Of a DNA stretch of 64,000 bases, positions 1-64,000 are shown one piece after another. The notes beneath the pieces were generated by a model. It did no database searches and was not told where the DNA came from. It saw only the letters and a list, made by a program, of their open reading frames with translations. Origin of the DNA: Collybia mongolica (taxonomy: Eukaryota > Basidiomycota > Agaricomycetes > Agaricales > Clitocybaceae); assembly GCA_013420905.1 (NCBI GenBank), contig JAAXNY010000001.1:6758001-6822000 (forward strand), in the 5' to 3' direction. Numbering within the stretch: position 1 is the stretch's first letter; every line of letters begins with the position of its first letter. The translations under genes were made by a program, and so were the position numbers.

Positions 1-1054
1 CATTGTCCAAGGAAGATGTGCTCTGTCTTCGTGGATGGAAGGCGCGCCCCTCTGATCTGAGGATGGCAAGACCTTGGGAAGGTGGCTGTTCGAAGAAGTA
101 ATTTGTAGATGGGGTTCCCTAACGGAAATTGTAACGGATAATGGTCCTGCCTTTGTCGCAGCCAAAGCGTGGCTGGAATCCAAGTATGGTATTACAGGAA
201 TAAGTATATCACCATACAATTCCAAAGGAAATGGGATTGCCGAGCGCGCACATTGGGATGTGCGTCAAGCTGTCTTCAAAGCTACAGGTGGTGATGTAAA
301 GAAGTGGTACTACTTCTTCCACCATGTAATGTGGGCTGACAGAATTACTATACGGAAAGGGACGGGTTGCTCCCCCTATTTTATGATTACGGGCGCGCAC
401 CCAACCTTACCGTTAGATATTATTGAAGCCACTTGGTTAGTAAAGTTACCAGGAAAAATATTGACTACAGAGGAACTCATTGGGTTTAGAGCGCAGGCTC
501 TAGCTAAGCACGTCCAGCATGTGGCCGATATGAGGAAACGTATCAATATAGAAAAACGAAGGAGACTATTACAGTATGAGAAGGATCACAGCGCGACCAT
601 CAGAGACTATGATTTCAAACCAGGAAGTTTAGTACTAGTTAGAAATACCGAGGTCGAAAGTTCGCTCGATAAAAAGCTGAAGCCACGGTACCTGGGACCA
701 ATGATAGTCCTGAGACGAAACCGCGGGGGAGCCTATATTGTTTGCGAAATGGATGGATCGGTGTGGCAACATAAAGTGGGGGCGTTTAGGGTTATTCCCT
801 ATTTTGCTAGGAGTACAATTGAACTGCCAGATAATCTGCAAGACCTAATAGACATCTCTAGCGAAACACTAAATGCTTTCGTGGAATCGAAAGATCCCGC
901 TAATAGGCAAGTTTACAAGGAGCGTGACTATACTTTTGACAGAGTCCAATTGGATCAGTCCGATTCAGAGTCAAGCTCTAGTGAGAACACTGAGGAGGGG
1001 ATAGCGCCGGCGCTACCACAAACTACTATGGCACACCGGAAGTTGCATAGGTGA
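1..1054 (+). pseudogene. pol: Gypsy pol, integrase C-terminal part, with in-frame UGA (copy L)
   Basis: This is the end of the Gypsy polyprotein. After an in-frame TGA at 53-55 the frame continues to 1054 with the integrase core. The second catalytic Asp lies in TDNGPAF and the Glu in [12 protein letters not shown]; a GPY/F-like module follows ([17 protein letters not shown]). There is no chromodomain; the tail is acidic and serine-rich. The 326 residues after the stop are identical to those of copy R, which has the same TGA. The likeliest ancestral codon is CGA (Arg) hit by a C-to-T change, which is inference. Unless the stop is read through, integrase is truncated before two of its catalytic residues. 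Confidence 0.88.
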
Positions 1055-1200
1055 TAAATCAGTATGGAAACAGAAGCAGTAAAGACAGTATAAGCAACTA
1101 AGCTAAGTAGCAAGGACAGTGTTAAGCCGAGTAAAGACAGTAATACAAAGGAGCATGGGGAGGGACACCATAACTCAAGAGGAAGTTAATTGGACTGTCC

Positions 1201-2584
1201 TCAAGCAGATATGAAGTCGTCTTCAACCTCGGGCAAGGGCACGTCAGCCGGAGCTACCTCCTCCTTATCATTGTCATCCTGGTCATGGACTTCCGTAGCG
1301 CTCGCAGTGGCAGCCTCGTCAGAGCCCCCCTCCAGAGCGGCCTCGTTCATTAGACCGTTGAGGCGAGTAACCTTGTCCATAGTGGCATCACGACGCTTCA
1401 ATAAGAAGGAAACTGTATGACTGATCTCCTCCAACTCAGCACGGTAGTTTAAGAGCATCCTACCGAGGGCTTGCTTGGTGTGCGACATGGGATCGCCCGC
1501 GTCTGCAATCAAGCGCGCCCGCACTAAGACTACATCGTGCTCCTTGGAGGGACGGAAGTCAATAAAGACACGAGTATCTGATGCACAGTCGGTATAAATT
1601 TAGAACCATCTATTATTAGAAAACGTACCCTCAGCAGATGCCTTTGGATCTTCATCCGGGGTGTCCTGCCTCGTACACTTTTTGGGACGAAGAGTGCTGC
1701 TGCGATTGAGCTCGGAACGCTTACCGTCCTGTAGGAATAAGAAACAAAGTAATAGACAGAGCAAAAACAAGAACGGGTACCTTGATGGCAGCCTTTTCAG
1801 CCTTAGTCCTTTTGACACGGGGAACCTTAATGTTCTCCTTCTCCTTGCGGCTACGGGTGATTGGTCCTTCACTAAGGAGACGACTAGTCACTGATCCAGA
1901 GACAGCAGCACTAGCCGTAGCGCCGGAATCAATGACCATATTCTTGAGTAAAGAAGAGACGCCATTGAGTATGTCGCGCACTGACAGCGCGGTAGCTAAA
2001 AAGAAACATACCGAGTCAGTACCAGACATTTCAATGTCACCGTCATATTCACCACCAGCAATGACCTCGCCTGGAATAGTGGTACCATCCGCTTCACCAC
2101 CAGTAGCAGGGACCTAGTACCAGAAAACCATGGTTTAAAGAGCAGTACAGTACGAGATGAGGTAAAAAGCACGCACCGCGGTTTGAGACAGGTGCTCAGT
2201 GCGGAGCTTTTCACGGTGATGGTGAATAGCGGCAGTAAGAGTCACAATGTTACGGTAAACAGGCTCTTGAAGTAACTCGGGGTATACATGTTGTAGTCCC
2301 TGGAAGGCCTTACGGACACCAAAGATAACATTCTGCCAGGACCGCTCCGTCAAAACCAATTTGGACTCAGTCAGGAGTAGCTGTAAATTGTAAAAGTTGG
2401 TCACAAAAACGGCGTTTTTAAAAAGTGTAATTGGTAAAAAGTGTACCGCAGTTTCGCCTAACTTCCGGACGCTGACCCTTTGTTCAACAAGGGTGTCCAT
2501 CGATAAACGAGCTTGAAAGGTGTGCCACTGAGCTTGGACCATCTTGAAGTTCTCGATGTCTTGATAGTTGGGGGGGCTAGTCAT
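1201..2584 (-). CDS. Antisense gene B of the Gypsy element (copy L)
   Basis: This is the copy-L counterpart of gene B (described at 21457-22839), on the strand opposite to pol. Start ATG is at 2584, stop at 1201. The same six exons and splice sites are visible; in the last 100-codon exon the protein is identical to copy R, while the first two exons carry a handful of substitutions (for example PPNYQD against LPNYQD). All exons stay open. I recognise no domain; the C-terminal exon is acidic and the fourth exon basic, rich in Lys and Arg. The 3' end lies 147 bp from the pol stop, so the two transcription units converge. Confidence 0.7.
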
Positions 2585-2680
2585 AATGATGCAGAGGAAA
2601 TTGATTCTTCGAACCAGAACGTTGTAAAGAGAGTATAATAGAGTCGGGCGATGTCTTGGGACAAAAAGCACAGCCAGTGC

Positions 2681-2690
2681 CCTTTTTATA
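2681..2690 (-). promoter_or_regulatory. TATA box of antisense gene B (copy L)
   Basis: On the minus strand this reads TATAAAAAGG, about 100 bp upstream of the gene B start codon, and it is conserved at the same place in copy R. This supports an internal promoter driving the antisense gene independently of the LTR. Confidence 0.5.
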
Positions 2691-3281
2691 CCTCTATGAC
2701 TAGAGAAGCGCTACCCAGTCTCTCATTCGTTGCGCGCGTTCTATCCCCAGAAAAATCTATACATTTCAACTGAACAGGTCCGAGACGCGTGCCTAATTGA
2801 AATGCTGGGCCCAATTGAAAAAGGAGCTCCGTAAAAATTCATGTGGAGTGCGGCAGTGTCCGCATGACAACTGGGACAGTTGTTGTCAGTGTTGAGGGGG
2901 AGAGGGGTATAAGCAAAATCGATTTGGAAAAACCTACCAAGGTTACAAGGATTGAAATAGATTGTCTATAAAAAGTCAGTGATCGCGCCACGGTCTTAAT
3001 GATCGAGAGAATTGCACCAGAATTAAACTGTACTATTTATAACTTAAGTAGCCGGTGCAAGGGCGGAAGCTTTCTTATGAAGACAATAGAACAACGGGTA
3101 AACCAATTGTATTGTTTATAGTCCAGGGGACTGTATGTAGAAACATGTGTTGGACTTCAATTAATAAAATTGAAGCCCAACGAAAGGCGGGGGAATAAGT
3201 AGTATGTAAGGGCACAGGGGCCCGGGAAAACACAAGTAGATAAAAAAAAAAAAAAAACATAGGGGGGGGGGCGCGGCGCGG

Positions 3282-5236
3282 CTACTCCTCCTCGCTGTCA
3301 GGCACGGACGAAGAGGAACTTGACGACGAAGAACCGTCATCAACCTCTGCTTCTTCCTCCAAGGGCGGCCAAGGGAGGTTCTGGAAATCCGCGTAGAAGA
3401 GGAGAGCGCTCTCCGTGGCTGGCATAGTCAGCAAGAGGTTTTGAAGGCCCTCCAGGCCTTCCTCCTCGTACAACTTACCAATGGTGCCAACTATGCGCGC
3501 CAACAAGGAGTTGCGCATTTCAAGCGCGCGGTTAGTGGCCTGAATGACCTCCGCGGCAAGAGAGTCCGCGTCGCCTAGCTGAGCATAGGCTTCAGCAACC
3601 GCTAGTAGAATAAGTAAAATCATTAGTAAACAAAAAGACAGAAAGAAAATGGCTTACTAGAAATGCCCGCACCAAGCATCGGCCCCAGATCCTCACGAAG
3701 CCTAGCGCGCTTCTGGGGAGTGAGACTGAAGCTGCACTTCCCCTTCTTGGCGGTGGCGCATTCAACGCACGGTTTACCCCAACCGTTGAAGGAGCACTCG
3801 ATGTCGCCGCGGGTGGCGCACATTGTGCAAGGATAGCCCACCTAGTAAGAATGATCAGTAACAAGAAATAAAAGAGTAATGAACATACGGTAGAGCGCCG
3901 AGGTGCAAGGTCAGCCAGCAGGGAGGTAATAGGGGATTGTAGCGGCGTCAGCTCCCGGTTGGGAACCAGCGCGTGCTTGCGGCGTGTCGCCTGAACCCTA
4001 TCCCTAGAACGAGTGGTCTTACGTGACCGGCGAGGAGAAGGGGCCGCGGGAGGTAACAACTCCGCAAACCCCTCTTGAGCCAACTGGCGCGCGATCTCTT
4101 CATCAAAGAGCCGGAGCTCGGGGACCTCAACCTTTACCGGCGGCTGCCCAGAGGACTAAGGAGATAAAAATGAGTAAAAGTAAATGAGTTCAAAAGAGAA
4201 AAGAGACATACCGGACCTGCTTCCGAGGGACGCAGCGCGGCATCACTGCCAGCCCCCTGGGCGCGCGACATGTCGGACTAGAATTTTGAAAGCAAGTCAG
4301 GAATAATGTGAAACCCGTAAAGTAAAGGATAGTATATACCTGGGGAACCGCGCGGCCTTTGCCCTTGGACCCTTCGTTACGCTTCCGCTTGAGGGGCTAT
4401 TGAAATAAGTCAACCACAGAAGAAAAGTAATAAAAAGCAGTATTAGACGAACCGCTGGTACCAAGACCGGGGAGTGCACCGGCAAGGGCGCGGCGGACCA
4501 ACTGTCCCGGTACTGATGGTAACGGCGCGGTGCGCCAACCATGCGAGGAGGGACGAGGAAAGTATCCTGAAAGATACTTTCACCGTTGTCGTGCTCGAAG
4601 CGCGACCCCACCTGGTCCAGGACTTGCTCCACAGTGGGAGCCTGGCCCTAAAGTAAAAGGTAGCCAGCTTGACAAGGGCAGGCAGAGTAAAAAAGTAAAC
4701 AAGTCACTTACCAGAAGAATGGAATTGTGGCCCAGGTCAGTCGATATGACCGTGCGCCAGGAAGACCACGAAGCCTCGCGCGCGTTGACTGGGATGCGCA
4801 TCACTTGAAGGTGAAGCGCGCGCAGGAGGAGAATAGCCGGATATGGCAGCGAAAAACGCGTGCCACGGACCATGCCAGTGATGGCATCCTGAGACCAGTA
4901 AATAAGTAAAAGGTTTTAATAAGTAAAAGATGGGCGTACGATGAGCATGGAGCAGTGATCGACGAAGTCAATCAACTCGTCGAGGTCAAGGGGGCCCTGA
5001 TGGTCCATACGGGGCGCGAGTTCCTCGGCCATAATAATCCACCCTTGCTCCATGGTGACAAAGACATCGCCCTCGGCATCTTCAAGGAGGTCGGAAAATG
5101 AGGGGACCGGCTGGTCCACATAGACCATAGTGGGGGAACGGCCCTCAGTAGGTAAAATCGCGGCGGAGAGCGAGAGGGACAGCGCGGAAGGCGAGTGCAG
5201 GGCACGAGCCATGGCGGAAGTGGAAGTAGAAGACAT
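3282..5236 (-). CDS. Antisense gene A of the Gypsy element, Zn2Cys6-like cluster (copy L)
   Basis: This is the copy-L counterpart of gene A (described at 18806-20750). Start ATG is at 5236 and stop at 3282. The eight exons seen in copy R are all present and open, with the same GT-AG sites. The cysteine cluster C-x2-C-x7-C-x8-C-x2-C-x7-C is intact at about 3727-3835. The first exon differs from copy R by about six residues in 99, while the splice signals and frame are kept. That is compatible with selection on the protein, although recent duplication alone could explain it. A Ser-run and Glu-rich C terminus precede the stop. Confidence 0.7.
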
Positions 5237-5674
5237 TTGGGTTAGAGAAGTTGGAGTGTTTGAGCGATGCGAATAGCAAAGAAATTTAGAAATGGGCTAT
5301 AAAGTCCAAATTGTCTAAAACTTAGCAAGGGCGCGAGCTTTTAAAACGCACAACCCTGCATTGCAAAGTTCTAAAGGACAAGCAGGAGTACCGATCTCTT
5401 GCTGAAGTGTCAGAAACATAACGAGAGAAAGGTTCAGATGACTGAAATATCTGTAAAGCGATGTCCGAATGTCAAGTATTCTCTCAGGAGACGTATATAA
5501 CTGTCATGATCCTGATGGGAAGTAAACCTCTGGGTTCGATCCCAACATCGCGTGCCTACCTGTCTAAAAGCGGAACCGTTGTAACCTTGTACTGAAAGAT
5601 TAGACGCGTGCAGACCCGAAGTATTGGACCAACATGCCGGCAAAGAGAGACTGAGGACAGTCTACATTTGTGGT

Positions 5675-5684
5675 ATGGGGGAGA
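5675..5684 (+). other. Polypurine tract of copy L
   Basis: ATGGGGGAGA sits directly before the TG of the LTR, the expected place for plus-strand DNA priming. The same tract lies beside the 3' LTR of copy R. Confidence 0.75.
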
Positions 5685-6900
5685 TGATAGGGCCCGAAAT
5701 TGTTTGCACTTGTAAAGTCGACAAGTAAGGCTATTAGTATCATTTCTAATAACCAAGTAAACGGTAATAAAGGATTAGAGTCGAGCTCCAAGACGGCTAA
5801 TCAGAGTGAACTAGTCTAATGGATAATACACTATCAGTACAGAGGACTATGAGTACGGTCTATTATTAGTCCTATTCACCATGCCCGGTTACAACCTCGG
5901 TGTCTTAGTTCATAAGTAACCGTTGTAGTATGATATCATTAGTCCGGGGATCATCATTAATAGGAGAAGTAATTGTAAATTCGGGACTTGCACAACCCGA
6001 TCCTAGTCAGGGGTACTTGGTGTTAACTACCGGAAGCGGCGGGACCCCGTGAATAGCAACCAGGACAATCAGGAGGAGTAAATGACAGTGCCGCGCTGTT
6101 TTAAATAACGGAGCGCGCGGTCGCGACTTGATAAGAGTTTAGCCAGCTCTTTCAATATTTGATAAGTAACCAGTAAAGGGCATAATTGGCACACATGGCG
6201 CGCGCGCCAAGTTGTAGAGGACGCATCAGCATTGAATACAGATCCTTGGCGCGCGGGAGTGCGGTTCCGTGTAAAATTTACAATTCCGTATGATATTTAG
6301 TTTGTACACTATAAATAGACTGTAGATAAGTAGCGCTAAGGCAAGGAATCTTGCCCCCACTTCGCGCGACTATAGAGTATACAAATCACATTTGTTAAAA
6401 CACTATTGCGTGCCCGAATTAAGGATCAGATTGCTTCAACGTGTCTTGATTGGAATTGATTGAAGAACCACAGAATTAAAGAAACTTAGTTCACTTGGAA
6501 CTTAGTACCGTATTGGCCATTGGAATTACTAGGCACTTGGCCTTAGTGCACTTGGCACTGTATTGTTTGATAAGTCGCTTGGACTTATAGATCTGCTTGG
6601 GATCATTAATAATTGAACGTACACTTGGTACTCAGTCTATTGGATCGAGAGATATTATAAATATACCTAGCAGGTTTTTGAACCTGTGTTGAAGCTTTTG
6701 TCTAAATCGAACCCGTTGAGAGATCATTGGAAAGGGCTTTGGCTAGTACTATTCAAAGCTTAGTGCTTCTAAGCACTTGAACCCGAACTCAAAACAGGCG
6801 ATTCCTACTGTTCGTGTGTTGATTGTTAGGTTTGGTGTGTGTGTGTGAGGGATTACATTTCATAGCATCAGCGCACTTATAGCCCAGGAGCCCCCTTTCA
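5685..6900 (+). repeat. 3' LTR of Gypsy copy L (1216 bp)
   Basis: Begins TGATAGGGCC and ends CCCCCTTTCA (TG...CA). It is the reverse complement of the LTRs at 17136-18353 and 30161-31376, with scattered substitutions. The boundaries are set by those copies. Confidence 0.93.
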
Positions 6901-7050
6901 CCGCCACAGACATGCATGCAGATGCAGGTGCAGATGCTGATGCAGACACCAAAGACAGACACAGATGCACTTGCTCTTGTACCACAACCATTGCCTGCTG
7001 CTACTTCTGCCCGGCCTCCTGGCCCCTTCCCCAGCCTCCTCATAAATTTG
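6901..7050 (+). pseudogene. Exon-like fragment interrupted by Gypsy copy L
   Basis: Directly after the LTR an open frame with alternating Met/Gln/Asp codons and a Pro/Ala-rich stretch runs about 50 codons. It ends at a good donor site (TTG then GTAAGTAG at 7051). It may be the downstream remainder of an exon split by the retrotransposon, as is clearly the case for copy R. The upstream part is beyond the window, so this cannot be verified here. Confidence 0.3.
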
Positions 7051-7982
7051 GTAAGTAGATGTCATTTTCTAGTATGTAGTAGTTCTATACAAATGGTGTC
7101 AGTACATTATAAGTACTCAATATTGAATACAGTTTAGACTCAAGTACATAGTATGGACCAATAGCACTAGTCATATATATATATATATAGGTCAATCAAC
7201 ACAGTCATTTTATACTACATATAACACTTCATTCTAATCTAACCAAAATCTCAATTTCTTCTTTTCTAAATGATTCATCTAAGGCAGTAAAGTCATCCCA
7301 TAAACCCACTATTTGTGGGATGAAATACCTTCTATGCTGAACTTAAATCATCCCACATATTCCACCTTTTATGGGATGAGAGTTCACTCTCTAATAGATT
7401 AAAATGATCTAATAAAACCCACCCATTATAGTATGAAATTCCCCTCTTTTTCACTGGATTAAAATTGTCCCATATAACTACCCACTTAGTATTCTATATT
7501 CTACCATTATGGACACACCTCACCCATTGCTCCTTGACCATCTGTGTGCTACCCAATTTCATCTTGGACAGTCATTGTCATACAACACATGCCACATACA
7601 GATATAACATAACTCACCAGACAGCTGAATGTCAAAAATTCCACACCTCAACCAGTCACTTTCTCAGTTTGATGATTCCAAGCTGTTTTTTTTCTTTTTT
7701 TGTCTTTAAAAGCTTTTATACCACAGTACATAATACAGTTGCAGTTTGTAAGGGGAACACCCAATTCCACATACACTATTGCAACTTCTGACATTGGCAC
7801 TTGCTCATCACTCATTGGACATTCCACTGTTGCAACGCCCTCTACTATTGGCACCTCTTGTCATTGCACCTGTATACCCCCACTGTTACAATGCCTGCTA
7901 TTGGCACTTGCATGCCCCAATCATTGCATTGCTTGTACACTCATTGTATCACTATTGGAGTACAATGGCTTGCTTGTAGATA
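7051..7982. other. AT-rich stretch without a recognisable gene
   Basis: Contains a short TA microsatellite (about 7172-7189) and a degenerate repeated motif built on CATCCCA...TGGGATGA (about 7295-7380). The open frames are short and low in complexity. It directly abuts the TA target of the mariner element. Confidence 0.5.
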
Positions 7983-8197
7983 CAGTAGGCAACAAAACTG
8001 TTTCAATGTTTTCACATTCTGTAAAGATGCATCCATATGTCAGAAAATAAAAATTGGAAAAATATGAAAAAATTACAGAAGCTGCATTGATGTCATAAAA
8101 TGTTGCTTACATAATGTTTTTGCACCACTTCCATTTTTGGTAGCAAAATCACAGGATACATACAAAGCTATCATTGAAACGGTTTTGTTGCCCATTG
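7983..8197 (+). repeat. Left terminal inverted repeat of the Tc1/mariner element
   Basis: About 215 bp, matching the reverse complement of 9383-9597 with few differences. The motif GGCAACAAAAC occurs at the outer end and again, inverted, at the inner end (about 8180-8192). This is the paired-site layout known from IR/DR-type Tc1 elements. Confidence 0.9.
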
Positions 8198-8231
8198 CAA
8201 AAAAATAAGAAAGTGCTGAGATCTTAACTGT

Positions 8232-8282
8232 AGTCACATGACTTTGTTTATTGTTTAATGTATTAAACAAAGTCATGTGACT
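8232..8282. repeat. 19-bp perfect palindrome ahead of the transposase gene
   Basis: The arms 8232-8250 (AGTCACATGACTTTGTTTA) and 8264-8282 are perfect reverse complements around a 13-nt loop. It lies between the left inverted repeat and the transposase start, where the promoter and 5' UTR should be. A stem-loop in the mRNA or a symmetric protein-binding site are both possible. Confidence 0.8.
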
Positions 8283-8341
8283 TGCTCATGTTTTAATATA
8301 AATACAGAGTGTTCAAGTGCTCTAATGCCCCCAAACACACT

Positions 8342-9358
8342 ATGCAATCTCTTACCCCTGCTCAGCACTCTCATGTCATCACACTGCTTGATGCAGGCAC
8401 TTCTGGGCACCAGATCCACAAGATCACTGGCTTCTCCATTGCTACTATCTCTAGGATCCACTCTCAGTATTGTTCTGAGCTCCCAAAGTCCTTTGGTGGC
8501 TGTCCTTCCAAGCTCACTTCTGCCAATATTAGCTATGCAAAGCACATCATTCACATGGGCAAGGCTGATAATGCAGTCCAAGTCACCAAAGCTCTTCAAG
8601 ATGTCACCAACCAATCCATTTTCTCCCAAACTATTCGTCACAACTTGAAAAAGCATGGTTTATGGCCTGCAGTAAAACAAAAATGGCCTCTTCTCAAAAC
8701 CCGTCATAGGAGGGATCAGTTGGACTTTGCAGAAAGGCACAAGGAGTGGACTCTGGAGGACTGGAAAAGGGTTATATGGTCTGATGAAACCAAAATTAAC
8801 TGTCTGGGGTCAGATGGAAGGAAATGGATCTGGAAAGAGGTAGGGAAGCAGTTGAATGATAGGATTGTAGAGGGGACACTGAAGTTTGGAGGTGGTAATG
8901 TGATGGTATGGGGCTGCATGGGGTGGAATGGGGTTGGATATGCAACCAGGATTGAGGGAAAGATGGATGCAGACCTCTATGTATCCATCATGGAGGATGA
9001 GCTTCAAGATTCCCTTCATCACTATGGGAAAACCCCTGCTGATATCATCTTCCAGCAGGACTATGACCCCAAACACACAAGCAAGAAGGCCCAAAACTGG
9101 TTCAATGACAATGGTTTCAATGTTATAAAGTGGCCTGCACAGTCACCTGACATGAATCCTATTGAACATCTTTGGCATCACCTCAAAATGAAGCTCAATG
9201 AATATGAAAATCCTCCACACAGCCAGCATGAGCTTCAGGAGCAAGTGGAGGAGGAGTGGGAAGCAATAGATAAGTCTGTCTGTCAAGGATTGATTGAGAG
9301 CATGCCTAGACATATTGCTGCAGTGTTGAGGGCCAAAGGAGGATATACCAAGTACTAG
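8342..9358 (+). CDS. Tc1-type DDE transposase
   Basis: Cut-and-paste transposase of about 338 aa, the usual Tc1 length. The N-terminal half has a paired-like helix-turn-helix pair (LTPAQHSHVITLLDAG...; IATISRIHSQY). The catalytic triad is visible: Asp in WSDETKI, Asp in FQQDYDPKHTS, and Glu in SPDMNPIEHLW, with spacing typical of Tc1 DD34E. I chose the ATG at 8342 because the family starts just before the first helix; an upstream in-frame start at 8309 would add 11 residues. No stop or frameshift is seen, so the protein may be functional. Confidence 0.95.
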   Translation: MQSLTPAQHSHVITLLDAGTSGHQIHKITGFSIATISRIHSQYCSELPKSFGGCPSKLTSANISYAKHIIHMGKADNAVQVTKALQDVTNQSIFSQTIRHNLKKHGLWPAVKQKWPLLKTRHRRDQLDFAERHKEWTLEDWKRVIWSDETKINCLGSDGRKWIWKEVGKQLNDRIVEGTLKFGGGNVMVWGCMGWNGVGYATRIEGKMDADLYVSIMEDELQDSLHHYGKTPADIIFQQDYDPKHTSKKAQNWFNDNGFNVIKWPAQSPDMNPIEHLWHHLKMKLNEYENPPHSQHELQEQVEEEWEAIDKSVCQGLIESMPRHIAAVLRAKGGYTKY

Positions 9359-9382
9359 TTTTACCACTTTCTTACTTTTTAA

Positions 9383-9597
9383 TGATGGGCAACAAAACAG
9401 TTTCAATAATGGCTTTGTATGTATCATGTGATTTTGCTACCAAAAATGGAAGTGGTGCAAAGACATTATGTAAGCAACATTATATGACATCAATGCAGCT
9501 TCTGTAATTTTTTCATATTTTTCCAATTTTTATTTTCTGACATATGGATGCATCTTTACAGAATGTGAAAACATTGAAATGGTTTTGTTGCCTACTG
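9383..9597 (-). repeat. Right terminal inverted repeat of the Tc1/mariner element
   Basis: Partner of 7983-8197. It begins just after the transposase stop and ends ...GTTTTGTTGCCTACTG before the TA target copy. Confidence 0.9.
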
Positions 9598-12280
9598 TAA
9601 TGTACTTTATAACTCTGAGCCATATGGCAACAACAGGACTTCATAGCTACTGTCTAGGATAGGTATATAGGATAGAGACCTCTGGCAGAGGATCCTCAGA
9701 GTATTCTCTTTGGATTTCTCTGCTAGGTAAGTAGATAGCCTGTTACCTGACTTCTAAAATATAACTTTGGATTCTTTTGTTAGATCTCATTCCAGCTAAC
9801 CTTGGGTTAGTACAATGCAATGTAGGATTGCTGTTATATAGTTGTAGCAAACTACTGAGTAAACAAAATGTTAATTGAACAAGCATAAAGCCATTGTGCA
9901 AGGCAAGGAAGCACTCTAAAGAGAATTGCAGCAGCAGCCTTGGATGGGCCAGAATTACATGCCTGAATGGGCACTAGGGGTCAGATTCCTTGGAGAAGCT
10001 CACTGCCCAAGGAGAGCAGGCCACTGCTCATATTGCTTTCTTCTTTGGATACTCAGTATGACACAGCCCCTTACAGCCCCCTTCCCTGAGGGGAAACCTA
10101 GCTACCATAACAGGTACCCCCTCTAGCTGCACTTAGGGAAAGTTCACAGTATGTTGAAAGAGATTGCACCTGGATTGTTGTCAAGGAACTGGACTTTGCC
10201 GTTTATAGCCAAGCCAGATCTTTTTTTTTTCCTCAAAATTTTATATACCACCATATGTAATACAGATGCAGCTGTTGTACATGGCATAGTGGTGCTCTAC
10301 AGGGGGAGTCATCCTCAGTAAAAAGACTAGTCAGTATTAGGTGGTCAGGTCTGACTCTAGTCTGGATGTTGTTCTGTGGTCAGTCCAACTTGTGTTCCTA
10401 CCAAGCCAAAATAATTTGCAAAGAGATTCAGGAAATTCTTTTTTTGTTTTTGGTCCTCAGCTTGCTTGAGCAGGTGTTCATGGTAACTGGCATATGAAAA
10501 TAGGTTATTTTTATGAGTTCTTTAGTTTACTAAAGACGAGTTCTTTATCAACCCAGTTTTCGGGCAGAAAGGTGATTCATTCATTCATTGATTCATATTT
10601 CAACACTGCGGGAAAATATTTCCATAATGAGTTTTTTCTTCTCTTATGGCTTTTTACAGCATTTCTCCACAAATACAAAGTATTGTGACATAATTTGCAT
10701 GTATTTGGGATGCTTACATAATGCTTTTGATGATGCCATCAGAATTATGCATATCTAATATTTCAAAGTGTTGTGTTTCAAAATTTATTTTGTGATTTTC
10801 TCCATAACCAGTAAAGCTATTAACTTTGTTTTTATATGTTTGGAATGTACAAACATGGCTCTAAAATTTCCTTGTTGAGCACATTTTTCCCACGGTCTAT
10901 TTTGAGCGAAATATTAGAAATGTCCAGATTCAGCTAGTTTTGAAGGTCTGTGTATTATACCAAAGATGAACAAACATCTTATAACAACAATGTCCCTTAC
11001 CAAACATGACCCTTGTGGGAAATTATCCTAAGCATTGGAAAAATCAACAACTATTACTATATTTACCTGAAATACAAAGAGGATTGAATTCTCTATATAT
11101 TGACATATGTCACATGATCTATTCCATCACATAAGCATACCAAATACATGACAACAATCTGAATGCTCATTTAGTGTCCATGATCCTGGGAAAAGTAACT
11201 TCTGATGGTTTTTGTGCACAGGCATTGCTTGTTTGCTTGGTAACATTTTCCCAGGGTCACATGACCTCTATAAACTATCATCTACATTGTTTCTAGTCAT
11301 TTACAACTTCCTGAATGTGGAATGGACTTATTTCTCCTAAGAAAAGAAATAAAGAACAAGTACCTGCCACACAGTGTGTTGGCCCACTCCACCCAAGTCT
11401 TATTAGTTTGTAAGACCTACTCTAAACAGCTCCAGCTGCTGTGTCATGGCTTCCTTTGCCTTCCTTGCTATATTGCTACTCTAAGCTATACTACTCACCT
11501 TACTCCTCTCCACTGCACAGCCATACCTAAGTTACACCACTAAACAAGGTGGATACATTGATTACACTTTAGAATCAGGCCTATAATGGTTTTTGTATAT
11601 TGTGAGTCTTGAGACTGATCAATTTTATTGGTCAGACACTAAAGCTTTCATTGCAATGGCTCCTTTGATCCCTTGCCACAATTGTATAAAAATACTGTAC
11701 TGCTCAAGTTCACTTTGCCATCAAAATTGACAACTGTAAGAGGCAGCATTGCCACAAGCATTACTGAAGGAAGAGTGATGTGTATGGTAAGATCAACCAT
11801 GTAGGGAAGGGGGCACTAGGGGCACAGGCAGCTTAATCACACAAGAGGTACCTGTCCTAAGTGATTGCAAAGGTACTAGCCCATAAGGGGTGACACCATC
11901 TATGTAGGTACATCATAGGATAAACTATGGATATATTATGGAAGCTGATATGAGCCCACTAGGGCTCTGCAATGATCCAGGGGTAAGCCATCATTGAGGA
12001 GGTATGGTACTAACTGCAAAAGGGGGTAGGGGGTGTGTCACAAGGTATATAGATTGTGCCAAGGTAGTTTCAAGGCACCAGTAGCATATGAAGTCAGATA
12101 TATGATAAGTGGGGAATATCTGAGCAACTAGATTGGGAATGAACTAGCATTTCCCTTACAACAACACCATATTCCCCTTGAATGACTATCTCCAAGACAT
12201 GGTAGAGATGGTATAAGGTAGTGAAACTTGTAAGCTTTCCATTCCATTGTATATATTACAACTTAATGATGACATTGCTA
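9598..12280. other. 2.7 kb AT-rich stretch without a recognisable gene
   Basis: No ORF of more than about 73 codons and no coherent exon chain. The part at 10,650-11,330 has a few short motifs reminiscent of the mariner inverted repeat (for example GCTTACATAATG near 10,711) and could be an old relative, but the match is too short to call. Probably decayed transposon sequence. Confidence 0.5.
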
Positions 12281-12288
12281 CCTTTTAG
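12281..12288. repeat. 8-bp target duplication CCTTTTAG, left copy
   Basis: Identical to 32325-32332. When the element is cut at these duplications, the two 24-bp ends align without a gap (20 of 24 match), which supports the boundaries. Eight-bp duplications are, to my knowledge, described for Zisupton elements of the KDZ group. Confidence 0.75.
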
Positions 12289-12550
12289 CAGTACTTCACA
12301 CTCCCCCACATCCTGCAGAGGATTCTGATTGGAATCCAGAGGAATGCAGGAAGATTTTGAAAAAGTTTTAAAACAGAAAATTCCTTTGAGGAATTCTGCA
12401 ATATTCTGCTCGGATTCCACTTGGAACACAGAATTCTGATTGAAATCATTGGAATTCCACAGAATTTTGAGGAATTTCTTACAAAGTGTGGAAGAAGAAA
12501 ATTCTCAAAGGAATTCCGCAACATTCTGCTTGGATTCTGATTGGAATTCA
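12289..12550. repeat. Left end of the KDZ-type transposon: TIR plus subterminal motif array
   Basis: After the 24-bp TIR, words such as GATTCTGATTGGAAT, GGAATTCC and GCTCGGATTCC recur many times within 250 bp, in both orientations. Similar words fill the right end. These look like transposase-binding sites (inference). Confidence 0.7.
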
Positions 12551-12612
12551 TAAGTTTTAAGTCAAAACAGTCAATAAAGTCAACAGTATATCTAACATTT
12601 TGAAGTACTAAA

Positions 12613-14929
12613 TTACTCTCTTTCAGCCTGTCTTTTTAAAATCTGTTGAGTATGATAAAAAAGCATAACATGGATAAACCAATCAAAGTTTTCTCCAGTC
12701 ATTCTTTTCATGATAGATTCAAATCCACTCAACCATGCATTGAGTTGTTCACAAGCCTGTTTTAAAAGTAATAAATATTAAAGTGTGTATAAACAATACT
12801 TACTTGTGTATTGAATGCACACTTGTAGTAAGGATTGCCTTGATTGTCCTGAGCCACAACAACAAGATTTGGTGCAGAACCATTCAAGGGTGCTGGATTA
12901 CACCATTTTTGACACAAGCAATCTGAAGTATGATGATTCTTATAATGATAAACATCAACAATTAATCTTGATGTATCCAGCCAATCATTGTAAATGGGAT
13001 TGGCAAGAGCAGTTCGAAGTACCAAGCAAGCTTTGTCAATGCAGATATAGGATGGTCGAGTTTCTTTCTCAGGATAAACTTTATTTAAAAAGTTGAGAAT
13101 ATTGGTTGGAGATTCAGAACAAGCAAATTTTGTCCAAGCTACCACAACACCACAAGGTTTGCATATAGTTTCAACACAGTAGAACCAAGCAGCAGTAAAG
13201 TAATTTGATTGTATAGTGGTATCATTATTATCTTCATCATGTGGCTGAATATAAGATCTTTGTTGTGGTTGCCAAGGTTGATTCTCATTTGCAGCTCTTT
13301 GCAATACTCTGCAAGCACCAGAAAAGTTATCCCGAGTTTGTCTTTGAACATGTCTCTGCCAGTCTGGCTGATGTTCAGCACAAGCCTGAGTGCCATGAAT
13401 TTTTCCAGTATTACAGTTTTTAACATGACATTTATCACCATATTCAATGTCATGCTCATGGCAAAAGACACCTCCACACATGTTGAACAGTAATTGTGAA
13501 CAGTTTTCAAAAGCACAATGTTGTACACCCATAACAATGCCATCCATGACAATCATATTACATATGCCAGGATTTCCAAGAGGATTAACAAAGTTAACAA
13601 GTGGTAGATTTTGATTGGTAGCATTTTCCACTGCCCATTGTTGATCAAGAGCAGCATCAAGAGCAAATTCACCCATTAGAACAGGAACAGGAGCATTTTC
13701 ATCAACATTAACAACAGCAGCAGGATCATCTCCAGTTAAAAATTCAGCACGTCGTTTATATGGTTGAGTACATTCAGTACAAACATGATCAGTAGCCAAA
13801 GCAATTTTTCCATCTGAGCATAGTTCTTGATATGCTTTTTGAGTTACTTCTTCAATAGAAATATTATCATCCCGAACCGGGGTTTGGTCAGATGCAGCAG
13901 CAATCATGCAAGTGGACTCTTCAACAAACACTTTCCAGACCTGCCGATGGCTCAGATTTAGTCCAGAATTGGCAAAGCTATTGTTCCAAAACTCCATATA
14001 AGCTGCAGTAGATCCATGAAAGCTATATATGGCATTTAGAACTGTTTTGCCAAAAATGCAATCAACCCAAAGTGCTTGACCAGCTTTAAGATATGGAGCT
14101 GACTCCAAATATAATCGTTTAGCTGAGTTGTTGTCAAGTGATTGTTCATGATCAGCATAGTATATAGTGTTGCATTTGAAACATTTCCCAGAAACAATAT
14201 AGGCTTGATCATGAATAGTAGTGCCTTTGATAAGTTTAACACGAGGAATATCAATGTTCTGAGTTTCATGTTTGAGTACATGAAAATTGCAAGATATTGT
14301 CAAGCACACAGGTGTACAGTGGCTCAAAAAACTGCCCCAATGTTTGTACATTTTTGAAAGATCAATATGGTATGAAGTGCTGACATAAGCAGGGGACCTG
14401 GGGTAATTATGTAAGATACTATGACATCGTGGCTTTCCAATGGACCCTGGATCATGTGATTTGGATCAGTATTTGGAGCCAATATATATATTGGTTCAAT
14501 AGCAGCATGAGAAACAGATTTGAGTTTGCCTTTGAATTCATTATTTTTCTGCACAGGATACAAGTGTAACATTTGAGCAAATCCATCAAGTTGTTTGCTC
14601 AAGGCATTAATTCTGCTTTGTTCATTTTTTTCTTTAAACATGCTTGTTTCAGGAAAAAACAATGATGCATCATTGCCTAGCAATTGTATCATGATAAAGG
14701 CAAGAGAAGTCATCCAACCAGTGAAAGATAAACAACCAAATGTCATATCTTTAGCATGAAGACTAAGCAAATCTGTGTTGTTGGTCATTGTGAGCAAAGC
14801 CATAAGTACAGTACTCAGTGGAATTTCAGAATTGAAATTCTCTGATACAAAGATACTGAATTCCTGAAATGAAATATCAGGAAACCTTTGTTCAGGATTA
14901 TAAGCACAAGTGACTGGCAGCCATGTCAA
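12613..14929 (-). pseudogene. CxC5/CxC6 KDZ-type transposase-like gene with one frameshift
   Basis: Resembles the agaric proteins annotated as CxC5/CxC6 cysteine cluster associated with KDZ transposases. The N-terminal exon is followed by a CxC-type cluster (GKCFKCNTIYYADHE, near 14,180), then YSFHGSTAAYMEFWNN. A second Cys/His cluster (CHEHDIEYGDKCHVKNC, about 13,460-13,420) is followed by IDKACLVLRTAL, DVYHYKNHH and a C-terminal exon with CEQLNAWLSGFES. A 47-nt intron (12757-12803) joins the last exon, which stops at 12613. At 14392-14395 a C4 run on the coding strand must be C5 to keep the frame (ITPGP then PAYVSTSYH), so a 1-nt deletion or base-call error breaks the gene. No ATG is visible at the very 5' end; another exon may exist upstream of 14929. 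MDG, IDKAC, and CEQLN are candidate D, D, E catalytic residues (inference). Confidence 0.75.
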
Positions 14930-16392
14930 TGCCAGAATGATCCAAAATCAAAATGCAAGCAGAGATCTCAGTCCAGAGCCAAAAGAATGCCACAGCTAGC
15001 CATGAAGAACAGAATGCATACAAGGCCTGTAATATACTACTAAAAGTTAAACAAAAATACAAACAAAAGTTTATCAAATTGTATCAACTTACTACTTCTT
15101 TGGTTTTACAGCTTTTGAACTTTGACCCTTCTTCCCCATTTTAGGTATGTTCTCTGCATCACGCCCTCCAGAACTTGGTTCCACAGCCTTAGACTTGCCC
15201 TTCTTTTTGCTAAACTGTTTCTGCACTTCTTCAACCTTTTCATCATCCTTGGACTTTTTCAAATCCTTCCCCTGCCCACACAAAAACTTGTGCAGTGATC
15301 CAAGGTTATAATCATCTGCAGAAAATCCCCAAGTTTCTTCATCAGAAAGACGGTCTTCAGTATTTTCCAACCAGTCTATCAGAGCTGGATATTTCTCAAC
15401 AAACTTGAATGGTTCATAATTTGAATAGAAATAAAGGGTTGAAGCAAAGATTCCTTTCAAATCAGCCAGTTTGGCAGCACCTTTCCAGGTGAGAGCATCC
15501 TTCATTTTCTTCATCATTGTATTAGCATGACAGAATTCTTTGTACTTTGCATATGCATAATGCAAAGTATGGTTGCCATGATCCAGATAGAAGTGTTCAA
15601 TCTCCAACTGCATAATCATAGATTGCTGAACAGATGTGAAGCGAGCAACTATGTCAGACTCAGATGTGTTGTTTGATGTAGATGGTTCAGTTTTAGAAGG
15701 CACAGAAACAGTTGGAACAGAAGAAGTTGGAACTTGTGTGAAAGTTGAGGATTCAGATGATTCAGTCTAAAAGTGTTTTTATCAGAGATATACTTCAATA
15801 AATAAAAGTAGTAAAACTTACAAATAAATGCAAAACATATCCATGATCATCATACTTCCAATCCACCATATCATCATCTGAAAGTGCAGCACTGTAGCGA
15901 CCCTTAATGTCCCAAGTTTCTTGATTTGTGTATACATAAATCCAGTGATTGTCATTCTTAATAGGCGAGTATAGATTGCCCAATTTGTAAAGAACAGGAC
16001 CAAGGGAACTGTTAACTGGAATCTGGATAGTCATAGAAGACTTCATAGCCCTTGGATTACTATGCTCAGATTCCATAGACTTATACACATGAACAACACC
16101 CTTGACATTGGGTGGTGCAACAGGTTGGTTATCTTCAAAATCAGCATGGTTCATAGCATTCCCCAATGCCTGACCACAAATGAAACCACCCACAGTACGA
16201 GATGCACCCTGCAGAGAATTCAAGTCTCCACCTACAGTGTAAGACAAACTCAAATCTGCACCATGAGGAGACATATCAATATCCTGGGGCTCAACACCAC
16301 CTGGAGATTGCATTTCTATGTCTACACTATGCTTAGGCGGGGTACGTGGTTCTACATTCTCAGATGATGGGGGTAGAACATCCCCAGACACA

Positions 16393-16528
16393 GAAACTGG
16401 GGGCACAGCCTCCCCAAGACCAGAAACTGGGGGCACAGCCTCCCCAAGACCAGAAACTGGGGGCACAGCCTCCCCAAGACCAGAAGATGGGGGTAGAGCC
16501 TCCCCAAGACCAGAAGATGGGGGCAAAG
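16393..16528. repeat. 30-bp minisatellite inside the companion gene
   Basis: About four and a half copies of a 30-nt unit (GAAACTGGGGGCACAGCCTC...), encoding a ten-residue repeat of the SGLGEAVPPV type on the minus strand. The first copies are identical; the later ones vary in two or three bases. Confidence 0.85.
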
Positions 16529-17131
16529 CCACAAAAGACTGATCTAAAGAAATAGAAACTAAATGTATGATTTGTAGAATCAGAATAAGTTTAACAGGTG
16601 TTATAAAATAAAATCTTACTGTTAGTACCAGCAGGTGATGGGGCACGGGAGATGGCGCAGGATGGGGCAGCCGACGAAATATGAAAAACACCATGGGAGG
16701 AAGGGCCATGGGCAGAGGCGGTGCAGGAGGTGGAGGGGGCATGAGAGGCCGTGGCGGAGAGGCCAGGGGGGGCATGGGAGGTGGAGGGGGCATGAGAGGC
16801 CATGGTGGAGGGGGCATGAGAGGCTGTGGTGGAGGGGGCGCAGGAGGTGGAGGGGGCGCGGGAGGCCGTGGTGGAGAGGCCAGGGGGGGCACGGGAGGTG
16901 GAGGGGGCACAAGCGCCATTGTCACTGCCCTGGGTGTTCTTGTCATTGTCCCGGTTTTCCTCAGTGTCCTCCTCGTCCCCATCTTCCTTGTCCCTGTCTT
17001 CCTCGTCCCTGCTGGCCTCGTTCCCATCCTCCTCGTCCCTGCTTGCCTCATCCCCATCCTCCGTGTCCCCACTCGCCTTGTCCCCATCCTCCTCGTCCCC
17101 ACTTGCCTCGTCCCTGCTCCTGTCCTTGTCT

Positions 17132-17135
17132 CCGT
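17132..17135. repeat. 4-bp target duplication CCGT of Gypsy copy R, left copy
   Basis: CCGT precedes the TG of the left LTR and follows the CA of the right LTR (31377-31380). Fusing the flanks at one copy restores the companion-gene frame, which independently confirms the site. Confidence 0.85.
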
Positions 17136-18353
17136 TGAAAGGGGGCTCCTGGGCTATAAGTGCGCTGATGCTATGAAATGTAATCTCTCTCACACACACA
17201 CACCAAACCTAACAATCAACACACGAACAGTAGGAATCACCTGTTTTGAGTTCGGGTTCAAGTGCTTAGAAGCACTAAGCTTTGAATAGTACTAGCCAAA
17301 GCCTTTTCCAATGATCTCTCGACGGGTTCGATTTAGACAAAAGCTTCAACACAGGTTCAAAAACCTGCTAGGTATATTTATAATATCTCTCGATCCAATA
17401 GACTGAGTACCAAGTGTACGTTCAATTATTAATGATCCCAAGCGGATCTATAAGTCCAAGCGACTTATCAAACAATACAGTGCCAAGTGCACTAAGGCCA
17501 AGTGCCTAGTAATTCCAACGGACAATACGGTACTAAGTTCCAAGTGAACTAAGTTTCTTTAATTCTGTGGTTCTCCAATCAATTCCAATCAAGACACATT
17601 GAAGCAATCTGATCCTTAATTCGGGCACGCAATAGTGTTTTAACAAATGTGATTTGTATACTCTATAGTCGCGCGAAGTGGGGGCAAGATTCCTTACCTT
17701 AGCGCTACTCATCTACAGTCTATTTATAATGTACAAACTAAATATCATACGGAATTGTAAATTTTACACGGAACCGCACTCCCGCGCGCCAAGGATCTGT
17801 ATTCAATACCAACGCGTCTACTACAGCTTGGTGCGCGCGCCACGCGTGCCAATTATGTTGTTTACTGGTTACTTATCAAATATTGAAAGAGCGGGCTAAA
17901 CTCTTATCAAGTCCCGACCGCGCGCTCCGTTATTTAAAACAGCGCGGCACTGTCGTTTACTCCTCCTGATTGTCCCGGTTGTTATTCACGGTGTCCCGTC
18001 GCTTCCGGTAGTTAACACCAAGTACCCCTGACTAGGATCGGGTTGTGCAAGTCCCGAATTTACAATTACTTCTCCTATTAATGATGATCCCTGGACTAAT
18101 GATATCATACTACAACGGTTACTTATGAACTAAGACACCGAGGTTGTAACCGGGCATGGTGAATAGGACTAATAATAGACCGTACTCATAGTCCTCTGTA
18201 CTGATAGTGTATTATCCATTAGACTAGTTCACTCTGATTAGCCGTCTTGGAGCTCGACTCTAATCCTTTATTACCGCTTACTTGGTTATTAGAAATGACA
18301 CTAATAGCCTTACTTGTCGACTTTATAAGTGCAAACAATTTTGGGCCCTATCA
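17136..18353 (-). repeat. 3' LTR of Gypsy copy R (1218 bp)
   Basis: TGAAAGGGGG...GGCCCTATCA on the plus strand. It pairs with 30161-31376. The differences I could find are all transitions, plus a 2-bp length change in a CA/CT run. Confidence 0.95.
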
Positions 18354-18363
18354 TCTCCCCCAT
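18354..18363 (-). other. Polypurine tract of Gypsy copy R
   Basis: On the minus strand ATGGGGGAGA lies directly before the 3' LTR, which fixes the element's direction as leftward. Confidence 0.8.
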
Positions 18364-18805
18364 ACCACAAATGTAGACTGTCCTCAGTCTCTCTTTGCCG
18401 GCATGTTGGTCCAATACTTCGGGTCTGCACGCGTCTAATCTTTCCGTACAATGTTACAACGGTTCCGCTTTTAGACAGGTAGGCGCGCGATGTTGGGATC
18501 GAGCCCAGAGGTTTTACTTCCCATCAGGATCGTGACAGCTATATACGTCTCCTGAGAGAGTACTTGACATTCGGACATCGCTTTACAGATATTTCAGTCA
18601 TCTGGACATTTTTCTCGTTATGTTTCTGACACTTCAGCAAGAGATCGGTACTCCTGTTTGTCTTTCAGAGCTTCGCAATGCAGGGTTGTGCGTTTTAAAA
18701 AGCTCGCGTCCTTGCTAAGTTTTAGACAATTTGGACTTTATAGCCCATTTCTAAATCTCTTTGCTATCTGCATTGCTCAAACGCTCCAACTCTTTTCAAA
18801 CAGAA
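18364..18805 (+). promoter_or_regulatory. Region between 3' LTR and antisense gene A, probable promoter
   Basis: About 440 bp without an ORF of note. A TATA-like word (CTTTATAGCC, about 18,735) lies about 65 bp before the gene A start codon. The region is conserved in copy L. Evidence for promoter function is positional only. Confidence 0.4.
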
Positions 18806-20750
18806 ATGTCTTCCACTTCCACTTCCGCCATGGCTCGTGCTCTGCGCTCGCCTTCCGTGCTGTCCCTCTCGCTTTCTGCCGCGATTCTGCCGACTGAGGG
18901 CCGTTCCCCCACCATGGTCTATGTGGACCAGCCGATCCCTTCCTTCTCGGACCTCCTCGAAGATGCCGAGGGCGACGTCTTCGTCGCTATGGAGCAAGGG
19001 TGGATTATCATGGCCGAGGAGCTCGCGCCCCATATGGACCACCAAGGTCCCCTTGACCTTGATGACTTGATCGACTTTGTCGATCACTGCTCCATGCTCA
19101 TCGTACGCCCATCTTTTACTTGTTAACTCCTTTTACTTATTTACTGGTCTCAGGATGCCATCACTGGCGTGGTCCGTGGCGCGCGTTTCTCGCTGCCATA
19201 TCCGGCTATCCTCCTCCTGCGCGCGCTTCACCTTCAAGTGATGCGCATCCCAGTTGACGCGCGCGAGGCTTCGTGGTCATCCTGGTGTACGGTTATATCA
19301 ACTGACCTGGGCGCCAACTCCATTCTTCTGGTAAATAACTTGTTTACTTCTTTACTCTGCCTCCCCTTGTCAAGCTGACTACCTTGTTCTTTTAGGGCCA
19401 GGCTCCCACTGTGGAGCAAGTCCTTGACCAGGTGGGGTCGCGCTTCGAGCGCGACAATGGTGACAGTATCTTTCGAGATACTTTCCTTGTCCCGCCTCGC
19501 ATGGTTGGCACGCCGCGCCGTTACCATCAGTACCGGGACAATTGGTCCGCCGCGCCCTTGCCGGCGCGCTCCCCGGTCTTGGTACCTGCGGTTCGTTTAT
19601 CACTGCTTTTTATTACTTTCCTTCAGTGGTTGACTTATTTTAATAGCCCCTCAAGCAGAAGCGTAATGCTGGGTCCAAGGGAAAAGGCCGTGCGGTTCCC
19701 CAGGTATATCCTTTACTTTACGAGTTTCACATTATTGCTGACTTGATTTCAAAATTCTAGTCCGACATGTCGCGCGCCCAGGGGACTGGCAGTGCTTCCG
19801 CGCTGCGTCCCTCGGAAGCAGGCCCGGTATGTCTCTTTCTGAAGTCATTTACGTTTACTCATCTTTATCTCCTTAGTCCTCTGGGCAGCCGCCGGTGAAG
19901 GTTGAAGTCCCTGAGCTTCGGCTCTTCGATGATGAGATCGCACGCCAGTTGGCTCAAGAGGGGTTCGCGGAGTTGTTGCCTCCCGCGGCCCCTTCTCCTC
20001 GTCGGTCGCGTAAGACCACCCGCTCTAGGGATAGGGCTCAGGCGACACGCCGCAAGCACGCGCTGGTTCCCAACCGGGAGCTGACACCGCTACAGTCCCC
20101 TATTACCTCCCTGCTGGCTGACCTTGCGCCGCGGCGCTCTTCCGTATGTTTATTACTACTTTATTTCTTGTTACTGATCATTTTTACTAGGTGGGCTATC
20201 CTTGCACGATGTGCGCCACCCGCGGCGACATTGAGTGCACCTTCAACGGTTGGGGTAAACCGTGCGTTGAATGCGCCACCACCAAGAAGGGGAAGTGCAG
20301 CTTCAGCCTCACTCCCCAGAAGCGCGCTAGGCTTCGTGAGGATCTGGGGCCGATGCTTGGTGCGGGCATTTCTAGTAAGCCATTTTCTTTCTGTCTTTTT
20401 GTTTACTAATGATTTTACTTATTCTACTAGCGGTTGCTGAAGCCTATGCTCAGCTAGGCAACGCGGACTCTCTTGCCGCAGAGGTCATTCAGGCCGCTAA
20501 CCGCGCGCTTGAAATGCGCAACTCCTTGTTGGCGCGCATAGTTGGCACCATCGGTAAGTTGTACGAGGAGGAAGGCCTGGAGGGCCTTCAAAACCTCTTG
20601 CTGACTACGCCAGCCACGGAGAGCGCTCTCCTCTTCTACGCGGATTTCCAGAACCTCCCTTGGCCGCCCTTGGAGGAAGAAGCAGAGGTTGATGACGGTT
20701 CTTCGTCGTCAAGTTCCTCTTCGTCCATGCCTGACAGCGAGGAGGAGTAG
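18806..20750 (+). CDS. Antisense gene A of the Gypsy element: eight exons, Zn2Cys6-like protein
   Basis: Gene on the strand opposite to gag-pol. Exons: 18806-19102, 19154-19330, 19396-19590, 19647-19703, 19761-19826, 19877-20143, 20191-20374, 20431-20750. They total 521 codons including stop, with every intron GT-AG and 46-67 nt long; frame is continuous throughout. The predicted product is about 520 aa. Exon 7 encodes C-x2-C-x7-C-x8-C-x2-C-x7-C with basic residues, close to the fungal Zn2Cys6 DNA-binding pattern but slightly longer in the loops. Exon 6 is basic (RRSRKTTRSRDRAQATRRKH). The C terminus has an acidic Ser-rich tail. I do not recognise the full-length family. A DNA- or RNA-binding regulator of the element is plausible (inference). 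Antisense orientation protects the introns from removal in the genomic RNA. Confidence 0.72.
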
Positions 20751-21350
20751 CCGCGCCGCGCCCCCCCCCCTATGTTTTTTTTTTTTTTTTATCTACTTGT
20801 GTTTTCCCGGGCCCCTGTGCCCTTACATACTACTTATTCCCCCGCCTTTCGTTGGGCTTCAATTTTATTAATTGAAGTCCAACACATGTTTCTACATACA
20901 GTCCCCTGGACTATAAACAGTACAATTGGTTTACCCGTTGTTCTATTGTCTTCATAAGAAAGCTTCTGCCCTTGCCCCGGCTACTTAAGTTATAAATAGT
21001 ACGGTTTAATTCTGGTGCAATTCTCTCGATCATTAAGACCGTGGCGCGATCACTGACTTTTTATAGACAATCTATTTCAATCCTTGTAACCTTGGTAGGT
21101 TTTTTTTTTTTTTTTAAATCGGTTTTGCTTATACCCATCTCCCCCTCAACACTGATAACAACTGTCCCAGTTGTCATGCGGACACTGCCGCGCTCCACAT
21201 GAATTTTTACGGAGCTCCTTTTTCAATTGGGCCCAGTATTTCAATTAGGCACGCGTCTCGGACCTGTTCAGTTGAAATGTATAGATTTTTCTGGGGGTAG
21301 AGCGCGCGCAATGAATGAGAGACTGGGTAGCGCTTCTCTAGTCATAGAGG
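20751..21350. other. Spacer between antisense genes A and B
   Basis: 600 bp without genes. It has a poly(T) run after the gene A stop (about 20,774-20,790) and another at about 21,101-21,115; the first is shared with copy L, the second is much shorter there. Probably the 3' end of gene A and the promoter of gene B. Confidence 0.45.
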
Positions 21351-21360
21351 TATAAAAAGG
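21351..21360 (+). promoter_or_regulatory. TATA box of antisense gene B (copy R)
   Basis: TATAAAAAGG about 97 bp upstream of the gene B ATG, conserved in copy L. A good core-promoter match and well placed. Confidence 0.55.
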
Positions 21361-21456
21361 GGATTGGCTGTGCTTTCTGTCCAAAGACATCGCCCGACTC
21401 TATTATACTCTCTTTACATCGTTCTGTATCGAAGAACCAATTTCCTCTGCATCATT

Positions 21457-22839
21457 ATGACTAGCCTCCCCAACTATCAAGACATCGAGAACTTCAAGAT
21501 GGTCCAAGCTCTGTGGAACACCTTCCAAGCTCGTTTATCGATGGACACCCTTGTTGAACAAAGGGTCAGCGTCCGGAAGTTAGGTGAAACCGCGGTACAC
21601 TTTTTACCAATTTAACTTTTATACGCCGTTATCGTAACCAACTTTTACAATTTACAGCTACTCCTGACTGAGTCCAAAATGGTTTTGACGGAGCGGTCCT
21701 GGCAGAATGTTATCTTTGGCATCCGTAAAGCATTCCAGGGACTACAACATGTATACCCCGAGTTACTTCAAGAGCCCGTCTACCGCAACATTGTGACTCT
21801 TACTGCCGCTATTCACCGTCACCGTGAAAAGCTCCACACTGAGCACCTGTCTCAAACCGCGGTGCGTGCTTTTTACCTCATCTTGTACTGTACTGTTCTT
21901 TTTAAACCATGGTTTTCTGGTACTAGGTCCCTGCTACTGGTGGTGAAGCAGATGGTACCACTATTCCAGGCGAGGTCATTGCTGGCGGTGAATATGACGG
22001 TGACATTGAAATGTCTGGTACTGACTCGGTATGTTTCTTTTTAGCTACCGCGCTGTCAGTGCGCGACATACTCAATGGCGTCTCTTCTTTACTCAAGAAT
22101 ATGGTCATTGATTCCGGCGCTACGGCTAGTGCTGCTGTCTCTGGATCAGTGACTAGTCGTCTCCTTAGTGAAGGACCAATCACCCGTAGCCGCAAGGAGA
22201 AGGAGAACATTAAGGTTCCCCGTGTCAAAAGGACTAAGGCTGAAAAGGCTGCCATCAAGGTACCCGTTCTTGTTTTTGCTCTGTCTATTACTTTGTTTCT
22301 TATTCCTACAGGACGGTAAGCGTTCCGAGCTCAATCGCAGCAGCACTCTTCGTCCCAAAAAGTGTACGAGGCAGGACACCCCGGATGAAGATCCAAAGGC
22401 ATCTGCTGAGGGTACGTTTTCTAATAATAGATGGTTCTAAATTTATACCGACTGTGCATCAGATACTCGTGTCTTTATTGACTTCCGTCCCTCCAAGGAG
22501 CACGATGTAGTCTTAGTGCGGGCGCGCTTGATTGCAGACGCGGGCGATCCCATGTCGCACACCAAGCAAGCCCTCGGTAGGATGCTCTTAAACTACCGTG
22601 CTGAGTTGGAGGAGATCAGTCATACAGTTTCCTTCTTATTGAAGCGTCGTGATGCCACTATGGACAAGGTTACTCGCCTCAACGGTCTAATGAACGAGGC
22701 CGCTCTGGAGGGGGGCTCTGACGAGGCTGCCACTGCGAGCGCTACGGAAGTCCATGACCAGGATGACAATGATAAGGAGGAGGTAGCTCCGGCTGACGTG
22801 CCCTTGCCCGAGGTTGAAGACGACTTCATATCTGCTTGA
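21457..22839 (+). CDS. Antisense gene B of the Gypsy element: six exons, unknown protein
   Basis: Exons: 21457-21594, 21658-21861, 21927-22028, 22098-22259, 22312-22411, 22463-22839. They sum to 361 codons including stop (360 aa) with continuous frame and GT-AG introns of 51-69 nt. The first two exons are helical and hydrophobic/charged without Cys. Exon 4 contains ITRSRKEKENIK and VKRTKAEKAAIK, a basic stretch that could bind nucleic acid or act as a nuclear signal. The last exon has a coiled-coil-like region and an acidic tail. No family is recognised. Exon 3 could be joined differently; the 69-nt intron after it is the only choice of normal length. The 3' end lies 147 bp from the pol stop. 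Confidence 0.68.
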
Positions 22840-22985
22840 GGACAGTCCAATTAACTTCCTCTTGAGTTATGGTGTCCCTCCCCATGCTCCTTTGTATTAC
22901 TGTCTTTACTCGGCTTAACACTGTCCTTGCTACTTAGCTTAGTTGCTTATACTGTCTTTACTGCTTCTGTTTCCATACTGATTTA

Positions 22986-25900
22986 TCACCTATGCAACTT
23001 CCGGTGTGCCATAGTAGTTTGTGGTAGCGCCGGCGCTATCCCCTCCTCAGTGTTCTCACTAGAGCTTGACTCTGAATCGGACTGATCCAATTGGACTCTG
23101 TCAAAAGTATAGTCACGCTCCTTGTAAACTTGCCTATTAGCGGGATCTTTCGATTCCACGAAAGCATTTAGTGTTTCGCTAGAGATGTCTATTAGGTCTT
23201 GCAGATTATCTGGCAGTTCAATTGTACTCCTAGCAAAATAGGGAATAACCCTAAACGCCCCCACTTTATGTTGCCACACCGATCCATCCATTTCGCAAAC
23301 AATATAGGCTCCCCCGCGGTTTCGTCTCAGGACTATCATTGGTCCCAGGTACCGTGGCTTCAGCTTTTTATCGAGCGAACTTTCGACCTCGGTATTTCTA
23401 ACTAGTACTAAACTTCCTGGTTTGAAATCATAGTCTCTGATGGTCGCGCTGTGATCCTTCTCATACTGTAATAGTCTCCTTCGTTTTTCTATATTGATAC
23501 GTTTCCTCATATCGGCCACATGCTGGACGTGCTTAGCTAGAGCCTGCGCTCTAAACCCAATGAGTTCCTCTGTAGTCAATATTTTTCCTGGTAACTTTAC
23601 TAACCAAGTGGCTTCAATAATATCTAACGGTAAGGTTGGGTGCGCGCCCGTAATCATAAAATAGGGGGAGCAACCCGTCCCTTTCCGTATAGTAATTCTG
23701 TCAGCCCACATTACATGGTGGAAGAAGTAGTACCACTTCTTTACATCACCACCTGTAGCTTTGAAGACAGCTTGACGCACATCCCAATGTGCGCGCTCGG
23801 CAATCCCATTTCCTTTGGAATTGTATGGTGATATACTTATTCCTGTAATACCATACTTGGATTCCAGCCACGCTTTGGCTGCGACAAAGGCAGGACCATT
23901 ATCCGTTACAATTTCCGTTAGGGAACCCCATCTACAAATTACTTCTTCGAACAGCCACCTTCCCAAGGTCTTGCCATCCTCAGATCAGAGGGGCGCGCCT
24001 TCCATCCACGAAGACAGAGCACATCTTCCTTGGACAATGTATTTATAACCATTAGACGATGGGCTCATATACATGGTGTCCGCATGCAATACTTGGAATA
24101 TAGACGGCGTGTGGGTTATGACAGGAGGGATTCTCAACAAAGTTAAGAGCCTTGTCTGACAGATGTGACATGACTTCACATACCATGATACATCGCGTTC
24201 CATTTCTGGCCACCAAAATCTTTTATCTATTAAGGATTTTGTTGCATAGAAACCCCTATGTCCAACAGAATCGTGAGACGCCTTCATCATATATGTTCGG
24301 TGATTTTTATCAACAACAAGCTGGTGCGCGCTATTGATACTTTTCCTATACATCCTGCCTTCTGGATCCAAAAAGAAATTAGACGCCTGCCTTGCAAACT
24401 TTAGGTAGGCGCGATCTGTCATTCCTTTTGGTCTCTTTTGTGGTCTTTTTAACCATTCTTTTATTAAAGGTAGGTTTTTATCCTGTTCCTGCGCCGTAGG
24501 TGTTCGTTTAGACTTGTCATATACTTCCCTTACATTAGGGTCATATTTAAACTTTTCATCGGGTATGACAGTAGTATTTACAAGTTGCTTTAGATAAGCT
24601 TCTCTTTGAATACCGAACCATCCTAAACCTAAGTGCTGTTTTACTTCTCCAATAAATGCTGCTTCACCAGCCCAGGCATTGTTTACTTCAACTTCAAAAT
24701 CAGAGATTTCCTTCGCAAGTTGGAATAAATATCCGCCGCGCGTGTCAATCTCCTCTTTAAAATCTGACAGCTCCAAAGGGTCATCTAACCCTTCCGTTGG
24801 GTTGATAAACTTTAAAGGACCTGAGGGTTCGTCGTAACCATCGTCTGGGTCCGGGTAGACAGGATCCCCTAGCCGTGCGTCTCGTCTTGACAGACCATCT
24901 GGGCCAAAGCCTTTACCAGCTTTATGAACCAGAGTAAAGTGGAACATAAGTATCCTATCAATCCACCTATTTACCGTTGCATTAGGTCCTAGACTTGGGT
25001 TTGATAACATCCCCTTAATGTACTTTGCATCCGTTTCCACTACCAAATTTCGTACTCCAATAAACCAATAATAACATGCCATTAGAACTCTCATCAATCC
25101 GAATAGCTCTCGTTTGGGTTGTGAGAAGCGCGCTTCGCGCTCATTCAGAGTTATCGAGTCAAATCTAGCATAGTGCTTTCTTCCAGGTATATCAGGGTCT
25201 TCCTGATAGATATAGTAGCCTACGGCTTTCCATGACGTATCTACTGACAATACCACTGGCGTATTCCAGGTGTAATTAATTGGACGGAGCGCGGGGCTAT
25301 TTTTAAGTGCGTCTAACAATAGCTGCTGCGCTTCTTCTTGCTCAGGCCCCCATATCCAAGGTTCACTACTTCTAGTTAACTTTTGAATTGGTTGGCCTAT
25401 ACGGGCAAAGTCTTTAATGAAATTCCGGCATACACCAATAGTTCCCATGTAAGCGCGTACTTCACTGACATCTTTGCATGGTCCCCATCTTTCAACTACA
25501 CCGATTCTATCTGTAGTAGGTTTTCGTCCTTCATAGGTACATCTATGTCCTACCACTAGAATTTCACTTGCGCATAACATAGACTTATATCCTGAAAACG
25601 TTCCTCCAGAATACTTCATTCTCTGTACGACGCAATTTACATTTTGCATATGTTCCCAGAAGAAGCGCCTAACACCTGGAGCACCAGGTAGCTCTTCTTC
25701 TGTTCCATCCGGCAGTTCGTAGCGCGTTGCTGGACCGCGCACGGGTACATCATCAATGTAGGGTATTGTGACATGTGGTACCTCATCCTGTAGGATGTAT
25801 GTGACATCATCATGAAATATTGGAACTGAATTCGTCCATCCCATAGGAAGTGTTACTAGTCTCAGCGCGCCAAACGGTGTTTGGAACGTGGTTAGATCAC

Positions 25901-27029
25901 GCGAGGTTTCTGCTAAAGGCCTCTCATCGTATCCTACGTATAGATCCATCATTCCGCCACAAGCGCGCCCTGCGAAGTGTTCTGCTAGTTCTTCGGTAGC
26001 GGGTGGTAAGCCCAAGTGCGCTATTGTGACTGCATTCAGCGGTTCTAGACTATGTACAATTCTAAGCTTCTTTCCTGGGCCTTTCTTTAATACAGTAAAC
26101 CATCTAGACCTATATGATGAATTGGATCTCTCATAGACTCCTGCATCAATTTTAGTTTTGATGATTTTACAAACATCTTCATAGATCCCTGGTGGGATTA
26201 TAATGTTCCTTTCTGTCCACGGCGTATGTGGGACTACTGGTATCTCGACGGGAGGAAAATATTCCTTCTTAAAGCTACCGTGCTCACTATCATTCCAAGC
26301 AAAACCATCATTATGTTTGCACATAAAGTCGTGGATTATATCCATCTCTTTAGGTTTTAAGAAGCTCTCTTCTTCGTGTACCCTTTGGAATTCCGCGCGC
26401 CTTTCCTCAGTATACCTTCCAGTTGGTTTAAACGGAGGTGGGTTAGGCGTTAGAACGGGTAGGGCCGCTAAAGGGTCACCCTTTATATCTCTGATAATTC
26501 TAAATTTATCAGGCAGGTCCGCCAGTGTTGGTTTTGTTTTCAAATGTACTGGTTTATACTTCTTTCCTACTAGCTGATCCATGGGCTCAATATTACACTT
26601 TTCACTTGTTGCAGTTCCAAGACCGCGCTCATTGGTGCCAATTTGCCACCGCTTTAATTTACTTAAAGCTTTATCGATCATGGGCTGTTCTTGAGCGTAT
26701 GTCATAGGTCTAGTGGGTGTACTTGCTGGGTCGCTGCTGTTCTGCTCGTAGTTTATTACTGGTCCATCGCGCTCATCTACGGAAGCCAAGTACGTGGCTA
26801 GTAATTCGCGTTCAGGTACTGTACTATTCATGTTCACATCACTTCTAGACAAAAAGACATCTCTAAGTTCTTTGTGACCAAAATTCCGTTTATCAGTAGG
26901 GTGTCTATAACCCGTTATAATAAAGTTTCCGTTCTCATCTTCAGCAATTTCTACGGCTAGCTCTCCTTGATCACTTTGGATTAATTCATCGAAGGCCGAA
27001 AATCCTGCTCCGGTTGTCTTTTCAACAGC
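22986..27029 (-). pseudogene. pol: Gypsy pol: RT, RNase H, integrase, with one in-frame UGA
   Basis: The open frame runs from 27029, in the -1 frame relative to the protease ORF and overlapping it by 49 nt, which suggests expression by -1 frameshifting. Domain order: reverse transcriptase with YIDDVPV as the catalytic YxDD box (about 25,750), RNase H beginning near SVDTSWKAVGYYIYQ, integrase zinc-binding HHCC (SHDSVGHRG ... CHICQ), integrase core with HADTMYM, TDNGPAF and GIAERAHWD as D-D-E, then a GPY/F-like module. The frame is broken by TGA at 23985-23987, between the first and second catalytic Asp of integrase. The 955 codons before it and 326 after are otherwise intact. The same stop occurs in copy L. 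Confidence 0.9.
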
Positions 27030-28186
27030 TTAGGCGGTGATCCCTTTGCATGGGTAGGGATAGTACACCTTTGTCCCGTGTTAGGGTCCGTGATAGTGAC
27101 TACTTGTCCCCCGTCCCGAGCATTTTTGATCTGACTTTCCGTGAGTGTATCAAACAGTCTCCCAAGCAATACTTTGTATGCGGGTGAATTTATGATATGT
27201 ACTTGGAGGTAGATGGCCATGTCATTAAACAAGAAAGGAACATTGCGCGCTAATCCCGCTGTTTTCTCAACTTGTTTATTAGCACTCTGCATGTGTATGA
27301 CAACATCCGGATCCCATGAAATATCCAAGTCTAAAGCCGTTTGTTTAGCCATTGATACTATTTGGGATCCCCCATCTAATAAAGATTCCTCCGTTCCTGC
27401 CCCATTTATTACTGGATATACTGCGCGCAAAGAGGCCGATTCTTTTGCTACATACAACTGTTTGGGCTCTTCCCCAGCTGGTAAAGATTCTAAATACTGT
27501 AGGACTGGGTCTCCACATATTATAGATCCCTTAGGTATTCCGCCGCGGTCATACTCCGAGATGAAGAAAGACTGGAATGGGATTGACTCTACTGGTAGCG
27601 CGTCATGCCGTAAGTAGTTATCATCAAGTTCCCAGTCCCCTCCAAAGGGTAAGACGTCTTCCTCATCTATTCCGTTTATTTGCAAGTTAGCGTCCCTTTG
27701 GGTGAGGGACTTACGTCTGGCAGTTACAATATTCTTTATCCCATCTCTAATGGTTTTTGACGAGCCCATTAACTCTCCCGTGGTCAATGTGATAGGGTTG
27801 TCTAACACTTTAGCAATTATATCGCCACCTTTTAATTTTACTTCTATCGGGGACTTAGTTTCATAAGTCGGACCGCGCTTAGTGTTAAAATTAGGTAGCG
27901 GATCAACTGGTTCAGGGTTGCGTTCCGTTCTCCGGGGTATGTAGGGTACCACGGGCACATCGATGTAGGGTAATTCTTTTCGTACTGGAGACTTTACTGA
28001 TGGTTCAACAAATTTTACTTTCTTTTTCCTAGGAGACGGCGCTACCAACTCCTCTTCGCTACTATCCCGACTACTCTCCGAATCGTTACTTTCTTGACGA
28101 CTATTTCTGTTTTTATTTCGGTCCTCTGGCTGTCTCTTGGAACGCGACCTAGTCGTAGGTCTAGCATGTTCCTTAGCCTCCTTCAT
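26981..28186 (-). CDS. Gypsy aspartic protease ORF
   Basis: 401 aa in its own frame, starting 5 nt after the gag stop codon. The N-terminal half is basic and serine-rich with low complexity. The protease core is near residue 270: LLDGGSQIVSMA, where DGG stands in place of the usual D-S/T-G, followed by a hydrophobic strand and VLLGRLFDTL, matching the ILLGRPF-type flap end of retropepsins. The ORF ends 49 nt inside the pol frame. The separate gag and protease frames suggest re-initiation or frameshifting for both steps. DGG is unusual; whether it is active cannot be judged here. Confidence 0.8.
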   Translation of the reverse strand: MKEAKEHARPTTRSRSKRQPEDRNKNRNSRQESNDSESSRDSSEEELVAPSPRKKKVKFVEPSVKSPVRKELPYIDVPVVPYIPRRTERNPEPVDPLPNFNTKRGPTYETKSPIEVKLKGGDIIAKVLDNPITLTTGELMGSSKTIRDGIKNIVTARRKSLTQRDANLQINGIDEEDVLPFGGDWELDDNYLRHDALPVESIPFQSFFISEYDRGGIPKGSIICGDPVLQYLESLPAGEEPKQLYVAKESASLRAVYPVINGAGTEESLLDGGSQIVSMAKQTALDLDISWDPDVVIHMQSANKQVEKTAGLARNVPFLFNDMAIYLQVHIINSPAYKVLLGRLFDTLTESQIKNARDGGQVVTITDPNTGQRCTIPTHAKGSPPKLLKRQPEQDFRPSMN

Positions 28187-28191
28187 CGGAC

Positions 28192-29703
28192 CTAATTGAA
28201 ACCCGACTCTTTAACCTTGTTTTGGTTATTGAGTTCTGCTACCTGCCCTAATAAAGTACTCATTTGTGCTTGTAAGGCTACTATGTCAGGATTCGGCGCG
28301 CTCTTTGCTGTAGGATTATAGTTATTATTTATATATTCCTGTTTCTGCATCTGAGGCGGTACTGGCAACGCAGTTTGCGCGCTCTGTTGTCCTAACATTT
28401 GTTGCGCTTGAAATTGTGCCATTTGTGCCATTATGGCTTTCAAGGTTCCAATGTCGTTACTATTGTCTACTGCATTATGTGACTGCATAACGGACAATAC
28501 TCCTGGAGCGGGTCCTTCCGTGACATCTCCGTAATAAAGGGCTGCTACCTTCTTTGAATGGAAGTGTTCCACTTTATCTTTCAATGATACCGTTTCTGGT
28601 TCTCTTGGAATATATGATCCGTCTGGTAAGCATACTCCTCCATTTGCGTTGGTTTTTATTTTCCCTTCCTCAAAATGTTTCTGTTTCTCGGGACAGGCCA
28701 TTATGAAGTGTCCGGGTGTAAAACAGTAGTGACATTTATACGCATTTGGTCTTTGCGGTTGTCCTTCTTTAGGCTTTCCGTACTGATTCTGATACTGATG
28801 TTGCTGGGGTGCGCTATTCGCGGCATGGTTCTGAACAGTTGCTTGTTGAAGCGCTTTCATTACATCCTCGAATCCACTCCTCGTATTCTTCTCATTTACT
28901 TGGAGACGGTCTAACAAATTAACTATTTGTTGTTTTATTTCATCCATCTCTACTTTGATTTTGGGCGCTGCTGTTGCTGTTACAGACGTTATAAACGATC
29001 TATTTGTGTCTGGAATATTCATGTTGGCTACACCTTCAGAAATGCTGATTGCAGTTGCTATAACTTCCTCCAGATCGTACTGATCCCCTTTTCGTCGCGC
29101 GAGCGCGGCGGCTTCAGCAATAGTATTAGGATCTGCTTGGTTGTTTGTAGCAACGGCTTGTCCTGCCTGTGTAGCATTAGACTGATTATTCCCTAGCAGG
29201 GTTAGCCTTCCTTGTACTTGGGATCTGAAGACTTCGTCTAGACATCCCAAAAACTTGGTAACTAATTCTCGGTTAGAGATAATAGGTGGCCTAACTCCCA
29301 AGAGTTTAATAGATTCTGCTTTGAATTCACGCTTCAGCTTTTTCAGCGCGGCCTCATCGGTTACTCCAATACGTGGGTTGGCGCGACACACTGCTTCTAA
29401 CTTGGCTACTGATCCTTCTACTTGATCGAGTGCTTCCGGATAACTAGAGATCAACTCTGTCTTGAAATCCGTCCAAGTGCCTGTCTTATAGTGGTCTAAT
29501 GCCCTCCACTCATTCTCTGATTGTAGGTCTGCGTATTTTCCTAACATTAACTTCTTTTCTTCATCATTTGTAATGTTACACTCCTTCCATAGGACCTCCA
29601 TTCGCTCCAGAAACCGGATTAAACCCGTGGGCTCTTTTCCTTTGAATACTGGTGCATCACGGACGCCTGGTTGGGGCATATATTTACGAGGGGGTTCAGT
29701 CAT
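28192..29703 (-). CDS. gag: Gypsy Gag with zinc knuckle
   Basis: 503-aa structural protein. The central region resembles the retrotransposon Gag capsid (FLERMEVLWKEC..., about residues 30-180). A CCHC zinc knuckle follows at about residue 325: CHYCFTPGHFIMAC (C-x2-C-x4-H-x4-C). The C-terminal part is Gln- and Asn-rich. The frame is fully open. It is the first ORF after the 5' LTR with a leader of about 450 nt. Confidence 0.9.
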   Translation of the reverse strand: MTEPPRKYMPQPGVRDAPVFKGKEPTGLIRFLERMEVLWKECNITNDEEKKLMLGKYADLQSENEWRALDHYKTGTWTDFKTELISSYPEALDQVEGSVAKLEAVCRANPRIGVTDEAALKKLKREFKAESIKLLGVRPPIISNRELVTKFLGCLDEVFRSQVQGRLTLLGNNQSNATQAGQAVATNNQADPNTIAEAAALARRKGDQYDLEEVIATAISISEGVANMNIPDTNRSFITSVTATAAPKIKVEMDEIKQQIVNLLDRLQVNEKNTRSGFEDVMKALQQATVQNHAANSAPQQHQYQNQYGKPKEGQPQRPNAYKCHYCFTPGHFIMACPEKQKHFEEGKIKTNANGGVCLPDGSYIPREPETVSLKDKVEHFHSKKVAALYYGDVTEGPAPGVLSVMQSHNAVDNSNDIGTLKAIMAQMAQFQAQQMLGQQSAQTALPVPPQMQKQEYINNNYNPTAKSAPNPDIVALQAQMSTLLGQVAELNNQNKVKESGFN

Positions 29704-30140
29704 GATTACTGAACGGTTCTGAGTAGCTAAACGAGTTCGGGTTTGCTACTGGGTTTACTACGGACGATCTTCCGCGCGCTACTGGTTTACTAGTAGTCAA
29801 TATGTTTCCTAAGGGCTCTGGAGTTCTAAATACTTGCCTTGGTCCTGAAGATCCAAAGGCTGGTTGTGAAGATCCTCATGTGCGCGCTCGCCTAGGAGGT
29901 GGTAACGACTCTGTTACTCCAGCGTTTTGCGAATTTTTAGTCTGCCGCGTTTTTGTAGCTACTTGTCTTGCAAGTGGCTGATTAGTTAGTCTGTTTGACG
30001 AGCTGGCTTGTGGGCGTGGCTCTAGAGACAGATTGACTAAACTTTCTCCGCTCTACTTCAATTTGTAGACGACGTTACTCGTCTTGGTATAATATTTTTC
30101 AAAGAAAGATGCTCTCTTTAGACTATTCAAAAACTCTGAA

Positions 30141-30158
30141 CCCTCGCGGTGGGCTCCA
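30141..30158 (-). other. Primer-binding site of Gypsy copy R
   Basis: On the minus strand TGGAGCCCACCGCGAGGG starts 2 nt inside the 5' LTR. TGG complements the CCA end of a tRNA; the primer would be a tRNA ending CCCTCGCGGTGGGCTCCA. I could not assign the tRNA identity from memory. Confidence 0.65.
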
Positions 30159-30160
30159 GA

Positions 30161-31376
30161 TGAAAGGGGGCTCCTGGGCTATAAGTGCGCTGATGCTATG
30201 AAATGTAATCCCTCACACACACACACCAAACCTAACAATCAACACACGAACAGTAGGAATCGCCTGTTTTGAGTTCGGGTTCAAGTGCTTAGAAGCACTA
30301 AGCTTTGAATAGTACTAGCCAAAGCCCTTTCCAATGATCTCTCAACGGGTTTGATTTAGACAAAAGCTTCAACACAGGTTCAAAAACCTGCTAGGTATAT
30401 TTATAATATCTCTCGATCCAATAGACTGAGTACCAAGTGTACGTTCAATTATTAGTGATCCCAAGCGGATCTATAAGTCCAAGCGACTTATCAAACAATA
30501 CAGTGCCAAGTGCACTAAGGCCAAGTGCCTAGTAATTCCAACGGACAATACGGTACTAAGTTCCAAGTGAACTAAGTTTCTTTAATTCTGTGGTTCTCCA
30601 ATCAATTCCAATCAAGACACGTTGAAGCAATCTGATCCTTAATTCGGGCACGCAATAGTGTTTTAACAAATGTGATTTGTATACTCTATAGTCGCGCGAA
30701 GTGGGGGCAAGATTCCTTACCTTAGCGCTACTCATCTACAGTCTATTTATAATGTACAAACTAAATATCATACGGAATTGTAAATTTTACACGGAACCGC
30801 GCTCCCGCGCGCCAAGGATCTGTATTCAATACCGACGCGTCTACTACAGCTTGGCGCGCGCGCCACGCGTGCCAATTATGTCGTTTACTGGTTACTTATC
30901 AAATATTGAAAGAGCGGGCTAAACTCTTATCAAGTCCCGACCGCGCGCTTTGTTATTTAAAACAGCACGGCACTGTCGTTTACTCCCCCTGATTGTCCCG
31001 GTTGTTATTCACGGTGTCCCGTCGCTTCCGGTAGTTAACACCAAGTACCCCTGACTAGGATCGGGTTGTGCAAGTCCCAAATTTACAATTACTTCTCCTA
31101 TTAATGATGATCCCCGGACTAATGATATCATACTACAACGGTTACTTATGAACTAAGACACCGAGGTTGTAACCGGGCATGGTGAATAGGACTAATAATA
31201 GACCGTACTCATAGTCCTCTGTACTGATAGTGTATTATCCATTAGACTAGTTCACTCTGATTAGCCGTCTTGGAGCTCGACTCTAATCCTTTATTACCGC
31301 TTACTTGGTTATTAGAAATGACACTAATAGCCTTACTTGTCGACTTTATAAGTGCAAACAATTTCGGGCCCTATCA
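30161..31376 (-). repeat. 5' LTR of Gypsy copy R (1216 bp)
   Basis: TGAAAGGGGG...GGCCCTATCA on the plus strand, direct repeat of 17136-18353, followed by the CCGT duplication. Confidence 0.95.
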
Positions 31377-31380
31377 CCGT
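31377..31380. repeat. 4-bp target duplication CCGT of Gypsy copy R, right copy
   Basis: Matches 17132-17135. Confidence 0.85.
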
Positions 31381-32063
31381 CCTCCGCTCCTCCCTCCTTT
31401 TTCCCCTTGTTCTCCTCTGGTTTGCTGTTGCTGGCAGTTGGGGGTGCCACCTGGCAGGCACGACCAGTGCCCCCCAGCTTTGATGCTTGAGGCCCCCAGG
31501 AGACGGCAGTGGCTGCACACAGGGGCGGTGCAATTGGCATGCCGCTTTCTTCGAGCATGCACCCGGTCCTGGGGGGAGGCCATTTTTGTGAGAACAAGAA
31601 ATGTATATGAAAGGAAAGACTCACTTTGTGAGGTGAGGTAAGGCAGGGCTGGCCTTGCCCTTGACACCTGTTTTACCGCGGGTGGTGGCCTTCCTGCTGG
31701 GGGTGGTGGCCTTTCTGGTGCTGCAGGCAGTGTGAGTAAGAGTAAACATAAGAGGTGGCCAGGTACACACCCTGCCTTCGGCTTGGCGGCGCTTGCCTTG
31801 ACGGCGGCAGCGGCTTTCGTGCGCTTGCGGGCTTCATTGTCCTTGTCAGTTGCTGAGGTGGCACACTTGCAACCACGGGTGGAAGGTGGGGGTGTCATGC
31901 AGACGTGGCTGCTCCTTGCTGTCGGGCGTTCGGCTGCTTTGGCAGTGGCAGTGGTGGCGGCAGATTTGCGGGTTGTTGACATCGTATTTTTGCAGAAACT
32001 TGGTGGGTTGCTGGGTGCTGGGTTGCTGGGCCTCGGTGTGGTTGAGGTTGACAATGTGCCCAT
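31377..32063 (-). pseudogene. Companion gene of the KDZ-type transposon, 5' part (split by Gypsy copy R)
   Basis: Exon 1 is 31771-32063 (ATG at 32063; an in-frame upstream ATG at 32123 would add 20 residues), exon 2 is 31625-31720, and exon 3 starts at 31568 and is cut by the retrotransposon at 31377. The N terminus is Ser/Thr/Pro-rich, then Ala/Lys-rich and strongly basic (ARKRTKAAAAVKASAAKPK; KATTPSRKATTRGK), which suggests binding to nucleic acid. Joining 31377 to 17131 turns ...KGKKEGGAEDG directly into DKDRSRDEASGDEEDG without a stop or phase change. This shows that the uninterrupted gene existed before the insertion. Confidence 0.72.
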
Positions 32064-32127
32064 TGTTGATTGATGAGGTGGCTGATAAGTCACGTGACTA
32101 AACACATGACCACAATGCATCATTACA

Positions 32128-32324
32128 ATGCTCTGGAATTCCTTCAGACTCTGTCAGAATTTCAGTGTTCTGAAGCCGGAATTCCTGTGGAATTTCATTC
32201 CGCTCGGATTCCGAGTGGAATCCATTCGGAATTTTTATCAATTTTTACAGCCATTTTCTATTACTTCTGCAGCCAAAATTCCGACAGGAATCCGCTGGAA
32301 GATGTGGGGGAGTGTAAAGACCTC
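32128..32324. repeat. Right end of the KDZ-type transposon: TIR plus subterminal motif array
   Basis: Contains GGAATTCC, GCTCGGATTCCGAGTGGAATCC and related words, and ends GATGTGGGGGAGTGT... at 32301-32324, the inverted partner of the left end. Confidence 0.7.
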
Positions 32325-32332
32325 CCTTTTAG
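32325..32332. repeat. 8-bp target duplication CCTTTTAG, right copy
   Basis: Matches 12281-12288. Confidence 0.75.
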
Positions 32333-32764
32333 GCAGTATCACTCTGTGCCCTGCACCACACAGCATGACAGGCACTTCATCATTCTATCCTTGATATCAA
32401 CCATGCCATTGAAGACCCAGGGGAAATGGTAGAGAGGACTGATTTCAAGGCATTGCAATGGTGTAGCTAGACCAATCCCTTTGTAATGGAAATAATATAA
32501 GTTTTAAGTGCCACCCAAGCTGTATTGGTGAGGTGGTGATGGGCACTGTACATTTGGAAAAAGGTTAGTTAGCCAATCTGATGCTGTAATTGAACTCTAA
32601 TATGCTGATTTAGCTTGTTTTAAACTTGAATTGATTTCTACTTGTTACCATAATATTTTCATTAATTTATATTTGTCCATTACTCAAATATAGTTAGTTG
32701 TATCCTATTATGGGCTGTGATGAAGCCATGGTCCTGGCTAAGGCTACCAGAAGAAATAAAAGAA
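32333..32764. other. AT-rich stretch without a gene
   Basis: Unique-looking AT-rich DNA between the KDZ-type transposon and the non-LTR insertion; nothing recognised. Confidence 0.5.
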
Positions 32765-32781
32765 GAAGGCAAACCTATCAA
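32765..32781. repeat. 17-bp target duplication, left copy
   Basis: GAAGGCAAACCTATCAA, repeated exactly at 33731-33747 directly after the poly(A) tail. Confidence 0.85.
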
Positions 32782-33730
32782 GCGCTTCTTGATCTTTTAC
32801 CACCACCATCCGACCATGGGAATTCGTCCCTCCTGCACTAGGTCGTCCCTAAACTACCTAACACCTCATCCCTAATCGACATCGCCTTTCATCAGACCAC
32901 TCTTTCAGCCTGGGCCACCATCCTTTTATACCATATCCAAATTTTTAACTTATCAGAGCTGATCCTGACTATCTGCAGGGTCATCTCATCTTGCCTGTAC
33001 TGGGGGCTTCACTAATCTGTTCACATCCACCTCATCAACTACCAGGCCACATGAGGACACCACAACTCTAGTACTCTGCTTTGTGCAGATCCTTAGGGAG
33101 CGTCACTGCCAACATTCTCGACGATTTATTCATACTCGCTTAACCACTACACCCAAATACAAAAGGAGGAAGGGGTCTGGCCCCCAATCAGCTACTGTCC
33201 CTGCACAGAGCACACCTCTTGGGGAGAATGCCAGTTTATCGACCAATGGTGGGATTTGGCGGCCTCATTATGAGGGGAGTCATTGCTTTGGGAGAGCAGT
33301 GTGGAACAGGGGGGAAAGTAATAGGGGGGATTCAGGAGAGGGGGAGCAGGTTTGAGGTATGGGTCATTCATTTAGTTTGGACATTTATCTTCGACACTGG
33401 GGGGGAGTAATGGGTTTCCAGGGCACCCTGAAAATACCAGGGGGGGAGTGGAACGAGGTACCAATGTGAAGGGAGGGGACCATGCCCTGACAAGTGAAGG
33501 CAAACCTTTAAGACATTGGGAGGTTCAGACATGGTACAGTACAATACCGTTGGACTGCAGGTATCCTCAGTCTAGACCAGTAATATGACCTGGAGAGCAA
33601 CTTAGTGTACAGCTCCACCCTGATGGCTCATTACAGATTACTTAGTGGTAATAGGTGTCTATGCCCACATGTAGCTGGGTCAAACCCACATGCACTTAAT
33701 ATTATTTGACCAAAAAAAAAAAAAAAAAAA
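32782..33730 (+). mobile_element. Short non-LTR retroelement (SINE-like or 5'-truncated LINE)
   Basis: About 950 bp ending in an A run (about 33,713-33,730) and flanked by a 17-bp direct repeat, the hallmark of target-primed reverse transcription. No ORF of more than 90 codons and no recognisable reverse transcriptase, so it was probably mobilised in trans. GGGTCAAACCC near 33,684 faintly resembles a Pol III B box, but it lies at the 3' end where it would not serve as one. The internal word GAAGGCAAACCT (33496-33507) repeats part of the target site. Confidence 0.7.
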
Positions 33731-33747
33731 GAAGGCAAACCTATCAA
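33731..33747. repeat. 17-bp target duplication, right copy
   Basis: Matches 32765-32781. Confidence 0.85.
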
Positions 33748-35898
33748 ATTGGTACAGTAAATATGTCAAATTATAATATATACTTAAAATTGTAACTTTT
33801 GTCAATTATGATGCTTCTCAAACTGCTGGAGCAGGTCCATCAAGGCTACCTCTTTCTCCTGATCTCCAACAAGAGGAGGCTCCAATGCAGGTATATATAC
33901 ATCACTTTCAAAAATAGAGTTCTGAATCCCTAAAGGAACAGACACAATTAGGCTGCACACTGTACTATATATGGCATACAGCTGTATAGTTTATGGTTCT
34001 GATAGCAATGGGTTTGCCATAACCATAACCATACATCCTTCAACAACAAGCCTGATGCACAGTAAGGTGCTAACACAGCTGTTGGCAGGCTAATACAAGT
34101 ATATGGCTGATATATTTTACAATAATCTTCCAAGCATCAGGCATGTGCTTTCTTGTTGTGTTGCATTTGAGTTTCTTGCCTTGATGGACAAATTTTGACA
34201 GTGGAATATCTGTAATCTATAACTATGCAACCATAATTGATGGTCTCACCAGGTATATGAGTCAGAACACATACCTCTGCATTAAATTTTTTAATTTTGT
34301 TGGATGTGTGTCATTCTCCTCAAAAAATTACAGACTGTAGACTAATTTTGGTGGTGTGTTTATAATCCCTCCACCCCAATATGTTGCATTGTGATAATCC
34401 CTTTGAGCATCCATCCCCAATGGGAAGGAGGCATGATCCCAGTGTGCAAATCTTGATAAAGGGAATTGCCAACATCATTGAGGCCCAATAGATGAGCTTA
34501 ATTAAATGATGTTTGGACTGAGCAGACTGAAATTCAAAGGGGTTGATACTACAGCCCTTTGCCTGTCATCTGAGGAGGTTGATGCATTGGCAACATGCCA
34601 GTTTGTTGTGCAAGTATGTATGTTGACAAGGTGTATTTTTAAGTCACATAGACCATATACCTGTATTGAGCTGTCAATTGCTGTCAATTGATGGGGTGGA
34701 CAGTGGATACCTGTACTGTATACTGTACTATTGATGGGGTGCACTTGGGTGACAATGGGACAGATACTGCCACCATAATACAGCTACTGTTGATGACCTT
34801 GAGTTTGCTTGAAGCTTGCTCAATGCTTCTGGCTCAATCTAGGTGAAAGAAATAGTGGTTTCAGTGACTATGGCTGATGCAATCCATACCTCAAGTAGGG
34901 ACAGTTTAGAACAATGGAAGACAATCCTAAATGAAGAGGGACAAAGGGAGACAAACTGGAACTAAGGGGAACAAAATTGTGGGGGGAAAACTTCCTCTCT
35001 TTTTACTATACCAAAACATCTACTAATTGTATCCAAGTCAATTCAAAAATTTAGACTCTCCCCTGTGCCTACAATAGGTAGGACCCTTTGGGGGACCCAA
35101 CTGATGGTCTGTCTGATGTTCTGAAGGCCTAGAATGTTTGGGTGGAGAGATGGAGCCAACAGGTGTCAAAAGTGCCACAGGGGAAAGGTACCAATCCCTG
35201 GACCTGACTGGGTATTCCTGAAGGCAATGGGATGCAGTCCAAAGCATCTGGAGGTGCCTAGGGAGTGTGTGTGATGAGTGGTAAGGATAGAAGTTATATA
35301 TAGTAAAGAAATAATGAGATATGTGAGTTTCCATGGTACAAGCAGGACCATGCTTGTCACCATATTGCCATTAATAATGGATATGGCATGCAGCCCTAGA
35401 CACAATTTAGTGGTACTTGCATTTGTTACAATCTCCTGTGTTAAAACCCTCAAAAGTCTTGCATTTAGATCACACTTTCCCTGGAGATAATTACAGCAGA
35501 ACTGAAAGTATGGAATTCCTTTGTGAAGACAATACCCATTGGGCCGCACTTGGTTTTGTCCTAGATACATATGGTATAGACTTAGATGAATATGTGTTTC
35601 ATGATCAAATTATTTGTATTTATTATTATAAGTTGTTTAAAATGAGAATTATGTGGCATAACTGGGATTAAGCATTGTGCACATGAGCAAGCTCCCATTC
35701 AGTAGGCGAGGCATTCACATACAAATTTGTTCTTGAGGGTCGCCAGCAGTGACAATGGTTGCGGCAGTTGCGCTTGTTGCCACATATTATATTTAGCGGT
35801 TGGGACCAAATAGACTGTGATCTCGCGCATCCACCAGTGGCACTGACCTCTGGCCCATTTGTTACTGTACGAACAGGACATTCAAGCTTGTTTACGCC
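33748..35898. other. 2.1 kb AT-rich stretch without a recognisable gene
   Basis: ORFs up to 134 codons (35166-35570, minus) have unlikely composition and no exon chain. A minus-strand stretch at about 33,790-33,900 reads like the acidic C terminus of some larger protein and could be a transposon remnant. The last 200 bp are the ARP3 promoter and 5' UTR; base composition changes there from AT-rich to balanced. Confidence 0.5.
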
Positions 35899-37622
35899 AT
35901 GTCGCTTCTCGCACCAATTATATGCGACAATGGTACGGGTTACTCTAAGGTCGGGTAAGTGTTACCACGAATAGTCTTCCATAATCAACACTCATCGCGA
36001 TCTTAAAGCTTTGCGGGGAACTCTGATCCTTCATTGTAGGTGTCGGTGACAATCGGAGGGCTCATCTAAGTAACTTGCTCAACCTTCCTCCAGTGTATTT
36101 CCCACCGCTATCGCCACGCGCGGCTCCCCATCTCAAGCCTCCCGGGCGCCCGCTATCCCCTCGAAGCCTGGTCATCTCGCGTCGAAACGTGGTGTAGAGG
36201 ACCTTGATTTCTTTATCGGAGACGAAGCCCTCGCAAATGCAAAAACACCCGGATACGGAGTACACTACCCCATCCGCCATGGAATGATTGACAACTGGGA
36301 TCACATGGAGCGATACTGGGAGCAGACTATTTTCAAGTATCTAAGGGCTGAGCCTGAAGACCACTATTTTCTTCTCGTGAGTATTGTGCATTTATCATCT
36401 CTATTATGGTAATTAACTCTCGAGGTACGTGCTAGACGGAGCCTCCTCTCAATCCCCCTGAAAATAGGGAACAAACTGCCGAGATCTTCTTTGAGTCTTT
36501 CAACATCAAAGGCTTATATATCGCCGTTCAAGCAGTCCTCGCATTGGCGGCCTCGTGGTCATCAAACAGAGTGACGGATCGCACTTTGACTGGGACGGTC
36601 ATCGATTCTGGCGATGGTGTCACTCATGTCATTCCGTGTGCCGAGGGCTACGTCATTGGAAGTGCAATTAAGCACATTCCTATCGCAGGGCGCGACATCT
36701 CACAATTTGTCCTTAACTTGATGAGAGAGCGTGGGGAAATGGCGAACGTTCCTCCCGAAGACCAACTGAAGGTCGCCGGGAAAGTGAAAGAGAATTATAG
36801 TTATGTATGCCAAGACATCGTCCGGGAGTTCAGAAAATACGACGAGGAACCGTTGAAGTACTTTGAACGCTACGAGGGTGAACATTCGGTCACAGGAAGA
36901 GTGTGTCTCATCTTGATTAAGATGTGAAGTGCAACTAATTGCCTTCTCCTAGAAATACGGTATCGACGTTGGATATGAGCGTTTCCTTGCCCCTGAGATA
37001 TTCTTCAACCCCGAAATCTATTCATCTGACTTCCTTACACCGCTACCAGAAATTGTGGATGACGTCATTCAGCAATCGCCCATTGATGTTCGTCGGGGTT
37101 TGTACAAGGTGAGGAGTGCCTTTTTCCACTATTCCCCTCATGTCTTCTGACCATTCGTATAGAATATTGTGTTGTCTGGTGGCTCGACTATGTTCCAGCA
37201 TTTTGGAAACCGTCTCAAGAGGGATCTCAAGCAACTCGTCGATCGTCGTTTGGACGCGAGTGTTCTTGCAAGTGGGGGTTCTTTAAGAGTACGAGCTTTA
37301 TCATCACCCGCATCGTATTGCAACTCATCTGCTTTCAAGTCGTCTGGCGTCGAAGTCGATGTCATTTCTCACAAACGTCAGAGGTTCGTTTTGCTTCCCC
37401 GTATCTATATTCTTTTCTCATCAATCCACCTATCAAGATACGCGGTGTGGTTCGGTGGATCTTTGCTTGCATCTCTTGTGAGTGCCTTCTACATTGACTT
37501 TACTAGGTTACTTACTGGGTGGATAGCCCGAGTTCTATACTTCTTGCCACACCAAAGCGCAGTACGACGAAATTGGCCCTAGTATTTGTCGACGCTATCA
37601 AATATTTGGAAGTGCTACATAA
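35899..37622 (+). CDS. arp3: Actin-related protein 3 (Arp2/3 complex)
   Basis: Arp3 is the actin-like subunit which, with Arp2, forms the template for branched actin filaments at endocytic patches and hyphal tips. Nine exons: 35899-35954, 36009-36035, 36094-36376, 36436-36900, 36953-37108, 37163-37288, 37340-37383, 37438-37477, 37527-37622. The N terminus [20 protein letters not shown] is the actin-fold phosphate-1 loop. [18 protein letters not shown] is phosphate-2, and [21 protein letters not shown] is the adenosine motif. The Arp3-type insert is followed by [20 protein letters not shown], and the end is [14 protein letters not shown]. Length and landmarks fit full-length Arp3. The 27-nt second exon is a microexon. 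It is the first single-copy gene after the transposon nest, with the nearest element only about 2 kb upstream. Confidence 0.96.
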
Positions 37623-38096
37623 TTGCATCGGTCTTGTAAAACTGAAATATCACATCATCTCTGAGGCTTACAGTTCTATTCAGAATAACGGCAGATTACT
37701 CGACGTACAGTTTACACGAGCTCAAACGCGCTGATAGTAGGGGAATTCGGTGGCACCGGGAAAACACATCGTGTAACATAAATACCAGACGTAATCACAA
37801 CGGGTGGAACACTGATAAGCATGAAGTGTTGTGGTAAACTAACAGAATATCAATACAAAGGAGGTGGTCATTGAGCGACGTGCACTATGAATGGTGGTAT
37901 GATATATGAAAATATTAGCTGAGAGCAGTGGAGCAATTCTAGTGGACAAACATGTCGAAGTGATCACGCAAATCTCCACACATAGAACACGAGTCATGAA
38001 AACAAGTAAAACGAAAATATGTGTATTCCGGTGTACCACTGAGACTTTCCCTATTATATGTGCAGAGGCGTATCAATAGGATCTCCTTGTTGTTCT
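37623..38096. other. Convergent 3' ends of ARP3 and SelO
   Basis: 474 bp between two facing stop codons; terminators of both genes must lie here. No ORF of note. Confidence 0.6.
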
Positions 38097-40734
<2,638 letters not shown>

Positions 40735-41409
40735 CCAAAGTCCGTTGCAGCTCAAGTAGTGTATGTTGCATCATAATCGTACCTTGTCATCGTTTTTGGC
40801 TCGTTTGTCAGACAGTTGTCAGGGATCACATGCCACCGATTCTCAGTATTCGCACTGTGTCTTTGGTCCAACAGTAGTTCCTCCCAGCTGCTTAAACATT
40901 AACGTTGAAAAGTTGGGCGGGTCTGGTCATAAGCGTCCACTGAGCTGCTATCGCTTAGTGACAGTAAGTAATCCGAGTAGAATCTGTTTAGAATTTGTTG
41001 TCATGTTTGTAGTCAGATCGTTATATATATAATAAAGCATTATGTATAATAATTGTAATTGTTCATGAACGTTGCATAAATTCAAGCACCGAGTTTCACA
41101 CAATTACTGCGACATACACCTAGGTTCATGTTATTACCAGGTCATCACAGATATAATGGGTAGCTTTCGCCTAGTCGATCAGCAAGCGTAAAATACATTT
41201 TTCTTCCTTTCATACGGCATAGGTGGGATTGTGGCAAGATTATGTTTATTATAAGCTTGAATTAGCATCCATGGAGGCTGTAGCGGAAGTGATTGATTAA
41301 GCTGTGGCGTGGTCCCATATCTCTTGAGTTGCGACTGCAACTACAAGTTGCCCATATTTACCCCCATATCTATTCTTTCTCTCGGCATCCCTTCATTTAT
41401 TTTTATTGA
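40735..41409. promoter_or_regulatory. Shared intergenic region between divergent selO and the Ndfip/Bsd2 gene
   Basis: 675 bp between two divergent start codons; the promoters of both genes must lie here. No gene and no clear TATA box seen. Confidence 0.5.
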
Positions 41410-42752
41410 ATGAGCCTCTTTTCGCTACCAAGGGGAATCCCAGTAACCTACAGCTCCATTCCGAACCCGAGGTCAACGTCGGACACAGAGCGGGAGCTTG
41501 ACGATGCGTTTGAGTCGGATAACGAGGATGATGGAAGCTTGGCTCATGAATCTACCCCCTTTACCCAAGGGAATAACACTCAGAGCTCGACAGTCCCAGG
41601 CCCAGATGTAACAACCTCCATTCCTGGTGCATACGATTTCGAGAGAGAGTATGACTACCCGCCACCTGGGTCTCCTCCTCGTCCTTCTTCCAGGGCTTTA
41701 CCCAACGACTACGGCAATTCCAATGGAGAGCTACCAACATCGCCCATACGGACCTCCCGTCCTGGCCCTTCATTTTTCCGAAGAGCTGTAGGGGCCATTC
41801 TGCCCTCTCATTATGTGCGGGTGCCTACAGAGGCCCAGGCTCCGAGGACTGTAGGTGGTGGGATTGAGAACGATGGTGTCTTTGCCAACGTTATGGCAAA
41901 ACCCCAGAAAAGTCGTGTTGTTCACACGGAAGAGGGGGATGTGCAGATCATGCCTGAAGACAGTAACCAAAAGGAAATTCCACCGGTGAGCAAAATTCTA
42001 GCGCTTGTGTCACTGTCCAGCTTTTGAATCAGTATCGTAGTCTTACGCGGACGCTCAAGCTGACGCCGTTCCACCCTATTGGGAAACGACAGTCCATGCG
42101 CCCGCGTCGCTGGAGCCTGGCGCAGATATGATCATCGACGACCTGCCCACTGGTTCATTCTGGATATTCGCCATCAATCTTTTCATATCATTTTTCTTCC
42201 AATTCGTTGGGTTCCTCCTCACCTATCTCCTCCACACCTCGCATGCTGCTAAGTTTGGCTCTCGTGCAGGCCTTGGCCTGACTCTGATACAATTCGGTTT
42301 TTACTCGCGCACGATGAACTTTATAGACACTCCCGATGACAAGGGCGCCGGAACAGACGGAGAACCAGCAAGCGAAGCTCCTGTTCCAGATGATAGTTTC
42401 ATTCCGGGCATAACATCAAAAGACTGGCTGTCTTTCTTGTTCATGACAATAGGTGATTACCTTTCCATCTTACTCCGGTAGCAGTAATTCATATACATCA
42501 GGATGGTTTCTGCTCTTGTCGTCGTTCATCGGATTCTGGCGAGTCAAACGTTGGGAAAAATCAATTCGCACTGCTTCCGATCCTATAACTCCCGAGGCCA
42601 TAGAACGGGATGTCGCTATCAGGCGCAACATTGAAAACGTCTTTGGCATTTCCTTCGTAGAGGATGACGAAGCTCGTAATGCCCGCGCGCATCTTCAAGC
42701 ACAAGAAGAAGCAAGACTGACTAGAGATCTGAGAGCTGCAGGGTTACTGTAG
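41410..42752 (+). CDS. Ndfip/Bsd2-type PY-motif membrane adaptor
   Basis: This family (yeast Bsd2, human NDFIP1/2) sits in Golgi/endosome membranes and recruits Nedd4/Rsp5 ubiquitin ligases to membrane cargo such as metal transporters. Exons: 41410-41985, 42041-42452, 42502-42752. About 190 acidic, Pro- and Ser-rich cytosolic residues lead to PPSYADAQADAVPPYW, holding PPxY motifs across the first intron. Then come GSFWIFAINLFISFFFQFVG (TM1), the conserved HTSHAAKFGSRAGLGLTLIQ (TM2) and GWFLLLSSFIGFWRVKRWE (TM3), and a C-terminal helix. All three hydrophobic segments of the family are present. About 410 aa. Confidence 0.92.
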
Positions 42753-43222
42753 TTTTCATATCTAGTAGGTTTAGCTTCTCAACGTATTACCCTTTCCTGA
42801 TAATATTTACCTCACTGATAGATGCTTATTCAGGATTCTTTTCCTGCTTCGTTGGCATCGAATGTAGTCTTACACGATATCTCATTTTGTTTATTTATTG
42901 TAGTTTAACAGTGGTCGAGAGGGCTTACTCTTTCTATCTTGTAAAATACATACCTGGAAAAATACCTTTACCCAAGGGAATCGAAGGGTGGTCTTAGTAT
43001 GGAATGTCCTTAATTCGCAATCCCTGGGCTAAGTATCGTGAATCTTGATAATGGTGATGGACGCCCGTCACAGGCTGTGTTCGTTTGAACATTTGTCGCG
43101 TGGTGTCACAGTCACATCATACTCTACTTTCTGCGAGTCCACCATGAGCGTACGCATATTTTTTCGTGGCGATCCAATGTCTGCTAAACTTTTACATACA
43201 GACATTCACCATTGGCGATCAT

Positions 43223-46200
43223 ATGGATGAAGATATCCTCAGTGACGTTGTACCCAGTAATATTGTTTCGCGACAGGTAAACCACTTTTATTGGCCTACA
43301 GTCAAACCTTGCTTGACGTGTTCCGTAGCCGAGTCAAGGGCTGGACGGAGAGAGTGAATTTGGGGGAGACGCAATGGAGGAGGATGAACTGATGAGCGAG
43401 GTAGAGGATGGACCAGTGCGTTGATTATTAGTTCATCGCGCTTTGGCTAACGACGGTCCAGAGCGAGAAGGCGAAGGCGACGGCGGCAAGACAACAGAAA
43501 AAACAAAACCGCAAAGCTGCCGAAGGACAACTGCAAATGAAGAGGCAGGAAATGGACAAGGCGAAGGTGGAGTTAAATATACCATGTACCGTTGTGCCAA
43601 GGCTCATGCTTCAATTCAGATCACCGATGCCGTGAAGCGGTATTCGTATCTTCTCGGCCAGACAGAATTATTCAAGCATTTCGTCGATATAAAGGTTTTT
43701 TATTTACATTTCCGCAGTTTCTTCCTTCTCACGAACAGTACAGCGCGCGCGCGATCCAGAATATGCTGCTATGGTGGACGCACAGCCTAAACCCAAGGGT
43801 CGGGGAAGGAAGAAGCCTACGTAAAACATATCAGTATCCCTTATATTTTCGTGTAACATCCTTTGTAGAGACACAAACGCACGGCACCGAAAATCAGAAA
43901 AGGAGGAAGACGAAGAGCTACTCAAAGATGGAGAATTAGCAGCCGACGGAAATGACCAGCCCTACGTCTTTGAAGAATCCCCAAGCTGTATGTTCCATAT
44001 CCAATCACGCTGATGCACGCTCAAATTTCCACATTAGTCATAATTGGCGAAATGCGGGCATATCAGCTGCAAGGTCTGAACTGGATGGTTTCGCTTCATC
44101 ATAATGGACTAAACGGTATACTAGCCGATGAGATGGTGAAATTTTCCGTTTCTAATCACACTGTCAACCATTTATTTACTTTTTGTATTCCAGGGTCTTG
44201 GAAAGACACTTCAAACAATCTCGTTTCTCGCTTACCTCAAGAACTATCGGTCCATATCCGGACCACATCTAATTGTAGTTCCGAAGTCTACGCTGCAGAA
44301 CTGGGCACGTGAATTCGAGAAGTGGACGACAGGAACAAATGTGGTGCTCCTGACTGGAACGAAGGAGGAACGTGCAGAGATCATTGCGACGCGCTTGATT
44401 ACCCAAGACTTCGAAGTGTGCATCACCAGCTACGAAATCTGCCTCATTGAAAAGAGCACTTTCAAGAAATTTTCGTTTGAATACATTGTCATTGACGAAG
44501 CTCATCGGATAAAGAATGTTGACTCCATCCTTTCCCAAATCGTACGCGCCTTCATATCCCGGGGACGAATGCTCATCACAGGGACACCACTCCAAAACAA
44601 TTTGAAAGAGCTCTTCGCACTATTAAATTTCATTTGTCCTGAGATTTTTGTTGACTACGCGGATTTAGACAGCTTCTTGCATAAGGACGATGCAATGGTC
44701 GAGGAAGGCGGAAAGGCCGAAGAAGAGAAAAGCAAGAAGGTCGTAGAGGCACTTCATAAGATCCTTAGGCCGTTTTTATTGAGGAGAGTCAAGGCAGATG
44801 TCGAAAAGAACCTATTGCCAAGTGTGTTTGTTCCTCTCCTGTTCTTCTCATTTCTTACTAGTTCTATCCTTGCGTTCACTTTAGAGAAGGAAGTTAATAT
44901 CTATGTTGGGCTGACAGACATGCAGCGCAAGTGGTATCGCTCTGTGCTTGAGAAGGACATCGACGCTGTTAATGGTATGTCTTCCTATTTATGCAATCAC
45001 CATTGCATCGCTTCTCCAAATGAGTAAGCTAATTCACGTTCATAGGACTGACGGGAAAGAAAGAAGGGAAAACCAGGTTGATGAACATGGTCATGCAGGT
45101 TTGTTGTCTTTTCATCTCCTGGCATTGATACCTTCAATGCGAGGCAAAATGATCCCCACTCGATGTAGCATCTGGTGCAGAATCTAAGCATATCCTCAGC
45201 CCCTTGTCTTCCATATTCCCACATGTTTTTAATGACTATTCAATGACTGATAATAGTCTCCCGCAGCTTCGCAAAGTCACCTGTCATCCATACCTATTCG
45301 ATGGCGCCGTACGTATCTATGCCTCTTCTCAACCGCCACTCCTTACAAATGATGGTCTTATCTCGGCAGGAGCCAGGCCCACCGTATACCACCGACGAGC
45401 ATATCATCCAGAACTCAGGAAAAATGATCATCCTGGATAAACTCCTTGCATCAATGAAGGAAAAGGGCTCACGGGTACTGATCTTCAGCCAGATGAGTCG
45501 CGTGCTGGATATTTTGGAGGATTATTGTTTGTTCAGGCAATACAGTACGTATTTCCTTATTCCACTACGCTACGCTTTGACCCACGGTTATGTATCCCGA
45601 TCAGAATATTGTCGCATTGACGGAAGTACGGCACACGATGACCGTATCATCGCGATTGACGAATATAATAAACCCGACTCTGAGAAGTTTATCTTCCTAC
45701 TAACCACTCGAGCTGGTGGACTGGGAATCAATCTAACGACCGCTGATATCGTGGTGTTGTACGATAGTGATTGGTACGTATATTTTTCGCTTTTAGAATG
45801 TTTGCTAATGTATGGTTGCCGGTAATCTAGGAATCCGCAGGCAGATCTGCAAGCCATGGATCGTGCGCATCGAATCGGCCAAACGAAGCAGGTCTATGTA
45901 TTTAGGTTTATCACCGAAGGAAGCGTAGAAGAGAGAATGTTGGAGCGCGCAGCGCAAAAGCTGAGACTAGATCAATTGGTCATTCAACAAGGACGAACTC
46001 AACAGGCCAAGGGTATGTGTAACATGACTCCACGGTGGATTATGCTGATTTATTATGTACTAGCGGCTGCAAACAAGGAGGAACTCCTAGAGATGATCAC
46101 TCATGGTGCCGATAAAATCATCAATTCTTCGGATGAGTGCGTTTTCTGCTCTATCTATTGTTTGTCGTTATTGATTGTCAGATCATCAGGCTACTGATCA

Positions 46201-47783
46201 ACGACGACATCGATGCCATTATACATCGCGGAGAAGAACGTACATCCGAGTTGAATAGCAAGTATGAAGGGCTTAACTTGGAGGATCTCAGTAATTTCAA
46301 GTCGGATGCCTCCGTCCAGCAATGGGAGGGCGAAGATTTTAGAACCGGGGTAATTCTATGATTCTTTGTTCTCCCCTTGAAACAGCTGATATATCAACAA
46401 TGGCAGCGGAAACAACTAAACTTCAATCTCCTTTCACTTTCCAAAAGAGAGCGCAAGTCGAATTATTCAGTCGACAACTACTTTAAGGATACCCTCCGTG
46501 CTGGACCATCCAAACCAGAGAAGGCAGCGAAGGTTCCGAGAGCGCCAAAACAAATATCCATGTTAGTTCTTGTCCTAACTATTTTATCACAAACTGAGAA
46601 GTGTTTCCAGTCAAGACTTTCAATTCTTCCCTCCGGAACTAGCTGTGTTGCAGGAACGGGAATTAGCGGTTCATAAGGTATGTTTTTGTGACCTTGGTCT
46701 CCACCACCAAAAGCTCTGACAAAAGCCGCGCCTTTCAGAGACTCAACGGAATCACAGCGACATTGAGAGAGCTTGCTGGGCCTGAGGATACTCCTGAGAG
46801 ACTGGAAGAGGAACGACAAGCAGCACAAGACTTTATTGATACTGGTTTGTGTAAACGGTATGTTGTAATCGCATTTACCTGACAAAATAAGCAGCCGAAC
46901 CCCTCACGGAGGAGGAGATGGCGGAGAAGGAAGCATACATTGAGGAAGGCTTCCCCGATTGGAGTCGTCGCGATTTCCAACAGTTTGTAAAGGCGCTCGA
47001 GGCGTATGGATGGTAGGAATCTCACCCGCACCCACCTTTGACAATACTTATCTGACGTTCCCATCCAGGTCAGAACCATTTGATGTGTATGCTGCTGAGA
47101 TCCAGGACAAGACTCCGGAGGAAGTGGAGAAATATTATAACACATTTATCGAGAAATGGACAACACTCGCAGGTGAGTTTCGACCAGATTCCTGGTATCT
47201 CTTGCTTTACATAAAAGCGCAGAGGCGCCCAGAATTGAAGTCCGCATAACGGAGGGTGAAGCAAAGAGAAACAAGCGGGACAACCTTGAACTCCTTTTAG
47301 CAAAGAAAATCGGATCGGTGCGGTACCCTATGCAAGAGCTCGAGCTCAACTACCCAACCACCAAAGGAAAAGTCTACAGCGAAGAGGAGGATCGATATCT
47401 CTTATGCCGCCTTTTCCACTACGGGATGCAGGCAGAGGATGTGTATGAGCGCATCAAAAAAGATATCACCGAGTTCCCTGTGTTTCGTTTCGATTGGTTT
47501 TTCAAAAGCAGGTCACCACAGGAACTCCAGAGGAGATGTAACACACTGCTCGGAATGATTGAGAAGGAGGCCGAGCTGAGACATCAAGAGGAACTTGCGA
47601 CCAAGAAAAGCGCCTCAAAGGGAAAGGTAAACCTCTCATACCTCTTCCTTTTTTTTTGTTAACTCGGTTTTGCAGAAACGAGGCATTGAAGAGGTGCAGA
47701 AGGCAGACAAAAAGGAATCACGCCCCACAACCCCTATAACAGCATCAGCCGCAAAAAGGTCGACGAAGAAGAAAAAGACTTGA
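43223..47783 (+). CDS. ISWI chromatin-remodelling ATPase
   Basis: ISWI slides and spaces nucleosomes using ATP (yeast Isw1/Isw2). Many short introns; the start [13 protein letters not shown] at 43223 is the best ATG but an upstream exon cannot be excluded. Order: Q/K-rich N-terminal helix, [42 protein letters not shown], a split P-loop [18 protein letters not shown] box IDEAHRIKN (about 44,495), [18 protein letters not shown], helicase C with [12 protein letters not shown] and [13 protein letters not shown], and [18 protein letters not shown]. The HAND region (from about 46,200), SANT ([20 protein letters not shown]) and SLIDE ([14 protein letters not shown]) follow, with a Lys-rich tail to the TGA at 47783. 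All motor motifs are intact. The 3' end faces asa1 157 bp away. Confidence 0.93.
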
Positions 47784-47939
47784 AGGTTCTCCTTCTGCAT
47801 GGCCTGGCTGTTGTATAGTTCTTCATTATGTACTTATATGTGTCGCATTATAATAATATGATATACCTTAGCCAGTTGGACCCATTCTAAATGACCGCGA
47901 CTATCCCATACCCCTGCAATGAAGCCGTCTGGGACACGT

Positions 47940-49478
47940 TCAAGATTTTTGGAAACTGATTAAGGACCAGATGGACACCATGTTATCTTTCCCTCCCCCA
48001 ATCAACCACCTAGTACGATTCAATTTCTCGTCTTCGCCCATCTCATCATCACTCTCATCCTCTTCTGATGTTGTTGCTGTATCAACTGACCGTGCAAACT
48101 CAACAACTTGGCAGTTCGTTTTGTGGTATTTAAGTGTGCCCAGAGGTTTCAGGGTACGAGTAGAATAGAGACGGATTCTAATGCCGAAAATCAATACACG
48201 TAAGGGGATAAAAGTAGGTTAGCCGTACTTGCCATCCCATCCACCTACAGCACATACTTTTCCATCGTCGCGAATGGCGATGGATGCATTACCGGGGTGT
48301 TTTGTGCGATGAGCAACACACGTAGTCTCTGGCACGATACCTGCTGACTTGAGGAAGACCCTAGTTCGGTATATGAAGTGAACACACTAAAATTTAACCC
48401 GTACCGAGATGTCATAACGGCAAATTAGATGGTCTGCTGACACGGTCAAAGCCAGATTGTTCGCCTTTGAAACTCCCATGGCCATTACTGTTCTTCACTT
48501 GACAATGCTGACAGGCCAAGAGAAGGCGAAACACACCGGATTCTACGTGGAGCTTCACATTCCAAATGACCTCCCAACCAGCACCTTCAACGGAGGTTTG
48601 TTTGTCGACTCGAGCATACCGGCGGAGTGCCACCTCTCCACTCTCGTAAGCACAGAGAATACGCAATTCACTGTCCAGTTTGGAGGAAGAAGCCGTTAAC
48701 GCATGCTGTCCTCTGACGGAACTGAAGAGGTGGAGAGCCATAAGGATTCCTGATATTAATGGTATATCATATTAGCATCAATCATATAAGTTGAGTCTTG
48801 ATCAACCTCTTTTAGTCCTCTCTCCAGACTCAGAAGTCAGGACAGACTTTATCCCCGCCTGGCCAATTGCTGCGTGCACCCTTTGACATGAGGGCAACAA
48901 CCAGATATCGGCCTATTTCTCGCGTTGTTATTACACAACACGGATCGATGCTGAAATCACACATACAACGGATGAGTCGATCAGATTGGGTAGAGCCAAG
49001 AGGCCCTCGTTCTCATCATTAGCCGAACGGCTTAGAGGAAGCCGCATGAACGAGAATCGGCAATAGTTTAAGGCATTGACATCCATCGAAAAACATAATG
49101 TTGGCGTGGGCAGGAGAGGTTGGGTAGCTGACCCACCGAGTCTGGCGGAAGCTGGAAGTTCCTCGATCCTCGTCCACACATGTAATTTGTTATCCCGAGC
49201 ATGACTAGAAAGAATGTTTCTTCAAGTTATATTGATGTAGGGTAAGAAGATGCATACGTGATGACACGATTTCCCCACTCCTCCACTCCAAGCAATCCGT
49301 CCGTGTGCGCTTGCCAAGATGTAATCGCACGTAGCGAGCGCGTAGATGTGACGACTACGCGACCTGACCCATCTCCGGAGTACAGTCTTTCATTATCATC
49401 AGAGAACGCAATGGCGGATATAGAGGAAGAATGGCTCCGAATTAAATGTGTCGGTGCGGAAGGTGGAGGTAGAGCCAT
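47940..49478 (-). CDS. asa1: ASTRA-associated protein 1, WD40 repeat protein
   Basis: Asa1 is a WD40 propeller in the ASTRA/TTT chaperone complex for PIKK kinases. Exon 1 from 49478 reads ALPPPSAPTHLIRSHSSSIS, then LYSGDGSGRVVVTSTRSLRAI and WQAHTDGLLGVEEWG. The second exon begins with HVWTRIEELPASARLGG. Later exons contain ELRILCAYESGEVALRRY and KANNLALTVSADHLICRYD, and the end is IGGGKDNMVSIWSLISFQKS. This order and the terminal WSLISFQ match the Asa1 family. An acidic loop (SEEDESDDEMGEDE) interrupts the last blade. About seven or eight exons with introns near 50 nt; exact internal joins were not all resolved. Confidence 0.85.
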
Positions 49479-49586
49479 GACTTTACGGTAACATATAATG
49501 TCGCAATGGGTTGAGCTTTCTCAGCTGCATTCTATTTAGACATTGGAATTCGAAGTAAATTAGGTAGGAAACTGTTTACATAACCG

Positions 49587-50480
49587 TTAATCGCCATATG
49601 AAAGCAACCAAGAAGGGCGGCCCGGTTTATCCCAGCTCACAGTCCTTGATATTTCTTGCTCAGGGTACGAGACAATGATAACGATGCGAGGCACAACCGG
49701 AGAGTATGAGAGATTGGGTGATATCGTACACAAACCTTTGGCGGAGCTGAACACCACGTCCACTTCGACCTTGGCGGTGCTTGCAAGTCGGCAGTAGAAC
49801 GGGTAGGCTTCCACAGCGGGAGTTGGAACCAAGTTAGTGATTATGTGACGTTTTATAACAGGGGAACAACCTACTCCGAAATATATTTGTCAAGCTTTAC
49901 CGTGATAAAGGTTGTTAATTCGGAACTCTTGTCTTTCGCAGCATCCCAAGAGCCAGTGCAGAGGCCTTTCCGACGTCGTACAAGCTGTGCTCGGCGTATG
50001 GTAAATACCCTCGCGACCTTTTCCAACTTTGTCCGGTCTGCCAGGGTCTGCACAATAACAGCCTAGAGGACGATACATAGGTCAGCAACTGACGTTTGAT
50101 GGCCAATATCGAATTTCCGGGAGTTATTTGAGATTTGAGTATATGCATACCATCTTCGACATAGAACATTCTGCCTTGCCCGAGGTCGCAGGTTCACCGG
50201 TAGAGACGCCATATATTGTTGATAAGATCAGGGAATATACATTGACGTCGCCTTTCATAAACAGTTCGTGTCAGGCTGCCTCATACACCTTGCTTGCCTG
50301 CAACCGGAAGTCCCAAGTCAACGTTACAATATAACTGGGTCGGGAAAGGGTTCAAATTTGATTCAGAATAGATGGATGCGTACATGCCACTAGCTATATT
50401 AGTGGGGACACCTATAGTGATTGCCACCCCTAGCCAACGCGAACTAGTTACTAGTGTAACATGACCCAGATTTTGAGTTA
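49587..50480 (-). CDS. Possible multi-exon orphan gene
   Basis: On the minus strand a possible exon (about 49,871-50,062), preceded by a good acceptor (TCCTCTAG), encodes IVQTLADRTKLEKVARVFTI and then a Lys/Arg-rich stretch. A donor-like GTAGGT with a CTAAC branch motif (about 49,832) leads to VEAYPFYCRLASTAKVEVDV. The composition looks protein-like but I recognise no family and cannot fix start or stop. It could be an unannotated small gene or a pseudogene. Confidence 0.25.
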
Positions 50481-50499
50481 TGCCCAAAGACCATATCTA

Positions 50500-53227
50500 T
50501 CATGATGACGCACCGCATTAATAAATATAAATTTGACGAGGTTTACAATAGCATGTATAATCTCCGACCTCTTCAGAGTGTCTAGTGGAGGCCTCTGGGT
50601 TGTCAGTATCGGCCCAAGCATGGGCTATATGGTCAGAGGTTGCGGTATAACTAAAATCTTCGTATCAATATTCGACGGACTATAGCAATGACGACATTGG
50701 GTTTGGATGCTAGTTTTTCGACAAGGGGTAGATTAGAGTGCGAGTCGACGATGGTGTTAATAATGAAAGAGTGCATGCATCGGCTAGTAAAATATCGAAG
50801 CTCAAATCCAAGGTGTGTATACTTCCTACTTTTTGACTCTTTTTCTGTGTCTCCCACGCTCTGATATTATAGGGGCTCAATATTCAATATTCAATCTCTA
50901 CACCACCTGACAAGTTGTCATGTAACCAATTTGCCATTTTGGAAGGGGATTCCTCAACGAAGTTTTGACTTGGACGAAAAAAACTCCGAGTATCGCGATG
51001 ATACCCTAAGACGGGCCAACACGATATTGTGGCTGGTCCGTTGATGCACCTGGAATATCACCTCAAAATGCATCACAAACACATTCGTACAGCCCTCATT
51101 GTGATGCACCTTCACAAGTTAAAATAAGATTCTCACCAGCATGGACGAAAATTTCTTCCCCTCATTCTAAGGAGAAGGCTCTTTGAACAGATCTCGGTCT
51201 CTGGAATGCCAGATCAGAATGGAGCGAGGCTCTTTTGCTAATAATGTATTACTATACTTCCTCACTCCAAGATATTCCCTTCCGTGAATCAAAGTGAATT
51301 GAATAATGGGCCTTGCCTAAATCATGAATGTATACTGAAGTCCGGGACTTAACGTGTAAATCTAAAACTGCCAAAGTTTGGCACATGTTAACTGTATGGT
51401 GGCGGGGGGCGCGAGACTGCATTCGGCAATCGGGCCAGCTCAGGCGCTTGTATCTGCAACCCTACCTTCTTGTTTCACGGCCTCGTTCTGAAACTTGAAG
51501 ACCCGTCCCTAAGCGCGACGAAAACTAGATTATAGAAAAGCTCCATCAATACATAATGAATGAATCTGGGAGACTCATGTGAAGGAAAGATCTGACCGTA
51601 ATGTGGAAAATCGTCATTGCATGAGTGCCAAACAGATGTATACGCTGATACCAAAGATACCAACGAACTTAAGAATCCTCAAAAAGCCAGCTTTCCGGTA
51701 CAAGACAGCGGGTCTGACAAAATGTTTCGATTGTTTCCTGTATCGCGGATAAATTAGGTAGAGACTATCAATGACTAGCCAGATGGGGTGGGGATCGATG
51801 GCGAGGATCACAAGGGGGAACATTGAGATTTGAACAAAATACTGGACACGAGCTGTCCCTGAGGACCTGTCCCCGGATGGAATTAGAGTCCAATCACTTC
51901 AAATGTTGATGTGGAGAGATCCAAGATGGTTCCACGAACCACAACAGTGGCATAGATCTGTTAACATTGAGCATAGGATGACCCAAGAGGATCAAAATCG
52001 TTGCATTCGTAGGATATTATGTGAAGTCGATCTGAGAGCAAAACCAGTCGCCTATATCGAGTGACCGCCAGCATGATTCGAAGTATATAAACCGTGATCC
52101 TGAAAACGAGGACAACCACGCAGTTACTTGACGTCACAATCAAAAATAGACCCAGCCGGGAGGATTATATCTTCGTTTCGATGGGCTAGACATAGGCCAG
52201 AATTATGTGAATGCTGCCAGGGGCATGCAAATCACTCATGGATCACGCTGGAGAACCGTCGGATTTGGCTCTTACGTGTCACGGGGGAAAGGACAGTCAG
52301 GGATGAAAAGGTTTGAATGAGAAAATAATCTGTACTCAAGAGCGTATTAGAGGTAGTCCTGCTTCTCAAGTACGTGTACTATGTCCGAGTAGACACACGT
52401 CTCGGGTATTTAGGGGTGGGCGCCTACCCAGCCGTTACGAGTTGTTGAGACGAGGGCGATCGACCTTGAGCCACGCAGATAGGTAAGGGTCATCATTAAT
52501 GGATGGCCTTCATGATATGGATTACAATTCATATCGATAGCGTATAGGGGGGGTTTTGTGATGTTCTGAAGAGGACCCGGGATTGCATATTATTTGGCAT
52601 GAGAGGGGGTGCGTTGTAGCGCAGCATCTGTATTCTCAAGACCATCGAGATTTAAACAGAGGGGCTATGTCCCGATGCACGAAATTGCGTCCGATTGGCT
52701 TCCATGGTAGACGGAGAATGCGAACAGAACAACAACGTATACCTACAAGAGTTATGCACGTCCAGGAGAACAGAGTGTCCCGTCGGGATAAATACCTTAA
52801 GGCGGCCTGAAAGCTGTTCAATCCTGTGTGGCAGAGTTCCACGAATATCCTATGCAGTGCGAGTCTGCGAGAACATATGGATTGGGTGAGGAAAAGACAG
52901 AGAATCGACTGTTTTAGCATAGCCGGCTCTGAAAGTCAGGGTATAGTTTGGGGCCACAAGGCGCCAAAGCGAACGCAAAGACCGGACTGACGGTCAAAGC
53001 GCAAGGACACAATGAGGCAGGAATTTTGAGGCAGGGTGACCGGGGTCTGTTGCGGGACCCAGGCCACACGTGCCATCAAGGGAAAATTGAAGTCCGCTCT
53101 ACGCTTTGCCAAACCTCTGTTCCCGTTTCCTTTTCCTTTTTCCTGCTGGCTCACGGCTCACCAGTCCAGTTTATCCCTTAAATACCTGTGGGCTGGGGTA
53201 TCTCCCTCGCTATAATACACTCTAATC
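50500..53227. other. 2.7 kb intergenic stretch
   Basis: No ORF above about 94 codons with coding character and no repeats resembling the elements further left. The last few hundred bp are the promoter and 5' UTR of the casein kinase gene (TATAATACA near 53,210). Confidence 0.5.
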
Positions 53228-55727
53228 ATGACAACTCCACATGTCATTGCATCCTCGTCTGCTCATCCATCTCAGTCTGCAACCTCCAATGGCATCGTCG
53301 GGAGTCATTATCGGGTTGGAAAGAAGATTGGCGAGGGTTCTTTTGGTGTCGTTTTCGAAGGTGCGTGTCTGCGTTCGTGAGGGGCGCAAGTCTCGCTGCC
53401 TGGTTTCTCCCCGCGAATCCCGGCCCCAGGGAAGACGGATAGATTGCCACTGGACAGAGCCTCCAGCCTGCCCATGCCTTTTGAGCCGCTCTAATTAGTT
53501 TGGGAGGAATGCTCTTAGCTCGCAACGCGCTGCGGGATAAACGTCGGACGGTTGCTGTATTGTAAGAATACGCTATCATTGCTGAGGCAATCTTTTTTTC
53601 TTCTCCTTCGTCGTAGCCACCAATGTCGTTATTCTTAACTGGATCATGATCACTCACAGGCAGCAAAATGCTATCTAATACACCAGTTGCCATCAAATTC
53701 GTAAGTGCCACTCAGTCCCTTTGCTTCCTACCTTTCCTCATGGGATTGCAGGAACCTCGAAAGTCTGAAGCCCCACAACTGCGGGATGAATTTCGTTCGT
53801 ACAGGACTTTGAATGGAACCCGTACGTAAATCCATACCCCGCATCTTCAGTATTAATGTTCAACTTCCTCCGTTTTTCCGCCGCTTAATTCAATATTAGC
53901 CGGGGTACCACAGGTCCACCATTTTGGTCAAGAAGGATTGCATAATGTCCTCGTTATCGATCTATTGGGTCCAAATTTGGAAGACCTTTTTGATATGTGC
54001 GGGCGCAAATTCACTATCAAGACTGTCTGTATGGCTGCTAAACAAATGGTAAATCCTGGATTTTTGGTTTTTTATGAGGTCGGGCCATTTTATAACCGCG
54101 CGAACAACCCCTGGATTTGTCCCGTGGTTGCCGGCGGTGGAACTTTTTCTTCACATCTTTCGATATATTCACAGCGTTTCTGACACCCACTTGTCACCCA
54201 GGTCACTCGCGTGCAAGCGATTCATGAGAAGTCGTTGATATATCGTGACATCAAACCTGACAACTTCTTGATTGGGGTTCCTGGGACCAAAACGGCCAAC
54301 ACGATTCATGTTATCGGTATGTCCTATCACTTTGCTACGTGCCCCCTATTTCGGATGGTCGGCATCTTCACCAACTGAAGTGTCATTCCCACGTCTGGCA
54401 GGCAATTTGTTCCTGTCAGATATCGCAGCTATCACACGAGCTGTTGATCCCTATCGAGATCACACCGCCGTGACATTATTGCTAATCATGGTGTCCCTTT
54501 AGATTTTGGAATGGCGAAGCATTATCGCGACCCCAAGACCAAAGTACATATCCCCTATCGAGAAAGGAAATCTTTGTCTGGTACAGCCCGGTACATGTCA
54601 ATCAATACGCACCTCGGACGCGAACAATCAAGGCGAGATGACTTGGAATCTTTGGGACATGTCTTCATGTACTTTTTGAGGGGTGGGCTGCCATGGCAAG
54701 GTTTAAGAGCCGCAACGAATAAGCAAAAATACGAGAAAATTGGGGAGAAAAAACAAACAACACCCATCGTGGAGTTGTGCGAAGGTTTTCCTGGTGAGCA
54801 CTTGTCAAGCACCCCACCAAGACATCGTTTCTGATAACTATGCCCTGATGACAGAGGAATTCGCCATCTACATGAACTATGTTCGTAAGCTTGGATTTGA
54901 AGAGACCCCCGACTACGACTTTCTTCGAGAGCTGTTTACGAAAGTCCTGAAGACGTTGGGGGAAGCCGAAGATGGTGTTTTCGATTGGATGCTGCTCAAT
55001 GGCGGCAAGGGTTGGGAGGCTGGTAATGTATGTATCCAACCATTCCTGCTTGTTTACCACTTTAAGAACCATCTAGACTCCGTCATCCCTTCTTGCTCAG
55101 GCACATGCTGCCGCATCGCCTCAGACTCCACATCGAGAACGCCGGGAACGAGACCACGGTGCACACCGACGTGCTTCGCGGCAGGTCCAGGATAATATCA
55201 CTCCTCCAACTCCAGTGGTCCTTGGTCCTCCTCCACATGCTAAGGGCCGTCGAGCAGGTGGAGAGAGGAATAACTCGAGTCGTGAATTGGCCAGCAACCA
55301 AGCCGTTGGACCCACGAGTCGTCGAATGAGTCAGCAACAGCGAGAAGCAAGCGCCCTAGCTAGTGCGGGACTCACCCCCCCTCATCCATATGCAGCTCAG
55401 AGCTCCACCGGCTATCGGTCTGCCTCAAACGTGGGGGGTTATGGTCGACATTCCCCTAATACTGCTATGCATGGTATACCTAATGGAAACGGAAATGGAA
55501 ATGGGGTACACAATGGTTCTGACACATACCTCTATGCTCAAAACCCTGGGAAGAATGGAACACATTCTCGTGATACTACGACAGCCGGAACCCGGGATCT
55601 TTCTGGTGGTGCCAAAGGGATGGGAGTCTATGATAGAGAACAAATGCAAAGAGTTGGGGAACAAGATGAAGACGGTGGGCATGGACGACGACGTGGATTC
55701 TGGAGTGCGCTTTGTTGTCGGGCATGA
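53228..55727 (+). CDS. Casein kinase 1, Yck type with C-terminal Cys-Cys anchor
   Basis: Membrane-bound CK1 Ser/Thr kinases of this type act in endocytosis, nutrient sensing and morphogenesis. The kinase domain starts with [18 protein letters not shown] (Gly-rich loop), then [18 protein letters not shown] (catalytic Lys), [34 protein letters not shown] (catalytic loop with Tyr in place of the His of HRD, as in yeast Yck proteins), [13 protein letters not shown] and the CK1 signature [25 protein letters not shown]. It ends near [14 protein letters not shown] Gly/Asn/Ser-rich tail ends FWSALCCRA; the Cys-Cys pair matches the palmitoylation site of Yck1/2. About eight exons; the first intron is long (about 300 nt). 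Confidence 0.95.
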
Positions 55728-57563
55728 ACTGAACGTGTTTTTATTTTTCGAGCGTACCGGATACGTTTATTGGAACAATATTTAATTACTTGGTTAGTCT
55801 TCCCGTCTATCCAGTCAGACCTCTCATTCACTCATCATTCCCATCTAGGCTCTTATAGAATGCCGACTGCCAAATCCAAATTCATTTAATCGAAACGCCG
55901 CACATTTCTTTGTCACGCCTTTACCCGCATAACCTTGTCTATTGTTGCCTCCGCATACCCTCACGCTGTCCTATATCCCATGATTTTTGCTTGCATTTGC
56001 AATGCCCTGTCTCTCCCTCCCTTCACATTCACGAAATTCCTATTCGACAGTCGACTCTATCCTCAACCACTTCACTCTCATTAAATTGTATTATGTAGTT
56101 CATCAATAATGTTGATCTCTGATGACCTTGACGATTGCAAAGCCCATGCAGCGAAACCACTGTTTCGTTTCTCATGACACCCCATCATAAGAGACTACAA
56201 ACTACTTTCCTGTACTTAAGCTTATGTCTTACTTTATTTAAAAAATTTGTCCTCAGGCTGGTAAATTAGCTGTGACGAGCATTTATCCAAGATTATAGTT
56301 CCTGAACTTGTTTCGACTACGCATGTACTCTATGTAAATATACAACTCCTCCGACCATACTAGTTCTTTTGAATTAGGCAACAATGAAATCCCGATATCC
56401 TTTCTTCCCCCGTAGCCAAGGAAATCACGAGGAAATCCCTCATTTTGGTACTCAACTTCGTACCACCCGTGATTCAGTATATCCCCGTTTCCTCCTCAAC
56501 ATCATTAGCTCCTCACAGCCGACTGTCTGTAAGGAAATACAAGCCGCCTCCGCCCCACTAGCCTCAAATCATGTGGCTGCACAGGAGGACGCTCCTCTCC
56601 CCGTTCGGCAAATTCACGTCACGAACTCCCCTAACACGGAGCGCTGGTCCTGCTTTGTAAAATAGTCACTGCCAGCAGTTTCCTCAACCACGCCCGAGCT
56701 CGAGTATGCATGGACGATGATGGTTTTCGTAATCATGAAGCCAATCCGAGACGTCATAAATACATCATTGACTCCTTCTAAGCAAGGAGATGAAGAACGT
56801 TCTTTGAAGAAAATCGGTGTTGCTGGTCGACGGGCTTGAACACGCATATGTGTAAGTTGTTGCCTTTGTGCATTAAACACACCAACATGTTGACCATTGC
56901 AGAGATATCCATCCTGCCACAAAAAGCATATTGAATGTTCTGCATCCATCAGCATACTCTAATCCACCTGGACAATTGAGAAGACTACCTTTGGCAGCGA
57001 CACATTTGAAATTGGTGTGTACTTAAAATACAAGTTTCCTCTTGTTTCTTCGACTAACCTCAATAGCTAGTCCTTCATCCATACACACATTGGGACGGGC
57101 TAGTTGGTCACACTCACACGCCCAAGGCATCCGTGTCGGGCGCGGATGACCACATCTCTCATTCAGTCACTCTGTCTACATCACACCGGTTGTTCACAAC
57201 CATCACCACCACCACCACACCCCTGTAGTCTCTACCTGGTTTCGTGAATTGCATTGACTATACTCTTCCATTCAAGAGCATTGATGCTGGGATATGAAAA
57301 GTACCATAAATGAAGATTAGTATAATTTTCATTGAATACCTTTAATTAGATGAATTGAGTGAAGGTCTTGTATCCACTCGATCTACACGGTCAAGAAAAG
57401 CGATCAAGCCCTTGCGAAGTGCCCTTGAGATAAGGTGATGCACGTGGGATTTATTTGGGGTGGGGATTCGTCACATGCATCATTTGGCACGCCTCGTCAG
57501 AAACGTTCAATCTTATCATCATCTACATTCGCTAAGGATTAACAACCTCTTATAATCGTCAAC
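55728..57563. other. 1.8 kb intergenic stretch
   Basis: Kinase 3' UTR and the promoter of the next gene. ORFs of 93 codons (56384-56665, plus) and 113 codons (56614-56955, minus) overlap antiparallel; neither has recognisable features or an exon chain, so I do not call them genes. Confidence 0.5.
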
Positions 57564-60101
<2,538 letters not shown>

Positions 60102-60715
60102 AACTACGTGGCATCTGCGGTTCCTGGGTGAACCGTCTATTGATCAGATATCATACGTAGCGAGCGTATAGTTTACAGTAGGAATTAGTGGAATGGAATT
60201 AAAACTTAATGGGCCTTCAATGTTTGGAGAGTGATTACAATCTTTCCTTCTCCCCGTGACGGACTCCAATAGGAAGTTGCACAGTGCTGGCGCCATGCTT
60301 TGGTCAAGTCAGGAGAAAAATAAAAAAATGTGGCATCACCCAAAAACGCCGACGCGCTCGTAACCGGCCGAAACCATACATTAGCCCAAACCAATTTCGG
60401 ATTTGCCTCCGTTCCCGAAAATTCTTTGGGGGACTATAAGTTCATGACCTTCATGAAGGAATGAATGGTCAATATTGAGAGGGAATCAGCTGGCTTTCTA
60501 TGCTTCTGAGCTGGATGATGTCCAGATGGACCGTGGTGGATGGTCGATGAATTACCAAGAACGTTCGTTGTGTGTGACAAGACAGCAGGTCACGCGGTGA
60601 CGTGTGGATCTCCTTGAAATCTCCCCAGGATTCCCACCACTCATAGTACTGTACTTATAATGCACGGTTCTTTTCACAACTATCACCCCACATACCCACA
60701 AACCGCCACTGAGAT
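60102..60715. other. Intergenic, 3' end and promoter
   Basis: 614 bp. TATAATGCAC about 60 bp before the next ATG is a possible core promoter. Nothing else seen. Confidence 0.5.
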
Positions 60716-61330
60716 ATGATCCCCTTTACTGCCCGCTCCGTTTCGAACAGCTCTCGCTTTATTGCGCGCGCTGCAAGATTGTCTACCACGACCCGCCCTT
60801 TCCACACACCTTTCGCCGTATTGGGTAACTCCACTCTATCAACGCCTCCGCCAAAACCTTCAGCATCGTCGTATGAGAAACAGCTAGATCACACTCCAGA
60901 ACCAGTCGATACACTCTCTGGAACACGTACATATGTTGTATCACAACCTGACGCCTCGACGAAATATTACTCAGTGCCGTCGGGCGCCTATCCTACCTCC
61001 GACCCGTACATCAGCTTCGCTGCAACGGAGGCACCCAACACGCACGGCCAGGTTAGTTCTACGAGTTCCACGCCGCTTGCACATGAAAAAACCACTCGTA
61101 CAGTAGATCAACATCCAGGAGGTATTGGGGAGAGTTCAGCAGTGAGACATGCACAAGCGCCTGGGGAAATGGGTGAAAGGGGTGGAAGTCATGGTGGTCA
61201 GGGGCTGGTTGACAAAGAAGGGACATTGCCAGGAAGGGGCACAGGTAAAAGGAATCCCCCACCAGATGGCGACGTCGCAGAGAAATTTTCAAAAAAAGGG
61301 GTTAAAGATGCATGGAAGGCAAGAAAGTAG
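60716..61330 (+). CDS. Small, probably mitochondrial protein of unknown function
   Basis: Intronless ORF of 204 aa. The N terminus (MIPFTARSVSNSSRFIARAA, then Arg/Ser/Thr-rich) lacks acidic residues and looks like a mitochondrial presequence. The middle is Pro/Ser-rich with SYEKQLDHTPEPVDTLSGTR and a Tyr-containing stretch; the C-terminal third is Gly/Lys-rich and disordered, with short DxHPGGIGESSAVRHA and GGSHGGQGLVDKEGTLPGRG segments. I believe similar proteins occur in other basidiomycetes, without known function. No transmembrane segment. Confidence 0.75.
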   Translation: MIPFTARSVSNSSRFIARAARLSTTTRPFHTPFAVLGNSTLSTPPPKPSASSYEKQLDHTPEPVDTLSGTRTYVVSQPDASTKYYSVPSGAYPTSDPYISFAATEAPNTHGQVSSTSSTPLAHEKTTRTVDQHPGGIGESSAVRHAQAPGEMGERGGSHGGQGLVDKEGTLPGRGTGKRNPPPDGDVAEKFSKKGVKDAWKARK

Positions 61331-63812
61331 ATTGTCAAGTAGAAATTGTCGCAGTTGTTGTTCGTAGCTTGAGAGTGTGTACGATTATGAAGTTACAGTA
61401 GTCGATTCATAATAGCCAATAATGTGTTTCTCTTGCCTTCTGAATGTTATGTGAACAAGTCAGTTCAGAGTGTGCGTCAAGTCAGTCTATTAATAGCCAT
61501 TGATGGCATATCGTCGGGGGGAGACGTTAGCCCACCTGGATCCAGTGTATGCTCCTGTCGTGAAAGTTGAGTATGGGGAATTTCGATCTTCCTCTGTATA
61601 AGAGCGCAACCAATGCTTCTGGCGGCAATAATACCATGAATTTCGGACTGGACCGAAGCTTTTCCAGCCACTGAGTTGGCCTTTTACCCATTGGATCGGA
61701 AAGCGATCGTCATACGATGCTTTGCTGAAAGGAAGTGGAATGCGCCGTGACAAACACAAGGAAACGTCAATTCTATGAGTATTAGCCCGATCGAACCCTG
61801 TCCCAAATGACGGTTTGTTGGGAAAGTTCTCGCGGTCGATCCGGATGTTTTCCATTTGTTATAAAATTAATAAAGCCATCGTTGCACAGCTAGCAGAAGC
61901 CGTACCACAAGCGTGCATCTGCAGATGATTCGAGCCCCAGATCAGAGAAGAGGGAATGCCACCTCCGCGAAGCAGGTATGAGATCTGCACCAGCGCTTGA
62001 ATGACTATATGCCATGTCGTTGCTACATTCATCATGTCGTTATGAAGCCACGATGCGCATGATGCAGGGAGGGTCGTTCCGAGCCATGAGTCCGAATAAA
62101 GCTGTGTCTTTACGTGTTTGACAGGGTAGTTTGATAAGAACCACCTATAGAATTTGCTAGGGAACAAGGGGCAAAATCCGTGGTCTTGCTTGACCGTCCA
62201 CGAAGCCCGGGCCAGTCAGGTCACGCCTAGAACCCTACAGGACAATTATCTGTAGCCCTTGTTATGGAGAGTGGGAGGGAACAGGGGGGGGGGGGGCTAA
62301 TCTTAGGTCACAGGGACGTCTCCATGCACCTGGTGGCCGTAGTATGTATGCTGTCAGGAGCACAGCAGATGCAGGGCAATGTCGATCAATTCAAACGCGG
62401 GAGGTGAATACACCGAAACGGACTGACAGCAAGAAGGGTGTTGCGACTGACGATCGAGGGAAGAATTAGATCGCAGACGAAAGGGTCATGTTGAGCATGA
62501 CCCGGGAGACTCTTAGGTCTGCCTTCGAATTCGGGACAATATAGTCCTTTGAAGCGTCACATAAGCCTCCTGATAATAAACTCAGTTACTAAACGATAAC
62601 GTTCGTGACATGGACGTACAAAAAGCTTACTCACAATTGTTAAGTCACGAGCCCTTCAAGTTGTTGGCCTGATAATTGATAATTGGCGTTTCCAAGCAGA
62701 GAGTTAGTAGTTTTTTCACATTGCCCGCAAATACCGACAGTGTGTTGAATGTCCTTGTTATCGTCCATCACGGCACTTCAGGAACAAGGCGCAGGGTTCT
62801 ACGGAGGGACCATATTTGTATTTCACTAGGAGTGCCCCTTTCAAAGGCCTGACAGTAACCTAAGATGGTGGGTGAGCTTAAAACACGTCAGCGGATCCCA
62901 TTGTAATAATGTCGTAGTATTGTTTTTCTTTCTGCACTTTAGTCGAGGACCGTGGGGGGCGGGAGTAGGCTTGGTGGACTGTGAATGGCCTCCCAATAGA
63001 CAATCTGAGTGCCGAGGTCATTCGGCGGCAGGGTTGGTTACCACTCGTCCTCGCGTTAGTTCGCCCCCTCATTATGAAGTCCCGAGACCTTAAACATTGA
63101 CCCAAATCTTGGAGCCGAGGGTGGATCGTATGATAGACATTGTACCATGGGGCGTTGACATCGAAACTAACTTGAACTTAGTGGTTCACTAAAAATTACT
63201 ATTCCTATGTCGTTCTTCTCGGGCAGTAGTCTATCCACAATTTATTGGGAGCTCGGGTTTCCGGAGGGCGGTTTCGCGGCTTTTTCTGTTTCCCATTTTC
63301 CTTAAGGTCGGCAAGCAAGATTTTGTAGGAAGCGGAAGAGTGATATCCTGGTGCAATCTGGCCTGGGGTTAATTACAAGGGTAGAGTAGTTATCCAGAAA
63401 TCTTTTTGACGTAGCCAGCGTTGGGTGGATAGTGTGAATTTTCGGAATGGTACAGATAGGCCTGTAGTTAGGCAGTATTTGAAATGTCGACAAGTTCAAT
63501 TCCTGCGGGGCTGGCACATTACTTGATAACGAAGACCGATGGATGTGTCAAAACAGATACTGATGTGGACGCTCCAGAATTTTTCAGCCTTCCATTGGAG
63601 GAGAGAAGCTGACAGTAAGGAATCCCAGTTCAGGCATCGACAAGAATAGTGAAAACCAGGAGGGTTCTTGACAAGAAAAAAATAAAACTATTTCGGCAGA
63701 TAAGTTCGGAGATATGATGAAACTTCCCGCGCCACAGTGATGTTTAGAATCTCTCTCGGGCCTCATCCACTTGTCTCTGTCGATAGACACCTACCATTAC
63801 TTCACTTTTCTC
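61331..63812. other. 2.5 kb stretch without a convincing gene
   Basis: Two adjacent minus-strand ORFs, 102 codons (61859-62167) and 121 codons (61490-61855), have no recognisable features, though they follow one another and could be exons of an unknown gene. A G13-14 run lies at about 62,284-62,297. The last few hundred bp serve as promoter for the sirtuin gene. Confidence 0.4.
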
Positions 63813-64000
63813 ATGACCCTTTTCCTCCCTCTGGAGGCGTCCACGCCTGTGCCACCATCACCGCCTTTTTTGATAGAACCTACCGACCCACATGCGCAGG
63901 TGTCCAAAGTGATAAAGGTCATCTTGAAGGCTAAGCGGATCGTAGTGATATGTGGTGGGTTGGGCTGCTGGTGATCGTCAGAAATGAAAGAACCTAATTT
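63813..64000 (+). CDS. Sirtuin (NAD-dependent protein deacetylase), first exon, truncated by window end
   Basis: From ATG 63813 the frame reads MTLFLPLEASTPVPPSPPF, then TDPHAQVSKVIKVILKAKRI and VVICG. The last words match the start of the sirtuin Rossmann fold (KAKRIVVxxGAGIS), with the class-I Hst3/Hst4-like Pro-rich N terminus seen in basidiomycetes. After ATATGTG (63,951) a GTGGGT donor apparently opens an intron, and the rest lies outside the window. An in-frame upstream ATG at 63771 is possible. The call rests on a short segment. Confidence 0.6.

What the first reader, a model, noticed from the sequence alone, without database searches (positions are those of the whole stretch)
17136..31376. 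A 14.2-kb Gypsy retrotransposon carries two intron-rich genes antisense to gag-pol
Between pol and the 3' LTR lie genes A (8 exons, 520 aa) and B (6 exons, 360 aa) on the opposite strand. Exon sums are exact multiples of three, all introns are GT-AG and 46-69 nt, and both copies in the window keep the same exons. An antisense gene keeps its introns through the RNA stage, since splice sites on the genomic RNA strand are absent. So the cargo has probably been carried through repeated transposition as an intron-containing gene. Extra antisense ORFs are known in some plant LTR elements; I do not know of a described fungal family with a spliced antisense pair.
Basis: partly seen in the sequence, partly recalled or inferred. 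Interest (0 to 1): 0.88.

Follow-up and report, generated by a model that had tools for sequence, protein, structure and literature searches.

The report
Spliced antisense genes in fungal retrotransposon
A jumping element present in about a hundred copies in this genome carries two extra genes on its opposite strand, full of introns and kept in working order by natural selection, which suggests that the element runs its own backward-coded accessory genes.

Summary
Confirmed and strengthened. Window 17136-31376 is a complete Ty3/Gypsy element on the - strand (1218/1216-bp LTRs, CCGT duplication). B keeps exon lengths and GT-AG sites in 30 of 30 close copies (29 frames open). A is intact in 14 of 14 copies picked as full-length, but its 3' part in only 20 of 26 copies not picked for A. 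Outside CpG sites, changes shared between copies are strongly synonymous in the predicted frames (omega 0.17 A, 0.27 B, 0.14 integrase), not in shifted frames. The tested spliced junctions (one per gene) are absent genome-wide; a piece of a B exon occurs at 92 places. Two other Gypsy families here carry one antisense gene with predicted introns at the same place, with a six-cysteine motif like A's. Most likely A and B are the element's own accessory genes, A perhaps a DNA-binding regulator (inferred; no RNA data). Antisense genes are known in Boty, Grande and Retand, a spliced one in HTLV. New variant of a known kind: intron-rich, under selection, across families.

The parts
17132..17135 (.). 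target-site duplication CCGT, left
   Evidence: flanks printed
17136..18353 (-). 3' LTR (element sense), 1218 bp, TG...CA
18354..18361 (-). polypurine tract GGGGGAGA next to the 3' LTR
18694..18702 (+). TTTAAAAAG, TATA-like, 112 nt before the gene A start codon (weak: the second window copy has one A fewer)
   Evidence: pattern chosen after the fact
18806..20750 (+). gene A, 8 exons: 18806-19102, 19154-19330, 19396-19590, 19647-19703, 19761-19826, 19877-20143, 20191-20374, 20431-20750; 520 aa
   Evidence: selection
20203..20298 (+). six-cysteine motif CX2C-X7-C-X8-C-X2-C-X7-C in exon 7 of gene A
21351..21359 (+). TATAAAAAG, 106 nt before the gene B start codon; TATAAAA core in 30 of 30 aligned copies (28 of 30 letter for letter)
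21457..22839 (+). gene B, 6 exons: 21457-21594, 21658-21861, 21927-22028, 22098-22259, 22312-22411, 22463-22839; 360 aa
   Evidence: selection
22986..23984 (-). pol, C-terminal part: integrase core and C-terminal region (by sequence; no Pfam match over cut-off); out of frame with the rest of pol in this copy
23985..27029 (-). pol: reverse transcriptase (weak Pfam match), RNase H, integrase H2C2 zinc domain
26981..28210 (-). DUF4100-like region and aspartyl-protease-like region (both below Pfam cut-off)
28192..29745 (-). gag with CCHC zinc knuckle (26.2 bits, cut-off 27)
30141..30158 (-). putative tRNA primer-binding site TGGAGCCCACCGCGAGGG (primer tRNA not identified)
30161..31376 (-). 5' LTR (element sense), 1216 bp
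31377..31380 (.). target-site duplication CCGT, right

Best explanation
A and B are accessory genes of a Ty3/Gypsy element, coded antisense to gag-pol between pol and the 3' LTR. Shown: open exon structures, presence in many copies, absence of the tested spliced junctions from the genome, and purifying selection on both proteins similar to that on integrase. Inferred: they are transcribed from internal promoters facing the other way (TATAAAAAG 106 nt before B), spliced in the nucleus and translated. Their introns survive because the genomic RNA is the other strand, on which these introns cannot be spliced, and because the antisense mRNA is not copied back. Inferred and less certain: gene A's six-cysteine motif makes it a DNA-binding nuclear protein that regulates the element's own transcription, a role like that of HTLV HBZ or the one proposed for Grande gene23 and Retand TRP28 proteins, with B as partner.
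For: Exons and GT-AG sites: B 30/30 close copies, open frame 29/30; A 14/14 chosen copies and 20/26 copies not chosen for A, 3' part only. No exonic indel in those 14 and 30. Non-CpG omega on shared changes: A 0.17, B 0.27, integrase 0.14; their shifted frames 1.55 to 10.6; B read on the other strand 1.36. 91 of 92 listed exon-6 matches of B, counted by hand in a list that was cut (113 of 288 candidates scored), and 107 of 110 exon-7 matches of A (110 of 110 candidates scored) have no internal stop. B exon-4 piece 92 places, reversed control 0; spliced junctions 0 for B 4|5 and A 2|3. Two further LTR-bounded families with an antisense gene with predicted introns at the same place. Six cysteines kept in 14 of 14 A copies; 0 of 50,000 shuffles of protein A hold the motif, which was defined after seeing A. 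TATAAAA core of B in 30 of 30 aligned copies.
Against: No RNA or protein evidence. The regulatory role is unproven: no Pfam zinc-cluster match at E up to 10 (the program drops most matches above about 0.1), AlphaFold model of the motif exon at mean pLDDT 46, uninformative, only chance-level solved-structure hits, best E 0.2. None of the 7998 (A) or 8000 (L064-family protein) scored candidates is a homologue. BLAST finds no significant similarity between A and the other families' proteins. B has no recognised domain. Three of the 30 B loci have other sequence in place of part or all of the 3' part of A, so B and integrase can persist beside a lost A.
Confidence: 0.57

Rival explanations
1. A and B are true spliced antisense accessory proteins but do not regulate transcription; they serve another step, such as nuclear entry of the integration complex, target choice, particle function or defence against host silencing.
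For: Selection and structure show that the proteins matter but not what they do; no domain is recognised; B lacks the cysteine motif.
Against: Six-cysteine motif in A and in the antisense proteins of two other families; antisense retroviral proteins of known role include nuclear regulators (PMC10186651, passages).
Confidence: 0.3
2. A and B are host genes captured by one ancestral element and carried as cargo, useful to the host or to nobody.
For: Ordinary small GT-AG introns, as in fungal genes.
Against: Of 110 matches to A exon 7 (all candidates scored), 107 are at least 82% identical and the other three are 75%, 70% and 68%, the last two short; no clearly separate host gene is seen, though most of these places were not inspected for context. 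Constraint is on changes shared among element copies; a comparable gene sits in two other families.
Confidence: 0.07
3. The antisense RNA, not a protein, is the product, for instance a trigger of small RNAs against the element; the open frames are incidental.
For: Antisense transcripts can feed silencing (PMC7264820, two of three parts of the text read).
Against: Frame-specific synonymous excess and lack of exonic indels in the aligned close copies.
Confidence: 0.03
4. Chance open frames and chance splice signals, or copies too young to have decayed.
For: Many copies are recent; LTR-LTR non-CpG substitutions are 5 in about 1216 sites.
Against: Young age cannot make changes prefer synonymous sites in one frame only nor keep indels to introns.
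Confidence: 0.01

Closest known systems
Boty-like elements of Botrytis cinerea with the antisense gene brtn (Zhao et al. 2011; title and mentions seen in PMC8365987 and PMC7264820, original not read)
   Same: Fungal LTR element with an additional antisense gene between pol and the 3' LTR
   Different: Reported as one gene; whether brtn is spliced was not checked, and homology of the proteins was not tested. Here two genes with 7 and 5 introns; no chromodomain was matched in the scanned pol frames
Plant Retand lineage (antisense TRP28 proteins; PMC11963269, passages)
   Same: [quoted passage not shown] proposed to bind DNA
   Different: TRP28 (PF04195) not found in A or B; the word 'intron' does not occur in that paper's main text
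Maize Grande gene23 and rice RIRE2 (PMC7264820, two of three parts read)
   Same: Antisense gene between pol and 3' LTR; Grande's is transcribed from its own promoter and its protein is nuclear, role unknown
   Different: Plant elements with other proteins; homology with A or B was not tested
HTLV-1 hbz and the APH genes of HTLV-2, -3, -4 (PMC10186651, passages)
   Same: Spliced antisense gene of an LTR retroelement; HBZ is nuclear and APH-3 and APH-4 suppress 5' LTR transcription
   Different: Promoter in the 3' LTR; HBZ is a bZIP protein; infectious retrovirus. Here two genes with many predicted introns and an internal TATA box

Membership tests
Ty3/Gypsy LTR retrotransposon | LTR pair with TG...CA ends, target-site duplication, polypurine tract | tested here: met
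   4-bp CCGT duplication
Ty3/Gypsy LTR retrotransposon | gag, then RT-RNase H, then integrase order | tested here: met
   RNase H (PF17919, PF17917) and H2C2 (PF17921) over cut-off, in that order; RVT_1 16.7 bits, below its cut-off of 29.6; the integrase core was recognised by eye, no Pfam core match
[quoted passage not shown]
   3 of 30 loci have lost or replaced the 3' part of A, and one more ends at a contig end
LTR elements with antisense ORFs between pol and 3' LTR (aORF-3R) | antisense transcription | not testable with these tools
   no RNA data held
Retand | TRP28 domain (PF04195) in the antisense protein | tested here: not met
   Pfam scan of A and B
Boty with brtn | antisense protein homologous to BRTN | not tested
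   no BRTN sequence was at hand
Zn2Cys6 (Gal4-type) zinc-cluster proteins | match to the Pfam zinc-cluster family | tested here: not met
   no family listed at E <= 10 for A exon 7, whose filters drop most matches above about 0.1
Zn2Cys6 (Gal4-type) zinc-cluster proteins | spacing CX2CX6CX5-12CX2CX6-8C (recalled from memory) | tested here: inconclusive
   six cysteines present, but X7 where X6 is usual

The most novel reading that the evidence does not exclude
A lineage of fungal Gypsy elements carries, as an ancestral trait, an intron-bearing antisense gene for a six-cysteine DNA-binding regulator of the element itself; its introns have passed through many rounds of reverse transcription since before the families split, because the gene is expressed only from the strand that is never reverse transcribed. 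One branch has expanded the module to two intron-rich genes.
Probability: 0.42. Interest if true: 0.78.

Novelty: new variant of a known kind. Interest (0 to 1): 0.62.

Why it matters
Antisense accessory genes of LTR elements have been noted for years without a known function, in the papers seen here as ORFs without reported introns. A case with 12 predicted introns, measurable selection in about a hundred copies of one assembly, and comparable genes in two other families turns the question into something testable: splicing shows which strand is read, selection shows that the protein matters, and the promoters and motif say where to look. It would also be a clean natural demonstration that introns survive retrotransposition when a gene lies antisense to the genomic RNA.

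Tried and rejected
Protein homologue searches with A (7998 candidates scored) and with the spliced antisense protein of L064 (8000 scored) found nothing at E <= 0.001; B was not searched. Pfam, PDB-sequence and AlphaFold looks at the motif exon were uninformative; the model was too poor for a fold search, so none was run. My first automatic gene finder gave wrong results because its start positions were off by one; models were then set by hand. The first alignment had minus-strand loci unturned and was replaced.

Rejected: chance ORFs; noncoding antisense product; a nested insertion apart from the element (in one search all 30 B copies have integrase sequence beside them, 98% or more identical). 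A-B similarity (BLAST E 0.45) is too weak to call them duplicates.

Results against or limiting: 7 of 12 deliberately diverged B copies are broken or have a replaced 5' part, and 6 of the 12 were left out of the divergent test. The A copies were picked from hits listed as full length (12, plus two window copies), so 14/14 is not a random sample; in 26 B loci that also hold the 3' part of A, 20 are intact, three have frame-breaking indels, two lost a donor, one lost its stop codon, and one of the 20 has a 3-nt in-frame deletion. The 30 B copies are the best-scoring ones. L011 and L029 were dropped from the integrase test. In the L064 family (4 copies) omega is 0.43, p 0.03, but one shifted frame also gives 0.73 (p 0.30); L069 has a stop and an exon 3 shorter by 15 nt in frame, and L070 and L071 are cut by the ends of my stretches. 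In the L063 family (3 copies) there are too few changes (omega 0.61, p 0.55; a shifted frame 0.69) and two of three copies are broken. L063 intron 2 is a 54-nt in-frame choice that I made because it removes one in-frame TGA; its phase is therefore not independent evidence. The motif expression was written after seeing A; it also hits a low-complexity stretch in L064. In one search the query 'as63a' was translated one base out of frame with stop signs deleted by mistake; its rows are not used. treat variable columns as independent.
Full report
What is there. The window lies in a 46-Mb genome of 26 contigs. The interval 17136-31376 is one LTR element read on the - strand: LTRs 17136-18353 and 30161-31376 with TG...CA ends, the 4-bp repeat CCGT outside, a purine tract GGGGGAGA beside the 3' LTR and a TGG-beginning putative primer site beside the 5' LTR. 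gag with a CCHC knuckle (just below cut-off), RNase H and an H2C2 integrase domain follow in Gypsy order. The reverse transcriptase matches Pfam weakly (16.7 bits, below cut-off), yet 97 scored copies of this region in the genome (of 390 candidates) are at least 90% identical. In this copy pol is split in two frames (1014 and 332 aa), where many copies have one 1347-aa frame.

The antisense genes. No sense frame longer than 135 aa lies in that interval, so there is no long env-like gene.

Copies. DNA searches returned 40 scored places for B (of 123 candidates) and 43 matches for A (40 of 130 candidates scored). A 30-base piece of B exon 4 occurs at 92 places with up to two mismatches, with none for the reversed control. 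In 30 B copies (window plus L010-L038) every exon length and every splice dinucleotide is kept and 29 frames are open; introns 1 and 2 vary in length. In 14 A copies, 12 chosen from full-length hits plus the two in the window, all exon lengths, splice sites and frames are kept, while introns 2-6 vary in length. Distinct indel patterns in these sets: A exons 0 in 1563 nt, introns 9 in 382; B exons 0 in 1083, introns 8 in 300. A sample not chosen for A is less perfect: of the 30 B loci, 26 hold the 3' part of A (exons 6 in part, 7, 8) at 90% identity or more; 20 are intact, three have frame-breaking indels in exon 6, two lost the donor of intron 6 and one lost its stop codon. Of the other four, L022 ends at a contig end and L010, L028 and L038 have other sequence in part or all of that stretch. 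Older copies decay: of 12 B copies chosen for divergence, 5 are open from start to stop and 7 are broken or have a replaced 5' part.

Selection. Old copies are dominated by CpG transitions (arginine codons turned to Cys, His, Gln, Trp), which mimic amino-acid change. I therefore classed each variable site as CpG transition, other transition or transversion and compared nonsynonymous and synonymous counts with what the sequence offers in each class. Outside CpG, changes shared by two or more copies: A 21 N/49 S, omega 0.17; B 16 N/23 S, omega 0.27; integrase 6 N/18 S, omega 0.14 (28 copies), each at the simulation floor p = 5e-5. Changes seen in one copy: A 0.21 (p 5e-5), B 0.32 (p 0.03), integrase 0.25 (p 0.002). 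Six diverged B copies with the window: 0.12 shared (p 5e-5), 0.48 single (p 0.002). The same columns read in shifted frames give shared-change values of 1.55 and 2.26 (B), 2.57 and 4.26 (A), 10.6 and 1.74 (integrase); B on the opposite strand gives 1.36. CpG changes are nearer neutral: values from 0.49 (A shared, p 0.02) to 1.73 (B single). So both antisense proteins have been under constraint, comparable to integrase, during spread of the element.

Introns and reverse transcription. The spliced junction of B exons 4 and 5 and that of A exons 2 and 3 occur nowhere in the genome at up to two mismatches; the other ten junctions were not searched.

Relatives. DUF4100 hits led to two other Gypsy families in this genome. 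In BLAST blocks their integrase is 47% and their RT/RNase H and H2C2 blocks 39-59% identical to the window's. Each is LTR-bounded: C5:417620-418615 with 428335-429321 at 98.3% and CCGG on both sides, and C14:63916-64919 with 74542-75545 at 100% (a 4-bp ACGC duplication there is my reading after shifting the LTR end by one base). Both carry one antisense gene between pol and the 3' LTR, which I modelled by hand with 3 exons: 505 aa in L063 and 677 aa in L064. These two proteins are related to each other (BLAST E 5e-9) while their pols are about 77% identical, so the antisense gene evolves faster than pol. With A they share no significant BLAST similarity, but all three have C-X2-C-X7-C-X7/8-C-X2-C-X6/7-C beginning four or five residues after a predicted intron. 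That intron is phase 0 in A and L064; in L063 I chose an in-frame 54-nt intron to remove one TGA, so its phase is not independent. Of nine fetched stretches next to DUF4100 hits, seven show the motif on the strand opposite to DUF4100; L066 holds a copy of the window's own family and L067 only the end of pol. In the L064 family exons 1 and 2 agree in length in 4 of 4 copies, one copy has a stop and an exon 3 shorter by 15 nt, two are cut by my stretch ends, and omega is 0.43 (p 0.03; shifted frames 2.17 and 0.73). The L063 family gives no test (three copies, two broken). The L064 motif exon occurs at six places in the genome, all without stops.

Where A comes from. All 110 candidates for A exon 7 were scored and matched, 107 of them without an internal stop; 107 are at least 82% identical, two of the remaining three are short, and one (75%) is a remnant without B or pol in the stretch fetched. 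No host donor gene stands out. The protein collection gave no relative of A among the candidates scored although it gave many relatives of this pol.

How it most likely works. Shown: structure, copy number, selection, lack of the tested spliced junctions. Inferred: B starts from an internal TATA box (TATAAAAAG at -106, core in 30 of 30 aligned copies) and A perhaps from a TATA-like site at -112 (weaker; the second window copy differs); transcripts are spliced and translated. Inferred with less confidence: A, with its six-cysteine motif, a basic stretch RRSRKT and an acidic, serine-rich tail, is a nuclear DNA-binding protein that tunes expression of the element. This resembles HTLV HBZ, a spliced antisense product with a nuclear role (PMC10186651, passages), and the proposals for Grande and Retand (PMC7264820, two of three parts read; PMC11963269, passages).

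What is known. Antisense genes between pol and the 3' LTR are known in plants and in the fungal element Boty (brtn; PMC7264820; PMC8365987, passages; PMC5987419, one passage; the 2011 paper itself was not read). Ten paper searches were made; in their listings and the passages read (also PMC3411680 on Laccaria, where 'antisense' does not occur) I saw no fungal Gypsy family with an intron-rich antisense gene or pair. The library lacks most subscription papers, so this is weak evidence of absence.

Verdict. It is a new variant of a known kind, scored 0.62 because the proteins' function is open and expression is unseen.

Noticed in passing
window 1-2142 and 21898-24039 (and RT at G000:C1:6755818-6757110): The two inverted copies in the window are 100% identical from B exon 2 through the pol sequence in the window, and their RT proteins are 100% identical, sharing the same split pol frame, yet they differ by 3-10% in A and by about 3% in the LTRs: gene conversion between neighbours or a local copying event.
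   Followed up: partly
L010, L028, L038: In these B copies part (L010: exon 6 and some of exon 7) or all (L028, L038) of the 3' part of A is other sequence, so B and integrase persist where A is lost or replaced.
   Followed up: partly
L012 and L030 (exon 6 of A): Two copies both show a 1-base deletion in A exon 6; whether it is the same event was not checked.
   Followed up: no
L039-L050, and the LTR pair of the window element: Old copies decay mainly by transitions at CpG, as in methylated DNA.
   Followed up: partly
L072 (G000:C1:3857500-3865500): Remnant with A exons 6-8 at 60-77% identity but no B or pol match in the fetched stretch.
   Followed up: partly
window 12765-14465 (-): ORF with CxC5 and CxC6 cysteine clusters associated with KDZ transposases.
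   Followed up: no
window 7981-9599: DDE_3/Tc3-type transposase ORF (8300-9355) inside 235-bp inverted repeats 7981-8215 and 9365-9599 at 94%: probably a small DNA transposon.
   Followed up: no
window 16381-17114: Cluster of 15-30-bp tandem repeats directly beside the element's 3' LTR.
   Followed up: no
three families: window element, C5 element, C14 element: 4-bp target duplications (CCGT, CCGG, probably ACGC) rather than the 5 bp usual for Gypsy (recalled).
   Followed up: partly
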